64,000 nucleotides of DNA from a virus. The stretch is taken from the IMG/VR virus record IMGVR_UViG_3300031841_003422, positions 1 to 64,000 of that record; one strand, given 5' to 3'. The position numbers were made by a program, and so were the translations under genes. Of this stretch, positions 1 through 64,000 are shown piece after piece; position 1 is the first letter of the stretch; the number at the start of each line of letters is the position of its first letter. The notes beneath the pieces are model-generated. The model was not told where the DNA came from, did not search any database, and worked only from the letters and a program-made list of their open reading frames with translations.

Positions 1-744
1 TTCTGTGTTAGAAAGATTCGTGATCTTATGCAGGTATTTCCTTGTGTCAAAATAGGTCTTGATGCACAAGGTGGTGGATATGCTATTGCCGAAGGTTTAC
101 GCGATCCAGACAAAATGGATAAAAATCTGAACGAAGTTCCTATTCTTCCCATTATTGATGAAAACAAAGAAAAAGAAACTGATCGTCTTCCCGGACTTCA
201 TATTCTTGAGCTTGTGCAGTTTGCTAATGCAGAATGGTTGTCAGGTGCTAATCATGGTCTTAGGAAAGACATGGAAGATAGGGTGTTCCTGTTTCCTCGC
301 TTCGATCAGTTGACTTTGGCAATGGTGAGCAGTCAAGATGAAATCAGATTTAAAAAGCTTAAAGAACAGTTTGGTGACTCTCCAGACTTGAAATTGTATG
401 ACACGCTGGAAGATGTTGTTATGGATGTTGAAGAATTGAAGATGGAACTCTCGACTATTATGGTAACACGAACAGCAGCAGGGCGTGAGAAATTTGATAC
501 ACCTGAGATCAAACTGGGTACAGGAAAGAAAGGTAGAATGAGAAAGGACCGTTATAGCTCATTGATTATTGCAAACATGATAGCTAGAAGTATTCATCGT
601 GAGATTCCTAATCCTACCTATAAAACTATTGGTAGAGTTGCAGGAGGATTGGGTAAAAAACAAGATCAAGGCAAGATGTATTATGGTCAAGAATGGGCCA
701 CGGGATACAATTCTTCTTGCGTAAAAGCAATTCGTAGAAACTAA
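1..744 (+). CDS. Terminase large subunit, C-terminal part (cut by window edge)
   Basis: The frame is open to base 1, so the gene begins outside the window; the first Met codon at 28 is internal. The visible 247 residues look like the RNase H-fold nuclease domain of a phage large terminase, which cuts concatemeric DNA during packaging at the portal. The signs are the strand KIGLDAQGGGYAIAEGL, with the Asp expected to bind metal, and the C-terminal helix KDRYSSLIIANMIAR, a pattern usual near the end of TerL nuclease domains. The ATPase domain must lie upstream. The position just before portal, protease and capsid genes fits. The family is inferred by pattern recognition, not by a search. Confidence 0.8.
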   Translation, partial: FCVRKIRDLMQVFPCVKIGLDAQGGGYAIAEGLRDPDKMDKNLNEVPILPIIDENKEKETDRLPGLHILELVQFANAEWLSGANHGLRKDMEDRVFLFPRFDQLTLAMVSSQDEIRFKKLKEQFGDSPDLKLYDTLEDVVMDVEELKMELSTIMVTRTAAGREKFDTPEIKLGTGKKGRMRKDRYSSLIIANMIARSIHREIPNPTYKTIGRVAGGLGKKQDQGKMYYGQEWATGYNSSCVKAIRRN

Positions 745-805
745 TGGGTATTGGTGTACTATTCAATAGGTATTGGTAACTATTTCTTTTTGAGGTTAAA
801 ATAAA

Positions 806-1552
806 ATGGCTAATAATTGTAATTGTGGTTGTGACGATTGGTGTTTTGGTTCTTGTTCAATTCAAGTAAGAGATGCATACAGAACAACACCAGGTTCAGG
901 GGCCGGAACTGGTGTTTGGCCCCAATTAACTGGTGTGTACGACACTATATCTATGAAGCTTTGTGTACAGCTTTATCGTTGCGATGATGCATATGAAGAA
1001 GCAAAAAACAAGCCTTTATTTCCATTTGTAGATATTCCTGCACCAGAAAACCAATGCTATGTTAATATTAGTGGTCTTGACATGGTAAATCTGGGGGACA
1101 CGTTTTGTCCTCCTATTACTGGTATTCCACTAAGGGCTTGGGAAGAGGGTGTTTTAGAGGATACTTTCTGTGCAAATATTGCTTATGTTATTCCGAATGT
1201 TAATACTGGAACGTTGATCCCGCCCCATAATGAGCAATGTTATGCTATATATTATGAAGTAGTTTGTGATTCAGGTATAGAACCATTTTCTTATAATAGA
1301 ACTGATAACCCCGGTGTCACTGATCCTTGTGTTAGTTGTGCTAATATAGCAACGGTTTGTATTGACAATGTAAAACCTGAACAATGGCGTGGTCCTTGGG
1401 ATGACGAATCTGGAAAAATATATCCCACAAATGCAAACCCCAATTGGATTCCAGTAAGAAGAAAAGCCCAAGAATGGCAAAATACATATCCAGATCAATC
1501 AGGTGTTTATAAGGGCGGTTATGTAACACCTAGTGGTTTAGGAGGATTCTAA
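806..1552 (+). CDS. Cys-rich protein of unknown function, paralogue of the gene at 46251
   Basis: A 248-residue protein between terminase and portal. Its N-terminus is packed with cysteine (MANNCNCGCDDWCFGSC) and more Cys follow (CYVN, TFCPP, TFCAN, QCYA, PCVSC, VCID). The protein at 46251-46985 has the same layout and ending: ITGIPL, FCANIAYV against FCADITYV, DPCVSCANIATVCID against DPCRGCQTTTIICIS, and VYKGGYVTPSGL against VYQGGYLNPSGL. The two are clear paralogues at opposite ends of the morphogenesis region. No signal peptide or membrane segment is seen. The Cys clusters could bind metal or form disulfides. I do not recognise the family; a virion or assembly role is inferred from place only. 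Confidence 0.8.
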   Translation: MANNCNCGCDDWCFGSCSIQVRDAYRTTPGSGAGTGVWPQLTGVYDTISMKLCVQLYRCDDAYEEAKNKPLFPFVDIPAPENQCYVNISGLDMVNLGDTFCPPITGIPLRAWEEGVLEDTFCANIAYVIPNVNTGTLIPPHNEQCYAIYYEVVCDSGIEPFSYNRTDNPGVTDPCVSCANIATVCIDNVKPEQWRGPWDDESGKIYPTNANPNWIPVRRKAQEWQNTYPDQSGVYKGGYVTPSGLGGF

Positions 1553-1553
1553 A

Positions 1554-3719
1554 TTGAGTAAAAAAAGATATCCAAAGTCCTCTATAGTTGATGCTTCTAT
1601 TGAAAGAGGGCCAGCATATATAAGCTGGGAAGATGAAGAAAATAGAGAACTTGCTTTTAGCTCTTATACAAAAGCTATTCAGGAAGTTTCAGATATATCA
1701 GTACAAAGAGCAGAGGCTTCACAAAGAAGGGACTTTAGTGGCCTTACCTCTTATGCTGATGGTAAACCCGCATTAAATAGTAGTGATTTTGATTGGTTTA
1801 GACCGGGTCAAGCTGCACCAACAAGACCTAAAGATATTATTGCTTTCGGAAGATATGCTTATAGAAGAATTGGTTTAGTTCATAATTCTATTGATTTAAT
1901 GGGTGATTTTGCTTCACAAGGAGTTAGAGTAGTTCATCCTAATAAGCGTATAGAAAGGTTTATGCAGGATTGGTTTAAAGAGGTTAATGGCATTCAAGTT
2001 TCAGAGCGTTTAAGCAATCTTCTCTTTAGAGAAGCGAACGTGCCTATTCGCTGGTATACTGCAAAAGTAAATAAAAGCAAGCGAAATGAAATGCAGAAAG
2101 CTATTGGTAGCGATATGCAGTTCAATATAGATGATCCGATTTTTCAAAAAAATGAGATTCCTTGGAGATATGCTTTTATTGATCCTCTTTTAGTAGAGCC
2201 TGTTGGTGGACCTCTTTATAATCTTTCAAACAAAAAGGTTTTAGAACTAAAGGTTCCTCTTAGTCTTAAAAATCAAATATCTAAATTAGCTCAATCGAAC
2301 GATCCAGAAGCTAGAAAAGTATTAGATACTATATCTCCTGATATTATTAGGGCAGCTAATGGCAACGGGAAAGTAATACTTCCTCCAGACAAAACAGATA
2401 TTTTCTACTATAAAAAAGACGATTTTCAAACTTGGGCTGACCCTATCACCTATGCTGCTTTCGAGCCTCTTAATCTTTATCAAAGACTTCAACTAGCAGA
2501 TAAGGCTGCTTTGGATGGAGCAATGAATAAGATTAGGGTTTGGAAAATTGGTAGCCTAGAACATAAACTAGCACCAACTCCAGAAGCTTCATCTACTCTA
2601 GCAGACATGCTTGGGGCCAATGTTGGTGGTGGAACTGTCGATGTAATTTGGGGTCCAGATATTGAGCTATTAGAAACTGGTAGTGATATACAGAAGTATC
2701 TTGGAGAAGAAAAATACAAGCCTACCCTTATGGCTATTTACGCAACTCTTGGAATTCCTCCGACTTTGACTGGTACTTTTGGTGCTGGTGGTACTACTAA
2801 TAATTTTATATCTCTTAAAACCTTAGTAGAGAGACTAGATTATGTTCGTGGAATAGTAATAAAGTTTTGGGAACAGCAATTAAAATTAGTACAAAAGGCT
2901 ATGGGTTTTAGAACTCCTGCTAGTGTTGAGTTTGATATTATGTATCTGGATGATCCGGCCTCTATGTATACTTTACTTATGAATATGGCTGATAGAAATC
3001 TTGTCAGCGACGAGTTTGTTCAAAGAAATGTCAAGGCTAATCCTGATCTTGAAACTAGAAGAATCAAGAAAGAATGGAAAGCTAGAGAGAGTTCAGATAT
3101 GGAAAAAATTAGCCCTTATCATCAAGTAGATCAAGATTACGGTTTGAAAAAGATAGCCCTTCAGACAGGAGTTAGTTCTCCTTCAGAGGTTGGACTAGAG
3201 CTTGAAGAAAAGAAAGAGGGTGAAAATTCTTTAGTTGATATCAAGCAAAAGCAAGCTAAAGAAAAGCAAGCTAACAGACAGCCACAAATTGATAATAAAA
3301 ATACTGGTGAGCCTGGAAGACCTGAGAATGTTCCTGAAACTCAAAAAAGAGAACAAAGAGAATTTAAGCCTAAACTTAAAGCTTCATCTTTGTTATGGGC
3401 AAAGAAAGCTCAAGAAGCTATTTCAGAAAGTATAAACCCAGTTATATTAAAATATTATGGTAAATCTTCTGTTAGAAATTTGACTTCTCAAGAGTTTTTA
3501 GAGCTAGAACAAGCAAAATTTGAAATTTTGTGTAATCTAAATGTAGGAGATGATATTTCTTCTAATTCTGTGGCAAAAGCTGCAAAAAATCCTGACACTA
3601 GTATTCACGATAAGTTTAATACTTGGATGGGTGGGGATGGAATAGAGCTATCTAAGCTAACTATTCAAGAAGTAAGAGATATGCGTATTTCTTTTTATGC
3701 AGAAAATTATGGGAAATAA
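1554..3719 (+). CDS. Portal protein
   Basis: A 721-residue protein starting at TTG, with a strong GGAGG at 1541-1545 placed 8 bases before it; the upstream gene stops at 1552. Portal-like features include the early segment YAYRRIGLVHNSIDLMGDFA followed by a helical clip-and-stem type region. Near residues 390-440 there is KPTLMAIYATLGIPPTLTG and then a segment rich in Gly and Thr (GAGGTTNNFISLKT), a pattern typical of large phage portals. The C-terminal 150 residues are Lys/Glu/Gln-rich and probably flexible. As a portal it would form the dodecameric ring at one capsid vertex, dock the terminase and hold the connector. Its place between terminase and protease supports this. Confidence 0.82.
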   Translation: MSKKRYPKSSIVDASIERGPAYISWEDEENRELAFSSYTKAIQEVSDISVQRAEASQRRDFSGLTSYADGKPALNSSDFDWFRPGQAAPTRPKDIIAFGRYAYRRIGLVHNSIDLMGDFASQGVRVVHPNKRIERFMQDWFKEVNGIQVSERLSNLLFREANVPIRWYTAKVNKSKRNEMQKAIGSDMQFNIDDPIFQKNEIPWRYAFIDPLLVEPVGGPLYNLSNKKVLELKVPLSLKNQISKLAQSNDPEARKVLDTISPDIIRAANGNGKVILPPDKTDIFYYKKDDFQTWADPITYAAFEPLNLYQRLQLADKAALDGAMNKIRVWKIGSLEHKLAPTPEASSTLADMLGANVGGGTVDVIWGPDIELLETGSDIQKYLGEEKYKPTLMAIYATLGIPPTLTGTFGAGGTTNNFISLKTLVERLDYVRGIVIKFWEQQLKLVQKAMGFRTPASVEFDIMYLDDPASMYTLLMNMADRNLVSDEFVQRNVKANPDLETRRIKKEWKARESSDMEKISPYHQVDQDYGLKKIALQTGVSSPSEVGLELEEKKEGENSLVDIKQKQAKEKQANRQPQIDNKNTGEPGRPENVPETQKREQREFKPKLKASSLLWAKKAQEAISESINPVILKYYGKSSVRNLTSQEFLELEQAKFEILCNLNVGDDISSNSVAKAAKNPDTSIHDKFNTWMGGDGIELSKLTIQEVRDMRISFYAENYGK

Positions 3720-3722
3720 AAA

Positions 3723-5267
3723 ATGAAAATCTATGATATAGAAAAAGAATGTGGCTTAGAAAAAGCTATTGCTAATGCCTCAGTTTGTTTTGAGACAGAA
3801 TTAATCAATGACTCTAAGACAAAAGATTACGCCTCTGCTTGGCTTACTGACAAGAATTTAGCAGAAGCTCATATAAATGACGACGATCTATATAGGGTTT
3901 ACTCTATTCTTGTTACTTCTTCTTGGAATAAAAATGATGATATTTTTTCACCAGAGGAAGTTTGGGCGGCAAGAGATACCCCTGTCTTTAAGCCAACTAA
4001 TTTGGAACATGATGAAAAGCAAATGGTTGGTGCTATGGTTGATAGTTGGGCTGTAGATGAAGAATTTAATCTTATAGCTGATGATATTGACCCAAGCGAT
4101 TTGCCAGATCAATTTCATATTTTAGCTTCTTCTGTAATATACAGACAGTGGCAAGACCCTAAACTAAAAAGTAGGGCAGAACAATTGATATCTGAAATAG
4201 AAGATGGTACTAAATATGTTTCTATGGAATGTATATTTAGAGGTTTTGATTATGGTATTAGAAAGCCTGATGGAACCAATCATGTTTTAGCTAGAGATCA
4301 AGATACTGCTTTCTTAACACAGCACCTAAGAGCTTATGGGGGAGATGGTACTTACCAAGATCATAAGATAGGCAGAGTGTTAAGGCAGATTACATTTAGT
4401 GGAAAAGGCTTTGTTGATAAGCCAGCTAATCCAGAAAGTGTCATCTTTGGAAAGGATACTATCTTTTCTTTTGCTGGTGCTAAAAATAGCGAAGATTTCG
4501 ATTTTTTAAAAAATGGTGTAAAAGATATAGAGAAGCAACTTTTATCTAGAAGTAATATCTCAACTAAGGAGAATAACGATATGTCCGATGTTTTAAATGA
4601 ACAAATTAAAGAATTAAAAGCTTCCTTGGCTTCCTTGACAGAAGACAACAAGGCTCTTAATGATAAATTAGCAGAAGCTAATATTTCTCAATATGAAAAT
4701 AAGATTGCTAAACTTGAAGCAACTGTCGCAGAGTTGACAGAAAGTAAGGCTGGTATTGAGGCAGATTTAGATACCGCTAATACTAAAGCAACAGAACTTG
4801 AAACAGGTCTTGCTGCTAAAAGCGAAGAATTGGAAAAAATTCAAGCTGACATGCATAGCATGAAAAAAGAAAAGAAAGATAAAGATCGCAAAGAAGAAAT
4901 GGTCAAAGCTGGCCTTTCTCCAGAAGAAGTAGAAGCTAAATATGATGCTTTTGCTGATTTGAGCGACGAGCAATTCACTGCTGTTGTCGAAACTTTTGCT
5001 AACCTTAAAAAAGGTTATGGAGAAGAAGACAAGGAGAAGGCAATGAAAGAGAAGGCAATGAAAGAGAAAGCTATGAAAGAAAAGGCTATGAAAGAAGCGA
5101 AAGCTGATGATGAGTCCTCTGACGTAGACGCTGTAGAAGCCTCTGAAATTGTTGATGAAGTTGAAGATGCGGCAGATACCGCTGTTTCAAGTGATAGTGA
5201 AGAAGACGAGATTTCAGCCACTAGAGCATCTTTGCAAGAGTGGGTAGAGAAGAACGTCATTAAATAA
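3723..5267 (+). CDS. Prohead protease fused to scaffold
   Basis: A 514-residue protein with two parts. Residues 1-250 look like a head maturation protease. NLEH (His96) and YVSMEC (Ser167) are the probable catalytic pair, by analogy with serine prohead proteases that have a conserved His in the first motif and Ser in the second. Residues 287-500 are a long Glu/Lys/Ala-rich coiled coil (KELKASLASLTEDNKALNDK and onward) typical of scaffolds. It contains four copies of KEKAM and ends in an acidic tail. A good ribosome site before Met287 suggests that the scaffold is also made alone (separate entry). It sits 3 bases after the portal stop and before the decoration and capsid genes. Confidence 0.78.
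   Translation: MKIYDIEKECGLEKAIANASVCFETELINDSKTKDYASAWLTDKNLAEAHINDDDLYRVYSILVTSSWNKNDDIFSPEEVWAARDTPVFKPTNLEHDEKQMVGAMVDSWAVDEEFNLIADDIDPSDLPDQFHILASSVIYRQWQDPKLKSRAEQLISEIEDGTKYVSMECIFRGFDYGIRKPDGTNHVLARDQDTAFLTQHLRAYGGDGTYQDHKIGRVLRQITFSGKGFVDKPANPESVIFGKDTIFSFAGAKNSEDFDFLKNGVKDIEKQLLSRSNISTKENNDMSDVLNEQIKELKASLASLTEDNKALNDKLAEANISQYENKIAKLEATVAELTESKAGIEADLDTANTKATELETGLAAKSEELEKIQADMHSMKKEKKDKDRKEEMVKAGLSPEEVEAKYDAFADLSDEQFTAVVETFANLKKGYGEEDKEKAMKEKAMKEKAMKEKAMKEAKADDESSDVDAVEASEIVDEVEDAADTAVSSDSEEDEISATRASLQEWVEKNVIK
4581..5267 (+). CDS. Internal in-frame start: head scaffold protein
   Basis: ATG at 4581 is codon 287 of the protease-scaffold ORF. It is preceded by AAGGAG at 4566-4571 with a 9-base spacer, a textbook ribosome site in the middle of a coding region. 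It would give a 228-residue coiled-coil protein beginning MSDVLNEQIKELKASL, without the protease domain. This matches the lambda C/Nu3 plan, where the scaffold is translated from inside the protease gene. The product would fill the procapsid and be removed before packaging. Expression of the short form is inferred; the start signal is seen directly. Confidence 0.6.
   Translation: MSDVLNEQIKELKASLASLTEDNKALNDKLAEANISQYENKIAKLEATVAELTESKAGIEADLDTANTKATELETGLAAKSEELEKIQADMHSMKKEKKDKDRKEEMVKAGLSPEEVEAKYDAFADLSDEQFTAVVETFANLKKGYGEEDKEKAMKEKAMKEKAMKEKAMKEAKADDESSDVDAVEASEIVDEVEDAADTAVSSDSEEDEISATRASLQEWVEKNVIK
5031..5090 (+). repeat. Four tandem 15-base repeats in the scaffold (KEKAM)
   Basis: Four head-to-tail copies of a 15-base unit coding KEKAM (residues 437-456 of the protease-scaffold protein), followed by a decayed copy KEAKA. 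The DNA copies differ mostly at third codon positions, so the peptide repeat is kept while the DNA drifts. It gives a charged helix of alternating Lys and Glu within the scaffold coiled coil. The copy number could change by slippage or recombination. Confidence 0.85.
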
Positions 5268-5306
5268 ACAATTATAAACTGATATAGATTATTAGGAGAA
5301 ATAAAA

Positions 5307-5762
5307 ATGGCACTTAAAGGTGATCGCGTAGAACACTTAACTGATATCTCTTTCTTCAAAAGCGATGCAGTTGCAGAGCGTGGACTTATTGTAGCTCACG
5401 CAACAGGTGGCTCTGGAGCCGCTATGGATGATTCTCTTGCTCAGGTTGATACCGTTACAGCAACAGGTGATTCAGCAGCGGGTCTTTTGCTTAATGACGT
5501 TGTTAATATTGATTTGACTCGTCAGAGTTACAATCCAATGAAAGACGAAATGCAACTTGGTGGTAAAGTCACCCTTCTTCGTCGTGGAACAGTTGTAACA
5601 GATCAAATTTCTGGTACTCCTGTAGTTGGAGAGGCTGTACACTTTGAGGGTAATGGTCTTCTTACAACTGCAAGCCAGTTTGATAAGAGTCAACAAGTTG
5701 GTCGTTGGTTGGGTGTTAAAGACTCAGAAGGCTACTGCAAAGTTGAAATTAACATCGTTTGA
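5307..5762 (+). CDS. Probable capsid decoration protein
   Basis: A 151-residue protein with a clear ribosome site (AGGAG before ATG 5307). It is rich in Gly, Ala, Thr and Val with a beta-type pattern, for example GGKVTLLRRGTVVTD and GEAVHFEGNGLLTT. It lies between the scaffold and the major capsid gene. That position and composition are those of phage head-stabilising or decoration proteins such as lambda gpD, which bind the outside of the expanded capsid. I see no diagnostic motif, so the role rests on gene order, size and beta-rich composition. A capsid fibre subunit is an alternative. Confidence 0.6.
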   Translation: MALKGDRVEHLTDISFFKSDAVAERGLIVAHATGGSGAAMDDSLAQVDTVTATGDSAAGLLLNDVVNIDLTRQSYNPMKDEMQLGGKVTLLRRGTVVTDQISGTPVVGEAVHFEGNGLLTTASQFDKSQQVGRWLGVKDSEGYCKVEINIV

Positions 5763-5785
5763 TAAAATATACAGGAGAAATAAAA

Positions 5786-6781
5786 ATGAGTTTTGAATTT
5801 GACGATAATATGGCTGGCTTGCTCAAGCAATCCGGTTCAAGACACAAGGAAGAATCTCTTTCCGCTGTTGCTGAATTGGCAAAAGCACTTGAGACCCCAC
5901 TTCGTAAAGGTATTATGAGTGGAGATATTCTTTCTGGTATTTATGAAGCAGTTAATCTTGCACCAGGTGCTACCCCAGAATTTCCTTTGGATTTTCTTGC
6001 TCCTGGAACTGAAAAAGATTTCGTTGCTTATACTATCCCTAATCATGGCCGTATTCCTGAGCGTCATGTAGAAGGCGATTATGTCATGGTTCCTACTTAT
6101 GACATTGGTGCTTCTATCGACTGGCTTTTGAAGTATGCTCGCGATGCACGTTGGGACGTAGTTGGTCGTGCAATGGAAGTCATGCGTTCACAGTTCACCA
6201 AGAAAATGAACGATGACGGTTGGCACACATTGATTTCAGCAGGCGTTGATCGTAATATCTTGATTTACGATGATGACGCAGCAGCTAGTACTTTCTCAAA
6301 GAGACTTGTTTCTCTTATGAAGCTTACCATGCGTAGAAATGGTGGTGGTAACTCTAGCTCAATCAATCGTGGCAAAATGACCGACCTCTTTATGAGTCCA
6401 GAAGGTATCGAGAATATTCGTAACTGGGGTGTTGATGAAGTTGATGACGTTACTCGTCGTGAGCTTATCACTCAAGAAGGTGGATTGTTGAGCCGAATCT
6501 TCCAAGTCACATTGCATGATTTGGATGAGCTTGGTGATGGTCAAGAGTATGAGTTGTTCTATGAGAACGATCTTGGCGGTACACTTCCTGCTGGTGACAC
6601 AGAGATTGTTGTTGGTCTTGATATGAGCCGCAACGATAGCTTTGTGATGCCAGTTCGTGCTGGTCTTCAAGTCTTTGAAGATGACACACTTCATCGTCAG
6701 CGTAGAGCAGGCTTCTACGGATGGGCAGAGCAAGGCTTTGCAGTCCTAGATAACAGAAGAGTTCTTATCGGAAGCTTCTAA
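5786..6781 (+). CDS. Major capsid protein
   Basis: A 331-residue protein starting at ATG 5786, with AGGAG at about 5773-5777 ahead of it. A longer in-frame read from TTG 5759 would overlap the upstream stop and lacks a ribosome site. It has the size, position and character of an HK97-fold capsid protein: an N-terminal helix, the segment PTYDIGASIDWLLKYARDAR, a long central helix with MEVMRSQFTKKMNDDGW, and a C-terminal beta region ending RAGFYGWAEQGFAVLDNRRV. It follows protease, scaffold and decoration genes and is followed by a strong terminator, as expected for a highly expressed gene. The fold is inferred, not computed. Confidence 0.85.
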   Translation: MSFEFDDNMAGLLKQSGSRHKEESLSAVAELAKALETPLRKGIMSGDILSGIYEAVNLAPGATPEFPLDFLAPGTEKDFVAYTIPNHGRIPERHVEGDYVMVPTYDIGASIDWLLKYARDARWDVVGRAMEVMRSQFTKKMNDDGWHTLISAGVDRNILIYDDDAAASTFSKRLVSLMKLTMRRNGGGNSSSINRGKMTDLFMSPEGIENIRNWGVDEVDDVTRRELITQEGGLLSRIFQVTLHDLDELGDGQEYELFYENDLGGTLPAGDTEIVVGLDMSRNDSFVMPVRAGLQVFEDDTLHRQRRAGFYGWAEQGFAVLDNRRVLIGSF

Positions 6782-6806
6782 GCCTTTTGTTCTAAAATTA
6801 TATCTA

Positions 6807-6842
6807 AGTCAGTGGTGGCACTCGCTGCCACTGGCTTTTTTT
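6807..6842 (+). terminator. Rho-independent terminator after the capsid gene
   Basis: A 9-base-pair stem AGTCAGTGG (6807-6815) with CCACTGGCT (6828-6836), one G-T pair and a 12-base loop, runs straight into seven T (6836-6842). It lies 25 bases after the capsid stop codon. It would end or reduce the head transcript before the next virion genes. Confidence 0.85.
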
Positions 6843-6867
6843 GTATAACTATCTAAAAGAGGAAATT

Positions 6868-7629
6868 ATGTCTTTATCAAAAATAGGGGTCACTCAAGGT
6901 AACGATGCTTATATCTTGGTTGATGATATAGGCGGAACAGGCTATCCTGTATCTAAAATGATGCTTGGCTCAGAAGGTTCTAATGATAATTTAGTTGGAG
7001 ACTCAAACCCTGTTCCAATGAAAATTCGTGGTGAAGAGTTTTTCTCTGGTGCTACAAAATATGACGCTAAAGTAACATCGGATGGCGAACTAGCCACAAC
7101 TGTGACAGAGCGTGAGCGTAATGTGTATGCTGTGTATCATGACGACGCTATTGCAACTGGTGATACTGACTTCGTTTTAGTAGACTTGGATGACACGGTT
7201 AACTTTCCTCACGCTGATACTGGTCGGATTGATGTTTCTGTTATAAACATGCACTTATCCCAATCCACTGGAAACCCTGATGGTGAATTTATCATGGGTG
7301 TTATCACTAGAATTGATGGTGTGAACGCAGATATATGCTGGGCTTTTGGGGTTGATTTTAACTTGCCTTCAAATACAAATATCAGGCAAGATTTTAACTT
7401 TGCCCCATCTCAATTAAAGTTTGAAGTGGGTGTTGGTGATACGACTAGGATTATTACTAATTACAAAGCGACTAACGACCCAGCTTTTAACACTGCAACT
7501 CCTATGCCTAGTCCAAGAGGTGCAGCAACAGTAATTCCTGCCGTTGGGGATGTTGTGTGTAGGCTCACGAATAACGCTGGAGCACTAAAATTCTTTCTTG
7601 GCGTTATGTATCATGGAGAACCGTCATGA
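6868..7629 (+). CDS. Unknown virion-type protein
   Basis: A 253-residue protein starting at ATG 6868 after AAGAGGA (6857-6863); a read from 6841 would start inside the terminator T-run. It is beta-rich with many Gly, Asp and Thr, such as NDAYILVDDIGGTGYPVS near the start and VYHDDAIATGDTDFVLVDLD in the middle. No catalytic motif or membrane segment is seen. It is the first gene after the capsid terminator and overlaps the next small gene by ATGA. The context suggests a minor virion protein or fibre part. I do not recognise the family. Confidence 0.7.
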   Translation: MSLSKIGVTQGNDAYILVDDIGGTGYPVSKMMLGSEGSNDNLVGDSNPVPMKIRGEEFFSGATKYDAKVTSDGELATTVTERERNVYAVYHDDAIATGDTDFVLVDLDDTVNFPHADTGRIDVSVINMHLSQSTGNPDGEFIMGVITRIDGVNADICWAFGVDFNLPSNTNIRQDFNFAPSQLKFEVGVGDTTRIITNYKATNDPAFNTATPMPSPRGAATVIPAVGDVVCRLTNNAGALKFFLGVMYHGEPS

Positions 7630-7796
7630 TAAATGGGAATTTAATACTTTATTTTTATCAACAAACCCCGCTTATAGTATTACCTTCTAAGCTTTGTTGG
7701 ACTATATCTGGCGAAACTGAATGGGTTTTACAGCCTTGTGCCGAATCTGATACATGGACTTTAGAATCTTGCGAAACTGATTGTTCTTCTTGTTAA
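7626..7796 (+). CDS. 56-residue Trp- and Cys-containing protein, unknown
   Basis: A short ORF joined to the gene before it by an ATGA overlap (start 7626, previous stop 7627-7629), ending TAA at 7794-7796. The 56 residues end in a run with spaced Trp: CWTISG, TEWVLQPC, DTWTLESC, then CSSC. The same W-x-(I/L/V) spacing recurs at the C-terminus of the 178-residue protein at 16345. The translational coupling and this shared pattern argue that it is real. It has five Cys. The function is unknown; a small virion or assembly part is a guess. Confidence 0.6.
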   Translation: MINGNLILYFYQQTPLIVLPSKLCWTISGETEWVLQPCAESDTWTLESCETDCSSC

Positions 7797-7812
7797 ATTA
7801 GGAGTATATAAT

Positions 7813-8550
7813 ATGAGTGTTACTAGCCAAGACATAGCTATTTACACAAGTCAAAATATGCCCCAAAATGACACTTCGATTGCTGGAGGAAGTATCAATA
7901 GTGGTATAAGAGTAGTATTTACAGATATAGTTTCTACTGGGGTAATATCTGCTTCAAGCAGTAGCACCTCTGATTCAGGTACTTTATCTATTGTTGGTAG
8001 AGATGCCGCTGGAATTATTCTATCTGAAAATATATCTTTGAGTGGAACAAGTGATTCTGTTGGAGAAGCCAATTTTGAAAGAATATTATCTTGTCAATTA
8101 GACTCTGCTTCTAATGGTACTATTTCAATTAGTGGTACGCAATTAGTAGGTAATATTTTTCCAACCGAGTCTGGTTTTAAAAGAGTTTTTTATGATGCTA
8201 CTGCAAATGATGGTAGTGGTCCAGACAAGACGCTTTATGAAAAGGTCTTTGTAAAAAATAATAATTCTACAACAGCACTTCAAGACGGTTTTATTTCAGA
8301 AGTAAGTACAGGATTGTATAGCATAATTCAGTTTGGTTTAGAAAAATCTTATAATTATAATGAATCTGTAAACAACAGGCTTACTGCACCTACAGGGGTT
8401 ACTTCTTATGGGGATGGCTCTAGTGGTGTGGCCGATACTAATTTAGGACCATTGGACGCACAGGGCGTATGGTTAAAGTTATTTTTAGCTGCTGGTACTT
8501 CTAGTACTAATAGCTTTTATAGACTCCAAGTACAAGGAACCACTGTATAA
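7813..8550 (+). CDS. Unknown virion-type protein
   Basis: A 245-residue protein with a strong ribosome site (TTAGGAG) before ATG 7813. It is rich in Ser, Thr and Gly, with alternating polar and hydrophobic stretches such as GTLSIVGRDAAGIILSENIS, typical of beta-sheet structural proteins. The C-terminal half contains GSGPDKTLYEKVFVKN and GVWLKLFLAAGTSSTN. Its last base is shared with the start codon of the next gene, so the two are co-translated. No known domain is recognised. A surface or tail-accessory protein is plausible from context. Confidence 0.68.
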   Translation: MSVTSQDIAIYTSQNMPQNDTSIAGGSINSGIRVVFTDIVSTGVISASSSSTSDSGTLSIVGRDAAGIILSENISLSGTSDSVGEANFERILSCQLDSASNGTISISGTQLVGNIFPTESGFKRVFYDATANDGSGPDKTLYEKVFVKNNNSTTALQDGFISEVSTGLYSIIQFGLEKSYNYNESVNNRLTAPTGVTSYGDGSSGVADTNLGPLDAQGVWLKLFLAAGTSSTNSFYRLQVQGTTV

Positions 8551-10301
8551 TGCCTACTCCACTAACAGTTGAATTTATTGGGTCGAGAATCTCTGCTATT
8601 GATGGTATTACTAATGTAACAGCAGAAAAGGTAGCTGGTGGTGGTGCTGCTGCTGGTGAACAGGTTTCATCTTTGTTCATACAAGGTGTTGGTGCTGCCG
8701 CAACGGATTATCCTACAGCTTCTCGTTTTGTAGTTTTAACTTATGATATTGTTGGCGGTGGAGGAAGCACTCTAGACTTTACTTCTGGAGGAACTGAGGA
8801 AGGACAATTGCTTTGGGTTTGGGGAAATGCACTTTTGCCTTTGACTTCAACCGGAACCAATACGAATGGTGCAATTGGTGGTCTTGGAATTATAGTTTCT
8901 GATAACGCTACAGCGGCAGCAAACTCTTATGCTGGATGGACTTTTTATGGGTCTGAAAACTATCCTGGTGGTTTTCAAAAAATGGTTGTTGACCCAACAG
9001 TAAGACCCACCTTTTCTGGCGGTGGTTTTGCAGCTACAGACCTTGCGGCTATTAGAAAGGTTGGTATATTCTTTGTGTCCGATGCACTTGCAAAGGGTGG
9101 TGCTGATGCTGCTATTTTAGATGCAATTGATCTTGGTTCTGGGCTAAGAATTTTTGGTAGCGGAACTCCTGACGGTGGCTTTAAAGACCTTATTGATGCA
9201 GACGAAGGCGATATTAATAACCGGTATGGCGTTGTGCGATCTTTGGATTCCACTTCTAATATTGTTGAGGTTCAAGGTGTTATAGAAATAGGTAGCGGAA
9301 CAAACGGGCTTACTGTATTTGATGACATTAATAGGGTTGTTTCTTTTGCAAGCCCACAATATATTGATTCATCTTTGAGTCCTCAAGATTTTGCAAATAG
9401 TATTTCAGAAAAGTTTCAAAAAATTAATATAGTTGAAAATGCAACTTCTGGAACTCAAGTAAAACTTGGAGAAAAGGTTGGAACCGGAGATGAGGCAAGA
9501 GGAAGAAATGGTCTAATCATACTTGGTAATAATGACTATGATTTAAGTTTAAATATTGATAGTGGTACTGAATCCATAGGTATTTTTGGTACTACAGTTA
9601 GAAATTTTTCAGAGCCTTTTTATTGGAGTGGTGTTCCTGCTGATATTAATGAATTTGTAGGTTCAACTTGGGATACCAATGGGCAATTTAGATCAAGTTA
9701 TGTGGAAGTAAGAAATTCTTCTTTTCTCAACTCTACTGGGGTTGAAGGTGCTTTTTATTGGCCTGATGGAAGGGTTGATATAAAAAATTCTAACTTTATT
9801 AATAATACTAATGCTGGTAGTAATGCTGCTGCAATAGGACATCCAAATGAAGGTACTTTTACATACGATAACTTAAACTTTGTTTCTAATGATTTTGACA
9901 TTAATTTTAGTCAAGCTACTGCTGGTGATTTACTAATTCAGGCAACCAATGGTAGTAATCCTTCTAGTGCCACCAGTGGAAATATTAATAGCACTGTTGA
10001 GATTCAGAACAGTGTCACACTTACTCTTACTGATATAGTTGTTGGGTCTGAGGTAAGACTGTATAAATCCAATCCTACAGGAACTTTCCCAACGGAGCTT
10101 GCAGGAATCGAAGCAGAAGATGACGGAACTTTTGAATATACTTATAATTTTACTGGTAATTTTGATGCAGATATAGTTATTGTAAATACTGGTTATGTGT
10201 ATTTTAGACAAAACGATAATACTTTAACTAACATCCCAAATACTATTAAAATTAATCAAGTTTTTGATAGAAATTATCGGCCCCAAGTTGAGAACCCTTA
10301 A
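8550..10301 (+). CDS. Large beta-helix-like virion protein
   Basis: A 583-residue protein whose ATG overlaps the previous stop by one base. The N-terminal half is Gly/Ala-rich beta structure. Around residues 385-470 it has repeated short units such as VEVRNSSFLNS, VDIKNSNFINN and FTYDNLNFVSN. These look like rungs of a right-handed parallel beta-helix, the fold used by many phage tailspikes and by carbohydrate-binding proteins. The end (LTDIVVGSEVRLYKSNPTG and onward) looks like a small beta-sandwich. It could be a fibre, spike or head decoration. No catalytic residues can be named. Confidence 0.65.
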   Translation: MPTPLTVEFIGSRISAIDGITNVTAEKVAGGGAAAGEQVSSLFIQGVGAAATDYPTASRFVVLTYDIVGGGGSTLDFTSGGTEEGQLLWVWGNALLPLTSTGTNTNGAIGGLGIIVSDNATAAANSYAGWTFYGSENYPGGFQKMVVDPTVRPTFSGGGFAATDLAAIRKVGIFFVSDALAKGGADAAILDAIDLGSGLRIFGSGTPDGGFKDLIDADEGDINNRYGVVRSLDSTSNIVEVQGVIEIGSGTNGLTVFDDINRVVSFASPQYIDSSLSPQDFANSISEKFQKINIVENATSGTQVKLGEKVGTGDEARGRNGLIILGNNDYDLSLNIDSGTESIGIFGTTVRNFSEPFYWSGVPADINEFVGSTWDTNGQFRSSYVEVRNSSFLNSTGVEGAFYWPDGRVDIKNSNFINNTNAGSNAAAIGHPNEGTFTYDNLNFVSNDFDINFSQATAGDLLIQATNGSNPSSATSGNINSTVEIQNSVTLTLTDIVVGSEVRLYKSNPTGTFPTELAGIEAEDDGTFEYTYNFTGNFDADIVIVNTGYVYFRQNDNTLTNIPNTIKINQVFDRNYRPQVENP

Positions 10302-10323
10302 AATTTATTAGAAGGTGTATAAT

Positions 10324-10560
10324 ATGGTAGAGGACAAAAAATACGGTGTTTCAGAAGCTTTTTGCCCTAGCGAAGAAACCGAATCTTGCAAAGAGCCTAA
10401 ATGCGGAAGACCTATAAAGTTTATGCAGAAATGTTTTATAGATCATAATAAAGGAGAACTATATTGCAATAGCTGTGGACTTGTTGTAAGATATGAAAGA
10501 AAAAAAGCTCAAGAAAGAATAGATCGAGGGCTTCCAGAAATTAAAATAAATGGAGAATAA
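10324..10560 (+). CDS. Small zinc-ribbon protein with a TFIIB-like knuckle
   Basis: A 78-residue protein. I choose ATG 10324, which has GAAGG (10311-10315) at good distance; a GTG at 10315 would sit inside that site. It has SCKEPKC and, 24 residues later, YCNSCGLVVRYERK, a C-x4-C plus C-x2-C pair likely to bind one zinc. The CNSCGLVV knuckle closely resembles TFIIB-type zinc ribbons, where it contacts a polymerase. The rest is charged. It lies between two large virion-like genes, an odd place for a regulator, so it may equally be a structural or assembly protein. Confidence 0.65.
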   Translation: MVEDKKYGVSEAFCPSEETESCKEPKCGRPIKFMQKCFIDHNKGELYCNSCGLVVRYERKKAQERIDRGLPEIKINGE

Positions 10561-10562
10561 AT

Positions 10563-13088
10563 ATGGCTATTATTGTCGATCCCGATAATCTAGACAGATT
10601 GCAAGTCTTGGTTGACTACTATAATGAAAAAGTTGGTATTAAGCCTGTAAACTCTACTACTCCTTTAGTAGACTATAATTTGTTAGCTGAAACTGGAGTT
10701 GGTGAAACTCAAGGCGATCAAGCATATCCTTATGCTTTTAAGGCTGCTGATTTTGCTGGTTCTGGCGTAGCTAGTGGTGATATATTAACTATTCTAAATG
10801 GTCAGAATGTAAACCATTGGAATATCACTGGTCTTGTTGGAACTACTGGTCTTTTGGTAGATCAGCCATTCGGTGCTACTGGTGAGACTGATATTAACTA
10901 TGCTATCTTAGAGCCTAATGGCGGTACTGTGACTGACGGTGCTACCCTACAGGCTGTTTATTCATTCTTGAAAGAAGAATGGAAAACTGCTGGTTCAGGC
11001 TATGTTGATTTGATTCAGTTTGTTTTCCCACTTGAATCAATTACGCGAGAGCAGTTTGAGATTGGCGGTCCTACTCATGGTGATTGGGATTGGAGAGATG
11101 ATGATAGTAGGAACCTGATTCGTACAGGTGGTTGGGCAGCTATTAATAGTGCTGGTACTACTCAGCAAAGATACGCTGGTATTATTACTCTTGGTTCACT
11201 AGATGCTGATACTCAAGTTTATTACCAACAAGTAGACTCTACTTCTGGTACTGCTACTGACCCTAGAAACTTTATCTTAACTGGACCTGTTAATCAGGCA
11301 ATTTTGGTTGATGATATTGCTGGTGATGACCGAAGAGGCTTCTTGAAGATTTTTGCTAGAAAGAAGGGTAAGTCATACGCTGAATCTCAAATTAGTGACA
11401 TTGGTGTTAGCACTCTTGAAACAATTGTTAACAGATTCCCAGTTTCTCATACTGATGATCCTGCTATTGTTGATTCAGATGGAGATTTGGCTGGTGGTAA
11501 TAAAATTTATCAAACAGGTGTTCCTTTGTTTACTGCTACAGACGGTACTTCTGCCGCAAGTTCTGCAACAGCACAGGAAAATACCTTTACTTTAACTTTT
11601 GGTGCTGGTGACTTAAATGCCTCTGGTGTCACAACTAAAGACTTTGTTAATCTTCAAGGGGTAGATGCTGCCTTAGATAATGATTTCTTTGAGGTTATTT
11701 CTGTAGATAGTGCAACTCAACTTACTCTCTTACAAGAGCCTACCGTTGCTATTCCTACTGAGGGTAGTATTACAAGCGTTGTTTACAGCAGAAGAAGGGC
11801 TAATGAAAGATCAGATGCTCGTCTTCAAAACATTGGTGGTTCAGATGCTTCCGGTACTTTAACCAGTGCTTTGTCTGATTTTGTTAGTTCTGGTGTTGTT
11901 GCTGGAGATATTGTTGGTATTCTTGCTTCTGGAACAGATGATACGGTTGCCGAGGTTGGAACATACAAGGTTCTTAGTCGCACAGACTTGAACAATATTG
12001 TTCTAGACACTCAAGACCAACCTTTCCCAAGTGTTCAAACTGCTGCTGATTACAACTTTGAAGTTTATCGTCCAGGTATGTACTTGCAGTACAAAAAAGA
12101 GACAGCAACAAATGTTGGTCCTTCTACTCTTGGTCTTGATTTTAATGCTGGTACTCCAGATACAATCGTTGATCTAGACGGTACTAACTTTGTTACCCAA
12201 GGCTACAAGGTTGGAGGTGTTGTCAGAATTGGAAGTGCGGAAGACATAGCAAACAATGGAAGCTATGTTATTTCTGGAATTAGTACTACTACTTCTACAA
12301 ATGATACCATTAGTCTTTTTCAAGATAACACTCTTACTAATAATGCAGACGATGCTGCTGCAATACTTAGTGGTGAAAATGGATTCATTAGAAGTCCTCA
12401 AAGCCAAGCGTTTAGCTTTAACTGGAGACTATTTGGTAATAATGGTACTCTTGCTAACTGTTTCCAATGGTTACAAAAGCAACTTCGTCGCGGATTTGCT
12501 ACAAGTCTAGATGATGGTGATTTTAGACCAGTATCAGATATTTCTACTGCTGGAAATGTTTTCCGTGGTGACGTTACTGATCTTTTAATGAGTTTTGCTG
12601 CTCCAAATGGTACAACTTTGAATTTGTTTATTGATGATCTTAATGCAAATGAGAAAAACAATATTACATTTAACGATGTACTTGGTGTTGGTAGAAACTT
12701 TGCTTTCCTATCTATTATTAGTATTTCTGTTAATGCAAACTTGCTTGACGACAGCGACACAAAAATTGTTGTATTCTTCACTAATGATGACGCTGGTGAT
12801 AACACAGGTCGTGATTATGGTACAGATGAAGCAATCATTGTCAAAGACACAGAAAACGCTGATATGATTTCTCAAGACCCATCAGCATCTCCTGTTGATT
12901 TTGAGTTTGATTTTGATAACAACACTCAGCGTGGTGCTGCTTCTGCTGGAAAAAACGCACCTGTTACTATCGTTGCTATTGGATTAAATACTGCTCAATA
13001 TGTTTCAACTGCTGGAACTGTTACTAGACAATCTACAAATGTCTTTTCACTTGTTTCTGCTCTTGAGCGTAACTATAGCAATCCGTGA
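10563..13088 (+). CDS. Large virion structural protein, 841 residues
   Basis: Starts 2 bases after the previous stop. A long acidic protein rich in Gly, Ser, Thr, Asp and Asn, with an ordered N-terminus (VDPDNLDRLQVLVDYYNEKV). Its middle contains a cluster of aromatic and charged residues (GPTHGDWDWRDDDSRNLIRT). Several segments recur in style, such as FVNLQGVDAALDNDFFEVIS and FVTQGYKVGGVVRIGSAEDI, suggesting repeated beta domains that each begin with a VxxG-type turn. No enzyme motif is seen. A strong terminator follows at 13107. It is probably a major fibre, tail-side or head-surface protein; the role is not assignable. Confidence 0.68.
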   Translation: MAIIVDPDNLDRLQVLVDYYNEKVGIKPVNSTTPLVDYNLLAETGVGETQGDQAYPYAFKAADFAGSGVASGDILTILNGQNVNHWNITGLVGTTGLLVDQPFGATGETDINYAILEPNGGTVTDGATLQAVYSFLKEEWKTAGSGYVDLIQFVFPLESITREQFEIGGPTHGDWDWRDDDSRNLIRTGGWAAINSAGTTQQRYAGIITLGSLDADTQVYYQQVDSTSGTATDPRNFILTGPVNQAILVDDIAGDDRRGFLKIFARKKGKSYAESQISDIGVSTLETIVNRFPVSHTDDPAIVDSDGDLAGGNKIYQTGVPLFTATDGTSAASSATAQENTFTLTFGAGDLNASGVTTKDFVNLQGVDAALDNDFFEVISVDSATQLTLLQEPTVAIPTEGSITSVVYSRRRANERSDARLQNIGGSDASGTLTSALSDFVSSGVVAGDIVGILASGTDDTVAEVGTYKVLSRTDLNNIVLDTQDQPFPSVQTAADYNFEVYRPGMYLQYKKETATNVGPSTLGLDFNAGTPDTIVDLDGTNFVTQGYKVGGVVRIGSAEDIANNGSYVISGISTTTSTNDTISLFQDNTLTNNADDAAAILSGENGFIRSPQSQAFSFNWRLFGNNGTLANCFQWLQKQLRRGFATSLDDGDFRPVSDISTAGNVFRGDVTDLLMSFAAPNGTTLNLFIDDLNANEKNNITFNDVLGVGRNFAFLSIISISVNANLLDDSDTKIVVFFTNDDAGDNTGRDYGTDEAIIVKDTENADMISQDPSASPVDFEFDFDNNTQRGAASAGKNAPVTIVAIGLNTAQYVSTAGTVTRQSTNVFSLVSALERNYSNP

Positions 13089-13106
13089 TCTTTAAAAACG
13101 TTTATT

Positions 13107-13145
13107 GCTCTCTCCTTATACAATATAGGGAGAGGGCTTTCGTTT
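13107..13145 (+). terminator. Strong rho-independent terminator
   Basis: An almost perfect hairpin: CTCTCCTTATA (13110-13120), loop CAA, TATAGGGAGAG (13124-13134). It can be extended outward by three more pairs to 13107 and 13137 and is followed by CTTTCGTTTT. It lies 20 bases after the stop of the 841-residue gene and just before the next ribosome site, so it divides the virion genes into two expression units. Confidence 0.85.
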
Positions 13146-13166
13146 TAATAATAAAGGATATTCTAA

Positions 13167-15674
13167 ATGACGCATATAAATACTTCAAACATACAGATAC
13201 CTCCTGATAGTACCGGTAAAAAATTAGGTACTTTCAAGAGAACTTCTTTGTTTTATGATAATCTACAACCTGGAGAGCAGTTTTTTGTAGGTGATACAAT
13301 ATCAACTGCTGGTGGATCGGCTGTTATTACAGGTGTAAATGTTGCTGGATTTTCTGCTGGTGCTGGTCAGCTTTTTCTTAAAGAAGTAACAGGGGCATTT
13401 GCAGATAACGATCAAATTAGTGTTGCAGGAACTTATACTGCTGATGTTAATACTTCTAGTGGTGATGGAGAAGCGATTACTGATATTTATTATCAAGCTA
13501 GTACGCTTGTTGACTCTAACAACCCAGAGTTTAGAGCATCTATTACTGACCAAAACTTCTTACGAGTGTCACTTCCGGGTGTTTCTGCTGACACACAAAG
13601 TTATTCTCTACAATTAAATAATGTTCCAGAATTTACCTTTAACTTTGACTATGTAGCTGATGCGACCGACCCTGAGTATGTTTCAGAAGAAGTTGCGATC
13701 AAGTATAATAGTGGTGTTGGTGTTGGGTCTGGATTTACTGTTGGTAGCATTGTTCGCGGTGATACTAGTGGTGCTTACGGGGTAGTAAAATCTACAGATA
13801 CAGTTAATAATATTTTGTATTTGAGAGATGTTGTTAATGCTGCCCTAGCTCCGTTTCAAAGTTCTGAAACCATCAGAAATATGAGTATTGATGGAGAAGA
13901 AAGTGCAGCTATTACCTCTGTAGGGGTTGTTAAAGCAGATGAGGTTACTCGTGCTTTACAACTGACTACTGGTGGAATTATTGCTGGTTGTGGGTCAAAA
14001 ATGACCAGTCAATTCTACGTTCCTCTTTGCAGAGGTGGAGACACGGAAATTCAGTTTTCTGTTCATCAATCGGCAGCTACTCCGGGTGTCACTAGAAGGT
14101 ATGGACTTTACGATGATGATAATGGTTTCTTTTGGGAGATTCTAGAGGCTAACGGTACAAATACTACCTTTGACAGTAGCGGTGGAGAGAATACGGCTGG
14201 AGAAACGATTGTATGCGTTGCCCACCGAAGTAACTCTAGTGGAAGCGTGGTCAGCGACTTTATTCCACAAAATAACTTTAATGTTAACCAATTAGACGGT
14301 TCTGATAACCAAGGTTTTGTTTTAGACTTTACCAAGACAAATGTTTACTTTATCACAATTCCAAATAATGGTGTTGGTAAAGCTAGGTTTGGCGTTTACA
14401 ATGACTCTGGTGAGAAAATCATCTGTCACGAATTTAAATTCTACAATAAAGACTCTATTACGCCAACCCCTGTTTCTGCATTACCATTTAGGGCAGAAGT
14501 TCTAAACAATGGTGCTGGAACTGCCGGTCAAGAGACTGTTTTAAATATCAACAAAATTGGTGTGTTCAAGCAGACATATAATGACCATATGCCTAGCTAT
14601 CATCACGGTAATGCACAGAGAGATGTCAGACATATTGATAGTACGGCTGGCGAGATTCCTATTTTTGGTGTTCAAGCAAGAACAACCAGAGGTCCGACAG
14701 GCATTGCAAATAGGGCGTACACCCAAATATCAGATGTTGCAGTGTCTTTGTTGGATGATAGGATCAGCAGAACATTTGATGCTGCCACCGCAGTTGATGC
14801 CGGTACAGATACAATCACACTTAAAAATCACGGTTTAACAACTGGAACTCCTGTATTCTATCAAGCTAATGGTAACACTGCCTTATCCGGCCTTGATGAT
14901 TACGGAATTTACTATGTTATTGTTAGTGATAGTGATGATTTCCAGCTTGCTTCAACGTATACGGGTGCAGTTGTAGATGCATCTGCTATCAACATCGCTG
15001 TTGGTTCTGGCAACCATATAATTGCTGGATTGGCTGATGGTCCTGCACTTCTGAGGATTAGAAAGAACTCTCAAGTAGCTGACGCTATTTGGACTGCACA
15101 CAATGCTAATCTTAGTAATGGTGAGTGGAGCGATGGCATGACGGGCTTCCGAATTGGAAAGGTTCCTACTATTGGTTCGGGCGGTAGTGGTTACACGGTT
15201 GGCGACCTTCTAGAGTTAGACGCTGGCATTAAAAATCACAGAGAGGCTGTTTTGAAAGTGTGTGAAGTTGATGGTGCTGGAGCGATCACAAGAGTTAGAA
15301 TTGCACCATCTACTGATGCTCACGGCACAGAAGCAGACGGAGTGACTACAGCTAATTACGGCTCTTACAACGGTAAGTTCACCGGTGCAACTGTGGGTCA
15401 TAAAGCTAATGGTGTAGGGTTCTCTAGCACCACCGGAAACTCTGCCGTGTTTGTTACATCGGTAGCTTGGGGTCACGGTTGGTGGTGGAAATCGCATTAT
15501 GGAGAATGGGAACAGTGGGACTTTAAGGAAAGCACAGACGATCTTGATATTGCGTTTAACCTAACAGCTTACGCCGAGGATTTACAAAATCAAGTCTTAA
15601 CAATAGAATCACAAAACACTGAGCCTAAGTCTATCAGTGCAACCGCCTCCATTAATTTTATCGAGCATATATAA
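13167..15674 (+). CDS. Large virion structural protein, 835 residues
   Basis: Starts after AAAGGA with ATG 13167; the N-terminus contains IQIPPDSTGKK. Around residues 300-400 it has the pattern RRYGLYDDDNGFFWEI followed by CVAHRSNSSG, and then FDFTKTNVYFI-like and RFGVYNDSG strands. This arrangement is familiar to me from large structural proteins of T4-like cyanophages and other aquatic phages, where it is thought to be a jelly-roll-like domain. The C-terminus contains GSGGSGYTVGDLLELDAG, another common virion motif. Its partner gene overlaps its stop. A tail or baseplate-adjacent fibre is likely, but this rests on resemblance only. Confidence 0.7.
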   Translation: MTHINTSNIQIPPDSTGKKLGTFKRTSLFYDNLQPGEQFFVGDTISTAGGSAVITGVNVAGFSAGAGQLFLKEVTGAFADNDQISVAGTYTADVNTSSGDGEAITDIYYQASTLVDSNNPEFRASITDQNFLRVSLPGVSADTQSYSLQLNNVPEFTFNFDYVADATDPEYVSEEVAIKYNSGVGVGSGFTVGSIVRGDTSGAYGVVKSTDTVNNILYLRDVVNAALAPFQSSETIRNMSIDGEESAAITSVGVVKADEVTRALQLTTGGIIAGCGSKMTSQFYVPLCRGGDTEIQFSVHQSAATPGVTRRYGLYDDDNGFFWEILEANGTNTTFDSSGGENTAGETIVCVAHRSNSSGSVVSDFIPQNNFNVNQLDGSDNQGFVLDFTKTNVYFITIPNNGVGKARFGVYNDSGEKIICHEFKFYNKDSITPTPVSALPFRAEVLNNGAGTAGQETVLNINKIGVFKQTYNDHMPSYHHGNAQRDVRHIDSTAGEIPIFGVQARTTRGPTGIANRAYTQISDVAVSLLDDRISRTFDAATAVDAGTDTITLKNHGLTTGTPVFYQANGNTALSGLDDYGIYYVIVSDSDDFQLASTYTGAVVDASAINIAVGSGNHIIAGLADGPALLRIRKNSQVADAIWTAHNANLSNGEWSDGMTGFRIGKVPTIGSGGSGYTVGDLLELDAGIKNHREAVLKVCEVDGAGAITRVRIAPSTDAHGTEADGVTTANYGSYNGKFTGATVGHKANGVGFSSTTGNSAVFVTSVAWGHGWWWKSHYGEWEQWDFKESTDDLDIAFNLTAYAEDLQNQVLTIESQNTEPKSISATASINFIEHI

Positions 15675-16345
15675 TGTTATTATGGCAAATATGGGGAGAT
15701 GATCTTTGGCAACTCTATCATAAAGTTACTTTTGATGGACCCAATAAGCTTATTATTATAAATGATGGTGAATCTTCTATAAGTATAGAAGATGATGTTT
15801 ATTCGTCTTGGAAACAATGGGCTAAATTAAGAGATTATTTAAAATTTGTACCAGCGTGCAGATCGGTAGGTGGAGACCCCACTGTTGAAGGAAATTTTCT
15901 TGGAGCTACATTTTTTACAATTAATAACTGGCAAATACAGATATCGGACAATACCAACTTTGTTGGAAACGTATTTTCTGATGATTTTAGTAGTCCATTT
16001 ACAACAGAGGGGCAAGTTAAACTAGCACAGGCACAGGTTTCTAATCTTATTGATAGAATATCAATAAACTATGACGATCTTATTGCTGCTGGAATAGCAA
16101 CTACCGGTACAATATCAGAACAAACAACAACTATTCAAACAACACTGCCAACTGGGGTAGTAAACGAATTAAATAATACACAGTATGATGGAGTGCCATT
16201 CGGTGATATTATGGATATAATACTGTCAATGGCACAAGGAAAAATTATTGAAAACGGAACTGGTGTATTTGAATTTTATGCACAAGACAACTCGACAATA
16301 CTTTACACATTAACGAAATCAGGTAATGAAAGAAACAGAAGCTAA
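15674..16345 (+). CDS. Virion-associated protein, 223 residues
   Basis: The start codon shares a base with the stop of the 835-residue gene. The N-terminal domain holds KLIIINDGESSISIEDDVYS, then WKQWAKLRDYLKFVPACRSVGG, then GATFFTINNWQIQISDN. This order recurs in structural proteins of aquatic phages, next to fibre genes. The C-terminal half is Thr-rich and then ends in a stretch like YTLTKSGNERNRS. It is coupled to genes on both sides, so these three products are probably made in fixed proportion and may form one structure. No enzymatic residues are seen. Confidence 0.65.
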   Translation: MLLWQIWGDDLWQLYHKVTFDGPNKLIIINDGESSISIEDDVYSSWKQWAKLRDYLKFVPACRSVGGDPTVEGNFLGATFFTINNWQIQISDNTNFVGNVFSDDFSSPFTTEGQVKLAQAQVSNLIDRISINYDDLIAAGIATTGTISEQTTTIQTTLPTGVVNELNNTQYDGVPFGDIMDIILSMAQGKIIENGTGVFEFYAQDNSTILYTLTKSGNERNRS

Positions 16346-16881
16346 TGACTATTGGAACAGATTTAACATCTGTATCAACCCAAGGTTGGTATACAGAGCC
16401 TACTCTGACCGATAACCTTACTCCTGTATCAACTTTTGGTTGGTATTATACGGATGCGGTTAATATAGTTTCTGTAATTTTATCATTACCTATTGAAACA
16501 TTAGAGCAGCTTTCACTTGATTTTAATAAACCGATTGAAACTTTAGCTAATGTTAATTTTATTAATAATTTACCTATTGAAAACTTAAAGGATGTACAAC
16601 TACCACAACAGAATTTGCCTATAGAATTTAGACAAGTCATAGCTGTATTTACTCAGCAAGATTTGCCAATAGAAATACTATCAAGCATTATAGTAAATAA
16701 CGACCTACCTATAGATATAGTCGGTCAAACTTTAGCTTGGGTTTTAGACCGAAGGGGTGTTCTTTGGGCTATTCCAGAAAGAGGTTCTGAATGGATAAGG
16801 ATTGCTCAATCAGATACTTGGAAAATAAATAGTCAAAATAATACTTGGGTTATAAATGAAAGAGGAAATTCCTGTAACTAG
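16345..16881 (+). CDS. LPIE-repeat and Trp-repeat protein
   Basis: A 178-residue protein made almost wholly of short repeats, start overlapping the previous stop (TAATG). Residues 10-37 hold two copies of VST(Q/F)GWY. Residues 48-124 hold six copies of a 14-16 residue unit centred on LPIE (at 48, 62, 76, 91, 107 and 121). Residues 131-176 hold five Trp units about 9 residues apart (AWVLDRRG, LWAIPERG, EWIRIAQ, TWKINSQ, TWVINERG). The last pattern matches the 56-residue protein at 7626. Such regular units suggest an elongated or stacked beta structure, perhaps a fibre or tail accessory. I know no family name for it. Confidence 0.7.
   Translation: MTIGTDLTSVSTQGWYTEPTLTDNLTPVSTFGWYYTDAVNIVSVILSLPIETLEQLSLDFNKPIETLANVNFINNLPIENLKDVQLPQQNLPIEFRQVIAVFTQQDLPIEILSSIIVNNDLPIDIVGQTLAWVLDRRGVLWAIPERGSEWIRIAQSDTWKINSQNNTWVINERGNSCN
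16486..16716 (+). repeat. Six-copy LPIE peptide repeat
   Basis: Within the 178-residue gene, six units of 42-48 bases encode a peptide with the core (L/K)PI(E/D) spaced by 14, 14, 15, 16 and 14 residues. The following residues are mostly aliphatic and there is often an Asn before the core. The DNA copies are clearly diverged, so this is an old expansion. Confidence 0.8.
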
Positions 16882-16890
16882 GAGTAAAAA

Positions 16891-17199
16891 ATGTCAAACA
16901 TTACAGCAAACCAAAGACTTTGTAAACAACCGGGCGAAAAGCGTAGATTCTCTATGGAGTTTGCTGCTTTATTATCTTCTGGTGAAATAATAACATCAAT
17001 AGCTAGTGTAACATCAGAAGAAATTGATGGTGGCGTAAGCGATCTAACTATAACTGGTGAAACTATAAACGGTTCAAAAATTGAAATGTATATAGAAGGC
17101 GGTACTTCCGGTTTAACATATAGAATAGAAATTACTATAAATACTAATGCTTCACAAATATTACAAGGTGATGGCATACTTTACGTGTCAGACAGATAA
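16891..17199 (+). CDS. Small beta-sandwich-like virion protein
   Basis: A 102-residue protein with AGGAG just before its start. The segment order is KRRFSMEFAALLSSGEIITS, then SDLTITGETINGSKIEMYIE, GGTSGLTYRIEITIN and a closing YVSDR. That is the pattern of small phage proteins with strands separated by a conserved GGT-G-xY turn, often found in head fibres or tail-linked proteins of many siphoviruses. It lies directly before the connector-like gene at 17209. Role inferred from the pattern and position; a fibre or head-surface protein is most likely. Confidence 0.6.
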   Translation: MSNITANQRLCKQPGEKRRFSMEFAALLSSGEIITSIASVTSEEIDGGVSDLTITGETINGSKIEMYIEGGTSGLTYRIEITINTNASQILQGDGILYVSDR

Positions 17200-17208
17200 G
17201 GTAGCAAA

Positions 17209-17757
17209 ATGGCAAGTTGGCAAAACACTAGTTTATTGATGCTAAGAACCATGCTTAACGATGCTGGTTGTGGTGAGACTAAATATTCAAATTCAAGATT
17301 AGAACAACTTTTAATTACTGCTGCGTATTTTTTACCAGTAGATATTAATTTTAATAGTTCTTATTCTATTGATGTTGAGCAGAACACTATAAGCCCTGAT
17401 CCTATTGGGCAAGAGGATGGTGTAGAGTTTATTAACTTTATGGTTTTAAGAGCAGCTTGTATGGCAGATGAAGGTAATTTTAGAAACTCTGCATTATTAC
17501 AAGGTGTTAAAGCTAGGTGTGGACCTGCTGTACTTGAACTTGGTTCTTACGGTCAGTATTTAAAAGATTTATTAACAAATGGTCCTTGTAAAACTTATGA
17601 AGAACTAAAAAATGAGTATAACTTTAGTTATGAAGGAAAAAGAATTATTCGTGCTGTTATGTCTCCTTTCGCTTCAAACGATTTTTATCCTCCTATGGGG
17701 GATGGAGGATTGGGACAACAGGACACTCAAAACCCCTATAGAAATAGAAACTATTAA
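17209..17757 (+). CDS. Probable head-tail connector (adaptor) protein
   Basis: A mostly helical protein of 182 residues. The first half has SLLMLRTMLNDAGCGETKYSN, and the middle has EFINFMVLRAACMADEGNFR followed by VLELGSYGQYLKDLLTNG. Helical bundles of this size just before the zinc-containing closure-like protein and the tail genes are typical of adaptors that bind the portal and continue the connector. The C-terminus is a Gly/Pro/Asn-rich tail. No catalytic site is present. The role is inferred from helical character, size and gene order; I do not see a diagnostic motif. Confidence 0.5.
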   Translation: MASWQNTSLLMLRTMLNDAGCGETKYSNSRLEQLLITAAYFLPVDINFNSSYSIDVEQNTISPDPIGQEDGVEFINFMVLRAACMADEGNFRNSALLQGVKARCGPAVLELGSYGQYLKDLLTNGPCKTYEELKNEYNFSYEGKRIIRAVMSPFASNDFYPPMGDGGLGQQDTQNPYRNRNY

Positions 17758-17771
17758 TTGGAGAATATAAA

Positions 17772-18254
17772 ATGACAGTTTTTCAACCCAAGGGTTCAGG
17801 CACGACCCATAAAGAAGGAACTATTTTGGTTAATGCACCTAGAGGTGCTGGTTCCGGTGCATTAGGATCAAACTACCTTATTGATACTTATGTTAGTAAT
17901 TTGCCTACAACTGGTCAAATTAATAATGAATATCAGTATGCTTTAAATGAAGATTTTGTTAGAACGGCAGATGGAAATGTTGGTGCTGCTACTTCTGGTA
18001 CTGTTGTTGAGGCTATCGAAGGAAGAACGATTGAGGTTGTTGGCTATACATTTGTTGTAGACGCAGCTTCTACTGTTACTTTTCAAACAAACGCAACTCC
18101 TATATTTTCTGGTTTTTCCGTTGCAGCTAATGGTGGTGTTGCTGTTCAAGGCGATGCAGACTCACCTATGTTCTCAACAGAGCTAGGTGAAGCTTTAACT
18201 ATAAATAACACAGCAGGTAATGTATCCTACCATATCTCATATACAGTAGTATAA
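17772..18254 (+). CDS. Virion fibre or decoration protein
   Basis: A 160-residue protein with GGAG before ATG 17772. The second half has the motif string TSGTVVEAIEGRTIEVVGYTF, then TVTFQTNATPIFSGFSVAAN, then FSTELGEALTINN. I recognise this order (a charged Arg turn, a Gly loop and a GEAL strand before the C-terminal strands) from small beta-domains at the end of phage head fibres and decoration proteins. It sits among connector candidates, where such small genes are often found. No enzyme function is expected. Confidence 0.6.
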   Translation: MTVFQPKGSGTTHKEGTILVNAPRGAGSGALGSNYLIDTYVSNLPTTGQINNEYQYALNEDFVRTADGNVGAATSGTVVEAIEGRTIEVVGYTFVVDAASTVTFQTNATPIFSGFSVAANGGVAVQGDADSPMFSTELGEALTINNTAGNVSYHISYTVV

Positions 18255-18255
18255 G

Positions 18256-18777
18256 ATGAATAATTTTTCTGGTATCATAAATAGCGATTTAAAGAATTTA
18301 TTTAACAATGCGATATCTTCGCTATTGTACGATGACGCTTTGACTATTCCTTGTACCTTGTATTATGGTGTTACAAAGTATGAAGATTGTTCTAATTGCG
18401 TTTTTGATCCTATAGGTAATAAGTCTTCTAATCGCTTTCAGGATGGTGGACCAGTTCCGTTTCCTTTTGGTTCTATATGCCCTATGTGTAATGGAAATGG
18501 CAAAAAGGGGATAGAAACTTCTGAAGATATTAATTTGATGGTTATATGGGACTATAAGCAATTTATGGATGTAGGAACTGTAAATAATCCAGCAGGAACT
18601 ATTCAGGTTATGACTTTTGCTACCAATACCCCAGCTTTAAAAAGAGCTAAAGAATTAATTGTTGCTACAGATATAGCGGCTTATGGAAGACATAGGTATC
18701 AAAGATTAAGCGAACCACAACCTTGCGGGTGGGGCAATAGTCCATTTATTAGTTGCCTTTGGGAGAAATCAGGATGA
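18256..18777 (+). CDS. Zinc-containing head-tail closure-like protein
   Basis: A 173-residue protein with DLKNLFNNAISSLLYDDALT, then CTLYYG, then CSNCVFDP and CPMCNGNGKKG. The two C-x2-C pairs, spaced by about 37 residues that include a Gly/Pro-rich stretch (DGGPVPFPFG), would bind one zinc. This layout is common in a small neck protein found in the head-tail joining cluster of aquatic phages, probably acting as stopper or closure. It is followed by an ATGA overlap with the tail-side gene. The zinc site is predicted from the sequence; the neck role is inferred from order and from resemblance. Confidence 0.6.
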   Translation: MNNFSGIINSDLKNLFNNAISSLLYDDALTIPCTLYYGVTKYEDCSNCVFDPIGNKSSNRFQDGGPVPFPFGSICPMCNGNGKKGIETSEDINLMVIWDYKQFMDVGTVNNPAGTIQVMTFATNTPALKRAKELIVATDIAAYGRHRYQRLSEPQPCGWGNSPFISCLWEKSG

Positions 18778-19433
18778 CTCTTAAAGCATCTATTGAACTA
18801 CCAAATTTTAAATCAGAATTTGAAAAGGGTGTAATACAAGAAATAGCTAGACAGTTTGAAAAAAAAACACCCTTATTGATTAAGAATATAAAAAAAGTTC
18901 TTGCTCCCACTATAGAAGAAGCCTTAAAGAGTTCAAGGGCTTATGTGGCTATTGCAAGCGATCAAAATATTAGAGGTCAGATAGGACTAGAAAGCCTGTC
19001 TAAGTTTGACTCAATAATAAATTATTGGGCTAATAATATTTCCGTAGAATACAAAAAAAATAAAGGTTTAGGATTAATTAATATTGGAGCAATACGTTCA
19101 GATTATTCTGATGTATTAACATTGCCGGAAGCGGTTTTTATATCTACTAATATGTTTGGTGGTCAGACAGTGGTGGAGTGGCTAAATTGGTTGCTTCTTG
19201 TAGGTACTTCACCAGTGATTATTGGCTATAATTTCAAGGCTGGTAACTACCCTCAAAGTAGAACTGGTGTAGGTATAATGATTCGTCAAGAAGGTGGTGT
19301 ATGGAGTGTTCCTAGAGAGGTTGCTGGCACAGAAGGTAATAATTTTGTTACTGAGACTGCTGACATTATAGAGTCTAAAATAGACGCTGTTATAAGGCGA
19401 GAACTAACTAAGATCACACAAGGAATAAAATAA
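18774..19433 (+). CDS. Probable neck or tail-completion protein
   Basis: I take ATG 18774 (ATGA overlap with the stop at 18775-18777) and not an earlier in-frame codon inside the previous gene, because GGGAGAAATCAGG lies just ahead. The 219-residue protein begins with a long basic helix (KSEFEKGVIQEIARQFEKKT) and has a hydrophobic core segment VVEWLNWLLLVGTSPVIIGY, followed by YPQSRTGVGIMI. HK97 gp10-like tail completion proteins have a similar helix-then-beta layout and similar gene position. The hydrophobic part is flanked by polar residues and looks like a buried core, not a membrane span. Confidence 0.45.
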   Translation: MTLKASIELPNFKSEFEKGVIQEIARQFEKKTPLLIKNIKKVLAPTIEEALKSSRAYVAIASDQNIRGQIGLESLSKFDSIINYWANNISVEYKKNKGLGLINIGAIRSDYSDVLTLPEAVFISTNMFGGQTVVEWLNWLLLVGTSPVIIGYNFKAGNYPQSRTGVGIMIRQEGGVWSVPREVAGTEGNNFVTETADIIESKIDAVIRRELTKITQGIK

Positions 19434-20389
19434 TGGCTGTAAATTCTTATACTAGATTAAATAAGCATGTATCTCAAGTTGGTGAGACTTTATTGACTTC
19501 GCAAATTGAGAGTAATATGAAGTCTTATCTAGATTGGGGATTGCTAGGTATAGGTTCATTTAGTAATGTATCAATACCTACATCTGGTGCTTTTGGTGGA
19601 ACGTTTGACAAACTGCGACTTGTAGACGATCCTTCTTATTCACAAGGTCAAATTTGGGAAGCAGCTAGAAAAGATTGGGTTTGGGAAACAGGGGTTTATT
19701 ATGATAGCCAACCTGTTCAAATTTCTGGGGTTACAGTGAATGGTACTTTTTACGGAACTGGTGATGCTACCTATGGTCATCATTATAACTATCCTTTGGG
19801 TAGAGTTGTATTTAATAGTGCTATACCTGAAAATTCTAATGTTCAATTAAATTATTCTTATAGAAACGTTCAAACCTATATTGCAGATCAAGCCCCTTGG
19901 TGGGATGAGATTCAATATGGTTCTTTAAGGGTTGACGATTCAACATTGTATGATTCTGGTTCTGGTAACTGGCAGATATTGGCTAATAATAGGGTTCAAT
20001 TACCTGCGGTTGTCATAGAGGCAACTTCTAGAAGGCAATTTAGACCTTATGAAATGGGTACTGTTGGCAATTTTGTTTATACCGATGTTTTATTTCATAT
20101 TATATCTGAATCTAGATGGTGGAGAAATCAGCTAGTTGACATAATATCTTTAGAAAAAGACAGAAGTATATGGCTATATGATAACAATTTAGTTGCTAGT
20201 GCTACAGGCTATCCTTTAGACTACAGAGGCATGATATTGCCTGACGCACCAATGTATCCCAAACTTGTAAATGCCTATCGTTTTAAGATGGCTAGATTTT
20301 ATGGTATAAATGTTACAGAAATGCAGTCACCTACTGCTAGGTTGCATAGAGGAACCGTAAGGGCCACTTTTGAGATAGTTATGGCATAA
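19433..20389 (+). CDS. Probable tail terminator or connector protein
   Basis: A 318-residue protein whose start shares a base with the previous stop. It has a tryptophan-rich centre (GQIWEAARKDWVWETGVYYD, then APWWDEIQYG) and a C-terminal half with TDVLFHIISESRWWRNQLVD, IISLEKDRSIWLYD and a closing strand RATFEIVMA. The FTDVLFHI-type strand followed by a helix is the kind of core seen in tail terminators and related joining proteins, and the tube gene is next. The length is greater than simple terminators, so it may carry an added domain. Function inferred. Confidence 0.45.
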   Translation: MAVNSYTRLNKHVSQVGETLLTSQIESNMKSYLDWGLLGIGSFSNVSIPTSGAFGGTFDKLRLVDDPSYSQGQIWEAARKDWVWETGVYYDSQPVQISGVTVNGTFYGTGDATYGHHYNYPLGRVVFNSAIPENSNVQLNYSYRNVQTYIADQAPWWDEIQYGSLRVDDSTLYDSGSGNWQILANNRVQLPAVVIEATSRRQFRPYEMGTVGNFVYTDVLFHIISESRWWRNQLVDIISLEKDRSIWLYDNNLVASATGYPLDYRGMILPDAPMYPKLVNAYRFKMARFYGINVTEMQSPTARLHRGTVRATFEIVMA

Positions 20390-20469
20390 TTTAAAAAATG
20401 GTGTATTTATCATTGCTAACTTAACAATAAAATGAAAGTTAAACTTTTTCATATTTAGGAGAAGAATTA

Positions 20470-21642
20470 ATGGCTAATAATAGAATTTACTACCCAATTC
20501 AACAGGTAGCTTTTCGTAAACCGGGAACTACTGTTTTCCGTGAGGCACACGGTGTTCAGTCTGTTTCTATCACAACAACTTTTAATCTTGAGCAGGCTTT
20601 TGAGCTTGGTCAACTTGCAATTTATGAGAATATCGAAGGTATTCCTAATATTGAAATCAGTTTGAGCAAGGTCTTGGATGGTTATCCAACAGTCTACCTG
20701 CTTGCTACTGCTACTGATGCTACTGGTGGTGATCTTGCTGGTCCAGAGCTTGCAAAACGTGCTCCTGCTGAAACAATTATGCAATTAGGTATTTGGCCTG
20801 AAACACTAGAGGCTGTAGAAGGTACTCCAGACCAGTATGTTGAAATGTCGGGCTTGACAGTTTCTTCGGTATCTTATAATTTCCCACTTGAAGATAATTT
20901 TTCAGAAGATGTTAGTCTTGCTGGAAACGTTAAAGTTTGGAACACTTATAATGGTACTGGTGCTGATGGTACTGCCTGTAGTGCTCCTTGGACTCTAGCT
21001 GCTGCAACCGGATTCTTTGCAGGAAACAATGATGCCCCTATTGGTACTGGTGGTGTTAACCGTAGAGAGAACATGCTTTTTGCTGGATACCAAGCTCAAA
21101 CTGCTAATGCAGATTATAGTGTTGTTCCTACAGAAATCTTGGGCGTTGGAACCTCTGGTTTCTTGCCTAGTGGTGGAGTTACCCATATTTCCTCGATTAC
21201 AGTGTCTACAGACTTGGCTAGAGAAGACTTGTTCCAACTTGGAAGTAGAAGTCCTTACGCAAGAACTGTTACTTTCCCAGTTGAAGTTACTTGTGATTTT
21301 GAAGTTACTAGTGTTTCTGGAGATCAAGTCAACGCTATTGATGACTGTGGTAATATCGCTGCTTGTTCTACTGCTTCTAACCTTACAGATAATAAGATCA
21401 GAATTTCAACCTGCGAAGGTTTGAGAATTTATCTTGGTGAAAAAAATAAACTTGCTTCTGTTTCATACGGAGGGGGTGACGCTGGTGGAGGAAACGTTGC
21501 TGTAACATATAGTTATACAACCTTTAATGACTTCACAGTTCTTCACAAGAATGATGATTTTAACGCATCTGGAGCCGGTTGGTGGGGTACAAGACAAACC
21601 TACTTGGGAGCACTCACTAAAGATTCAGCATTTGATAATTAA
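20470..21642 (+). CDS. Tail tube protein
   Basis: A 390-residue protein with a strong AGGAGAAG site before ATG 20470 and its own 80-base leader, as for a highly expressed gene. The N-terminus (RIYYPIQQVAFRKPGTTVFR, then SVSITTTFNLEQAFELGQLA) and the C-terminal strands with SPYARTVTFPVEVTCDFEV are typical of tail tube subunits, which polymerise into the DNA-conducting tube. An insert with CGNIAACS and STCEGLR lies before the last strands. The following hairpin and the tape measure downstream support the call. I see no sheath gene next to it. Confidence 0.72.
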   Translation: MANNRIYYPIQQVAFRKPGTTVFREAHGVQSVSITTTFNLEQAFELGQLAIYENIEGIPNIEISLSKVLDGYPTVYLLATATDATGGDLAGPELAKRAPAETIMQLGIWPETLEAVEGTPDQYVEMSGLTVSSVSYNFPLEDNFSEDVSLAGNVKVWNTYNGTGADGTACSAPWTLAAATGFFAGNNDAPIGTGGVNRRENMLFAGYQAQTANADYSVVPTEILGVGTSGFLPSGGVTHISSITVSTDLAREDLFQLGSRSPYARTVTFPVEVTCDFEVTSVSGDQVNAIDDCGNIAACSTASNLTDNKIRISTCEGLRIYLGEKNKLASVSYGGGDAGGGNVAVTYSYTTFNDFTVLHKNDDFNASGAGWWGTRQTYLGALTKDSAFDN

Positions 21643-21664
21643 TATTTAATATTAAGTATTTTAT

Positions 21665-21686
21665 GGGGCGGGATAAAACCCGCCCC
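21665..21686 (+). promoter_or_regulatory. GC-rich hairpin after the tube gene, no T-run
   Basis: A perfect 8-base-pair stem GGGGCGGG (21665-21672) with CCCGCCCC (21679-21686) and loop ATAAAA, in otherwise AT-rich DNA, 22 bases after the tube stop. What follows is AATTAGG, not a T-run, so a classical terminator is unlikely. It could protect the 3' end of a processed tube mRNA or weakly attenuate downstream expression. Confidence 0.6.
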
Positions 21687-21706
21687 AATTAGGAAATAGG
21701 ATTAGG

Positions 21707-22762
21707 ATGGATATTTTTAAAAAAAACAGATTGGTAAATAGGTTAAGAACAGGCATCGTCTATTTAAAAATAGACGGAGAGCTATACAAGACTTGTCGCC
21801 CAACTCCAGAAGACATTGCTCTTTCTGAATTGGTGTTTGAAGAAGTACTTTCTACGGTTAAATTTGATGGCCTAATAACCAAAGATCAAGCTTCTAATCT
21901 ACTTGCGGTTCGTGGAACTTGGAACCGAGATGATGAAGCTAATCTTGAAAAACAAAATCAATATCTAGACGACCAAAAAATTGCCTTATACAAAGCTCTC
22001 TTTAATTTAAAACAACAAAAGGTTATTCGTAGAAGAATAAAGCAGGTAAATAATAATATACAAAAGCTTTTAATAAGAAAGCATTCTTTGGATCATATAA
22101 CTTTAGAGAATTTTGCAGAGACCATAAGAGAAGATTTTTTACTTGCAATAACCATAAGAGACTATAAAGATAATAAGGTTTACGACTACTTTAATTTTTG
22201 GCAAAGTGATAGTGTCTTATTAAATAAGTTTTCTAATTATTTAAATGCTAATTGGCTTACTAATGAAGATTCTAGACTTTTAGCTAGATCAGAACCTATT
22301 AGGTCTTATTGGAACATTGGAAAAGAAAAAATGTTTGGTCAAAATTCATTAGAATTAACCAACGATCAGAAGTCTATAATATTGTATTCTAGAATGTATG
22401 ACAATGTATACGAAAGCATGGAAAGACCAGATGATGAGGTTATAGAAGACGATGACATGCTGGATGGTTGGTTTGCAGACCAAAGAAAAAAGATAGAAGA
22501 AGATAGAAAAAGAAAAGAGGCTGATAAGATTCTTGATAAAAAAGGAACAGATGGTGGTGGAGAGCTATTTGTGGTGGCAGATAGTTCCCAAGAAGCAAAT
22601 AGAATTAGAGGGTTAAACAGTTTAGATAATCAAATTAAAATAAATTCTAGAAAACAAGCACTAAAGAATGGACGAGGGGTTGAAGAACAGGATTTACCGG
22701 ATGTTAAGTTAAAGTTACAGCAAGAAGCCATGAGACAAATGGCACAAAGGAGAGGAAAATGA
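21707..22762 (+). CDS. Putative tail assembly chaperone, first of three genes
   Basis: A 351-residue, highly charged, mainly helical protein between the tube and tape measure, the position of tail assembly chaperones. It starts KKNRLVNRLRTGIVYLKIDG, and contains a long Lys/Arg helix (QQKVIRRRIKQVNNNIQKLL). An acidic segment (DDEVIEDDDMLDGWF) precedes a Lys/Glu-rich coiled tail. It overlaps the next gene by ATGA, which is in the -1 frame. No convincing slippery heptamer is seen (A-GGA-AAA only). It is not recognisable by motif; the role is inferred from place and composition. Confidence 0.5.
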   Translation: MDIFKKNRLVNRLRTGIVYLKIDGELYKTCRPTPEDIALSELVFEEVLSTVKFDGLITKDQASNLLAVRGTWNRDDEANLEKQNQYLDDQKIALYKALFNLKQQKVIRRRIKQVNNNIQKLLIRKHSLDHITLENFAETIREDFLLAITIRDYKDNKVYDYFNFWQSDSVLLNKFSNYLNANWLTNEDSRLLARSEPIRSYWNIGKEKMFGQNSLELTNDQKSIILYSRMYDNVYESMERPDDEVIEDDDMLDGWFADQRKKIEEDRKRKEADKILDKKGTDGGGELFVVADSSQEANRIRGLNSLDNQIKINSRKQALKNGRGVEEQDLPDVKLKLQQEAMRQMAQRRGK

Positions 22763-23073
22763 GTGGATACGACGAATTTTCTAAAAAAAGATTATTAAAC
22801 AACTTAGAAAAAAAATTTAATACAACAATAATTGGCTCTTTGGCTATTTTTGAAGAACAGTTTGGCTTTATGTGGGGTCACGGTATTCCTTATTCTTCTT
22901 TAAGTAAAGAGCAAAAAGAATTAAGAAGCATTTGGAAAGAAACTAGGACAAAAATATTAGATTCTGGAAATTCTAATCTTCGTGCTGCTCAAAGTGAATT
23001 AGCACAATATTCGTTTACTTGGAATAGATTTATTACAAACTTTAAATTAGATAAGGAAAATCAGGAGAATTAA
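22759..23073 (+). CDS. Small helical protein, putative tail assembly factor
   Basis: A 104-residue protein coupled to the previous gene by ATGA. The pattern FEEQFGFMWGHGIPYSSLSK, then a helix with LRSIWKETRTKILDSGN and the ending WNRFITNFKL, is one I associate with a conserved small gene in the tail cluster of aquatic phages. The FG-MWGHG turn and the ILDSGN motif are its best landmarks. It is mostly helical, without membrane segments or Cys. It probably works with its neighbours in tail assembly; the exact role is not known. Confidence 0.55.
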   Translation: MSGYDEFSKKRLLNNLEKKFNTTIIGSLAIFEEQFGFMWGHGIPYSSLSKEQKELRSIWKETRTKILDSGNSNLRAAQSELAQYSFTWNRFITNFKLDKENQEN

Positions 23074-23075
23074 TT

Positions 23076-23978
23076 ATGGCAGAAACAAAAGATGGTAAAA
23101 GAGTATTTGAAGTTGGTGGTGTAAAATATGCGGTAATTAGACCAAATATTGAAAAGCTTACAGCAGCAAACAAGCTTCGTAGGGAAACTTTTAATTCAGA
23201 GCTTCAAGCAGGCTCTTTAATTAGGGATCAATTAGAAGAAGAATTAAGGAAAAGAAGCCTTTGGAGTGATGATAGAGAGGCTAGATATCAACAGCTTAGA
23301 AAAGAAGTTGTAGATATGGAGTATCAATTGGCTTCTGGAGGAATTAAACTTTCGGAAGCTAAAACAATAGCTTTAAAAATGAAGTCTTCTAGAAATGAGA
23401 TGGTAGAGCTTCTTTCTTCTAGAAGTGATTTAGATTCTAATACTTGTGAGGGAAGGGCTGATGCCGCAAGGTTTAATTACCTATTTGCTAATTGTTTGGT
23501 GTATGAAAAGGATAGTAAGCCCTTTTTTGAAAACGGTTTAACTGGATATTTATTAAATCAAGATAACCCTGTGGCTGTAGCCGGTGCGACTGAATTTTTC
23601 TACCTAATTTCTGATACAGAAGATGTTGATGAGAAACTGCCAGAAAACAAGTTTTTAAAGCAGTTTAATTTTGTAGATGATGAATATAGGCTTGTTGATA
23701 AACAGGGCAAATATATTGATGAGGAAGGTAGGCATATTGATATTTATGGAAATTATATTGAATGGATTTCCGACGACGATTTTGTATTTGTAGATGCTAA
23801 TGGTAGAGTTTTGGACGATTCTGGTAATTTTAAAGTTACCTTTTCTCCATTTTTAGATGATGAAGGCAAACCGTTAGATGAAAACGGCAATGTAATTGTT
23901 GAAAAAGAGAAACCAAAACCTAAAAGAACTAGAAAAACTACTAAAAAAACTACCCCTAAACAACAGGAAAAAGTTTAA
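23076..23978 (+). CDS. Putative tail assembly protein with D-x-x-G repeats
   Basis: A 300-residue protein with three parts. Residues 1-180 are helical; the landmark LDSNTCEGRADAARFNYLFA is one seen in tail-cluster proteins of aquatic phages. Residues 206-275 are a run of short units of the type VDKQGKYIDEEGRHIDIYGN and FVDANGRVLDDSGN, about 10 residues each, acidic and Gly-containing. Residues 276-300 are a basic Lys/Thr/Pro tail. It is the last gene before the tape measure. A chaperone for the tape measure is the best guess; the repeats may bind a partner. The frame gives no sign of a shift from the gene before it. Confidence 0.52.
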   Translation: MAETKDGKRVFEVGGVKYAVIRPNIEKLTAANKLRRETFNSELQAGSLIRDQLEEELRKRSLWSDDREARYQQLRKEVVDMEYQLASGGIKLSEAKTIALKMKSSRNEMVELLSSRSDLDSNTCEGRADAARFNYLFANCLVYEKDSKPFFENGLTGYLLNQDNPVAVAGATEFFYLISDTEDVDEKLPENKFLKQFNFVDDEYRLVDKQGKYIDEEGRHIDIYGNYIEWISDDDFVFVDANGRVLDDSGNFKVTFSPFLDDEGKPLDENGNVIVEKEKPKPKRTRKTTKKTTPKQQEKV

Positions 23979-23981
23979 GGG

Positions 23982-23989
23982 TATAAATA
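23982..23989 (+). promoter_or_regulatory. TATAAATA box, possible late promoter
   Basis: TATAAATA lies 4 bases after the stop of the previous gene and 69 bases before the tape measure start. It is the T4 late promoter box, and this phage encodes a small sigma-like factor (56225-56680). Such a box is expected many times by chance in DNA this AT-rich, so it is only a candidate. Transcription would begin close to the hairpin at 24001. Confidence 0.3.
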
Positions 23990-24000
23990 ATTCTTGGATA

Positions 24001-24038
24001 AGCGATCTATTTTGTTTTAACAGAGTGGGTCGCTTTTT
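24001..24038 (+). terminator. Terminator before the tape measure gene
   Basis: AGCGATC (24001-24007) pairs with GGTCGCT (24028-24034) with one G-T pair, and the inner TATTTTGTT with AACAGAGTG continues the stem with several G-T pairs, giving about 15 pairs around a small loop. Five T follow (24034-24038). It probably limits read-through into the tape measure gene, which is needed in few copies. Confidence 0.7.
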
Positions 24039-24057
24039 GTTTATTAAGAGGTAAAAC

Positions 24058-27000
24058 ATGGCTTTTGATATTAACGCACAGATTATTTTAAGTGGTCCTA
24101 AAGGTCTAACTAAAGTAAGAAACAAGATTAAGAAAGACCTTAGTAGTGTTTCTGTGCCTGTAAAATTAGATTTTGATAAAGGTGGTGGAAAAGCCCTTAG
24201 AGATATTAATAGTCAAATTAATACTCTTAATAAAAGTTTTAGTCAATTTAATTCTAACGCACAAAAAGTATCCAAAAGTATAAAACAAGCTGGAGATAAT
24301 TCTAGACGTAGTATTTCTAATGTTAATAGCTTGGCTAATACTACTGCTAACCTATCGAAAAATCTTTCAAAAGCAAGCAAGGATGCAAAAAAGGCTGCTA
24401 CTGAAATAGAAGCATTTGGTAAAGATGCAGCTTTGGCTATTCGTAGATTTTCAGCTTTTACTCTTGCTACCGGTGCAGTTTTTGGTTTTGTTAGAGCAGT
24501 GCAAGACGGAATATCTAAGGGTATTGAATTTGAAAGACAGATTGTTAGATTGCAACAAGTTACAGGTTCTTCAAAAGCACAAGTTCAGTCACTAGATAGA
24601 GCTATTGGAAATCTTGCAAGCACTTTAGGTATTAGTCAAATAGAGTTGGCTCAAACAGCAGTTACTTTGGCACAAACGGGTCAGAGTATTAGGGAAGTAG
24701 AGCAATCATTAAGAGCTATTTCTAAAGCTAGTCTTGCTCCTACTTTTGGTGATATAAAAAGTACTACTGAGGGTGTAATTGCTGCACTTAGACAGTTTAA
24801 TATTTCTGCTAGTAAAACGGAAGAAGTTTTAGGCTCTTTAAATAATGTAGCTAAAAGATTTGCAGTTGAGTCTGAGGATTTGGTTTCTGTTATTCGTCGT
24901 GCTGGTGGTGTTTTTGCACAAGCAAGCCAAGATATTCAACAAGGACCACAGCAAAGCTTAAATGAGCTTTTAGCTATATTCACTTCTGTTCGTTCTACTA
25001 CTCGCGAAACAGCAGATACTATTGCAACTGGCCTTAGAACTATTTTTAGTAGACTTCAAAGAAAAAGTACTATAGAGTTTCTTAAAAGTTTTGATATTCA
25101 GCTTTTAGATTCAAAAGATAATTTTATAGGTTTCTTCAATTCTTTTAGGGAGATATCTACTAAGCTTGAGGGCTTAGGAACCATAGAACTTGCTCAAGTG
25201 GTCGAAGAACTTGGTGGTATTCGTCAAATAGGAAAAATCTTACCTGCAATTAAAAACTTTGGTTCTGTAACCGAAAATGCATTTAAGGTAGCACAACAGG
25301 GAGCCAAGCAAGGTTTAAGTAAAGATGTAGCCCGTGCTACGGATACCTTATCTGTTAAAATATCTGCTCTAAGTGAAAACTTTTCTACGCTGATTAAAAA
25401 TATAACTCAGTCTAAAACCTTTCAAACTTTTGCTAAAACAGCAGTATCGGTTGCAAATGGCTTTATTAAAACCGTAGACGCTTTAAGACCTCTTCTGCCT
25501 CTTCTCGCTACTTTAGGTGGAATAAAGCTTATTGATCTTGGTGGTGAGTTTTTTAAAGGTTTTAAAGATGGTATTACAAAGACAAAGGATATTATTGATA
25601 AGACCGAAGAAGCCTTAGATAGTATAAACAAGAAGGGTGGTGGAGACAGCAGTAGTGGGGGCGGTGGAGGCGGTGGAGGTAAAGGTCCGATTGGTCCTGA
25701 CTCTAAGCTCTTAGACTCTTTAAAGGGCAATACAACAGCCCTAACAAGTAATACTCAGGCTTTAATAAGAAATAGTAACCTTTTAGATAAGCTAACTAGA
25801 TTGGGTATTGGTTCTAATGTTGCCAAAGTGTCTGATGAAAAATCCAAGAAAAAGACTGCTGACCAAGCTATTGCTGCTATTCCAACTGATCCCGCAGAAG
25901 CCCTTTTGCAAAACGTTGCAGAAACACAAGCAGCAACAACAAAGAAAACTAAAGAGGAATTTCAACAAATAGCAAGCAACGCTGAAAAGAAAAAGTTCAT
26001 TAGAGAACGTGCTGGTTCAAAAGAAAGTGCTGTTCAAATTCCAGTTGATGCAAAAGCTCTTGCTGCTGAAACTACAAAAGCTTTAAAAGAAGCAAACAGA
26101 ACACAAGCTTTAACTACTAGCAATAGAAACAAAGCTAAATTCTCAGGTGTTGGTGCTAGTAGGGTTGGGGGTGAGGCTGAGGTTAATGCAATTACTACTC
26201 AAATATCAAATATTAAAGCATCAAATGAAAAATTAACTGAGGCTTTAGTAGAATTACAAGTCGAGTTCTCAAATGAAAAAGGCGAGCTTACTGCCAAGGC
26301 TGGTACTGTCGATCAGAAAGGTAGTGCTGCAAGAAAAATTGAAAAACTAACAGATAGAATTGCAAGAAATCAAGACAAAATTGCAAATTTAGAAACTAAA
26401 AGAGACAATGTTGCACCGTTAGATATTGCGGCTATTATTGCAGAAACAAAGTCAGCGATTTCTGAAAAGGAAAAATCAGAAGCTAAAGCTAAAGAAGATT
26501 TTGAAACTTTCTTTGCAAAAGCAGGTAAAACAGCAAAAGAAAAGGCAGCACAAGAACAAGCAACAAAGTCGCTTCGTGATAAAGGTTTTGTTGGAATTCC
26601 AAATGCAGTTGAAGGAAACCGAAAAGTAACAGGAGATATAATAAAAGCGGTAGAAGATGCAAATATAGTTGTAGATGTTGATCTAACAACAGGTAAAAAG
26701 CTGCCACCACAAGAACCAGTAGAACCGATAGTTGTAACTGCTGGAAGTGACATTGACGATAAAAGAAGACTTAAAAACACATCTACTCCTGTAGGTAATT
26801 TAAATTTTGGTTTTCAAAATAGAAAAGTAGAAGAAGTAAAACAAAAAAGACTGACTACCGAAGAGAGTTCTACATCCAGAGGTGTAAAGACTAGGAAACG
26901 AAATGAAGAAGAACGAGAAAAACTTGAAAAACAAACAATTTCAACTCAAAAAGAAATAAGTAATAGTTACTCTCAACAACAGGCTATTAACGAGAGCATA

Positions 27001-30000
27001 ACTCTCTCACTACAAACGTCTAAAACTAACGCTCAAGAAATAGCAAGGAATTTAGACATACTTAGAAAAACTACACAGAAAGCACCTATCATAATACCGG
27101 ATACACCAATTGATACAGGAGCAGGTCAAAATACTAGTGAATCTAGTCAAACACGAATTATTGGTACAGACGCTAGTGGTAATATTCAAAGAGAGAGAAG
27201 TTTCAATGACTTCCTAGAAGAAGTACGATTTGAATCAGATTTGAGAAAGAAAAGTGCAGATGAGCTTAAAAAAGCTAGTAAAAAATTAGAAGCTGACCAA
27301 GATGATTATATTCTTAATCTGGGTAAGTTATATGAAACTGATACAACAAGTGCTGTTGAAGCTGTACAAAAAGCTAGTGCTAAAATTGAAGCTACAGAAA
27401 GTCCTACTCCTAATATTCCAATAGCTAAAGTAAACACTGCTGATAAATCAGTCTTTGAGGGCGGAACTGCAAGGCCAGCGTTAGGTGGCGACATTTCCGA
27501 TTCTATTGATAAAAATGAGCAAAATTTACTTAGAGTAATATCTATAAAATTTAATGAAACTACGGGACAATTAGAAAAGTTTATCCAAGCAGTGGGTGAA
27601 CCTATAGAGGGTGAGCCTATTAAAGAACTTAGTGATGCTCAGAAAAAATTTCTACAAGAGCAAGAAAAAATTTATGACAAGGCTTTTCCTGATAGAAACG
27701 TTCCAGGTCTTGAGCTAGGAGAAGATATTGCTTTTCCAAATCTGTTTGACCAAACTGAAGAGGGATTTAAAAAGGGTTTAAAAGAATTTGAAGACAAACT
27801 TAAAAGTATAGCAGATGGAGCTTGGCTAACAGAAGTTGAAAAAGCATTAAGCCAAGCTCTACAAGATGCTATTAAAGCTGGTATTAGTGAAGAAGAATTT
27901 CAAGCAAAAATAAGTCCTGAGATTAAAAATGCAATTGAGGAAATAGATCAAAAGCGGGCGGATTTCACTGGGCTTAAAAAGTTTGCAAAAGGTGGCTTTG
28001 TAAAAGGTCCAAGCCATAGTCAAGGTGGAGTTCAAGCAGAACTTGAGGGTGGAGAGTTTGTTGTTCCTAAAAAAGATGTAGATCAAAAAACTGGATTACC
28101 TAAATTTGAAAATGGTGGTTCATTTGATGATCTACCAGAAGCTATAAAGGAGCAGGCTGCAATAGCAGCGGAGGCTGGAAAAGGTCGTGTGCCAAGTGCT
28201 GTTGGTTTAAAGTTTGGTAGAGGCAAGGGGAGTGCTGCAAACCAAAAGGCTGTCCTTACAGATAATATTATTGTAGATAATAAGCCAGAAGAAACTGGTG
28301 CTTTAATAGGTCCAAGCGAAAAAAACAATACTGGCCTTATAGCAGCAGAAGGAAATGTTATAGATAAAGGGCTTGATCTTATAAGAAAAATAAATGCAGA
28401 TATAGTTATTCCAGAGGGGATAAAAAAAGCAAATCTGTTAGCTAGAGGTGGTTACGGTGCTTTTGGTTTCAAGGAAACAGCGGTTGACGGAGAAGGCAAT
28501 TTAACATTTGGTGGAAAAAAAGAAAAAGGTAGGTCAAATGCTATTTTTGACCAAATGAAAGAGCAAATAAATACTTTTAGCTCTAATTTAGTAAATGGCA
28601 CTGTTCCATTATTAAATGATGTTTTGGGCTTAACGGATTTCTTTAAGCCTATCTCTGTTGATTCTGGTAATGTTTTAGATGAAAAGATTATTCAAGAAAC
28701 TTTTAATTCTCTTAAAGGTGCTGTTTCTGAGTCTTTAGCTTCTGTAATATCTGGCTCAGAACTACAGGGGGGTCAAGAATCTTTTGACTTAAAAGATTTA
28801 GATTCGGCACAGTCAGCTAGACTTTCTACATTTTTTGAGTCTCCCCCTGGTGCAGATGTAACACAATTAAAAAAGGCAGAGATAAAGGCTAATTTAGCTT
28901 TAGCTAGAGCAGCAGATGGAGGTCTTGTTTCCAAGGTTGTTAATGAAGCACTTAGTAATGATGAATTTATAAAAAGGTTTGAAATATTTTCAGCTAAACA
29001 AGTCCCAGAAGACTTATCTACAACCCCTTTTGAAATACAAGATGAAAAATCAAGAGGTGGTTTAACATTTAATGCTAACTCGCTTCTTACTCCGGGTGAG
29101 CTTGTATTTAATCCTAAATTAGCAGAAAAAATAGGATTACAGAATCTTAAAAGATTCAACCGTACTGGCGATAGTTCGCCTATTCGTAATCTGCTAGGTT
29201 CAGATATTTCTAAAATAGCAACAGTACCGGGCGAGGGCAATAAAGATACCTTTCCAGCTACTTTAGATAAAGGTTCTTTTGTTATCAAGAAAGCTTCTTC
29301 TGAAAAATCAGGTTTGCAAAATTTAAATACTGGTGGTCTTTTTGGTGTTCAATCATTTCAAAATGGCGGTCAATCTTCTGGTGGTGCTGGTTTTGATACA
29401 GCATTTTTTTCAGAGCTTGCTAAAAATGTAGGCAAGGCTACTGTTGCTTTTGGTTCTTTAAAATCTGTAGATTTTAGCAATATCGGTGAAGTTATATCAA
29501 TTGTTCCTATTCTGTCTGCGGGGCTTGAGGGGCTTTTTGATAGTTTTTCTGATGCTACTGATGCACTTCTTAGTGATGAAGAACAAAAGGTAGCAGAAAA
29601 AATTGAAGCAGTTGATGGAGAAATAGCATCTGTGGAGGGTGCTACAGAAGCTACTGAGGGTTTGGCAGAAGCCGCTAGTGAGGCATCAGAAGCCATTCAA
29701 GAACTTCCAGCAAAAATAGAAAAAGGTGTAAACGATGCTGTTGCTAAACTACAAAATCTGCAAGCTGGTGCTGATCCTTCATCTTTAGCTAATGAGAATA
29801 AGGCTGCTAAATCACGGGAAGAGAAAGTATCAAAAAGGGAATTTCAAGGAACAGCAGAAAAACCTGGCCAAGATGAAATAGACCGAAGGGCAAAAGTAAA
29901 AGATCAAAGAGCAGAAAGAAATGAAAAAAGAAAAAATCTTACTAGGCAAGAAAGAAGAGAATTAATTGCTAATGATCCTTCAAGAAGAATTAGAAAGCAG

Positions 30001-33000
30001 GATGCCGCAGACAGGGCTACTTTTGATAAAGATATTGCAGAAGCAGAAACAAGGGCTGCGTCTACAAGTCCAGCAGAGGCCCGAAAAGGAAAAAGAGACT
30101 TAGTACAATTAAAACAAAACAAGCAACAGTTTTTTAACTTATCAGATGAAGCACGCTTAGGTGAAAAGGGTTTCAATTTAAAAAAGGGAGATAAAAACTT
30201 AGGTAGAGTCAGGAGAAATAAAAAAGGATTATTAAGTTTTGATGACTTATTGCCTAAGCTTGGTGGTGGTGGCAAGGGTAAAGGCGGCTTAAAGGGAATA
30301 TTCTCTAAGTTGGCTGGAAAAATTACTAGTAGTGACAAATCAAAATCATTTGCTTCAGATATTGCTAGTAAAGGAGTTTCAAAAGTTAGAGATGCTGGTT
30401 TCCGTGGCATACCAGAAGATTTGTTTGGTGATGGTCTTCGTGATGGTATTAAAAAATTAGCTAAGAAAGACAACTTTAAAAAAATTAGCAAGGGCTTCTT
30501 TTCTGATTTAGTAGATCAATTTAAAGACCCTAAGAAGTTAAAAGGTGCTTTTAAAAAGGGTAAAAGCATACCTGGTATTATTGCTGCGGTATTAGCTGAC
30601 CCTATTATTAATACTATTGGAGATAAGGTAGGTCTTAAAGAAATTGGTGGTGCTAAAGGTTTTGAATCAGGAAGTACTGTCGCTGCTGGTGCTTTTGGTG
30701 CTGCTTCTGGTGCTGCTAAGGGGGCTGCTATTGGTGCGGGTATTGGTAGCCTTATTCCTATTCCTGTTGTTGGCACTGTTGTTGGTGCTATTGGAGGTGC
30801 TATTGTAGGAGGAATAGATGGATTATTTAGTGGTATCAAAGATCAAAAAATATTTAATGCTCTTAGTTCTTTAGATAAAGCTGCTAAAGCTGCTAGTGAG
30901 GCACTTGGAGACTTAGGGGATGTAGAAAAGCTTGATATAAATAAAGATCAAGAAAAGATTGGTGAGTTTCTTACTGCACAAGAAAAACTTACTAGTTCTG
31001 TTGTAACAACCTCTAAAAAATTAGATGAAATAGAAAATGGCGGTTTGAAAGCCGCAGAAGGAGGCGAGGGCGGTATTCCTGGTGCTTCTGTTATTGGCGG
31101 GGTTTTAGGCGGTCCTGTTGGAGCGTCAGTAGGTGCTGCGATAGACTTAGCTGAAAGTAAAACTATTTCCTCTGCTTTTGCTTCTTCGGAAGAAGCTTTA
31201 ACCGGCTGGAGTCAGTCTTTAAAAGAAAACTCAGGAAATAAGATAGCACAGTTTCTTCAACCTTTTGTTAGTGATTTGGGGGATACTTCTCTTAGTCTTA
31301 AAGAATTTACTTCCTCGATTGAAGATGCTATTACACAAAGCAGTTTATACCAAAATACAATAGGGGCATTAAACAGTATTACATCTACTGTTTCTGGTGC
31401 GTTTAACACAGTTGGAAGCGTTATTAATCAACAAGGAATTACTGGGGCAGCAAGCACCGCTATCGGCGGTGGTTTATCATTTGCTACTGCTGGTATTTCT
31501 GATGAAATTAAAGGTTTATTTACTGGTCAGTCAGGACAAGAAGTAGCAGATGATCGTATTGCTTCTGTTCAAGGAGCAGTATTTTTAGATCAACAAACAC
31601 AGGCTGTAGAAAGCTTTATAACATCAGTTAATTTATTAGACACTGAAAAATTAAAAGAGACAGGTGATGCCTTACAGCAATTAGGTGCAAAATCTCTTGA
31701 TTCTATTTTTGCACTTCGTTCTAGTGCCGAAGCACTTGCAGAATTAGATTTGTCAGACATTGAGGACTTCAATGATCTAGAAAATAGCTTTAAAGGTCTT
31801 GACAAAAATTCTGAACAAACTGCTAGAATATTTAAAAATATTGCTACAAATGCAGCACAGCTTGAGGCTGCTGATTTGGAGAAAGCACTTTCTGGAATAG
31901 CTGGAGAAGACGCAGATTTTAAAGAAGCACTAAAACCGTTTCAGCAAGCGAATAGTGAGTTTTTATCTACACTTCAAGAAGGTGGAGATATACGAAAAGC
32001 AAGCAAAGCTAGAGCAGACAATCTATTGGCTACGTTAGGAGCTAAAATAGGAACAAAGGGTGGTGTACGAGATATAGTAAAAGGCGTTCAAATTACAGAA
32101 AGGGATGAACGGGGAAGGGCAATAAAAGACGAAGAAGGTAATGTAGTAACAAAGGCAGCAGACGCTTCTAATCTTGATGATGTTTTTGCTGCTATAGAGC
32201 AAATATTAGCTGCTGGAGATAAAGCCGATCCTGAAAAATTAGCTGCTGTTACTGCTGCTTTAGGAGGAAATGCTTCCGAGGCAGGAAATGTTTTACAAGC
32301 ATTAAAAGCAAATACAGGAGCACAACAAGATCAGACATTTGCTCAAGTAAAAGCAACACTTGCAGAAAAACAAAGAGACGAACAAATAAGGTCAAGTTTA
32401 AGGGCTTTTGATGCTTTTGGTACTGCTATTGATAAATTAAACAAAGGTGTCTCTAGTATAGCAGATAAGTTTACTACTGTTGCAGATAATATTAATTCAG
32501 AAGTAGAAAAAATACTTTCTGGTGATACATCTATTACTGCTGGTGCTAAATTTAATCCTTTTGAAAATATAGATGCTGCTTCTACGGCAGAAATTAAACA
32601 GGGTGTGGCAAACATTTCCGGTACTATTGGACCAGGTGGAGAAAAGGCTGTTGCAGGAGTAGCCACTGTATTAGATTTTGGTAAAAATCTAGAAGGAAGT
32701 TTTAAGAAATTAATTAATAATGTTGAACAAGATTTAAGTACAAACAAAGTTAGTTCTGGTGATATTAGTGCTTCTGGAATTAGAGAAAGGTTTGAAAAAG
32801 AAAACGCACCAGCTTTAGATGCATTGCCAGATGAAGTAAGGGAAAAGTTTTTATCAGGTTTAGAAGCATCTGTTGGTGCATCAAGACAAGATGGAGGAAC
32901 GATTGGTATAAAAGAACTTAAAGAAAGTTTAGTTGCTGGTGAGTTAACTGCTGGTATAGATCAATTTACAGATCAAACCGCTGCTGCATTAGCGGAGGTT

Positions 33001-34953
33001 ACTAATAGTTTAAATGTTCTTAATGCTGCTGTTATTAATGCTGCTAATGTTCAAAGTGAAATAGCACAGATTGAAACGCAAAAAAGACTAACCATTATAG
33101 GTCAAAGAGAAGCTTTTGAAGATAGATTTAATAAGTTCTTAAATCAAAGTGTTAATGTTAGAGAACAAGCAGAAGAAAGACTGAGAAGTAAGCTTGAAGC
33201 TACTGTAAATGCTGGTGGTGCTGGAGCTAGAGGTGCTGCTGCCGCAGGCGTTGGTGAAACTGATGTTTTAAGTACTGCTTCTTTATCTGATAGAAGAGAG
33301 CGTTTACAAGCCGAAAGAGAAAGTTTAAAAAGGCAATTAGGAGAAGCATCTGGTCAAGAAGGTCTAGCTGGTGGAGCACTTCAAGAACAAGATACAGACC
33401 AATTAATCAAGGCTCTTGCTGATAATCAACAAGCACTTCAAGGAACAAATGATGCTTTACAACAGCTTGGAGATGATGTTACCCAACTTGCTGCTATAGA
33501 AAGCGAGCTTGCTAAATTACAAGAGTCTCAGCTTACCGGACAACAAAAGGCTGCTAATTTGGCTAGAAAGCTTGGTGATGCAAAAACACCACAAGAAAGA
33601 CAAAAGATAATAGAAGAAGCCAATAAGCCTATTGCTGCTTTGGGCAAGGCTAAGAGGTTAGCCGCTGGAGAAGATGTTGGTGACTTTAGTTTTGATGAGT
33701 TAGCAGATTTATTAAGCTTAGATGATTTTACTAGACAACAATTTGGTGTAAGCGATGAAGATTTCGCAAACTTAAAGCAAGTTGCAAGTACGGCTGTAGG
33801 AGAAGGTATAAAGAACGTTGAGGGTGGAGAAGTACTTGGTGACGCAATCGTAAGATCACAAGATGTTGATGCTGAAAAACAACAGCTATTAGATGATGCT
33901 GCCGCTATACAAAAAGAAAAAGAAGCTGCTGTAACATCGCAAGCCAATGATAAGATAGACGCATTAAACAAACAGTTTGTACTTTTAACAAATCAAGTTA
34001 CTACTGCTAAAAACTCTTTAGCTGAACTTACAAAAACAGTTATTGGTTTTAGAGGGGGTGATTCGAGCATAGGTCCAGAAGAAGCTGCTGCTGTAACAGC
34101 CGCTAATACTGGTCAAGTTCCTTCTGATAATCCGCTTGTAAGTCTTGCAGATAGTGGTGCTTTTTCAAACTTGTCTAATGTAACTCCAGAGCAACTTGGT
34201 TTATCTGATTTAGATCAAGCTGAAAATGCAGAAAGGGCAGCATCACTTAGACAATCTCTAGGCGGGGGTGGTCCTTCAACCTCTACTAATGCGTTCGCTT
34301 CCATCGCTGGACAGTTTGATCCAGACGTAGTTTCTGCTGCTAATGCAGCATTTAATGACGGTGCTGATCCAGCGGACATTGCAAGAAGTAACGCTATAGC
34401 TTCATCACTTAGGGATGGTGGTTCAAATGGAATCGCTGCTCCTAATACTCTTTCTGATATTAATGCTCTTAAACCAGATGTTAATAAAATAGCCCAGCAA
34501 AATGCTGTTAATAAGATTTTTGAAGAACAACCAACTCAACAACAATTTTTGAAACAAACTCAAGCAGAAAGAGTAGATAGAGCTAGAGATAAAAATCCAC
34601 TTAGAAACAGGAGGGATTCAAGGCTAGGAAAAGAAATACCTAAAGCATTAGATCAGGGGGGATCAGTCCTTAATGATTCAGCAGAAAAATTATTACAAGC
34701 CAGCCAAGCACTTTCTGGAGAAAACCAGTTTGCAGATAAGGTTTCTCAGGCAGCAGAAAAACTTGCTAATCTTCCAGAGTTAAAGGTTGATTTAAATGCA
34801 CAAGTTGGAACAGTTGATGTAGTACTAAATGGTGGTGCTTTGATGACTTCGTTTGGTGAAAAGGTAAAGAATGATGTTTTAGCTGCCGTTGCAGAACAAT
34901 TAAAGGGTATGCAAACCCCAGATGGTTCTCTTAGTGATCCAAGATTGTCTTAA
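24058..34953 (+). CDS. Tail tape measure protein, 3631 residues
   Basis: The largest gene of the window. Residues 140-500 have the TP901-type core: FERQIVRLQQVTGSSKAQVQ, TLGISQIELAQTAVTLAQTG, and RRAGGVFAQASQDI, with TETADTIATGLRTIFSRLQ-like text. A Gly/Ser linker follows near residue 530. GGFVKGPSHSQGGVQAELEG (about 1310-1330) is the GG-GPSH-GGV motif common in tape measures. Residues 2201-2262 are a Gly-zipper-rich hydrophobic stretch (AIGAGIGSLIPIPVVGTVVG) that may insert into the host membrane during DNA entry. The rest is coiled coil rich in Gln, Ala, Lys and Glu. At about 0.15 nm per residue it predicts a tail near half a micrometre. No lysozyme-like domain is recognised. Confidence 0.9.
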   Translation: MAFDINAQIILSGPKGLTKVRNKIKKDLSSVSVPVKLDFDKGGGKALRDINSQINTLNKSFSQFNSNAQKVSKSIKQAGDNSRRSISNVNSLANTTANLSKNLSKASKDAKKAATEIEAFGKDAALAIRRFSAFTLATGAVFGFVRAVQDGISKGIEFERQIVRLQQVTGSSKAQVQSLDRAIGNLASTLGISQIELAQTAVTLAQTGQSIREVEQSLRAISKASLAPTFGDIKSTTEGVIAALRQFNISASKTEEVLGSLNNVAKRFAVESEDLVSVIRRAGGVFAQASQDIQQGPQQSLNELLAIFTSVRSTTRETADTIATGLRTIFSRLQRKSTIEFLKSFDIQLLDSKDNFIGFFNSFREISTKLEGLGTIELAQVVEELGGIRQIGKILPAIKNFGSVTENAFKVAQQGAKQGLSKDVARATDTLSVKISALSENFSTLIKNITQSKTFQTFAKTAVSVANGFIKTVDALRPLLPLLATLGGIKLIDLGGEFFKGFKDGITKTKDIIDKTEEALDSINKKGGGDSSSGGGGGGGGKGPIGPDSKLLDSLKGNTTALTSNTQALIRNSNLLDKLTRLGIGSNVAKVSDEKSKKKTADQAIAAIPTDPAEALLQNVAETQAATTKKTKEEFQQIASNAEKKKFIRERAGSKESAVQIPVDAKALAAETTKALKEANRTQALTTSNRNKAKFSGVGASRVGGEAEVNAITTQISNIKASNEKLTEALVELQVEFSNEKGELTAKAGTVDQKGSAARKIEKLTDRIARNQDKIANLETKRDNVAPLDIAAIIAETKSAISEKEKSEAKAKEDFETFFAKAGKTAKEKAAQEQATKSLRDKGFVGIPNAVEGNRKVTGDIIKAVEDANIVVDVDLTTGKKLPPQEPVEPIVVTAGSDIDDKRRLKNTSTPVGNLNFGFQNRKVEEVKQKRLTTEESSTSRGVKTRKRNEEEREKLEKQTISTQKEISNSYSQQQAINESITLSLQTSKTNAQEIARNLDILRKTTQKAPIIIPDTPIDTGAGQNTSESSQTRIIGTDASGNIQRERSFNDFLEEVRFESDLRKKSADELKKASKKLEADQDDYILNLGKLYETDTTSAVEAVQKASAKIEATESPTPNIPIAKVNTADKSVFEGGTARPALGGDISDSIDKNEQNLLRVISIKFNETTGQLEKFIQAVGEPIEGEPIKELSDAQKKFLQEQEKIYDKAFPDRNVPGLELGEDIAFPNLFDQTEEGFKKGLKEFEDKLKSIADGAWLTEVEKALSQALQDAIKAGISEEEFQAKISPEIKNAIEEIDQKRADFTGLKKFAKGGFVKGPSHSQGGVQAELEGGEFVVPKKDVDQKTGLPKFENGGSFDDLPEAIKEQAAIAAEAGKGRVPSAVGLKFGRGKGSAANQKAVLTDNIIVDNKPEETGALIGPSEKNNTGLIAAEGNVIDKGLDLIRKINADIVIPEGIKKANLLARGGYGAFGFKETAVDGEGNLTFGGKKEKGRSNAIFDQMKEQINTFSSNLVNGTVPLLNDVLGLTDFFKPISVDSGNVLDEKIIQETFNSLKGAVSESLASVISGSELQGGQESFDLKDLDSAQSARLSTFFESPPGADVTQLKKAEIKANLALARAADGGLVSKVVNEALSNDEFIKRFEIFSAKQVPEDLSTTPFEIQDEKSRGGLTFNANSLLTPGELVFNPKLAEKIGLQNLKRFNRTGDSSPIRNLLGSDISKIATVPGEGNKDTFPATLDKGSFVIKKASSEKSGLQNLNTGGLFGVQSFQNGGQSSGGAGFDTAFFSELAKNVGKATVAFGSLKSVDFSNIGEVISIVPILSAGLEGLFDSFSDATDALLSDEEQKVAEKIEAVDGEIASVEGATEATEGLAEAASEASEAIQELPAKIEKGVNDAVAKLQNLQAGADPSSLANENKAAKSREEKVSKREFQGTAEKPGQDEIDRRAKVKDQRAERNEKRKNLTRQERRELIANDPSRRIRKQDAADRATFDKDIAEAETRAASTSPAEARKGKRDLVQLKQNKQQFFNLSDEARLGEKGFNLKKGDKNLGRVRRNKKGLLSFDDLLPKLGGGGKGKGGLKGIFSKLAGKITSSDKSKSFASDIASKGVSKVRDAGFRGIPEDLFGDGLRDGIKKLAKKDNFKKISKGFFSDLVDQFKDPKKLKGAFKKGKSIPGIIAAVLADPIINTIGDKVGLKEIGGAKGFESGSTVAAGAFGAASGAAKGAAIGAGIGSLIPIPVVGTVVGAIGGAIVGGIDGLFSGIKDQKIFNALSSLDKAAKAASEALGDLGDVEKLDINKDQEKIGEFLTAQEKLTSSVVTTSKKLDEIENGGLKAAEGGEGGIPGASVIGGVLGGPVGASVGAAIDLAESKTISSAFASSEEALTGWSQSLKENSGNKIAQFLQPFVSDLGDTSLSLKEFTSSIEDAITQSSLYQNTIGALNSITSTVSGAFNTVGSVINQQGITGAASTAIGGGLSFATAGISDEIKGLFTGQSGQEVADDRIASVQGAVFLDQQTQAVESFITSVNLLDTEKLKETGDALQQLGAKSLDSIFALRSSAEALAELDLSDIEDFNDLENSFKGLDKNSEQTARIFKNIATNAAQLEAADLEKALSGIAGEDADFKEALKPFQQANSEFLSTLQEGGDIRKASKARADNLLATLGAKIGTKGGVRDIVKGVQITERDERGRAIKDEEGNVVTKAADASNLDDVFAAIEQILAAGDKADPEKLAAVTAALGGNASEAGNVLQALKANTGAQQDQTFAQVKATLAEKQRDEQIRSSLRAFDAFGTAIDKLNKGVSSIADKFTTVADNINSEVEKILSGDTSITAGAKFNPFENIDAASTAEIKQGVANISGTIGPGGEKAVAGVATVLDFGKNLEGSFKKLINNVEQDLSTNKVSSGDISASGIRERFEKENAPALDALPDEVREKFLSGLEASVGASRQDGGTIGIKELKESLVAGELTAGIDQFTDQTAAALAEVTNSLNVLNAAVINAANVQSEIAQIETQKRLTIIGQREAFEDRFNKFLNQSVNVREQAEERLRSKLEATVNAGGAGARGAAAAGVGETDVLSTASLSDRRERLQAERESLKRQLGEASGQEGLAGGALQEQDTDQLIKALADNQQALQGTNDALQQLGDDVTQLAAIESELAKLQESQLTGQQKAANLARKLGDAKTPQERQKIIEEANKPIAALGKAKRLAAGEDVGDFSFDELADLLSLDDFTRQQFGVSDEDFANLKQVASTAVGEGIKNVEGGEVLGDAIVRSQDVDAEKQQLLDDAAAIQKEKEAAVTSQANDKIDALNKQFVLLTNQVTTAKNSLAELTKTVIGFRGGDSSIGPEEAAAVTAANTGQVPSDNPLVSLADSGAFSNLSNVTPEQLGLSDLDQAENAERAASLRQSLGGGGPSTSTNAFASIAGQFDPDVVSAANAAFNDGADPADIARSNAIASSLRDGGSNGIAAPNTLSDINALKPDVNKIAQQNAVNKIFEEQPTQQQFLKQTQAERVDRARDKNPLRNRRDSRLGKEIPKALDQGGSVLNDSAEKLLQASQALSGENQFADKVSQAAEKLANLPELKVDLNAQVGTVDVVLNGGALMTSFGEKVKNDVLAAVAEQLKGMQTPDGSLSDPRLS

Positions 34954-34970
34954 AGTATGAGGAATAAAAA

Positions 34971-36644
34971 ATGTCACATGGTTCAGTAGAATTTAAATAT
35001 GGAAATTATGAGTTTAGACCTGCTCCAATTTTTAATATATCAACAGATGCTTATAAAACATTAGAAGGTTCTGGTTGGGGTGCAAACCATAGGATTGTAT
35101 TAGATGGCGATCTTATATTAACTGGTAATGAAATTCAGCTTGGTGTTACTGGTCTTTTTAAAGAAATAGATAATTTAAGAAGTGCTGTTTCCCAAGATGG
35201 ATATTTATTAGTAGCCACATGCAATGATGGAAGTGGTACTAATCCAATAATTAGTGGTCGCCCAATTGTAAATTCTTTTTCTATAGAAAGCACCCCAGAC
35301 AACTATACTAGATCAGCAAAATATACTGTAGAGTTTGGTATGCCTACCTTGATGCAAGGTACGGGCCAAGACACTATAAATCCAAGTGGTTTTGATGGTG
35401 GTGATCCACACCCAAGAGTTCCAATTCATCCTCCTTTTATTGAATCTTTTTCTGAAAATTGGCAATCAGATTTCAAAGAAAAAAGAATTGGTGCTTCATT
35501 TAGTGGTGATTATAGAACAAGTACTGGTACTGGAATCTATACAGAAGGTTTTTTATGGGATGGTATTTTCACCCATACTATAGATGTTAAAGGAAGAACC
35601 ACATATACAGGAACTAGTAGTCCTACATCATTAGAATCTAAACCGGGTTGGCAATCAGCTTATGATTATGCAACTGGTTATTTAAATGATAAATATGGTG
35701 TTTCATCAGATGCTTCTATCACAACGGTTTCTGCCAGTGGTCTCATAGGTCTTCCTATAACTAATGCGGGACAGTCTTTAATAATATATGATCGTTTTAG
35801 AAATGCATCTATTAATAGAACTGATAACTCTGTTTCTGTAACTGAGACTTTTAGTTTACAGCCTGAAGGGGGGAGTTCTGATAATCTAGGCGGTGCTTTT
35901 GAAACTTTTGATATTAGTCTTTCAACAGAGGGTGGTATTACATCGGCAACAGTGCAAGGTCAGATTCAGGGCTATAGCCTTATTGATTATAAAGCAGGAA
36001 CTAATTACAATGGAGATTCTGTTACTGAAAATCAATTAAGAGAAGAAGAACAGGCTATTGAAAATGCTAGAGAATATTTTTCAAATTTAAAAACTAAAAA
36101 GGTTTTCTTTAAAAGGGCAGCAACCGCTACCTTTAATAGTGAATTCTTTTTACAGGGTGAGTGTCCGAGAGCTATTATATTAGCCAATAGGCCAAAAAGT
36201 ATTACTGTTGGTGAGAACCCATTGCAGGGAACAATTAGTTACAGTATTAGTTATGATGATAGTCTACAGGGATGTATAACGGGTGGCTGTATATTATCTC
36301 AAAACATTACTGTTGACGACCAACTTGAATCAGATGTTTTTGCAACACAAACTATTTTGGGGAGAGCACAAGGACCACTTTTTCAAGATATAGGCACTAC
36401 TACAGCAAGAGTAAAAACTATAAGTGTAGAAATAGTTACTGTTCCTCCTACATCCTGTGCTAGTATTGAAGAAATAAATAAGACTAATCCTAGCGGTCAA
36501 GTAAATAATTTTATAGATTTAATTCACAGTAGTTTGTCAGGGAGCTATTCTCAAGTTTTTACGTCTTCTAATAGTCAAAGTTGGAATTTTACTCAAGGTA
36601 GATATACAAAAAACATTGCTTTTACTTATAATAATTGTAGTTAG
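34971..36644 (+). CDS. Distal-tail or baseplate-like protein
   Basis: A 557-residue beta-rich protein just after the tape measure, the place of the distal tail protein that links tube and tip. Landmarks are the N-terminal KYGNYEFRPAPIFNISTDAY, WGANHRIVLDGDLILTG, and IESTPDNYTRSAKYTVEFG. The C-terminal half has Cys pairs (GECPRA, GCITGGCIL) and a strand-rich end SWNFTQGRYTKNIAFTYNN. It is larger than simple Dit proteins, so it may carry a carbohydrate-binding or arm domain. The function is inferred from order and from the beta composition. The next gene begins the hub/fibre. Confidence 0.5.
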   Translation: MSHGSVEFKYGNYEFRPAPIFNISTDAYKTLEGSGWGANHRIVLDGDLILTGNEIQLGVTGLFKEIDNLRSAVSQDGYLLVATCNDGSGTNPIISGRPIVNSFSIESTPDNYTRSAKYTVEFGMPTLMQGTGQDTINPSGFDGGDPHPRVPIHPPFIESFSENWQSDFKEKRIGASFSGDYRTSTGTGIYTEGFLWDGIFTHTIDVKGRTTYTGTSSPTSLESKPGWQSAYDYATGYLNDKYGVSSDASITTVSASGLIGLPITNAGQSLIIYDRFRNASINRTDNSVSVTETFSLQPEGGSSDNLGGAFETFDISLSTEGGITSATVQGQIQGYSLIDYKAGTNYNGDSVTENQLREEEQAIENAREYFSNLKTKKVFFKRAATATFNSEFFLQGECPRAIILANRPKSITVGENPLQGTISYSISYDDSLQGCITGGCILSQNITVDDQLESDVFATQTILGRAQGPLFQDIGTTTARVKTISVEIVTVPPTSCASIEEINKTNPSGQVNNFIDLIHSSLSGSYSQVFTSSNSQSWNFTQGRYTKNIAFTYNNCS

Positions 36645-36668
36645 CACACAAGGAAAAAAAGGAATAAA

Positions 36669-39600
36669 ATGGCAACTGAATTCGTAAAAAAAAATGATTG
36701 TAGCCCAGCCAGTCTTTATGGACCATTGGTTCAACATATATTTTTGGGGGCAAGTGTACAAAGCTTTAGTGCTTCGGCAGGATGGAACGAACAAGGATCA
36801 TCTCTTACTGTAGAGTTAGCCGAAGACCCTTGTGTTGGGCCGAAAGTATGGTATGATAATGGTGTAAGAAGGTATGGTGATATAGCAGACCCAGGATTTG
36901 TTTATCCCACGCCGGGTGTTCCTGTATATTTTAGAATTGAAGATTTTGAGTTTGCTGGATTAGTTCAAGATTGGACTCAGAAAAATGACGCAAATGGAAA
37001 TCCTCTTTTCTCTGTTAGCATTTCTGACCCCAGATTAATATTAGACAATACTCAAATAATTGTAAATGATTATCCCGGTGATACAGAAAATGTTTATAAT
37101 TTAATTAATGCTTATGGTTTTATAGAAACATTATCTAAAGGTCAAATATGCACTAGTGCGAATACATGTCCTAGCTCTAAAAGATTTGGAGGAACTTCTG
37201 AACAAAACACCTTGAGCTTGATAGCAAATGAAAGAGGTATGTTATGGAAGGATGTAAAGGCTGCTATACATTCACTTTGTTCTAATCCTATTGCACCCGG
37301 TCCTAGTTGCGATCAAAAATATTTAAAAGATAATAGACTTGTATATGTGGGTTCTTCTAGTTCTACATATGGTCGTCTTGCAAGCAATGGTTTTGATAAC
37401 TTAGGTAATTTAAAATCTGATTATTTAATTGATTTAAGTGAAATACCTATTTCTCCAAACTATTATAGGATTTCTGGTCCAACAATTAGCATGTCAGAGT
37501 TAATAAGTCAGGTTTGTTCTGATGCAGGCTGTGACTACTATATAGAATTACAGCCTACTTTTTCTGCTGGTTTAAAAAAGATAATAAAAGTAAGAACAGT
37601 AAGTAGAGCTAATCCTCCTGCGTCCAACGCTTTAGATACCTTTATACTTAATAGACAACTAGCTTATCCTCAAGCAGAAGGGGGTATTATATCATTTACA
37701 AAAGGTAAGGAAGTAAGAAATGAGAACACTTCAATATTTATTATGGGTGGGAAAAAACTTCAACCATATCAATTAACTAGTGAAAGTGGCATTCAAGGCG
37801 ATTCTCCTATTCAGCCTTTTTGGGGCGTAAATTCAGACAATCGACTATTAAAAGCAGAAATTCATCCTTCTGGATACTATAGAGTTCAATTAGAATTTGA
37901 TAAATTAAATAAAAGTCTTAATACTCCTGTAGAGGAAAAGGCTTGGATTACTGAGCCTGAGATTAGAGCAGCACTTATGGACTACTCTAGCTTTAAGTCA
38001 ATGACTGCTACTATGAGTGGTGATTTAGGTGGAGAGCTAGGCGAGCACCTTAGTACAATCGGAAATAAGCCTGAAAGAGATAATGCTGCTAATCTTGAGG
38101 CTGCAAAAGGCAATGTTCCTGTAGGTGATATTGTAATCCCAAGACCCCAAGACGATAATAAAGATAGAGGGTTTGAAGAAAACGCTGCAAAAGATTCTGA
38201 CTTAATTTATGACTTTGTAAAGTCTTATGCTCAAGATTATTATGGAAAACAGTTTTTAGTAAATAGCGATGGTATTCCTGTATGTTATAAGCTAGATTCA
38301 GCATCAGCTTTTGGTAGTGGAGTACCACCCACCTATAGGTTCACTCATGATACATCAAATCAAGCTTGGGTTTTAGATGGAACTAGTCAGGTATTGGGTT
38401 TAACTCATAATAGTCCTGCTACAGATTTCTTTAGAGATGAACAAGGTTTATATCAACCAATATTAAGGTTTCCTTTGCTAAGTGGATTGCTTTTGGGTAG
38501 CGGTACTTATGCTACTGGAGACCCCTCTTATATTGGAGATCAAGACTATATAACTAATGGAACAGGAACAGGTATTTCTGATCCTAGTGTTTGGGTAAAG
38601 GCACAAATAAATGATAAGTGGGTTCTTGGAAATAACCTTGATCCTAGTGGTGATTCTATTTATTTCAATATTACTATTCCTGCTCCATTTACACAAGTTT
38701 CAGCATATCTTCCTGCATTTGATGCACTTGCTTTTAAAGAAAACTTAAACGCAGCAGCAGCCCTCACTGATATTCCAACTGGTTTAAATCAAGGTGTTGA
38801 AAAGGGTAGCTTTGTTGATGGTTTGTTTCCATCAGCGGCACTTCCTGACTCCGCATTTTGTTGTGTTCAAAATAACTTAGAGGTATATGGACCTTTTGGA
38901 GTTGCGGGAGCACCCGGTTCGGTGTCATTAGAAAATGATGATGGTTTAGTTCCTTGGGAGTATGGTAGCGATCAAATCATGGAACAAGCTGCTTTACAAA
39001 AGGTTCAAGATGCTGCAACACAGATGAGGCAATCAGAGAGAGGTTCTGTAACTTTAGCTGGTTTTCCAGAAATTCCTTTAGGTGCTGAATTAAATTATTC
39101 TGCTGGTTTACAAGACTATATAGAAACAAGAAATGCAACTTTAGAACCTGTAACTGATGGTCGCTCATTTGTCAAGGTTGTTAAATCAGGTTGGACTGGT
39201 TCGGGTGGTCCTAACTTAACCAATGTTAATGTTAGTGTTGGTGCAGGAGGATTCACTACTTCATATCAGTTTAGCACTTATACACCGCAGTTTGGTAAGT
39301 TTTCTAAGGGCAATGCTGAAAGACTAAAAAGAATAGGTCAGACCAGACTTCAAAACATGAGAAATGTTAGAGCTAAAAGATTAGAAAAATCTTCTTTTAG
39401 CTTTGATAGAACTAAACAATTTTTAGAAGATAAGATAGGTAGAACTGCAAAGGCTCCCAAATCAGCACATCATACATTGGTTGGTAGAATAACCAATAGT
39501 GGTAGAGTAGAAATAAATAGCCAAAATATTCAAGAGTTAAATGTTGCTATACCTACTGATAGTGGCTATGCAAAAACTGCCATTATGAGTTGGGATGGTA

Positions 39601-42600
39601 TTATAAGACCTGTATCTAAAAGCGGTGATGGTGGACTACCTCGGTTTATTTCTTATCAAACTGGTGAATGTAATAGTTTTAAAACTTCTAGCACACAACC
39701 TCCTTCTCAAGATTATACACCTCTTAGTGTAACTCAAGCATTTTTAGACCCTTTATCTAATCCAGACTCAGTTTTGTTGACAGAAAGATCAGACGCAGCT
39801 TCTAGCGGTCATGATTTTGAAATTTTAGCTAGAAAAGAAAATCAAGATATTTCTGGATGGAGTGTTCAAAAAAATAAAGAGTATGAAGATGATTATCGTT
39901 TTATGGCACTTCGTGGCCCTTTAATGATTCAGGGGTGGGGCTATGATACAAACAGTAAACCTATTCCTAATTCTGTTGATGTTGTGTCTAATATAACAGG
40001 CAATGGTCAATATGAGTCGCAAGGCTTGACAGATAAGTTTTTAGATGGCTTTCTTCAACAACCTGAGACTTGGCCTGTAGCACCTTTAGATTTAAGATTA
40101 GATAGAAAAAGAGGAGTGTGGACTGTTGCTCAACAGCCTCGACCAGTTCATGTAAATATAACAGGCTGTATTGGTACTGGTAGTGCTGTAGCAACGGCGA
40201 CAAATTTAGCTGAAACTTATGATGCTGATGGAAACGCTGTTTCAGATCAAATATCTATTACTTGGCCTTGGGATATTTCTAATCCTACGGGCATAGGTAA
40301 GGTTCCTGTTTATTATGATGATAACGATTGTAAAAACTATGTGTTTCCTATAAATAGATTTGATGCGGCATATATAGCTTTTGGCGACCCAGAATCCCAA
40401 AAGAATACTATCTATGATACAAAATCAATAGTTTTTAGCGGTTTTGAGGTTATAGAGACTATTGAAGATTGTCAAAATTCATTGTTAGTAAAACCTAGTG
40501 GTAGTGGTGATGCTGTTTTTCTTTGTGTCAGTGGTTTAAATACTTGCCCAGAAGACTTCGGTGGTTATTTAAAACAAAATGTAAATGGGTGTTTGGCTTT
40601 TGGTTCTGGTCTTTTTATAACTGGTTATGATGCTACTAATCTAAGAGTTGACACAAATCTTGTTGCTAGTGGTACAGAATATATTCAAGACGGGTGTTCT
40701 TTTACTGAAGTTGAAGGCACTGTCGAAAAAAGATTTACTAAACTAGGATTTGCAGGTAATCTTTCTACAACGATAGATACTGATATAACTAGCGACTGTG
40801 CTGTTATAGTTAGTGGTTTTCAACAACCAATACCTATAACTAATTCTGGGGTTTGCGGTGATATCGAAGAAAATACTTTGTTCTCTTCTTTAATTATCGG
40901 TACTGGTTTAAGATATGTTGACAGAGATGCTATTACTGATTGTGAAGTTGAATTGCGTAGTAACATAAGAGCTTTAGGTACAGTATATACTAGAAGCGAT
41001 TTAATTGGTTGCACGTGGGCAAAGGATGGAAACCCATCATTTGATACCTTATTTGAAAACCTTAATTTTGTAGGAAATATTTCTGTTACAGGAGATGATT
41101 GTGATGTTTATGTAAGCGGTTTTCAACAGCCTCTTGCTATGATTAACTCTGGTGTTTGTGGAAGAGACAACGAGTTTGTTGGCGGGGGTGTTCCTGATAC
41201 ATATTGGGATATTTTAGTTGCTAGAACTGGTCTTAAATGGCACTATGAAGGAGAGGGAGAACATGGTTGTACGGGTGTTTTAGATGTAATATTGCAAACT
41301 TCTGGAGCACCTTGGATTAGAACCTATGGAGGAGATTGTTCTCTAACGGATGGTGATCCAACTTCAAATGTTTTTGAAAGAATCGCTTTTACCGGTAATC
41401 TTTCTCATATTCCTAGTGGGTGTACAAGTATTGTTAGTGGTTTTAATAATATTGTAGTTAGTGGTCAAACTTGGTCTACTGATTATAATAATTGCGATCC
41501 TTATGTAGCAAGTGCTCCTCTTGGTAATGGGGGGATATTAGATAAAATAATATTTACTGGTGAACTTTCTACAAGTTTTGGTAGTAATTGTGAAGTTATT
41601 GTTAGTGGTTTCCATCAGCCAAACTTTATTATTGATACTGGTACTTGCGGCGGTATAACATTAGATACTTATAACGCAGATACTTTTATATTTGGTACTG
41701 GTTTAGATGTTGTGGAGAAAGAAGTAGATGGTAAATGTGCCATGCTTATCAATCATAATCTTACGATTAGTGGTTATGATCTTGTAACAAATCCACTTGA
41801 TCCGTGTGGTGATCGTGTAGATGGTGCTAAGACTGAGACTACAGCTTGGGAAAAAATAGCTTTTACTGGTAATATTTCTGTAAGCACTGGTCTTAATCCT
41901 TGTGATATTTTTGTTAGTGGTTTTCAAAATAATATTCCTATAACTGGAGAAAAATGGACTAGGGATGGAGGTAGTGAAGGCGATACCGATTATCAGTGCT
42001 ATTGGTCACAAACAGGTTATAATGTACAAGCTAATTTTGATTCTATAGGAACCGCTGGTTTTATCAGTCTTATTACTGGTGCGGGTTGTGAAGTATATCT
42101 TAGTGGGGTGGAGCAACCGTTTAGATTTATAGAAAGCGGAACCTGCGGTTCCACAACACTTGAAACTTTTAATTCAAAAGGCTTGATCTTTGGTAGTGGA
42201 TTAAAAGCCAGTATGATACCAGATTCCAATTGTAGTGGTATTGTTGAAGTTGATATTAAAGCACAGGGGGTTCAATGGACAAGAATTTCAAGTCCTCCCA
42301 CTAGCTGTGGTTGGCAACCCACTGTTATTAGCACAGAAAGAAGATTTGAAAATCTAATTTTTGAAGGTAATCTTTCTGTAACTGGAAGTACTAATGGTTG
42401 CAATATACATATTAGTGGAGTTCAACCTTCTATTAAGGTGCAAGGCTTGGAAGAGTGTCCTAGCATTAGTGCTTTTGCTGAATCCGATATAAGTAAAATT
42501 AGGTTTGGCACTGGGTTACAACTAACTCTGGAAGCTGGTGCTGATGCTTGTGATGATGGACCAAGAGTAGATGTAAAGCTTATTGCAGATGGTTTTGATA

Positions 42601-45600
42601 GAAGAGGTGGTACTCCAATTGCTGTTACTCAAAGGTTTACTAAAATAAATTTTGGAGAAAACCTTGGAATAGAAAGCGATGGTGCTTGCGAAATCACTGT
42701 TACTGGAATACAAACAAATTTAACGCTATCTGGAATAGCATCATGCAATAATTCTAATTATCTTAAAGAAACCATATCAACTTTAAAAATTGGCAGAGGA
42801 TTAAAAGCTGAAAATACTAACGAGGTACGCCTTGATTTATGGTTTAAGGGTAATGAGTATACTGATTCTTGTACTAAGGGTGCTGGTCTTGAATCAAATA
42901 CTGTTACAGGAATAGAATTTAGAGATATTGCCCTTTCTGAAAATGTTTCTGACTGCTCTTTAATTGTAAGCGGTCTTAAAACTGTGCAGTTAGCGGGTGT
43001 TGATGATTCTGGTTCTGGCTGTGGTACTGTAGTTGCCCCCTTTGATGCTAAAAGGCTTATATTTGGTACTGGTTTAGAACTTGTAGACAATGGTTGTTCT
43101 GGTGTTGTTAATTCAACGTTGAAAGTTAGCGGTAAAGACTCAACCCTTGTTACTATAACCGACCAGCCTGTTACAAGTTTTAACTTTTTATCAGATACCC
43201 CTACTAGGACTCCAATTTATGTAAATACTGACGGGTGTGAAATCACTGTTAGTGGTGGACCTGCTAGAATATTGGTTAGTGGTATAACAAGCTGCGATCA
43301 AGCTGGTAGTGCATATTATTCAGCATTAAAAGAAAACCTTGAATTTGGAAAAGGTCTCTTTGTAACCGATGGTAGTGAACCAGAATCAGCAAAGATTGAA
43401 TCAGTTTTTTATGTCGCAGGCGATACTGACAATGGTTGTGGAACAACTACAGCGGCGGCAAGTGTTACTGGATTAGTTTTTGGTTCTGGTCTAGAATTAA
43501 CAAATGGTACTTGTAGCGGTGTTGTAAGAACAAACCTTATTGCAGTAGGTACTGACAAGAGTGGCGGTGGTAGTTCTCTTGTTCAAAAAAGGTTTACTAA
43601 ATTAAAGTTTCATGCTGACGATTTTAGCCCATTCTCTATCCAAGAAGACTCAGGAGATAATTGTCAAGTTATAGTTAGTGGAGTTCCAGTGATGGTAACT
43701 TCTGGGCTTTTAGCTTGCGGTAGGGCGGCTGTTCCTTCCCAAATATCTAGAGGAATAGGTTTCGGAACCGGTTTACAGTTAAACAGTGATTCTCAAGTAA
43801 ATGCTGTGCATAAAGTACAGGGAACTGATCTTGGTGGAGGAAGCTTCACTACTCAAGTATTTGAAACACTTACTTTTGGAAGTGGTCTTTCTTCTGTAAA
43901 TAAATCTAATTGTGAAGTTGAAATCAATATTGATTCGGCTCCAGTTTGCATTAGCGGTCTTGATACTTGCGGTGGCTCTGCTGTTGCTGAAAGCACATAT
44001 GAATGTATAGGAATTGGCACAGGTCTTAAAATAACCAATAATGGTGCTAGTGCTTTAATTGAAAGTAATATTCAAGCAGAAGGTACAGACAAAAGAAATG
44101 GAAGTAGTTCTGCTATTGCTTTACAGCAGTTTGAATCACTTAACTTTATAGGTGGTATTTCTGTTCATGAAGGAAGCGAGTGTGAGTTATTTATTAGTGG
44201 AATTGAAATAAGCATAATAGGCGATGCCGCTTGTGAAAGAAGTGCTGTTGCTGAGTTCAAAGCTAATACTTTTGAGTTTGGAACAGGCTTGCAGGTTGTG
44301 CAAGATAGCAATAAAGTTCTTGTTGATTCTGTGATAAATGCAGCCGGTGATGGTTTCCCTGCTGCTGTATTTGAGAATATAGTATTTGAAGGTGGTCTTT
44401 CTGTAAGCGGTGATGGTTGTAATGTACATGTTAGCGGTTTAGACTTTATTTTCTCTGGTATCAATACATGTCCAAAGGACGGAGGTGGATACCTAAAAGA
44501 GAGTATTCAACAAATATCAATTGGTAGTGGACTTATAGCTACAAATGATGCTTCCGTAGGAAGAATAGACCTAAATTTAACTGCTAGTGGATTAACCTAT
44601 CCTGTATTAGAAGCATATCCTTGTGACACTAATGCTGTTCAATTAGATAGAACTAATTTTACTAGTTTAAACTTTGTTGGAAATCTTAGTGTTGAAGCAG
44701 ACCCAGCCAATGATTGCAGATTACTAGTTAGCGGTATACCTTCTATATTTAGTGGTATAGGAGTCTGCATGAGGAATGTAGTTGATCCGTTTGACGCTTG
44801 CTTGCTTGCTGTTGGAACAGGATTGCAATTATCTGAAAGAGACGGCAAGGCAATTCTTAATTCTACTTTAACAATACAACAGCCAGCAGACACTTCAACC
44901 TGTTATGACACAATAGCAGACCCCACGGCTTTTGAAACAATAAGTATTTCTGGTTTTGGTGCTAATGTAAGTGATTGTGGATTAACATTAACTCATAAGC
45001 AGAATATTAAGAAAACAGAAGAAGCCAGTTGCTTCTTTAATATTGATGGAAGCGGCACTTTTGCTGAAACTCCATTCAAGGTTTTAGATTTTGGAGAAGG
45101 TATTTTAGCAGAAGTTAATGGTTGTGTTGCCACTATAAAAGCTGGTATAGCGGGATATGCAAATAACGGTTCGTGTACGGAGTCTGATTATAGTACTCCT
45201 GTAACTGATTTGGTTACTGCCGTTGGTGCAGGTCAAGGTATTTTTGCTGAAATAGATAATTCTGCTGGCTGTAATGCTATAACTTTTTCTCAACCTTTAT
45301 CGCTTTGTAGTACTAATCTTGCTGGTCAATCTATTACCAAATCGGCAAGCTCGCCATACCCAGATACGACTTGTTCAATTACAGACTGTACTGATGGTAC
45401 TTGGAACGCTGGAAATGGCCCCTTTGAAGAAAGAAGATCGCCTAAAGCTTGGAAAAATATTGTAGCTGGTCCCGGTGTTGGCATTACAGCGGGTTGTTCA
45501 GGACTATCAGACGATGGATTATCTGGTGATGCAGACGGGGATTGTACAACGATCTTTTATAGTAATCATATACTAAATGGTAAGACTTGTGACAATCAAG

Positions 45601-45926
45601 ACGTTCTTGTTATACAGCAGTTCGATTGGAATTATGATTGTGATTTTGAATTAACACAATCGGCATCTACTCCTACTTCTCAGTTTGATGGTGCTGATTG
45701 GACTCAATCAACAATAATTAAATTAAGTGAAACGAACGGTGGTAATAATTGTTGGCAAGGTCAGATTGTAACTGGTTGTGAGTCTGATGGTGGCTATGTT
45801 ACTTCGTGCTTGACTGCAACAATTGCTGGCACTGCTTCTTGTAATGGAAAGTACTGGCTTAAAGATATTCCTGCTGGTTGGATAAATGGTACGGATTGTA
45901 ACAGTAGTTGTCAAAATCCAGAATAA
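36669..45926 (+). CDS. Giant tail hub/central fibre protein with Cys-containing repeats
   Basis: A 3085-residue protein. The N-terminal part (to about residue 450) is hub-like: VPVYFRIEDFEFAGLVQDWT, SVSISDPRLILDNTQIIV, and MSELISQVCSDAGCDYYIEL resemble gp27/gpD-type hub domains that cap the tube. A middle region to about residue 1280 is beta-rich. From about 1285 to 2780 there are 16 or more copies of a two-part unit: FxxLxFxGNLSV...C.VxVSGF, then FGTGL.....C. The C-terminus is Cys- and Gly-rich and ends GTDCNSSCQNPE. It is probably the receptor-binding central fibre at the tip. Repeats and cysteines are unusual for a phage fibre. Role inferred from place and the hub-like start. Confidence 0.75.
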   Translation: MATEFVKKNDCSPASLYGPLVQHIFLGASVQSFSASAGWNEQGSSLTVELAEDPCVGPKVWYDNGVRRYGDIADPGFVYPTPGVPVYFRIEDFEFAGLVQDWTQKNDANGNPLFSVSISDPRLILDNTQIIVNDYPGDTENVYNLINAYGFIETLSKGQICTSANTCPSSKRFGGTSEQNTLSLIANERGMLWKDVKAAIHSLCSNPIAPGPSCDQKYLKDNRLVYVGSSSSTYGRLASNGFDNLGNLKSDYLIDLSEIPISPNYYRISGPTISMSELISQVCSDAGCDYYIELQPTFSAGLKKIIKVRTVSRANPPASNALDTFILNRQLAYPQAEGGIISFTKGKEVRNENTSIFIMGGKKLQPYQLTSESGIQGDSPIQPFWGVNSDNRLLKAEIHPSGYYRVQLEFDKLNKSLNTPVEEKAWITEPEIRAALMDYSSFKSMTATMSGDLGGELGEHLSTIGNKPERDNAANLEAAKGNVPVGDIVIPRPQDDNKDRGFEENAAKDSDLIYDFVKSYAQDYYGKQFLVNSDGIPVCYKLDSASAFGSGVPPTYRFTHDTSNQAWVLDGTSQVLGLTHNSPATDFFRDEQGLYQPILRFPLLSGLLLGSGTYATGDPSYIGDQDYITNGTGTGISDPSVWVKAQINDKWVLGNNLDPSGDSIYFNITIPAPFTQVSAYLPAFDALAFKENLNAAAALTDIPTGLNQGVEKGSFVDGLFPSAALPDSAFCCVQNNLEVYGPFGVAGAPGSVSLENDDGLVPWEYGSDQIMEQAALQKVQDAATQMRQSERGSVTLAGFPEIPLGAELNYSAGLQDYIETRNATLEPVTDGRSFVKVVKSGWTGSGGPNLTNVNVSVGAGGFTTSYQFSTYTPQFGKFSKGNAERLKRIGQTRLQNMRNVRAKRLEKSSFSFDRTKQFLEDKIGRTAKAPKSAHHTLVGRITNSGRVEINSQNIQELNVAIPTDSGYAKTAIMSWDGIIRPVSKSGDGGLPRFISYQTGECNSFKTSSTQPPSQDYTPLSVTQAFLDPLSNPDSVLLTERSDAASSGHDFEILARKENQDISGWSVQKNKEYEDDYRFMALRGPLMIQGWGYDTNSKPIPNSVDVVSNITGNGQYESQGLTDKFLDGFLQQPETWPVAPLDLRLDRKRGVWTVAQQPRPVHVNITGCIGTGSAVATATNLAETYDADGNAVSDQISITWPWDISNPTGIGKVPVYYDDNDCKNYVFPINRFDAAYIAFGDPESQKNTIYDTKSIVFSGFEVIETIEDCQNSLLVKPSGSGDAVFLCVSGLNTCPEDFGGYLKQNVNGCLAFGSGLFITGYDATNLRVDTNLVASGTEYIQDGCSFTEVEGTVEKRFTKLGFAGNLSTTIDTDITSDCAVIVSGFQQPIPITNSGVCGDIEENTLFSSLIIGTGLRYVDRDAITDCEVELRSNIRALGTVYTRSDLIGCTWAKDGNPSFDTLFENLNFVGNISVTGDDCDVYVSGFQQPLAMINSGVCGRDNEFVGGGVPDTYWDILVARTGLKWHYEGEGEHGCTGVLDVILQTSGAPWIRTYGGDCSLTDGDPTSNVFERIAFTGNLSHIPSGCTSIVSGFNNIVVSGQTWSTDYNNCDPYVASAPLGNGGILDKIIFTGELSTSFGSNCEVIVSGFHQPNFIIDTGTCGGITLDTYNADTFIFGTGLDVVEKEVDGKCAMLINHNLTISGYDLVTNPLDPCGDRVDGAKTETTAWEKIAFTGNISVSTGLNPCDIFVSGFQNNIPITGEKWTRDGGSEGDTDYQCYWSQTGYNVQANFDSIGTAGFISLITGAGCEVYLSGVEQPFRFIESGTCGSTTLETFNSKGLIFGSGLKASMIPDSNCSGIVEVDIKAQGVQWTRISSPPTSCGWQPTVISTERRFENLIFEGNLSVTGSTNGCNIHISGVQPSIKVQGLEECPSISAFAESDISKIRFGTGLQLTLEAGADACDDGPRVDVKLIADGFDRRGGTPIAVTQRFTKINFGENLGIESDGACEITVTGIQTNLTLSGIASCNNSNYLKETISTLKIGRGLKAENTNEVRLDLWFKGNEYTDSCTKGAGLESNTVTGIEFRDIALSENVSDCSLIVSGLKTVQLAGVDDSGSGCGTVVAPFDAKRLIFGTGLELVDNGCSGVVNSTLKVSGKDSTLVTITDQPVTSFNFLSDTPTRTPIYVNTDGCEITVSGGPARILVSGITSCDQAGSAYYSALKENLEFGKGLFVTDGSEPESAKIESVFYVAGDTDNGCGTTTAAASVTGLVFGSGLELTNGTCSGVVRTNLIAVGTDKSGGGSSLVQKRFTKLKFHADDFSPFSIQEDSGDNCQVIVSGVPVMVTSGLLACGRAAVPSQISRGIGFGTGLQLNSDSQVNAVHKVQGTDLGGGSFTTQVFETLTFGSGLSSVNKSNCEVEINIDSAPVCISGLDTCGGSAVAESTYECIGIGTGLKITNNGASALIESNIQAEGTDKRNGSSSAIALQQFESLNFIGGISVHEGSECELFISGIEISIIGDAACERSAVAEFKANTFEFGTGLQVVQDSNKVLVDSVINAAGDGFPAAVFENIVFEGGLSVSGDGCNVHVSGLDFIFSGINTCPKDGGGYLKESIQQISIGSGLIATNDASVGRIDLNLTASGLTYPVLEAYPCDTNAVQLDRTNFTSLNFVGNLSVEADPANDCRLLVSGIPSIFSGIGVCMRNVVDPFDACLLAVGTGLQLSERDGKAILNSTLTIQQPADTSTCYDTIADPTAFETISISGFGANVSDCGLTLTHKQNIKKTEEASCFFNIDGSGTFAETPFKVLDFGEGILAEVNGCVATIKAGIAGYANNGSCTESDYSTPVTDLVTAVGAGQGIFAEIDNSAGCNAITFSQPLSLCSTNLAGQSITKSASSPYPDTTCSITDCTDGTWNAGNGPFEERRSPKAWKNIVAGPGVGITAGCSGLSDDGLSGDADGDCTTIFYSNHILNGKTCDNQDVLVIQQFDWNYDCDFELTQSASTPTSQFDGADWTQSTIIKLSETNGGNNCWQGQIVTGCESDGGYVTSCLTATIAGTASCNGKYWLKDIPAGWINGTDCNSSCQNPE
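40521..45000 (+). repeat. Repeat array in the fibre gene, 16 or more degenerate units
   Basis: Two alternating motifs mark each unit. The first, (V/I)SG after a nearby Cys, begins at about 40521, 40801, 41103, 41421, 41594, 41901, 42088, 42401, 42689, 42956, 43239, 43665, 43940, 44182, 44420, 44717 and 44979. The second, (F/I)G(T/S)GL, occurs between them (for example about 41691, 42190, 42505, 43067, 43480, 43760, 44012, 44277). Spacing averages near 285 bases, about 95 residues, and ranges from 173 to 426. The DNA is diverged, so the units are old and kept at protein level. Confidence 0.8.
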
Positions 45927-45940
45927 ATAGGAGATTAATA

Positions 45941-46234
45941 ATGACTTTAAATAAAGAAGAAATAAAAAAATTAGATGAGGTTGTATCTCATTTAGAAAAA
46001 GAAGAAGATATAAATTTAAGTAACCATGCTAAAAAAGACCCACAGGGTTTAGGAGATACTCTAGAAAAGGTATTTACTAAGTTTGGAATAACCGAAGAGT
46101 TTATAAAGAAGTCTTTTGGTTTAAAGGGTTGTGGTTGTCAAAAGCGTAAACAGTATTTAAACAAGATTTTTCCTTATCGTAAAAACAGCAAGAAGCACGG
46201 TCAAGGAAAAGTAGATATTAGTAAATATGAATAG
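45941..46234 (+). CDS. Small Cys-containing protein after the fibre gene
   Basis: I choose ATG 45941, with AGGAG just ahead, and not an in-frame TTG inside the fibre gene. The 97-residue protein has a Lys/Glu-rich N-terminus (KEEIKKLDEVVSHLEKEEDI) and a C-terminal motif GLKGCGCQKRKQYLNKIFPY. I have seen the CGCxKRxxxLNxxFPY pattern in small phage proteins near fibre genes but know no function for it. Two Cys alone would not make a full zinc site unless it dimerises. It could be a fibre chaperone or adaptor. Confidence 0.68.
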   Translation: MTLNKEEIKKLDEVVSHLEKEEDINLSNHAKKDPQGLGDTLEKVFTKFGITEEFIKKSFGLKGCGCQKRKQYLNKIFPYRKNSKKHGQGKVDISKYE

Positions 46235-46250
46235 ATAGAAAGGTTTTATT

Positions 46251-46985
46251 ATGGCTAATGAATGTAATTGTAGATGTACTGCTGTGGGCGGCAAGGTTTG
46301 TTTTGACGACTGCCAAATAAGCAGAGTTGATGTTCTTAGATATGAAAGCGATTTTGGCGGCACTGTTGATACTTTTCGCTTTAAAGCTTGCGGCGTAGCT
46401 TATGATTGTAGTTCGGAACCTACTCCGCCAGGTTTCCAACCCGGACCCCCAATAGAAGATTGTACAGCCAGTGTTAAGGCTACTATACCCTCATATAACG
46501 GATTTCCTGGGATTCCTCCCGACCCTACTGTTATTGACCAAGACTTGCCGATGATTACTGGGATTCCATTAACAATCGTTAATGGTGGTCCCAATACTAA
46601 ACTTTTTTGTGCAGACATTACCTATGTTGTAACAGGGATTCAAACACTATTTGATCCGTTTGTATCAAATCCAGATGACGGATGGCCTAATATTTGCTAT
46701 CATGTTCAAACTGAAATAAATTGCAGTACTGATCCTACACCGTTGCCTTCAGCCCCCAATAATTCAAATGATCCTTGCAGGGGTTGCCAAACCACTACTA
46801 TAATTTGCATAAGCAGTACACCATTTATAGATTGGTTTAATGATCCAAATGTTGTAGATAGTCCTACAGATACAAACTATGTTTTAGTAACTCAAAAGGT
46901 ACAGCAAATTCAAAATAGCTATCCTGAACAACCGGGTGTTTATCAGGGGGGTTATTTGAATCCTTCTGGATTAGACTTGGTGTAA
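46251..46985 (+). CDS. Cys-rich protein of unknown function, paralogue of the gene at 806
   Basis: A 244-residue protein, last gene of the + strand block. It begins MANECNCRCTAVGGKVCFDDC and shares order, Cys positions and ending with the gene at 806-1552: (M/P)ITGIPL, FCADITYVV, the DPCRGCQTTTIICIS pair, and QQIQNSYPEQPGVYQGGYLN against QEWQNTYPDQSGVYKGGYVT. The copies differ much in the middle, so the duplication is not recent. The Cys pattern suggests a metal-binding or disulfide-rich domain. Lying after the Cys-containing fibre, it may serve the fibre. I do not recognise the family. Confidence 0.8.
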   Translation: MANECNCRCTAVGGKVCFDDCQISRVDVLRYESDFGGTVDTFRFKACGVAYDCSSEPTPPGFQPGPPIEDCTASVKATIPSYNGFPGIPPDPTVIDQDLPMITGIPLTIVNGGPNTKLFCADITYVVTGIQTLFDPFVSNPDDGWPNICYHVQTEINCSTDPTPLPSAPNNSNDPCRGCQTTTIICISSTPFIDWFNDPNVVDSPTDTNYVLVTQKVQQIQNSYPEQPGVYQGGYLNPSGLDLV

Positions 46986-46989
46986 AAAG

Positions 46990-47092
46990 TAACGGAAGTC
47001 GGATTTGAACCAACGCCCCATATTTGCAACTATGGGGCCACCAATCTATATTCATCTGCCGTCACAGATGTTTAATAGATACCAGTTCCGTT
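46990..47092 (-). tRNA. tRNA-like element, non-canonical (GCA loop)
   Basis: Read on the - strand: a 7-pair acceptor AACGGAA/TTCCGTT with discriminator A; a good T arm GTTGG-TTCAAAT-CCGAC; and, in the anticodon place, GCCCCATA/TATGGGGC around an 8-base loop GTTGCAAA. The last seven bases, TTGCAAA, match the usual tRNA-Cys (GCA) loop. The D region is abnormal: a 37-base arm ATCTAT/ATAGAT enclosing a second hairpin CATCTG/CAGATG. No CCA is encoded. Total length is 103 bases. It fills the gap between the convergent gene blocks. It may be an odd tRNA, a decayed tRNA or a tRNA mimic; the T arm and acceptor are the firmest parts. Confidence 0.55.
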
Positions 47093-47099
47093 AAATAGG

Positions 47100-47486
47100 C
47101 TACTTCTTATATTTGAAGAAGCCGTTGTTAGGCAAAAAGCCATTGTGCTTTTCTGCATATTCTTGCTCGTCTGCACGCTGTTCTTTTTGAGCATCCGAAA
47201 GATGATCCCATCTTGTTTTAGGATAAACAAAGTTATTATCCTCTGTGGTGCTGTATACTAGCTTTGCCTTACAATTAATGTCTTGACAAACCACTTCCAG
47301 CCACTTGCTTTTCTTTGCAGCGGTCCTGACTACAAACTTAGTTTCAGGACAACCACACCTTCCGCATTTGCCGACTGAAAAAACCTCTTGAACCCTAGCG
47401 ACCTGTTTAAACAGTTCTGGTTCAGTATCAGCGGTTACTTCAAAAGCAAGACTATTAGAAGCTTTTACTACTGCTGTTATTGCCAT
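47100..47486 (-). CDS. Zinc-ribbon protein
   Basis: A 128-residue protein with a likely zinc ribbon: C41-x2-C44 (CGRCGC) and C67-x4-C72 (VVCQDINCKAK), separated by a beta strand with FVVRTAAKKSKW. The C-terminal 50 residues are charged and helical, ending in a Phe/Tyr/Lys-rich tail. It follows the probable annealing gene directly (stop and start share a base), so it is probably a DNA-binding partner in recombination or replication. It is the last gene of the - strand block, next to the tRNA-like element. I know no family name. Confidence 0.68.
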   Translation of the reverse strand: MAITAVVKASNSLAFEVTADTEPELFKQVARVQEVFSVGKCGRCGCPETKFVVRTAAKKSKWLEVVCQDINCKAKLVYSTTEDNNFVYPKTRWDHLSDAQKEQRADEQEYAEKHNGFLPNNGFFKYKK

Positions 47487-48232
47487 TATTTAACTCCAAA
47501 TTCTTCTTCCCAGTTAGGGTTATAACCAACGAGTTCATCAGGAGTTCCCTCCCTTTGAAAAGTAGATAACTTGTTAATCATTAGACGACCTTCCAAGTTA
47601 TTAACGTCACGGATACTCTTAGGCTGATCCGCATTAGCCTTAACGAACTTAATCAAGTCAACATTGTTTCTTTTAGATAAAGTTTTAATTGCAACAATTT
47701 GTTGGTCATTGATAGGTTCGCTTGTATTTAGTTCATCTTCTTCTTTGTTAGAAAGTTCTTCTGCTGTCTGTACTCTAATTTTCAATGCTCTACGCAACGC
47801 TTTTCCTTCTGCTCTAGTACATGCAGTAGAAACAAGATGCTGATTGAATGGTGGTGGTAGCTTTTCTCCTAGAACATCTACACATGCACTAACTCTAACT
47901 TCAACAGGAACTTCTTGCACTTGTGCTTGCCATTCTCTAGTTTGATCGTATTTTCTAATAATCAATGTATGCTTTGCACTGGCTTTAAACGGACCAGTTT
48001 TTGCAGGAACTTCTAGAATCTGGGTATCAGACTCTACAATTTCACCATAGATTTTTTCACAAACCCTTCTTAATCCATCTGTTGTTGGTGCTCCACCAGC
48101 AAGTTCATGGTCAGATAATTGATCTAGCACATACTCAACCCATTTTGGGTCAGTCGGTCTTGGCAATTCAATAGATGTTGCCTCAGTATTAGCTTCTTCG
48201 TCCTTTACTTCTTCCTCGATCATGTCTTTCAT
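47486..48232 (-). CDS. Probable single-strand annealing / recombination protein
   Basis: A 248-residue protein. The motif HLVSTACTRAEGKALRRALK (about residues 131-150) is of the type A-TRAEGRALR-AL, seen in phage single-strand annealing proteins. The region before it has strands such as KASAKHTLIIRKYDQTREWQ and VPVEVRVSACVDVLGE. The C-terminal 60 residues form a helical charged domain with an INDQQIVAIKTLSKRN stretch that looks like a HeH or SAP-type helix pair. It is co-translated with the zinc-ribbon gene downstream. It would anneal ssDNA in recombination-dependent replication. The name is by resemblance; Erf or Rad52-type is not resolved. Confidence 0.5.
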   Translation of the reverse strand: MKDMIEEEVKDEEANTEATSIELPRPTDPKWVEYVLDQLSDHELAGGAPTTDGLRRVCEKIYGEIVESDTQILEVPAKTGPFKASAKHTLIIRKYDQTREWQAQVQEVPVEVRVSACVDVLGEKLPPPFNQHLVSTACTRAEGKALRRALKIRVQTAEELSNKEEDELNTSEPINDQQIVAIKTLSKRNNVDLIKFVKANADQPKSIRDVNNLEGRLMINKLSTFQREGTPDELVGYNPNWEEEFGVK

Positions 48233-49023
48233 ATTTCAAAGTACCTTTCGTTTTCAGCGGGAAATTTGTTTTTTATGCTTTCAAGAACTTCTAAGACAGA
48301 CAGAGCAACATTTCTAAATTGTCTTTGTGAATCTCTCTTTAATAATTTTACTCTGATAAGAGCCATACCAGAAGATAAAACCAATCCATTTTTCTGTGAA
48401 TCTGCCGCTTGTCTTCTTTGTAATCTATCTTCTCCAAATACCGGTTCAAAATGACTAGGCCCATCAATCTCGATAGCAGTTATACAATCTCTAACATAAA
48501 GGTCGATATGGAATTTTTCATTCTTTAAGAAATGTTCCTTGTGTCGGTCAACCCTGTAACCTTTCTCAATCAGGAAATCAGACAGATACTTCTCTACTTT
48601 AGAGCCTGATCTAGCGGCCTCCTGCACCCCTGCTGTCGCTTTCCTAAAGAATTCGTCCTTCTCCTCATCTGTCTTGCTGTTCCATGCCTCTCGGCCTATC
48701 TGAGAGCGATACAGTTTTTCTTCATCTGTTAGCGAGTCCCAAACTTTTCCTTGACTTTCACTAATCTTTAGTTTTGTTTCATCAGAAAGTTTTTTTCCTT
48801 TTGTTGGATGTTCGCGTCTACCTTCTGAAAGAGCAGCCTTTTGAGCATCTGATTTGCTTCTAGATATTACTCCTAATTTTTTAGCGTCTCTACGAACTCT
48901 GTTTGGATAAGTGTTTAACATATCTGCTATCTCTTTCCAGCTTTTCTTTTTTTCGTGATACTGCTTATTGTAATAGGCTAGTCTGGTTTCTCCAGCATCG
49001 TTAAAAAATTTATTTTTACTCAT
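48229..49023 (-). CDS. Free-standing homing endonuclease (NUMOD plus Vsr-like nuclease)
   Basis: A 264-residue protein in three parts. Residues 20-52 look like a helix-turn-helix (KKKSWKEIADMLNTYPNRVR). Residues 66-100 hold a NUMOD3-type motif (KGKKLSDETKLKISESQGK). Residues 140-232 are a Vsr/DUF559-like PD-(D/E)xK nuclease with E144, D174 in FHIDLYV and AIEIDGPSHFE (E185, D187, H191). Such a mix is known from EDxHD homing enzymes. It has no intron or intein around it and lies between the recombination gene and the glycan locus, overlapping the next gene by 4 bases. It probably spreads by cutting related phages that lack it. Confidence 0.72.
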   Translation of the reverse strand: MSKNKFFNDAGETRLAYYNKQYHEKKKSWKEIADMLNTYPNRVRRDAKKLGVISRSKSDAQKAALSEGRREHPTKGKKLSDETKLKISESQGKVWDSLTDEEKLYRSQIGREAWNSKTDEEKDEFFRKATAGVQEAARSGSKVEKYLSDFLIEKGYRVDRHKEHFLKNEKFHIDLYVRDCITAIEIDGPSHFEPVFGEDRLQRRQAADSQKNGLVLSSGMALIRVKLLKRDSQRQFRNVALSVLEVLESIKNKFPAENERYFEI

Positions 49024-49032
49024 TTTTATCTC

Positions 49033-49482
49033 CTAAATATATTCAGCTATTTGCTTATGGTTCCAGTTACGAACTATTCCTGCTGGTGCTTTAAAGTTTT
49101 TGCTTAAAACTTTATAATGGCTTTCGCTTCTTGTCAATAGATTTATTTCTTCATTTAAAAATATTTTTGTTAATTGTTTTTCATTAAATGCTTTTAAGTT
49201 TCTCCACTCAAGGTCATAAACATAATAGTATTTATTTATGCAAGTAAGACAGTTTGCAAGTATTTGTGAAGTTGTTAAGGATGTTGATATTAAAACCCCT
49301 TGGTGCTGTAAGGCTTCTATCTGCTGTAGTATACAAAACTTATTATGCGTGGGCAATGATTTTACTTGATTTGCAAAAACATAACACTCATAATCTTGTG
49401 AAAGTTTATTTAATTCTCTAAACATAGAGTGCATAAATGGCGTACTTTCAATATCTTCAACTATTATTCCTATCATCGGCAT
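49033..49482 (-). CDS. Glycan-locus protein, partial glycosyltransferase-like
   Basis: A 149-residue protein that starts MPMIGIIVEDIESTPFMHSM, a beta strand plus loop typical of the first Rossmann unit of GT-B enzymes. It then has FCILQQIEALQHQGVLISTS, a helix and strand, and ends NFKAPAGIVRNWNHKQIAEY. A full GT-B enzyme is over 300 residues, so this is a single-domain relative or a shortened one. It overlaps its upstream neighbour by 10 bases and is the last gene of the glycan locus. The function is not certain; a role with the other locus enzymes is inferred. Confidence 0.55.
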   Translation of the reverse strand: MPMIGIIVEDIESTPFMHSMFRELNKLSQDYECYVFANQVKSLPTHNKFCILQQIEALQHQGVLISTSLTTSQILANCLTCINKYYYVYDLEWRNLKAFNEKQLTKIFLNEEINLLTRSESHYKVLSKNFKAPAGIVRNWNHKQIAEYI

Positions 49483-50270
49483 GGTACTCCTAAGAATCCT
49501 AAAAAATATTCTGATAATTCGTTATATCTTTTGTAGTATTTATTACATGTTTTTTGCGTTGTAGGTATTTCAAAATCATTGTTATAGATTTCTTTCACAT
49601 CATTAATAAAATTCTCAGAAAAAACTATTGGAACCTTGCTATTCGCATACGCCGAATCAAACCAAACATTAGTATACATAACAATGGATTTAGATGATGC
49701 AATAATATTCTTATACTCATCTTTATTTGGATTGCCTAAGTAGTAGGGGGAATCTACTTTTATTGGACCATAAATTTTCAGCTTGTATGTGTCACCAAGC
49801 CAGTTTAAACAATCCATAAATTTTTTATCTTCACTTTTAAGGTGGTCTGTAAATAGAACAAACTCAGAGTCATATTCATTTTTATAATGCCCATCGCACA
49901 CTAAGTCTTGATTAATTAAGTATTTAAGTTTTCTTCTGTGAGGATTGCTAATATGCTCCATATCTTCTGGCAAGTCGTTACTCTTATCAAAGATAAAATC
50001 AAATAATTCTTCTTTAATATTCCTTATGCTTTGTTGGGGTTCATCCCTAATTAATACGAACTTAATATCTGGATAATCATGTTTTGCATATTCTATATCA
50101 CTATCTTTTAGATTATCGTCTTCTTCAAAAACAATAACGTTTGGCTTGGTTTCTTCTATCAGTCTGTAAACTGCTATGCTAGGATTAAATGTTAAAACTT
50201 CATGATTTTTAATTGATTGCCCTAAACCAATTACTCTTTCATCTTGTGAGTTTTGTATTAATATTTTCAT
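49473..50270 (-). CDS. Putative glycosyltransferase (GT-B-like)
   Basis: A 265-residue protein with an N-terminal Rossmann-like domain (MKILIQNSQDERVIGLGQSI, then KPNVIVFEEDD and DIKFVLIRDEP). The C-terminal half has LKIYGPIKVDSPYYLGNPNK followed by EYKNIIASSKSIVMYTNVWF. The G-P...YYLGN..DEYKNI...S pattern looks like the donor-binding half of CgeB-type glycosyltransferases, where a surface helix carries a Ser/Lys pair. It overlaps the nucleotidyltransferase gene by 4 bases. It is part of the same locus. The assignment is by fold pattern; no donor sugar can be named. Confidence 0.5.
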   Translation of the reverse strand: MKILIQNSQDERVIGLGQSIKNHEVLTFNPSIAVYRLIEETKPNVIVFEEDDNLKDSDIEYAKHDYPDIKFVLIRDEPQQSIRNIKEELFDFIFDKSNDLPEDMEHISNPHRRKLKYLINQDLVCDGHYKNEYDSEFVLFTDHLKSEDKKFMDCLNWLGDTYKLKIYGPIKVDSPYYLGNPNKDEYKNIIASSKSIVMYTNVWFDSAYANSKVPIVFSENFINDVKEIYNNDFEIPTTQKTCNKYYKRYNELSEYFLGFLGVPCR

Positions 50271-50968
50271 ATAATTTCCTTTACTTTTTCTAAATCCTTG
50301 GAGCTATCAATATCAATTGCTTTGGCCTTATTGCTTCCGCACATTACAAATTTACCTCCATTATTAATAATTTCATTAATTGCTTCAAAGCCAAACATAT
50401 TAAAGTTTGTTTGCTTCCAGCACGTTTGCTTTAAAAGCTTTAGTTCTTTATTTTTAAAGAAAGCTATTTGACCCCATTTGTTAGGTAGATCATACATCAT
50501 GTTTTGTAAATATCCTTGGTTTTCTATACAGCCTATTTCTGAATCATTCATTATATCATATCCTGCAAGTACAGAAGATTTATTAAGGTTCATTACTTTA
50601 ATACATTCTTCATTAAAAACTAAGTCTCCATAAATTATCATAACGTCTCTTTTGCAGACTCTTAAAGCCAAGCCAAGAGACCTTACAACATTTGTTGTTT
50701 CGTAGTATTCATTTTCAATTTTCATTATGTCTTGTGGTGAGTTATCCATTAAATAATCTCTTTCAAAACCACAAACCATAATTATGTTTGAATTTGGAAA
50801 AAACTTTTTGATAATTTTAAGCTGATTGTCTAATATAGTTTTGTTGTTTTTAATCTTTATCAAAGACTTAGGGCCATAAGACTTCATCCTTTTCCCTAAG
50901 CCTGCACACGGAATAACTATATCTATTTCTGTGGGTTCATTTATTTTTTTTATATAGGTTGATGCCAT
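50267..50968 (-). CDS. Sugar-phosphate or phosphocholine nucleotidyltransferase
   Basis: A 233-residue protein with the nucleotide-binding signature IVIPCAGLGKRMKSYGPKSL near the N-terminus (G-x-G-x-R followed by PK), then a strand MIIYGDLVFNEE with the expected metal-binding Asp. It is shorter than glucose-1-phosphate thymidylyltransferases and fits LicC-type CTP:phosphocholine cytidylyltransferases or minimal sugar nucleotidyltransferases. It makes an activated donor (an NDP-sugar or CDP-alcohol) for the adjacent transferases. It overlaps the next gene by 4 bases. The chemistry class is clear from the motif; the substrate is not. Confidence 0.75.
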   Translation of the reverse strand: MASTYIKKINEPTEIDIVIPCAGLGKRMKSYGPKSLIKIKNNKTILDNQLKIIKKFFPNSNIIMVCGFERDYLMDNSPQDIMKIENEYYETTNVVRSLGLALRVCKRDVMIIYGDLVFNEECIKVMNLNKSSVLAGYDIMNDSEIGCIENQGYLQNMMYDLPNKWGQIAFFKNKELKLLKQTCWKQTNFNMFGFEAINEIINNGGKFVMCGSNKAKAIDIDSSKDLEKVKEII

Positions 50969-50983
50969 TTATTTATTTCCAAT

Positions 50984-51370
50984 TTATTTATCAATCGTAT
51001 CGCAAAAATAAGGCTCTGCTATATGTTCAAAGGAATAACCTCTGCTTATCATTTGTTGCATTATCTGTGATTTAATATCGCCTTCTTGAACTATGATTTC
51101 TTGATGAGGCTTTCTTAAAAAAAATGGAACACTATATAGCTCTTTAGAATTAAAATATTTAGTGTAGCTTACTCCATTTATATTAACTAATATATCAGTA
51201 AATATAAAACCTAGCTTATCGTCTTTTAAAAAATCTGACATGATAGATTCATATTCTCTAACCTTAGTTGTATTTGAATCAATTATTGCTACAACTTCTC
51301 CGCTAGTGATTTTGCTCAAACTATCATTAAATTGCTGTGGTGTTGTAATTACTATTTCTTTGATAGGCAT
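50984..51370 (-). CDS. Glycan-locus protein, short GT-A-like
   Basis: A 128-residue protein overlapping the gene upstream by 19 bases. The run EYESIMSDFLKDDKLGFIFT, then NGVSYTKYFNSKELYSVPFF and SFEHIAEPYF, has the look of the C-terminal half of GT-A family glycosyltransferases, where HIAE-type ends follow an acceptor region. It lacks the N-terminal nucleotide-binding half and any DxD motif, so it is either a broken gene or a domain that works with its neighbour (51352-52209). I have no firm name. The long overlap suggests co-translation. Confidence 0.5.
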   Translation of the reverse strand: MPIKEIVITTPQQFNDSLSKITSGEVVAIIDSNTTKVREYESIMSDFLKDDKLGFIFTDILVNINGVSYTKYFNSKELYSVPFFLRKPHQEIIVQEGDIKSQIMQQMISRGYSFEHIAEPYFCDTIDK

Positions 51371-52209
51371 GGAACCACCTCCGAAGATTCGTAAATGAAC
51401 TTTTCTGCATCTTCTTCAAACTCTAAAACTTTGTCTTCAAGGTTTCTATGAAAGCTATTTCCACCGTGTTTTTTATGAGTGGTTTTATTCACAATCATTC
51501 CATTAATTCCTTCTACTGATTTTACGAAACCTATTTGTTTCATATCAATAAGTATAGCATCATTTAGTTCCTTGCTAAAATCTTTAGGCACTAAAAATCC
51601 TGCGTCAAAGGTAGTGTAGAATGGATACGGTTTTTCTTTATTGTTATCAAAAGCTAAGTCAGTTAGGTCTCTTTTGTCTAGATTTTGATCGTATACATTC
51701 TTTAGGCTGTATTGATGAAAATTAAAGCTTTGTAGCAATTCTAATAGTTTAGAGGGGGCTACTGTTTCTCCTCTTCCTTCTTCTTCACTATAGTCAACAA
51801 AAGCCATATTAAAAACAGTTACCAAGTTAGGACTAACTTCTTGATCTTGTAAAGAAAGCAGTGTTTTTTTAAGTTCTTTATATTTAGAGTCTTTATCAAA
51901 GAAAACTATAGCGTGGTAAGGCACTTTAGTTTGAAGTTTTACTATATCTTGCCAAGTACTACTCGAATAAGCTTTCATAACCTCTTCGTTTCTGTAGAAC
52001 ATACAGAATCTACCATTAATTAGTTTGAACTCTTTGTTGGAATCATCAAATACTTCAATTACTGGCACTCCTGCTTTTTCGTAGTCTTGTATTTTATTTA
52101 AAGAACACCCGCTTTGTTTGTTTGGGTTTTCTCCATCATATTTAGCAAAAACACAGTCTCTACAAACCGTATGTATTTGACTTACTTCGATCTCTTGATT
52201 TTCTTCCAT
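51352..52209 (-). CDS. Cys-containing glycosyltransferase-like protein
   Basis: A 285-residue protein. The N-terminal 75 residues have HTVCRDCVFAKYDGENPNK, then SGCSLNKIQDYE and NGRFCMFYRN: four Cys in a C-x2-C...C...C layout that could bind zinc or an iron-sulfur cluster. From about residue 95 there is a GT-A-like domain with HAIVFFDKDSKYKELKKTLL and SPNLVTVFNM, and then a loop region and YPFYTTFDAGFLVPKDF. This Cys module plus GT-A domain is something I associate with aquatic-phage glycosylation genes. It may act with the short protein after it. Function inferred. Confidence 0.5.
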   Translation of the reverse strand: MEENQEIEVSQIHTVCRDCVFAKYDGENPNKQSGCSLNKIQDYEKAGVPVIEVFDDSNKEFKLINGRFCMFYRNEEVMKAYSSSTWQDIVKLQTKVPYHAIVFFDKDSKYKELKKTLLSLQDQEVSPNLVTVFNMAFVDYSEEEGRGETVAPSKLLELLQSFNFHQYSLKNVYDQNLDKRDLTDLAFDNNKEKPYPFYTTFDAGFLVPKDFSKELNDAILIDMKQIGFVKSVEGINGMIVNKTTHKKHGGNSFHRNLEDKVLEFEEDAEKFIYESSEVVPCLSKK

Positions 52210-52210
52210 T

Positions 52211-52597
52211 CTAGTTCCTTTCTACTATAATGCTGTATCTTCCTGCGTTAACATTGGCAAAATTTACTTTCCATCCATTGTTTTGAAAATGTTCTTTTAA
52301 AAATCCTATAGAATAAAAATTCTGAAATACTACTCTTTTTCCATATAGTTCATCTGCACCGTCTTGTAAAATCTTTTTACAAAACGCTAGACCATCAAAA
52401 CCTTGAAGTGTTAGTTTGCCGCCCGTTTTTATTTTTACAGCAATCGCTTCTAATAGGTTTTCTGTAGGGTCAACTTCTAAAACATCTAAAACTTTTATAT
52501 GTTCAAAGTATCCGTCTGGTGCTCGCATTAATTGTCCAACTACTACATCTTGTGCTTCTAGTGGCTCAACGACTAAGTTTACTTTTTTTCCTATCAT
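52211..52597 (-). CDS. Short methyltransferase-like protein of the glycan locus
   Basis: A 128-residue protein with VLDVLEVDPTENLLEAIAVK, then KTGGKLTLQGFDGLAFCKK, then SIGFLKEHFQNNGWKVNFAN. These match the later part of class I methyltransferases (acidic strand, GG-turn strand, then a C-terminal helix and strand). A glycine-rich first SAM motif is not visible, so it may be a remodelled domain without catalysis or one that needs a partner. It starts 1 base after its upstream neighbour ends. Function unknown. Confidence 0.48.
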   Translation of the reverse strand: MIGKKVNLVVEPLEAQDVVVGQLMRAPDGYFEHIKVLDVLEVDPTENLLEAIAVKIKTGGKLTLQGFDGLAFCKKILQDGADELYGKRVVFQNFYSIGFLKEHFQNNGWKVNFANVNAGRYSIIVERN

Positions 52598-52598
52598 T

Positions 52599-53531
52599 TT
52601 ATCTCCTGATGTAAGGTGTGTTTTCTATAAATCTAAAAACATTTTGCCAGCTATTTTTAAAATCTTCTTGTGAAGTGGATACATATTCTTTGGCTATTTT
52701 TTTAGTATTGTTAATAGCAGCAAGTTGCTCTTGGCTAAACCCACCATTTAAAAACTGCCTTAAAGTATCATTTACGTTTTGTTCATTCACTAAAAAATAA
52801 CATTCTTTAGGTATTTCAGAGGTAGCAAAAGAAACAACAGGTATTTCGTTTGCCATACAATTTATTGTGTCTTCGTCTAGATTTTGCCAAAGATTTAAAT
52901 ATATGCCTGCTTCTTCACTATTCTTTGTAATCTCTAACCCTGCAAAAATATTAGCAGGCAACCCCTGTAGGTATTCATCAGGCACAGACCTTGGAACTAA
53001 AACCTTCTTTGCTTCAATTGGATTTACATTTAGTACTTGAGCAAGAGGTTTGATCGGCACAGCTACTTTTTGAAAAGGTGATTGCCAAGAAGTGCTAACT
53101 TGTTCATTAATACCAATGGTAATATGGCCTGATCTTTTTAACAATGTTTCTCTATCAGTAATGTTTGAATTTGCAAAGAAAGGAATAGGTGTCATCATTT
53201 CAGAACTTGCAAAGTCAATTAATATAACTGGAACATGAAGATAGCTAGAAACAGATATGGCTTCTTCATACGATCTACCTCTGTTAATAACTATTATAGC
53301 ATCAATATCTATTGGTGATTCATTACTTTTTATGATTTCAACATTGTGTGGTCTAACCCAGTTTCTTATCCATCTAGAGGTTTGAAACCTGTTTTCAAAT
53401 AAGTAAAAATTAATATCATTAAAACAATACCCAAGACTAAATACATAGCTAGTATAAGAGTCATTAAACAATAATACATTTAACTTTTTATCTTTTTGAG
53501 CAGACCTAGTTATTGAGTTTATCGGATACAT
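52599..53531 (-). CDS. GT-B-type glycosyltransferase
   Basis: A 310-residue protein of the locus. Residues 15-130 form a Rossmann-like N-terminal domain (LNVLLFNDSYTSYVFSLG, then DIDAIIVINRGRSYEEAISV). Residues 175-305 have a second domain with KKVLVPRSVPDEYLQG and EEAGIYLNLWQNLDED, followed by CMANEIPVVSFATSEIPKE. The order of acidic and small residues and the GIPVV-type strand are usual in the donor half of GT-B enzymes. It overlaps the next gene by 13 bases. The acceptor and donor are not known. Confidence 0.58.
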   Translation of the reverse strand: MYPINSITRSAQKDKKLNVLLFNDSYTSYVFSLGYCFNDINFYLFENRFQTSRWIRNWVRPHNVEIIKSNESPIDIDAIIVINRGRSYEEAISVSSYLHVPVILIDFASSEMMTPIPFFANSNITDRETLLKRSGHITIGINEQVSTSWQSPFQKVAVPIKPLAQVLNVNPIEAKKVLVPRSVPDEYLQGLPANIFAGLEITKNSEEAGIYLNLWQNLDEDTINCMANEIPVVSFATSEIPKECYFLVNEQNVNDTLRQFLNGGFSQEQLAAINNTKKIAKEYVSTSQEDFKNSWQNVFRFIENTPYIRR

Positions 53532-54592
53532 ATTAATTCCTTTAGTTTTGCATATGATTGTTCTTTATGAGTATTTTTAAACAACTCTCTATTTGTTAAA
53601 CTACTGCCAGTTTTAGCACAAGTTTTTAAAGCCTTGCATAAAGCAGGAGTGTCCGGTACTTTCCAATAATGTTTTCCTGAATACATATTGGGCAAAGGTC
53701 TATTATTTTTTTGACACACATCAGTCCTACTTAATACAGGATAGCAACCTTCTAAAAACATTGCAGTATCTAAAAGGATAGGTCTTGATTTTCCCATCAA
53801 ACATTCTAATATCTCTTGATTCGTAGAAATATTATAGCCAACATTGATATAGTAGTCGTAATTAAGATGAGCGTATGCTAGTGCTCTAGGGTCATTACTT
53901 ATTATTGCTATATCTGGATAATGTGTAGAAGAACCATAGCAGTTCATTTTTGCTTTAATTTGTTCAACCATGTTTTTAATCATTTCTGAATCATTATCAA
54001 AAACAATCAAAATAACATTGTCTATTGAAGAAAAACAATTATAGTACGCTGTTAGTGTCTCCATAAGACCGCTATCATCATCTGGCCCAGCAGTGGTATA
54101 AAACACAGTTTTATTTTCTAGTTCTGGAATATCTAAAGTTACTACTTCTTTTGGTTCACTTAGAACCGGAGGAAAGTCAAAAGCAAATATTTTACTTTCT
54201 TTTATTCCTGATTCTTTTAGTAATTGTTTTTCAAAAGGAGAAAAAACACAAATCTTATCAAACAGTTTTAAATTTTCAACCCAGCTTAAATTATCTATAC
54301 GGCAATCGACTTTAGTAATTGCTATATTGTAATTAAAATCGCCTTCATAATTTAGTGTTTCAGGCAAGCCATGTTGTATAATAACATCTTTTTCTTCTAC
54401 ATAAGAATGTTCTTCTTTTATTTCACCCAAATCAACTATATTGTTTGAGTAGTAAAGAGGTCTAGCTACAACGTTTTTAACAGTATGTATTAGCAACTGC
54501 AAGAAAGCCCTGCTGGTTTTTCCCCATTCGTCATTTTGTCTATAAGGACCAATATATAATACTTCCTTATCTAGTAATTCTATCGCTGTCAT
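53519..54592 (-). CDS. GT-B-type glycosyltransferase
   Basis: A 357-residue protein starting MTAIELLDKEVLYIGPYRQN, with DEWGKTSRAFLQLLIHTVKN as the acceptor-side loop and helix, and DVIIQHGLPETLNYEGD. The linker and donor half hold NKTVFYTTAGPDDDSGLMET and YINVGYNISTNQEILECLMG. The GPYRQNDEWG start and the E..ECLMGKSRPILL end are of GT4 type. It overlaps upstream and downstream neighbours by 4 and 13 bases. It probably transfers a sugar onto a phage or host target. Confidence 0.6.
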   Translation of the reverse strand: MTAIELLDKEVLYIGPYRQNDEWGKTSRAFLQLLIHTVKNVVARPLYYSNNIVDLGEIKEEHSYVEEKDVIIQHGLPETLNYEGDFNYNIAITKVDCRIDNLSWVENLKLFDKICVFSPFEKQLLKESGIKESKIFAFDFPPVLSEPKEVVTLDIPELENKTVFYTTAGPDDDSGLMETLTAYYNCFSSIDNVILIVFDNDSEMIKNMVEQIKAKMNCYGSSTHYPDIAIISNDPRALAYAHLNYDYYINVGYNISTNQEILECLMGKSRPILLDTAMFLEGCYPVLSRTDVCQKNNRPLPNMYSGKHYWKVPDTPALCKALKTCAKTGSSLTNRELFKNTHKEQSYAKLKELICIR

Positions 54593-56232
54593 TTTCTTAG
54601 TCCTTCGTGTGCTTGTTTAATAAATCCATGCTGTAGTTCTAGAGGTGTATTAGAACATCTTAATTGATCCAAAGCAAATCTTTTTTCAGAGATATTTCTA
54701 CATTCTTTAAAAACCGTTTCTTGAGTACAGGGCGATAGGTTTCCACCATCTATTACTGCCCCAAAGTTTAAGTTTCTTAAATTACTTAACATTTTATGAT
54801 TGAACATATTATATCCATCTTGAATCATAGCGGAATAAACCCATTCACAAAATTGAATATTTGAAAGATTTTTAATTGGTTCTTTAGGAATAGGTTTTAT
54901 CATAGGTGGTATATTCCAATCAAGATTCTTACTCAAATCCACTTGGTCAAAATAATCTTGCCAAGCATTAGCGGAAATATCCCAAGTGTATCTTTCAATA
55001 CAGTTTTTCCTAGTTTGAATTCTTTGTTGTTTTTTCTGCTCTTTAGTTTGTTTTGCAAAAGCTTGCATTGCTTCAACAAGTGCTTTGTTGTTTGAGTTGC
55101 TTCTATCCGCATTAGTTTCCATTTCTCTTTGAAGCATCGGCTCGATGGGATACCCTTTAGTGTAGGAAACTATATCTTCCATAGCACTATAATTAATAGA
55201 AGCTATAGGTGTTCCGCACGCTGCTGCTTCAACTTGAGGCATACCAAAACCTTCGCAAATTGCATACTGAACATACAAATCCATAGCATTATATATTTTA
55301 TGTAGTTCTGAGTGTTCTATTCCGTTTTGAACACTAGGTAAAGATGCTGCAAAACTTCCGCATTTATTACATGTAGTTAATGCGTCTCTATAATGACAGG
55401 AGAAAAATTGATTACAAGACCTACAAACATATGTACATAATAACTTAGAACCAATCCCGTATTCATGAGCAAGGGAAGTAATATTCCATCCCATTTTTTC
55501 AGGATAGCTTGTATGAATATATAAGAAAGACTTTTTTCTTGTCTCTTCGTCTGTAGTATCTAAAAAGGTTTTAAAGGCTTTCATTAATTCTGGAAACATT
55601 TTTCTCTTTTGATTACGCATAACAGTGCCAAATATGATACTGTCTGTAGGCAGACCTAAAGAAGCTTTATGGTTATCTTTATTAGGAATAATATTGAAGA
55701 TTACGGGGTCAATAGCAGGAGAAGCACATCCATGTACTTTAACCCTTCCTTTTGTTTGTTTTTCTATGGTTCTTATTCCGTACTCAGAATAAGCCATTAG
55801 CCCATCACACTTATTAAACCAATAAAGCCATTCATTTTTTTGTGGTTCGCTATCAATTGTTGGCATCCATACCCAATGAAAAAATGGTAGATATGGGCTG
55901 TCAACTATATAAGAATCCATCCAAGGATCACGATATGTAACAACAATGTCTGGTTTAAAATCCAATACTGCTAATTCAAATTTGTGAACCCCCCATTGTA
56001 CTACTGGGTTTTTATGTTGCTCTGCATAGTCTTTTTCTCCACGCATAGGAGCATTGCCATATATTAACCAGTCACTATCTTTTACTGTGTCCGGTGATCT
56101 ATAGCAAGAAAATTCAGCTATCTCATATTTTCCAGAACTATGTATCCTTTGCAATATTTCTTTAGCATATGTACCAAAACCAGAAGCTAGTTCTGTTGAC
56201 TCTGTTACGAATAATACTCTTTTCTTATTCAT
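54589..56232 (-). CDS. GT4-family glycosyltransferase with inserted zinc ribbon
   Basis: A 547-residue protein. The start RVLFVTESTELASGFGTYAK is a GT4-type glycine loop. R206-NQKRK near residue 207 and EGFGMPQVEAAACGTP (327-342) are the donor phosphate and E-x7-E type motifs of this family. Between them lies a zinc ribbon, C270-x2-C273 and C288-x2-C291 (CRSCNQFFSCHYRDALTTC), which ordinary GT4 enzymes do not have. The C-terminal 120 residues are an extra helical domain. It is the largest enzyme of the locus and lies just after the sigma gene with an 8-base overlap. Donor and acceptor are unknown. Confidence 0.78.
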   Translation of the reverse strand: MNKKRVLFVTESTELASGFGTYAKEILQRIHSSGKYEIAEFSCYRSPDTVKDSDWLIYGNAPMRGEKDYAEQHKNPVVQWGVHKFELAVLDFKPDIVVTYRDPWMDSYIVDSPYLPFFHWVWMPTIDSEPQKNEWLYWFNKCDGLMAYSEYGIRTIEKQTKGRVKVHGCASPAIDPVIFNIIPNKDNHKASLGLPTDSIIFGTVMRNQKRKMFPELMKAFKTFLDTTDEETRKKSFLYIHTSYPEKMGWNITSLAHEYGIGSKLLCTYVCRSCNQFFSCHYRDALTTCNKCGSFAASLPSVQNGIEHSELHKIYNAMDLYVQYAICEGFGMPQVEAAACGTPIASINYSAMEDIVSYTKGYPIEPMLQREMETNADRSNSNNKALVEAMQAFAKQTKEQKKQQRIQTRKNCIERYTWDISANAWQDYFDQVDLSKNLDWNIPPMIKPIPKEPIKNLSNIQFCEWVYSAMIQDGYNMFNHKMLSNLRNLNFGAVIDGGNLSPCTQETVFKECRNISEKRFALDQLRCSNTPLELQHGFIKQAHEGLRK

Positions 56233-56680
56233 CTTTATTTGCTTCTCTCAATCTGATTAATAGGTTGTAGAATTTATTTTTAACCGAAGATGGCGACTGA
56301 TCTAAAATCTTACATATTTCTCTAAACTTGTATCCAGCCTGTCTTAATTTAATAATACTTTTTTCTTCTTCGGTCATATCTGCTGTAAATAACTCCCAAA
56401 GTCTTTCCTTATTTTGAGCATCAAAACAAGTATTTTCGATTAAAGATAAAGTCTTATGGTTGTTTTGATTTTTTATTTCTCTAATTATCGACCATCTAAT
56501 AGGTCGCCAAGCATATGTAGAGAGAGCATTACCGGATTTAAGGTCATATTTTTGTAAAGCTTTCCATAAACCAATTCTTCCCGCATCCATCAAGTCTTGA
56601 TGCTCAGTGTGATTTTTGGGTTTGAATTTTTTTACAATATCTGCAACCAAACCCATATTTTCTTCTATTAAATCATCCAT
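56225..56680 (-). CDS. Small sigma-70-family factor, probable late gene regulator
   Basis: A 151-residue protein with sigma regions 2 and 4 only. Residues 1-72 are region 2: NMGLVADIVKKFKPK, DLMDAGRIGLWKALQKYD and the -10 recognition helix GNALSTYAWRPIRWSIIREI. Residues 102-145 are region 4: TEEEKSIIKLRQAGYKFREI then SSVKNKFYNLLIRLRE. It would bind host core polymerase and direct it to phage promoters, most simply the morphogenesis genes. A TATAAATA box at 23982 is a candidate target. The region 2 match is strong; the late role is inferred from T4 gp55 and similar small phage sigmas. Confidence 0.82.
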   Translation of the reverse strand: MDDLIEENMGLVADIVKKFKPKNHTEHQDLMDAGRIGLWKALQKYDLKSGNALSTYAWRPIRWSIIREIKNQNNHKTLSLIENTCFDAQNKERLWELFTADMTEEEKSIIKLRQAGYKFREICKILDQSPSSVKNKFYNLLIRLREANKDE

Positions 56681-56692
56681 ATGTTATCCTTA

Positions 56693-58318
56693 TTATATAC
56701 ATTGTTTCAGCTTTTGTACCTTCTTAATAATAAAACTTCCGAATTTTTCATCTTTAGTTCCTCTAAACAACAATACCTTTCCAATAGATACGGTTTCTTT
56801 CATTCTTTTCCAATCATCAGAAAATATTGTCGTGCTGTCTAAAGTACAAGTGCCGTCACTCAATCTTAAAAATGCCATGACTGAACCCTTGTGTTTTCCA
56901 TTCTTGGTTTTCCATTCTCTTATATCTTCTACCTGTGCGGCGATAGCTATTGAATTTGAATCAAAACCCTTTAGATATTCTCTACAAGTACAGTTTGCGT
57001 CCATAGTATCATATTCATCTACTTCTGAACATGTAAGTTCTATACCCATAAGGTCTCTTTCTTTTTTTGCCCTCCAAGAAGGTCTATCGACCAACTCATA
57101 AGGTGGTTCTTTTAAAGAAATTATACAACTTCTTAAAAACTCAATATTTTTATCCGTCCAAGCATTTCTTCTTCTATTCTTTACAATATCATCTATACAT
57201 TTTTCAATGCCTCTGATAAAAGTTTTAGAATTATCATTAGAAAGGAATGTTTTATCCCTATCCTTTATTTCTTTGTAAACATTAAATTGGTAAATCATTT
57301 TTGATCTTTGCATCTTATAACAATCAAACGCTCCCGCTTCAATCATTGATTCAAAAGAATTACTTTTTATAAATCTTCCTAGACGCATCAAAAACTCTTC
57401 CCAACTCATGCCGTAAATATCAATATTATTATTTTTGATATAACTTTCTAGCTGGTCAAAAACGCTTTCCCCTACATTTTTAATATTTGTAATTCCAAAT
57501 GTCGGAACATTATCAACCAAGCAAAACTCTTTTTTCATTTGCATGATATTAGGAGGCATAACATCAATATCCATAGCTCTAGCATTACTAACTAAGTCGT
57601 TTACCTCTAGCAGAGGCTTGGGTTTACCCTTTGCATGTCTTAGATATGAAGTAAAGAAGGCTCTAGGAAAGTGTGCTTTGCAATAAGCTGTTTGATAACC
57701 ATTGATAGCATAGCTTACACTATGGCTTTTATTGAAAGAATATTTTTGAGATTTCTCGATCCAACTAAAGATTTCTTCTGCTTCTTCTTTGTTTATCATC
57801 TTTAATTCTTGAGAACCTTTGATGAACTCCTGCTTAACTTTAGCCATAAGTTCAACATTCTTTTTACCAATAGCCTTACGAAGATTATCGGCTTGCTCTA
57901 GGGAAAAGCCAGCGACCAACTGTGCAATCTGCATGGCTTGCTCTTGATATACTAGAATACCATAGGTACTTTTTAGAATAGGTTCAAGAACCTCAAATTC
58001 ATAAGCTACAGCATCTTTTCCTGATTTTCTATCAATATAGTGATTTGTCAAAGACTTACCTTTAACCATAGCGTCACCACAACCCGGCCTAATGATGGCA
58101 TTTAGGTCTGAAAGTTCTTCTATATTTCTAGGCTTGACTTCTCTAGCTTTACTTTGTCCTAGTTGAGATTCCAGTTGAAAAACACCTTTGGTATTTCCTT
58201 CGCAAATCATATCCCAAGTTTTTTGACAATTCAATGGCAATGAATCAATATTAGGATTAAATATAGGCAAACCGTTTTCGTTTTGTTCAAATTCACAACC
58301 ACATGAAAACTTAATCAT
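56693..58318 (-). CDS. dnaE: DNA polymerase III alpha (DnaE), C-terminal half
   Basis: A 541-residue protein matching DnaE from the fingers onward. It has NTKGVFQLESQ, AIIRPGCGDAM, YGILVYQEQAMQIAQLVAGF, NLRKAIGKKN and SQKYSFNKSHSVSYAINGYQ, then an HhH region (PTFGITNIKNVGES) and an OB fold (SIAIAAQVEDIREWKT). The catalytic Asp residues and the PHP domain are not here; they are in the ORF at 59904-61790. The first 32 residues (CGCEFEQNENG and on) have no counterpart in E. coli DnaE. No intein is seen; at the usual cyanobacterial DnaE intein site the text KYSFNKSHS is uninterrupted. The two halves must work as separate chains or be joined in some unseen way. Confidence 0.85.
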   Translation of the reverse strand: MIKFSCGCEFEQNENGLPIFNPNIDSLPLNCQKTWDMICEGNTKGVFQLESQLGQSKAREVKPRNIEELSDLNAIIRPGCGDAMVKGKSLTNHYIDRKSGKDAVAYEFEVLEPILKSTYGILVYQEQAMQIAQLVAGFSLEQADNLRKAIGKKNVELMAKVKQEFIKGSQELKMINKEEAEEIFSWIEKSQKYSFNKSHSVSYAINGYQTAYCKAHFPRAFFTSYLRHAKGKPKPLLEVNDLVSNARAMDIDVMPPNIMQMKKEFCLVDNVPTFGITNIKNVGESVFDQLESYIKNNNIDIYGMSWEEFLMRLGRFIKSNSFESMIEAGAFDCYKMQRSKMIYQFNVYKEIKDRDKTFLSNDNSKTFIRGIEKCIDDIVKNRRRNAWTDKNIEFLRSCIISLKEPPYELVDRPSWRAKKERDLMGIELTCSEVDEYDTMDANCTCREYLKGFDSNSIAIAAQVEDIREWKTKNGKHKGSVMAFLRLSDGTCTLDSTTIFSDDWKRMKETVSIGKVLLFRGTKDEKFGSFIIKKVQKLKQCI

Positions 58319-58337
58319 ATTAAAAATATCCTATCTA

Positions 58338-58667
58338 TTAACGTTTATAAGGCCAAATCTTTGCTAGTTCATCTGTCACGCCGTCGATCTCCACTAACCA
58401 GCGACCATATTTTCCTGTTTTTTCTGTTCTTATTTTTACCCACCATTCTTCATCTGGTAAATCCTCAAAGTTTATTTCTGCGACAGACTTTAATAATCCC
58501 GCACAGGCAGCGGTAGCCTTTGACCAATCTTCATGTCCTCGCTCTGGAGTGTCTACCCCGATGAGTCTCGTTCGTATAGTCGTGTGAATGTTAAAGCCGA
58601 GATCAACAACAAAATCGACAGTATCTCCATCCACCACTCGCTTAACTCTTGCATTATATTCATACAT
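58338..58667 (-). CDS. Staphylococcal-nuclease homologue
   Basis: A 109-residue minimal SNase domain without a signal peptide. It keeps all catalytic positions: VDGDTV (D13, D15), RTRLIGVDTPE (R34, D39, E42) and KTGKYGRWL (R89), in the order found in the micrococcal nuclease. It would be a calcium-dependent phosphodiesterase cutting DNA or RNA. It lies inside the polymerase group, between the DnaE C-half and a membrane protein that ends with a shared base. The setting suggests host DNA breakdown or DNA processing during replication. The fold call is firm; the target is unknown. Confidence 0.82.
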   Translation of the reverse strand: MYEYNARVKRVVDGDTVDFVVDLGFNIHTTIRTRLIGVDTPERGHEDWSKATAACAGLLKSVAEINFEDLPDEEWWVKIRTEKTGKYGRWLVEIDGVTDELAKIWPYKR

Positions 58668-58972
58668 TAATCTATATTCCTTATAATATTATTATCGAGT
58701 TCAGGCATGATTCTGGCACTAGGTGTAGCCATAAATGAATAAAATGAATACACCAGCATAGAAAATGCTATCGTAGCCAGAAGTGACGCACCAATCATTT
58801 TCATACTTTCAATATCTAAACTAAGTTTTAGTTTTACTTTCTTCGCTGTTCTTTTATATTTAAATTTTGCTGGCAGCTTTTTAGGTGGAGGCTTGTCTCG
58901 TCGAAACATATCCTGCAAACCCTTTTCTGCTGCCCTTTGAGTTTTAGATTTAACCCTTGGGTCAGTTTTCAT
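58667..58972 (-). CDS. Small single-pass membrane protein
   Basis: A 101-residue protein. Residues 1-50 are very basic (Lys/Arg-rich, PPPKKLPAKFKYKRTAKKVK); residues 58-84 are one hydrophobic helix (MIGASLLATIAFSMLVYSFY); the last 17 residues are polar. By the positive-inside rule the basic part would be in the cytoplasm, where it could bind DNA or anchor the replication proteins to the membrane. It shares a base with the genes on both sides. A holin is less likely because of the basic half and the place within replication genes. Confidence 0.65.
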   Translation of the reverse strand: MKTDPRVKSKTQRAAEKGLQDMFRRDKPPPKKLPAKFKYKRTAKKVKLKLSLDIESMKMIGASLLATIAFSMLVYSFYSFMATPSARIMPELDNNIIRNID

Positions 58973-59664
58973 TATATTTCTACGCCTGAAAAACTACCTT
59001 TAAATTTAGAAACAGATGCTTGCTTCCTGTGAAACTTTAGAAATCTTGTTACAATGGCTGATTCTTCAAAAACATCTGTTAATGCGTCATGAGCTACACC
59101 ACCCTTCATTTTAATATCAAAAAACTTACGCCATGTGTCCATCTTAAAATCGAATGGTTCTTCAAGATTTTCAAACCACCAAAAAAGATTATCCATAGCA
59201 TCTAGCTTTGTAACACCAGAAAAAGGATTTTTAACTTTATATTTAGCACAAAGTCTTTGAGCAATAGGAAGGTCAAACCCTGTAATATTATACCCTGCTG
59301 GAATCGGTTGAGGAAACCATTGCCCAGGTTTCTTGTCAACATTGTATTTAGAGCACCAATTACAAAAGTTTTTCCAAGCAACCTTTTCTGAAAGACCGCA
59401 CTTCCATTTCTCAATTATTTCTGCACTAGAAACACCGTAGTTTTCAGCGTGCCAACTGATAGTTCCTTCTCGCTTAGGTACTTCAAAATACTCTGGTTTA
59501 TCAATACCTTCTGGCTTAATCATAACATTAAAAGCTTGATCTTTTTTTATTTCAAGGGTTTCTGGATGGATTGGAACAGCGGCTAATTGCACAATATTAC
59601 ATTTTTCTGCATCTGGCAAATCTGTTTCAAAATCAAAACATATAATCCATCTACTATTTTTCAT
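58972..59664 (-). CDS. DnaQ-like DEDDh 3'-5' exonuclease
   Basis: A 230-residue protein with the DEDDh residues in order: IICFDFETD (D11, E13), AGYNITGFDLPI (D131) and GGVAHDALTDVFEES (H192, D197). It has the core size of epsilon-type exonucleases, with an insert that carries Trp-rich text (GQWFPQP). It is the probable proofreading subunit for the split DnaE polymerase, encoded beside it. The PHP domain of the N-terminal DnaE half also looks able to bind metal, so the phage may have two exonuclease sites. Overlaps its neighbour by 4 bases. Confidence 0.82.
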   Translation of the reverse strand: MKNSRWIICFDFETDLPDAEKCNIVQLAAVPIHPETLEIKKDQAFNVMIKPEGIDKPEYFEVPKREGTISWHAENYGVSSAEIIEKWKCGLSEKVAWKNFCNWCSKYNVDKKPGQWFPQPIPAGYNITGFDLPIAQRLCAKYKVKNPFSGVTKLDAMDNLFWWFENLEEPFDFKMDTWRKFFDIKMKGGVAHDALTDVFEESAIVTRFLKFHRKQASVSKFKGSFSGVEI

Positions 59665-59903
59665 TTTAATTCCTCCGAAGGCACAATGTATATATTTTCA
59701 AACTTCACACAACCCGTTTCTGGATTTTGCTCAATATGTTTTTGTACGGCCCCATGTTCTTGCTGTGTAATATCATCCAAATGATTACAAGTTAGCTCAT
59801 AAGCACCTTTCGATACAACAACCTTTTGTATAAAGGGGTATTCAAGAGATAGTTTCATCATATCTTGCATGAATTTTGCGTACATTTTATTTTTAGTATC
59901 CAT
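59661..59903 (-). CDS. Small protein of unknown function
   Basis: An 80-residue protein between the DnaE N-half (starting right after its stop, at 59903) and the exonuclease gene (4-base overlap). It begins with a Met/Lys-rich helix (NKMYAKFMQDMMKLSLEYP) and has strands FIQKVVVSKGAYELTCNHL and a closing ENIYIVPSEEL. No motif is recognised. The tight spacing in the polymerase group suggests a replication-linked role, perhaps bridging the two DnaE halves, but nothing in it shows this. Confidence 0.55.
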   Translation of the reverse strand: MDTKNKMYAKFMQDMMKLSLEYPFIQKVVVSKGAYELTCNHLDDITQQEHGAVQKHIEQNPETGCVKFENIYIVPSEELK

Positions 59904-61790
59904 TTATTCTCCTGCTACAATTTTAACAACGTCCATAACTTTATCTAATCCTCTAATAGCTAGGCAGTCTAGTTTAAGAAGTCCTACATCTTCACAACTC
60001 GGCCCTTCAAATCCTGCTAATTGATTTTTACCTTTATTATCTAGCACCATAGGACATGATTCACTAATCGGTTTTCTCGAAACAATAACGCCTGCGGCAT
60101 GTTTGCCAGAAATAATTTTTGTACCCTCGATCCTAATAGCCTGTTCAAACACCTTAGCCATCCTTCCTTCTAAATTACCTTCTTTGCCAATATAGCACCA
60201 GTTCTTTAGCTTCTGCGGGGTATTTTCCAATGCCCAAAGTATACTAGAAGAATAACCATATTCATCTTCAATATCTTGCAATTCGTCAGAAATTTTATTC
60301 TCGTCTTGTAAACATTTTGTTATAGCTTTCTGTTCATCAAATGAAACGTTACCTCTAGAAGCCATAACTCTAGTAAGTGCTGCCTTACCTTTTAGTTTTT
60401 GAAAAGTAATAATCTGTGCAACATTTTCTTCACCGTACTTGTCTCTAATATACTCAATAGTTTCTTCTCTTGCCTCTTTTGGAATATCAAAGTCAATATC
60501 GGGCCAAGAGATTTTACCGGGTGCGTTACGACCAGCATTATAAAACCTTTCAAAGATTAACTTGTAGGGTATTGGGTCTACTTGTGTGATATTAAGTAGG
60601 TTGGAAACCATACAGCCAGCAGCACTTCCACGACCCGGTCCTGTGATATATCCTTTACTCCTAACAAAATTAAGAATGTCATCAATGATAAGAAAATAGC
60701 TGGATAAACCGATAGATGTGAACACTTCCAATTCATGATTAACCCTGTTTCCATATTTATTAAATAGTTCTGATGTTTTATCAAATCCTTTCATCTTTTT
60801 ATTCCATCCGTCCCTACAAAGCTTTCTGAGGTATTCTTCTGGACTCATACCATCGGGACAACTAAACTCTGGCGGATCGGGCGACTTCATAATATTGTAG
60901 TTTTCACACATATCAAGAATTAGATTAGTATTAGCTAGTTCTTCTTCTGTATGAAATTCAATCATATCTTCATAAGTGGGGATATGATAGTTATTTGAAA
61001 GAAAGTTTGTTTTCAATACATTACTAGCTGTTCCCTGCTTTAGTTCTCTTTGGACTTGAGGGATCGTTTTCTTCAATGCTGTACACAAAAGTATACGCTG
61101 ATCCTCTGCATCCTCCCTTCTGCAATAATGAGCGTCTGGTGTAGCCACACAGGGGATTTTTGTTACTTTCGAGATTTGCCTTAAAGCATTTGCTACAGAA
61201 CCAGCAAATTTATTAATTTTGGAATCAATTAATTGAATCTCAATAAAGAAATTGCCTTTGCCAAAAATAAGCTCTAGGTCTTTAGCTTTGGCAACCCCCT
61301 TTTTCATCCAATCAGGATCAAGCCTTTCACCATCTGTAATAGCATTTGCTAATATTGAACCAAGATGACCGCTAAATGAGACTAGGTTTTTTTGAGAACC
61401 TAGCATGGCTAGAATATCAATGTCGATTCTTGGCTTATGGTAAAAGTGTTCTTTTTTATTGGATATAGAAACCATAGATAAAAGATCAAACCAGCCTTGA
61501 TGATTTTTAGCAATCACCACCTGATGACTTAGCTTTCTATTATCTTTGCTCTTTTCAAGAACAGAGCCTTCGCAAACATAAAGTTCGCAACCAAGCAAAG
61601 GTTGCAAACCAGCAGTCTGCATTTCTTTGCTAAAATCCACCGCACCACTTACAGAACCATGATCTGTAATAGCACAAGCAGAGGAACCAATTTCTTGTAT
61701 TCTTTCTGAAATATCAGAACACTTGCTTAGTCCATCAAGCAAAGAGTACTCGCTATGACAATGTAATGGTGTATAAGTTTTCTTTTTCAT
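59904..61790 (-). CDS. dnaE: DNA polymerase III alpha (DnaE), N-terminal half
   Basis: A 628-residue protein with PHP domain and palm. PHP metal residues look intact: H10 and H12 (LHCHSEYSLLDG), D43-H44 (ITDHGSVSGAV), E184, and D219/H221 (ATPDAHYC). The palm has GPGRGSAAGCMVSNLL, the catalytic WPDIDFDIP (D431, D433) and the third Asp in GLLKLDCLAIRGL (D608). It stops at residue 628, just after that Asp; the fingers and beyond are in the ORF at 56693-58318. In the E. coli protein these parts are one chain. There is no intein-like end. It would be inactive without the C-half. Overlaps the nuclease gene upstream by 4 bases. Confidence 0.88.
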   Translation of the reverse strand: MKKKTYTPLHCHSEYSLLDGLSKCSDISERIQEIGSSACAITDHGSVSGAVDFSKEMQTAGLQPLLGCELYVCEGSVLEKSKDNRKLSHQVVIAKNHQGWFDLLSMVSISNKKEHFYHKPRIDIDILAMLGSQKNLVSFSGHLGSILANAITDGERLDPDWMKKGVAKAKDLELIFGKGNFFIEIQLIDSKINKFAGSVANALRQISKVTKIPCVATPDAHYCRREDAEDQRILLCTALKKTIPQVQRELKQGTASNVLKTNFLSNNYHIPTYEDMIEFHTEEELANTNLILDMCENYNIMKSPDPPEFSCPDGMSPEEYLRKLCRDGWNKKMKGFDKTSELFNKYGNRVNHELEVFTSIGLSSYFLIIDDILNFVRSKGYITGPGRGSAAGCMVSNLLNITQVDPIPYKLIFERFYNAGRNAPGKISWPDIDFDIPKEAREETIEYIRDKYGEENVAQIITFQKLKGKAALTRVMASRGNVSFDEQKAITKCLQDENKISDELQDIEDEYGYSSSILWALENTPQKLKNWCYIGKEGNLEGRMAKVFEQAIRIEGTKIISGKHAAGVIVSRKPISESCPMVLDNKGKNQLAGFEGPSCEDVGLLKLDCLAIRGLDKVMDVVKIVAGE

Positions 61791-62887
61791 TCAGTTGATC
61801 CCGGTGCTTTATAGTGTCCATGAACATGATCTGGGTGAACATAATTTTTAGTAACCCAATCAATACCTTTTTGTTGTATAGCTAGACGTATCTGCTCACA
61901 CTGAGTCATAGTATCGCCATAGCACGTTCTTTGTCCTACTCTCTTTTCCACTATGGGTAAAACATGAGTGTCTTTAAAAGTGGTTTTTCCAGCATCGCAA
62001 AGCGTTTTACACTTCCAAGATTCCTTTCTATTAAATTCTGGTATTACTAATGGTTGTTCTGTATCCCTAATAGTTTCAAACTTCTTTTTGATAATTTCTA
62101 TGGTTTGATCCATATCTGAATCTTGAAAATGAACTGTATAAGGACCGCCTGTATTTATGTAGTAAATTGTAACTAGAAACGTACTTACGTCAGGATAAAG
62201 ATGCTTGCAGGCATAGTGATACATTCTTAACTGTGCATTGTCAAATAAATTCGCCTGAGTATATTCTTTACCTGTAGCCCAATCTTTTCTTTGTCCAGTT
62301 TTCCAATCAACTACTTCATATACCTTTTCTCCATCTTCTTCGCTAACGTCTGTTATAAGGTCGATTGTTCCCTTTAAAGAGAGGTAGCCATCTAAATTAT
62401 GCTCTGGATATTCGTATTTTGCCCAATCTTCTTCAAGAGTAATGTCAAAATGTGGTTCCACATCAACAATTTTTCTTTGCCTTGGGTCAAACCACCCATC
62501 TCTATACTTTAAAGCCTTCCAAGCCCAACTCACACAATCTTCAAAATCTTTTTCACGCCACCTAGTTCTAGGTTTTTCATTATGATGCGTCCATTGAGAA
62601 GTATAAAATTCGTAAACTCTAGCCGCCATAGCATTAAAATACTCTGGAGTATAATCATCTGTAATGACTTCTCCAATATCAGAATCATTGATTACCTTTA
62701 TACCAGACTGTTCTGCCTTTTGACACAAAGCAGCAATCTCTAATATCTTATGAGTAATAGTACCTTTGTCTGCTTTCTTGCCACCCTTTCCTCTGATACC
62801 TAATGTGTATTCAATATAGAATTGCATAGGACACATTCGATGCGTGTTGAAAGAACTGCTCCTAAAGTATACGATTGGGATTCCCAT
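61787..62887 (-). CDS. RecB/Cas4-like nuclease (PD-(D/E)xK, probable Fe-S cluster)
   Basis: A 366-residue nuclease. It starts RSSSFNTHRMCPMQFYIEYT, as in the AddB/Cas4 group, then GTITHKILE (H46), LKGTIDLITD (D176) and YEVVDWKTGQ (D194, K196), the PD-(D/E)xK core. C19 at the start and the C-terminal group WKCKTLC plus RTCYGDTMTQC give the four-Cys arrangement that holds an iron-sulfur cluster in Cas4-like nucleases. It would resect DNA ends in recombination or process replication intermediates. It shares a base with the methyltransferase gene and overlaps the DnaE N-half by 4 bases. Confidence 0.8.
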   Translation of the reverse strand: MGIPIVYFRSSSFNTHRMCPMQFYIEYTLGIRGKGGKKADKGTITHKILEIAALCQKAEQSGIKVINDSDIGEVITDDYTPEYFNAMAARVYEFYTSQWTHHNEKPRTRWREKDFEDCVSWAWKALKYRDGWFDPRQRKIVDVEPHFDITLEEDWAKYEYPEHNLDGYLSLKGTIDLITDVSEEDGEKVYEVVDWKTGQRKDWATGKEYTQANLFDNAQLRMYHYACKHLYPDVSTFLVTIYYINTGGPYTVHFQDSDMDQTIEIIKKKFETIRDTEQPLVIPEFNRKESWKCKTLCDAGKTTFKDTHVLPIVEKRVGQRTCYGDTMTQCEQIRLAIQQKGIDWVTKNYVHPDHVHGHYKAPGSTE

Positions 62888-63594
62888 TATTTTTTTCCTT
62901 TTGCGACAATATTATATTCATGACTTCTGTTTTTTCTTTTTATCGGCTGCTTGTCTATTTGGATATCGTAAAATCCACAATCTTGCAAGTCTTTATTTAA
63001 AAAGTCTATATCTTCACAGGTTACATCGTGGCCCGAATTAGTTGATTTTGCTTCAAAAAAATCTTCATAATATAAAGAACACTCACTATGGCCTTGATAT
63101 TTACCACCAAGCATATGAATACTTATTATTCCATCTTTTTTTAATTTTGAATATAGTTGTTGTATATAGTGTTTTCTTAATGAATAAATAGGTATATGCT
63201 GAAAAACTGTTATAGAATAAATAAAATCGTAATAATTTTCAGGTATATTTTTCAAAGATTCATATTCGACTTTGAAAAAATCCGATGAATTTAAATCCCA
63301 AAGATTATTTTGTGCGGCCTCTAATGCGGCTTCTGATATATCACAACCATCTACATAATCAAAATACTTTTTAAAATATCTCATCCATCTTCCCGTTCCA
63401 CAACCAAACTCTAAGCAATGAAATTTGTTTGCAACTAATTTTCCACCGAATCTATTATACAGATTGTCTTTTCTGAAAATTTTAAATTGGTTTGGATTAG
63501 CTTTTTGGTCTACGGTCGCTCTGTATTTGTCTGGATCATTGTAAAAGGGTATGATTAAATCATCAAAATATTTTTTAATCTTTTCGCTTTCCAT
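62887..63594 (-). CDS. SAM-dependent methyltransferase
   Basis: A 235-residue class I methyltransferase. The SAM-binding motif is HCLEFGCGTGRWMRYFKKYF; the acidic ribose-binding step is VDGCDISEAALEAAQ; and YDFIYSITVFQHIPI is the usual strand with acceptor-side residues. There is no DPPY or NPPY and no cytosine motif, so a DNA base methylase is not favoured. It probably modifies a small molecule, glycan or protein. It lies between the dNMP kinase and the nuclease, away from the glycan locus. Substrate unknown. Confidence 0.78.
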   Translation of the reverse strand: MESEKIKKYFDDLIIPFYNDPDKYRATVDQKANPNQFKIFRKDNLYNRFGGKLVANKFHCLEFGCGTGRWMRYFKKYFDYVDGCDISEAALEAAQNNLWDLNSSDFFKVEYESLKNIPENYYDFIYSITVFQHIPIYSLRKHYIQQLYSKLKKDGIISIHMLGGKYQGHSECSLYYEDFFEAKSTNSGHDVTCEDIDFLNKDLQDCGFYDIQIDKQPIKRKNRSHEYNIVAKGKK

Positions 63595-63597
63595 CTA

Positions 63598-64000
63598 TCA
63601 AACCCCTAAGTTTGGTAGTATATCGCAACCAAGTTCTTTGAGTGCGAAATAGATTTCTTTATTTTGTTCTGCTATATTTAGTTTCTCGTTATCAATTATC
63701 TTAGAACATAGATCAATATTAACATTTTCACTAGCATGGCTGTCTGCTGATTTAAACTTATCTTTGGTCAACCCTAACACTATCGCTTCTTTAGATTTAC
63801 AGCCTTCTATTTCGTTTTCAAATCTAATGTCACCAATAAGTGCTAGTCTAGAGTTATCTTTTTTAATTCTTCTAAATAAGGTATCTAGCCAAACCTCGGA
63901 ATTAATTTTTCTAAACACATCAGAACCTAGATACTGCAAAAACTCACGAATAGTCATAGGTCCAGCCCTATATCTAGTTTCAGTATTTAGACTGCTTCTT
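63598..64000 (-). CDS. Deoxynucleoside monophosphate kinase (cut by window edge)
   Basis: The frame is open to the window end; the ATG at 63957 is internal, since the upstream text NTETRYRAGPMTIREFLQYL is the usual dNMP kinase sequence. The visible 133 residues hold this motif, then GSDVFRKINSEVWLDTLFR, and RLALIGDIRFENEIEG, all typical of T4 gp1-type enzymes. It phosphorylates dNMPs to dNDPs, feeding DNA synthesis. The P-loop part is outside the window. The protein ends 3 bases before the methyltransferase gene begins. Confidence 0.8.
   Translation of the reverse strand, partial: RSSLNTETRYRAGPMTIREFLQYLGSDVFRKINSEVWLDTLFRRIKKDNSRLALIGDIRFENEIEGCKSKEAIVLGLTKDKFKSADSHASENVNIDLCSKIIDNEKLNIAEQNKEIYFALKELGCDILPNLGV

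Follow-up and report, generated by a model that had tools for sequence, protein, structure and literature searches.

The phage tail gene at 36669–45926 (+ strand) encodes a 3085-aa tail hub with a C-terminal fibre extension, most of which is a tandem array of 32 cysteine-containing half-units of ~45 residues. This array is likely the shaft of a central fibre, in which β-hairpin beads would be pinned by disulfides and the number of beads differs from phage to phage. The window analysed is a stretch of 64,000 nucleotides, itself part of a 69,921-base IMG/VR virus fragment. The array (16 A and 16 B half-units, aa 1300–2846) runs from 40566 to 45206 (+), slightly wider than the 40521–45000 originally assigned to it. 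It is preceded in the same open frame by the hub region (aa 1–1277; 36669–40500, +), which is conserved, Cys-poor and 37–48% identical to five relatives. It is followed by a Cys-rich C-terminal region (aa 2847–3085; 45207–45926, +), which contains 14 Cys, is kept in relatives and is a candidate tip or cap.

The fibre gene lies at the end of a conserved gene order, shared by the window and its relatives, of tape measure, 557-aa gene, and hub/fibre. The tape measure protein (3631 aa; 24058–34953, +) was identified by a PhageMin_Tail match (E=5.7e-23). The 557-aa tail protein (34971–36644, +) has counterparts of 505–579 aa in the same position in relatives and, by position only, is presumably the distal tail protein. 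This arrangement resembles that of siphophage hub proteins of the lambda gpJ type, which carry a C-terminal central fibre. In both, a large gene encoding an N-terminal hub and a C-terminal fibre comes after the tape measure gene and one for a protein of distal-tail size. The window protein differs in that its extension is a Cys-paired tandem array and its hub profile has no match in PHROGs, Pfam or PDB at the sequence level. Its 85 Cys are unevenly distributed, making up 1.1% of aa 1–1240, 3.5% of aa 1241–2846, and 5.9% of aa 2847–3085. Most other proteins of the virion module contain 0–1% Cys and the tape measure protein has none; Cys in the window phage are thus confined to the tail tip.

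Unit borders were set by anchoring on motifs, and the 32 half-units (37–62 aa) align in register with loops of varying length. The A half-unit is defined by FxxLxFxGNLSV...CxVxVSG......SGxxC and the B half-unit by xxLxFGTGL.....C..xV...LxxxG....C. A profile built from the units at aa 1989–2846 matches aa 1291–1988 in eight stretches with 198 bits, against 4.5 for the best of 200 shuffles. Reverse cross-validation, using the other half of the array as the profile, gives 202 bits (best shuffle 8.6). The in-register repeat reported in the earlier note is therefore real. The unit it described, ~95 residues in at least 16 copies, corresponds to one A half-unit plus one B half-unit. The two profiles match each other (hhalign probability 94%), so that A and B are two related flavours of an elementary unit of ~45 residues. 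The alternation of the two motifs also holds for the most part, but the window contains two A-A neighbours and one B-B, and relatives are ordered A-B-B or almost all A. Degenerate-looking copies flank the array at both ends. Neither hub nor array is covered by a family in Pfam, PHROGs, NCBIfam or PDB, and these databases showed no resemblance to any fibre family whose repeat has been described. Two PDB profile matches, to the designed repeat Tako8, where no single stretch was significant, and to a mouse antibody (E 0.32), were dismissed as chance.

The Cys of the array follow a marked rhythm. All A units in the window contain the core Cys (16/16) and also a tail Cys, which usually lies 17–24 residues further on. 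B units are more variable; several have no Cys at all and about half lack the core Cys, so the persistence of the motif Cys that was first claimed applies to A units but not to B units generally. Across seven phages, 41/41 A half-units carry the core Cys, as do 47/69 B half-units, and 37 of the 41 A units have a single tail Cys. Core and tail Cys are mostly 14–20 residues apart across the arrays. Short and long Cys spacings alternate in 189 of 336 neighbours, whereas 2000 shuffles gave a mean of 23 and a maximum of 43. The two spacings are 14/28 in L078, where the rhythm is near-perfect over ~11 units, 16/30 in L072, and 17–20/26–32 in the others.

A second regularity concerns how Cys are lost. 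Along the chain, both in the window and in L062, there is strict alternation between B units that have a tail Cys but no core Cys (t) and units with the opposite pattern, core present and tail missing (c). L062 gives a string of 15 such odd units (t c t c ...), and the window gives c t c t c t. Permutation of the strings, which were read by hand with extra-Cys units omitted, gives 2e-5, or 2e-4 when three similar L062 super-units (42–46% identical), which are partly duplicates, are counted once. Such alternation would follow from Cys being bonded in pairs, with some pairs shared by neighbouring units. The pairing breaks at the end of the window array, where a tail Cys is unmatched, and the L077 series is less regular. 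A bond purely within the unit was ruled out as an account of the B units, as joint loss of both Cys within a B unit is not enriched. The 95% identical relative L002 retains 85/85 Cys with 4% of residues changed, which is modest evidence alone because its rate of change predicts about four altered Cys.

These patterns bear on two other roles for the Cys. They may be ordinary buried core residues of a β fibre that stay reduced, as could be supposed from the core Cys, which sits within the alternating hydrophobic strand pattern CxVxV. However, the tail Cys lies in polar, Gly/Ser-rich surroundings, the invariant core Cys of A units is never replaced by Val or Ala, and core and tail Cys are lost in a complementary manner, all of which render this reading very improbable. 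Alternatively, the Cys may bind metal (Fe, Zn or Fe-S), as in the metal-linked rod suggested in the earlier note. One use for such a metal-loaded rod could be to bait siderophore receptors with iron (the Trojan Horse or Ferrojan Horse idea). Iron-binding HxH motifs have been reported in T4 gp37 and in marine phage fibres such as that of Alteromonas phage R22Y (PMC11705849). Like the Cys of the array, these residue pairs are regular along a phage fibre, and the complementary Cys loss could fit two-Cys sites shared between the chains of a trimer. The pairs in T4 gp37 and R22Y are His-based, though, and the window array has no HxH and only 0.7% His; the eight other arrays contain just two HxH, both in L077. 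The CxxC and CxC clusters typical of Zn or Fe-S proteins are likewise absent from the window array, with one CxxC among nine arrays and no CxC. Metal binding is accordingly disfavoured and very unlikely.

A disulfide-linked rod is supported indirectly by the alternating spacing, the complementary Cys loss, the Cys-poor neighbouring proteins, and natural variation in array length between a conserved hub and a conserved C-terminal domain. Compared with the earlier note, which offered a disulfide-linked rod, a metal-linked rod, and a set of binding domains side by side, the first has been made more likely and the other two less so. The proposed shaft would sit between the hub and the C-terminal tip domain and is probably trimeric. 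Each ~45-residue half-unit would form a small β-hairpin bead, whose first strand starts from the core Cys (CxVxVSG) and whose second runs back to finish at the tail Cys. These Cys would bond once the virion has left the reducing cytoplasm, either within one chain or between the chains of the trimer. Some B units may have a shifted bond, joining the tail Cys of one unit to the core Cys of a later one. Tandem gain or loss of beads would then set the reach of the tip.

Structure prediction offers some indication of such hairpins. AF2 models of four window half-units reached a pLDDT of 31.5, and four L078 units modelled with a 27-row alignment reached 54, with local hairpins only; both monomer models had a pTM of 0.2–0.3. 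Obligate trimers are often poorly predicted as monomers. The L078 model places strands at residues 11–16, 19–23, and 27–29 around Cys18 and Cys32, with residues 11–20 being the best stretch (pLDDT 82). In the hairpin of strands 19–23 and 27–29, Cys18 would lie opposite Cys32 if the turn is at residue 25, which is suggestive only. A Foldseek search of this model against PDB returned nothing at E≤0.001.

Disulfide-linked tails are known from the Agrobacterium phage Milano (PMC10811340). Its short tail fibre gp31 consists of two trimeric beads, each of three stacked β-hairpins with bead domains of 34–39 aa, and is held by the inter-subunit disulfides Cys84–Cys102 and Cys127–Cys144, with spacings of 18 and 17 (PMC10811340). 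The window array similarly has a Cys pair in a small module, mostly 14–20 residues apart in ~45 aa compared with ~17–18 in gp31, and both phages combine a Cys-rich virion with a DNA-delivering tail. Milano gp31, however, has two beads in 300 aa and is a side fibre of a contractile tail, whereas the window array has ~32 half-units and extends the hub. Milano also carries Cys throughout its tail and baseplate, while those of the window phage are concentrated at the tip. Homology between the half-unit and the Milano beads was rejected, as gp31 receives −1.1 bits from the A profile and −0.4 bits from the B profile, values inside the range of shuffles. Since the sequences are unrelated, the array is an analogue rather than a member of the Milano beads, and by this analogy it would function as a string of about 32 of them.

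When the array, the hub, the tape measure, unit motifs or Cys-rich proteins were used directly as queries, only the contig of L002 was recovered, and sequence searches found no cultured phage. The unit alignment is too variable for a scan. Relatives were reached by way of a DnaE half, which gave 19 contigs, several of which matched the unit profile and the hub, and then by a six-sequence hub alignment, which gave 31 viral loci. Besides the window, a hub ORF of 1503–3106 aa ends in a Cys-rich extension in 13 distinct phages (near-duplicates and the 95% relative left out), eight of which contain at least five recognisable half-units. The ORF stops at the hub in L065 and L068 (1297 aa), and in L066 (1394 aa) the hub is joined almost directly to the C-terminal domain. 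Array length therefore ranges from almost none in these three, short forms that could be faked by repeat collapse during assembly, up to ~35 half-units, with the hub kept throughout and the C-terminal domain often. The last ~200 aa of the window protein are also conserved in L061, L062, L064, and L067 (E 1e-6 to 1e-16). A conserved hub, a variable array, and a conserved C-terminal domain together define the architecture of these proteins. More distant hubs (L079–L090) mostly have no Cys-rich extension, and the half-unit occurs in none of them. The hub gene is also carried, at 35% identity, by L091 (JABXKB010000027.1); this contig was placed in a Lokiarchaeota MAG but is probably a misbinned phage contig.

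This length series also bears on the proposal that the repeats act as successive receptor-binding domains, with Cys merely stabilising small folds. The units are strongly diverged, so their surfaces could differ, and their loop lengths vary. Against this, the copy number can fall from ~35 to almost none while the hub is retained, as is the C-terminal domain, which occupies the usual tip position, and profile and database searches revealed no similarity to any binding domain. A binding role for the repeats is hence unlikely. For a disulfide-pinned shaft, the same series would be a way to test shaft length against adsorption.

The repeat family is unlisted and occurs in at least 14 uncultured phages, with a Cys pairing that the sequence by itself makes legible. 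Confirmation of the disulfides would mean that covalently stapled fibres recur in phages that assemble in a reducing cytoplasm and are not peculiar to Milano. The disulfides might further act as a mechanical or redox switch, in which the fibre would lengthen or collapse stepwise as its bonds are reduced or exchanged at the host surface, triggering genome release. This is conceivable because bonds could form inside a bead as well as from one bead to the next, but it is a long shot.

Further Cys-rich proteins are encoded outside the fibre gene. A 244-aa protein (5.7% Cys; 46251–46985, +) lies directly 3′ of it and is a possible tip accessory. Its 248-aa paralogue (6.0% Cys; 806–1552, +; BLASTP E=7e-26) is located at the head-gene end, with 30% identity and 13 Cys aligned; elsewhere the pair was found in the 95% relative only. 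Proteins with 7–10% Cys also directly follow the fibre gene in L071 (15410), L074 (7891), L077 (13425), and L078 (13575), all on the + strand. They form a related set (L071/L077 E=1e-36) without clear similarity to the Cys-rich protein of the window.

Two other features of the window were observed on the − strand. DNA polymerase III alpha is encoded in two ORFs, 56693–58318 (PHP and polymerase) and 59904–61790 (finger and HHH), which are separated by the ORF at 58972–59664. Adjoining the tail module, a NUMOD3/DUF2726-type protein (48229–49023), possibly related to homing endonucleases, occupies a place that is conserved in relatives.

What the first reader, a model, noticed from the sequence alone, without database searches (positions are those of the whole stretch)
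56693..61790. DnaE polymerase split into two ORFs separated by four genes
The N-half (59904-61790) ends just after the third catalytic Asp (D608). The C-half (56693-58318) begins at the fingers with the region normally following it. Between them are four unrelated genes: an 80-residue unknown, a DnaQ exonuclease, a membrane protein and an SNase. The split lies between palm and fingers, not at the cyanobacterial DnaE intein site (the text KYSFNKSHS there is intact), and no intein ends are seen. The polymerase must assemble from two chains or be joined in an unknown way. The halves keep all their motifs, so this is not decay.
Basis: partly seen in the sequence, partly recalled or inferred. Interest (0 to 1): 0.72.

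Follow-up and report, generated by a model that had tools for sequence, protein, structure and literature searches.

The report
Phage DNA polymerase made in two pieces
A large group of uncultured phages encodes its main DNA-copying enzyme (a DnaE-type polymerase) as two separate proteins cut cleanly between two domains, always with a proofreading-nuclease gene between the two halves, so the working enzyme very probably assembles from two chains.

Summary
The DnaE-type (family C) polymerase is encoded as an N-half (59904-61790, PHP + palm + thumb) and a C-half (56693-58318, fingers + HhH + OB). The break maps to E. coli DnaE residues ~575-579, the palm/fingers boundary; D608 aligns with E. coli D555. 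No conserved residue is missing. It is not an error: eight scans of IMG/VR plus one of GTDB contigs gave 185 distinct loci with the same split; four recovered fused genes are distant (26-34% identical) and fall outside the clade. In 185/185 a DEDDh (DnaQ-like) exonuclease gene lies between the halves, usually overlapping the C-half start by a few bases. Tree: one origin, SH-aLRT 100. Both halves show dN/dS about 0.01-0.1; the catalytic Asp triad is kept in 154/154 N-halves. AlphaFold2 models each half confidently (pLDDT 91). No intein or intron occurs at the junction, although relatives carry recognisable split and cis inteins elsewhere in the same gene. Best reading: obligate two-chain polymerase, co-translated from one operon with its proofreader. 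Split phage replicases are known (Aeromonas phage 25 gp43; a minimal jumbo-phage Pol III), so this is a new, clade-wide variant. The membrane-protein and SNase genes between the halves are late cargo.

The parts
59904..61790 (-). DnaE N-half, 628 aa: PHP domain, palm with all three catalytic Asp (D431, D433, D608), thumb; ends at the helix after D608
   Evidence: Pfam PF02811 and PF07733; PDB alignments; AF2 pLDDT 90.8 and best PDB matches all Pol III alpha, TM 0.75-0.80 over the query
59661..59903 (-). 80 aa ORF of unknown function; starts directly after the N-half stop; related ORFs only in near relatives, other small ORFs at the same place elsewhere
58972..59664 (-). DnaQ-like DEDDh 3'-5' exonuclease, 230 aa; probable proofreading subunit; between the halves in all 185 loci
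   Evidence: PHROG 192 'DNA polymerase exonuclease subunit' 1.7e-6; D11 E13 D131 H192 D197 in 162/162; position
58667..58972 (-). 101 aa protein with one probable membrane helix; cargo absent from near-identical records
   Evidence: alignment to L001
58338..58667 (-). SNase-like endonuclease, 109 aa; cargo absent from near-identical records, present in some relatives
   Evidence: phrog_452 1.5e-23; L009, L013
56693..58318 (-). DnaE C-half, 541 aa: new N-terminal head with CxC (C6, C8) and C31, fingers, tandem HhH, OB fold; no tau-binding C-terminal domain
   Evidence: Pfam PF17657 and PF14579; PDB alignments; AF2 pLDDT 91.4, PDB matches are Pol III alpha
61787..62887 (-). PD-(D/E)XK nuclease gene immediately upstream of the N-half, 4-nt overlap; same neighbour in relatives
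56225..56680 (-). sigma-70-like factor gene immediately downstream of the C-half (12 nt)

Best explanation
The gene for a family C (DnaE-type) replicase was broken once, in an ancestor of this phage clade, at the loop between the palm and the fingers domains. The two products are made from one polycistronic message together with a DnaQ-like proofreading exonuclease whose gene lies between them, and they bind each other non-covalently (palm/thumb/PHP chain plus fingers/HhH/OB chain) to form one active site; the exonuclease joins as the proofreading subunit. Shown: the break, its conservation, the invariant exonuclease in between, close or overlapping reading frames, purifying selection on both halves, absence of an intein or known intron. 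Inferred: that the chains assemble without ligation, that the complex is the phage's replicase, and that the exonuclease binds it.
For: Same junction in 185/185 distinct loci, exonuclease between the halves in 185/185 (183 by the strict rule, 2 with a longer overlap). Single origin of the split, SH-aLRT 100, in two trees. Nothing missing at the junction against 12 intact phage or bacterial DnaE. dN/dS about 0.01-0.1 for N, C and exonuclease in 16 pairs. DDD 154/154, FNKSH in 138 of 146 C-halves, exonuclease active-site set 162/162. Each half models alone as the matching part of Pol III alpha with pLDDT about 91. Operon geometry: N overlaps the upstream gene by 4 nt, the N stop is followed at once by the 80 aa ORF, which overlaps exo by 4 nt, exo-TM-SNase overlap by 1 nt, 19 nt to the C-half; in relatives exo to C is -4 nt in 45 loci and 20 nt or less in 131 of 161. 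DnaB helicase, primase and RecA-like genes stand upstream in the same record, and no other polymerase was met among the proteins searched. Experimental precedent in another family: split gp43A/43B of Aeromonas phage 25 co-purify and have polymerase activity, and split NrdA of phage Aeh1 is fully active (PMC2988022).
Against: No experiment; no complex could be modelled with the tools (only unaltered single chains accepted). DnaE fingers bear on the incoming nucleotide, so a break there is mechanically demanding. Not every ORF of the phage was searched for a second polymerase. All relatives are metagenomic; no isolate of the clade was found.
Confidence: 0.85

Rival explanations
1. The two halves are joined after transcription or translation, by a split intein or by trans-splicing of a split intron.
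For: Split inteins do occur in this gene in relatives: L437 (N-half at PGPGRG|S, with a nuclease-like ORF between) and L441 (C-half at FNK|S, with a LAGLIDADG ORF between); cyanobacterial DnaE is the classic split-intein host.
Against: At the N/C junction the N-half runs a median of 20 residues past the catalytic motif and the C-half has a median of 46 residues before TKGxFQL, nearly all accounted for by homologous sequence or the CxC head; no intein family hit in the window halves; no Rfam intron hit at 55500-63500. Where inteins exist in this gene the same searches find them.
Confidence: 0.05
2. Pseudogene or recent break: the polymerase is decaying and the phage relies on the host replicase.
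For: PHP metal residues are lost in one subclade (L140 group).
Against: Clade-wide single split, low dN/dS in both halves, invariant catalytic residues. PHP inactivation is common in replicative DnaE (PMC12926913).
Confidence: 0.01
3. Sequencing or assembly error separates one gene.
For: Metagenomic origin.
Against: Same arrangement in 185 distinct loci from many samples, with an intact exonuclease gene between; two near-identical records agree.
Confidence: 0.003
4. The halves do not meet: one of them works alone or with the host's DnaE, for example the PHP/palm chain as a nuclease or decoy and the C-half as a DNA-binding protein.
For: Jumbo phages keep a minimal split Pol III alongside a family B polymerase, with unknown role (PMC7824862).
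Against: Both the palm Asp triad and the fingers motifs are under strong constraint, genes always adjacent in the same order, replisome genes nearby, and no second polymerase met.
Confidence: 0.06

Closest known systems
Split gp43A/43B family B polymerase of Aeromonas phages 25 and 44RR, and split NrdA of phage Aeh1 ('genes in pieces')
   Same: Phage replication enzyme encoded as two polypeptides without inteins; in phage 25 and Aeh1 the pieces reassemble and are active (PMC2988022).
   Different: Other enzyme families; sporadic in few phages; homing endonuclease or untranslated spacer between. Here family C, clade-wide, with a proofreading exonuclease between.
Minimal split Pol III alpha of group 2.2 jumbo phages (Iyer et al. 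2021, PMC7824862)
   Same: Phage family C polymerase split into two standalone proteins predicted to reconstitute the enzyme.
   Different: That version keeps only the catalytic and template-binding cores, lacks the other Pol III domains, is coded by distant genes and accompanies a family B polymerase. Here PHP, thumb, HhH and OB are kept, the genes are in one operon and no other polymerase was seen.
Cyanobacterial DnaE with split intein (Caspi et al. 2003, cited in PMC3919608)
   Same: DnaE encoded by two genes.
   Different: Broken in the fingers next to FNKSH (own knowledge), carries IntN/IntC and is ligated by trans-splicing. Here the break is about 190 residues earlier, and there is no intein.
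Ordinary phage and bacterial DnaE (phrog_405; T. aquaticus 2HPI, E. coli 2HNH, M. tuberculosis 7PU7)
   Same: Domain order, catalytic and PHP metal residues.
   Different: One chain; no CxC head before the fingers; no exonuclease of this family within or next to the polymerase gene in the 12 loci examined.
Fractured genes with split inteins and free-standing endonuclease (Dassa et al. 2009; title seen in a reference list; content from memory)
   Same: The arrangement of L437 and L441 in this clade.
   Different: Not what is at the conserved N/C break, which has no intein.

Membership tests
Family C (DnaE-type) Pol III alpha | PHP + palm with three catalytic Asp + fingers + HhH + OB | tested here: met
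   present across two chains
Family C (DnaE-type) Pol III alpha | single polypeptide | tested here: not met
   two ORFs in 185/185
Family C (DnaE-type) Pol III alpha | C-terminal tau-binding domain (in DnaE1) | tested here: not met
   C-half ends with the OB fold at 541; phrog_405 matched to 1074 of 1190
Split-intein DnaE (cyanobacterial type) | IntN and IntC at the break, break at the FNKSH site | tested here: not met
Jumbo-phage minimal split Pol III (group 2.2) | no PHP or other accessory domains; distant genes; family B polymerase present | tested here: not met
   PHP and HhH present, same operon; family B polymerase not seen among proteins searched
Genes-in-pieces phage enzymes | intein-free break in a phage enzyme with all motifs kept | tested here: met
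Genes-in-pieces phage enzymes | homing endonuclease or untranslated spacer between the pieces | tested here: not met
   exonuclease and other coding genes between; no HNH, GIY-YIG or LAGLIDADG hit in window ORFs between; the SNase is late cargo
Genes-in-pieces phage enzymes | pieces co-purify and are active | not testable with these tools
   needs experiment
DnaQ/epsilon proofreading exonuclease | DEDDh active site | tested here: met
   D11, E13, D131, H192, D197 in 162/162
DnaQ/epsilon proofreading exonuclease | binds the polymerase (PHP) and clamp | not testable with these tools
   no complex model; no clamp-binding motif test made

The most novel reading that the evidence does not exclude
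An obligate three-chain family C replicase, stable over a whole phage clade, in which the exonuclease made between the two polymerase chains bridges or orders their assembly, and the new CxC/C31 head of the C-half forms a metal-bound clasp against the N-half.
Probability: 0.15. Interest if true: 0.8.

Novelty: new variant of a known kind. Interest (0 to 1): 0.58.

Why it matters
It shows that the bacterial-type replicase can be cut permanently between palm and fingers and still be kept as the apparent replicase through the diversification of a whole phage clade, and it ties that cut to a proofreading exonuclease gene. It gives a ready-made, evolution-tested split point for family C polymerases, and a clade in which fission, homing endonucleases, split inteins and cis inteins can be compared within one gene.

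Tried and rejected
Looked for isolate relatives: none closer than about 33%; the exonuclease has no match in the phage collection. Rfam search for introns in the window and in L043, L201, L209, L197: nothing meaningful. Considered sequencing error, decay, split intein, intron trans-splicing: rejected or low (see rivals). Considered a zinc site of C6, C8, C31 with a fourth ligand; searched for covarying Cys/His in N, C and exonuclease: C430 and H216 of the C-half follow C31, but the contrast rests largely on one subclade, so it is only a lead. Four fused DnaE (L369, L442, L443, L444) came up in the last scans at 26-34% identity; they fall outside the split clade. One Pfam call failed for a wrong coordinate. 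Three papers sought by identifier were not held.

Full report
OBSERVATION. Pfam divides them exactly at a domain border: the N-half holds the PHP domain and the complete DNA_pol3_alpha domain (residues 319-611, profile 1-260 of 260), the C-half starts the DNA_pol3_finger domain at residue 23 and goes on to HHH_6. A single PHROG, phrog_405, is covered to 614 by the first and from 622 by the second. Alignment with solved structures puts D608 on E. coli D555 and residue 15 of the C-half on E. coli 579, so the N-half (628 aa) ends near E. coli 575. Aligned with intact phage and bacterial DnaE, the joined halves lose nothing; the C-half gains about 20-25 residues at its new start.

NOT AN ERROR. 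The search for related loci with either half or with the exonuclease would recover a fused gene as readily as a split one. After removing duplicates, 185 distinct loci carry both halves; all are split at this junction. The only fused genes that came up (L369, L442, L443, L444) are 26-34% identical and lie outside the clade. In trees with intact DnaE the split rows form one side of a branch with SH-aLRT 100, on a long stem (0.77-0.80 changes per column). One origin is the simplest account; several intact rows have long branches, so the exact sister group is not settled.

WHAT LIES BETWEEN. A DEDDh exonuclease gene is between the halves in every locus: 161/161 in the first set, 183 of 185 by the strict rule in the full set and the other two (L440, L441) with the exonuclease merely overlapping the C-half ORF more. 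Its five active-site residues are invariant in 162/162. The 60-80 aa ORF before it is variable and not one family. In the window the 101 aa membrane-type gene and the SNase are additional: two records 99-100% identical in the proteins have the exonuclease stop overlapping the C-half start (TAGTG), and the extra pair of genes (gap 1585 against 931 bases) is simply absent there.

EXPRESSION LAYOUT. In the window every step from the PD-(D/E)XK gene to the C-half is an overlap of 4, 1 or 0 bases, except 19 bases before the C-half. Across relatives the exonuclease and C-half are most often joined by a 4-base overlap (45 loci) and lie 20 bases or less apart in 131 of 161. This suits translation of all three chains from one message; promoters were not established (the consensus scan is not far from background).

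FUNCTIONAL STATE. Pairwise dN/dS (Nei-Gojobori) over 16 pairs lies at about 0.01-0.1 for N-half, C-half and exonuclease alike. The palm Asp triad is kept in 154/154 N-halves. The PHP metal set HHDHEHHDH, the motif used to call PHP 'active' (PMC12926913), is complete in 100 of 154 N-halves and in about a dozen more only cut at the start; it is lost in the L140 subclade, where the exonuclease is still intact. AlphaFold2 with the family alignments models each half with mean pLDDT about 91, and the best PDB matches of both are Pol III alpha subunits. Both halves therefore look like complete folding units. Upstream in the same record are DnaB-type helicase, primase and RecA-like genes, so the polymerase sits in a replication module.

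INTEINS AS A POSITIVE CONTROL. Relatives carry inteins in this very gene, and they are easy to see: cis inteins at RPG|C of the fingers (L197, L209, L437) and at FNK|C (L439), and split inteins with a nuclease-type ORF between the parts at PGPGRG|S (L437) and FNK|S (L441). In L043 and L201 the N-half is broken once more before the PDID motif, with a LAGLIDADG ORF between and no intein seen. At the conserved N/C break there is no such sequence in any locus: the new ends are short and the Rfam search finds no intron in the window.

MECHANISM. The most likely mechanism is non-covalent assembly of two chains across the palm/fingers border, with the exonuclease as third subunit. The experimental parallel is the family B polymerase of Aeromonas phage 25, whose two chains co-purify and polymerise, and the split NrdA of phage Aeh1 (PMC2988022). 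How the break arose is not recorded in the sequences; insertion of the exonuclease gene, or an older endonuclease insertion since replaced, would both fit.

COMPARISON. Split family C polymerases have one phage precedent that I found, the minimal version of group 2.2 jumbo phages (PMC7824862), which is stripped of the accessory domains, is encoded by distant genes and accompanies a family B enzyme. The split-intein DnaE of cyanobacteria differs in position and mechanism. I therefore rate it a new variant of a known kind.

LIMITS. All data are metagenomic; the search tools pick close relatives first, so more distant split or fused forms may exist. No complex was modelled. The domain names palm and fingers follow the published DnaE structures (own knowledge plus Pfam borders).

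Noticed in passing
L441:5851-8864 and L437:1873-4991: Naturally split inteins inside the same polymerase in relatives (FNK|SHAVSY and PGPGRG|SAAG restored on splicing), each with a nuclease-type ORF (LAGLIDADG in L441; phage endonuclease I/PDDEXK-like in L437) between the parts. L437 would need trans-splicing, cis-splicing and chain assembly to make one polymerase.
   Followed up: partly
L043:4108-7101, L201:3290-6419: N-half broken again before the catalytic PDID motif with a LAGLIDADG ORF between, no intein seen; the downstream piece has an ~84 aa extension (shared ...NSYIMWIY...) of unknown origin.
   Followed up: partly
L197:7977-10367, L209:8031-10379, L439:5878-8352: cis inteins in the C-half, at RPG|C (L197, L209) and FNK|C (L439).
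   Followed up: partly
window:58226-58318 (C-half residues 1-31): New N-terminal head of the C-half with conserved CxC plus C31 (CCC in 106 of 146), absent from intact DnaE and lost, with C31 changed to D, in the L140 subclade; possible metal site, purpose unknown.
   Followed up: partly
window:58338-58972 against L001: A pair of genes (membrane-type + SNase) inserted exactly between the exonuclease stop and the C-half start; absent from near-identical records.
   Followed up: yes
L140 subclade (L140, L290-L336): PHP domain shrunken and its metal residues lost while the DEDDh exonuclease stays intact.
   Followed up: no
L124:3857-7464 (Bacillus phage vB_BpsS-140), L442:4212-7593: Elsewhere in phage DnaE the PHP domain is a separate, slightly overlapping ORF upstream of the palm: a second natural fission point, or frameshifts; unannotated in the Bacillus phage record.
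   Followed up: no
L135, L136 (JABXKB010000027.1, JABXKB010000087.1): Relatives about 82% identical lie in contigs binned as a Lokiarchaeota MAG; probably phage contigs wrongly binned, but the host of this clade is unknown.
   Followed up: no
window:24058-34953 and 36669-45926: Two very long ORFs (3631 and 3085 aa) in the other half of the window, not examined.
   Followed up: no
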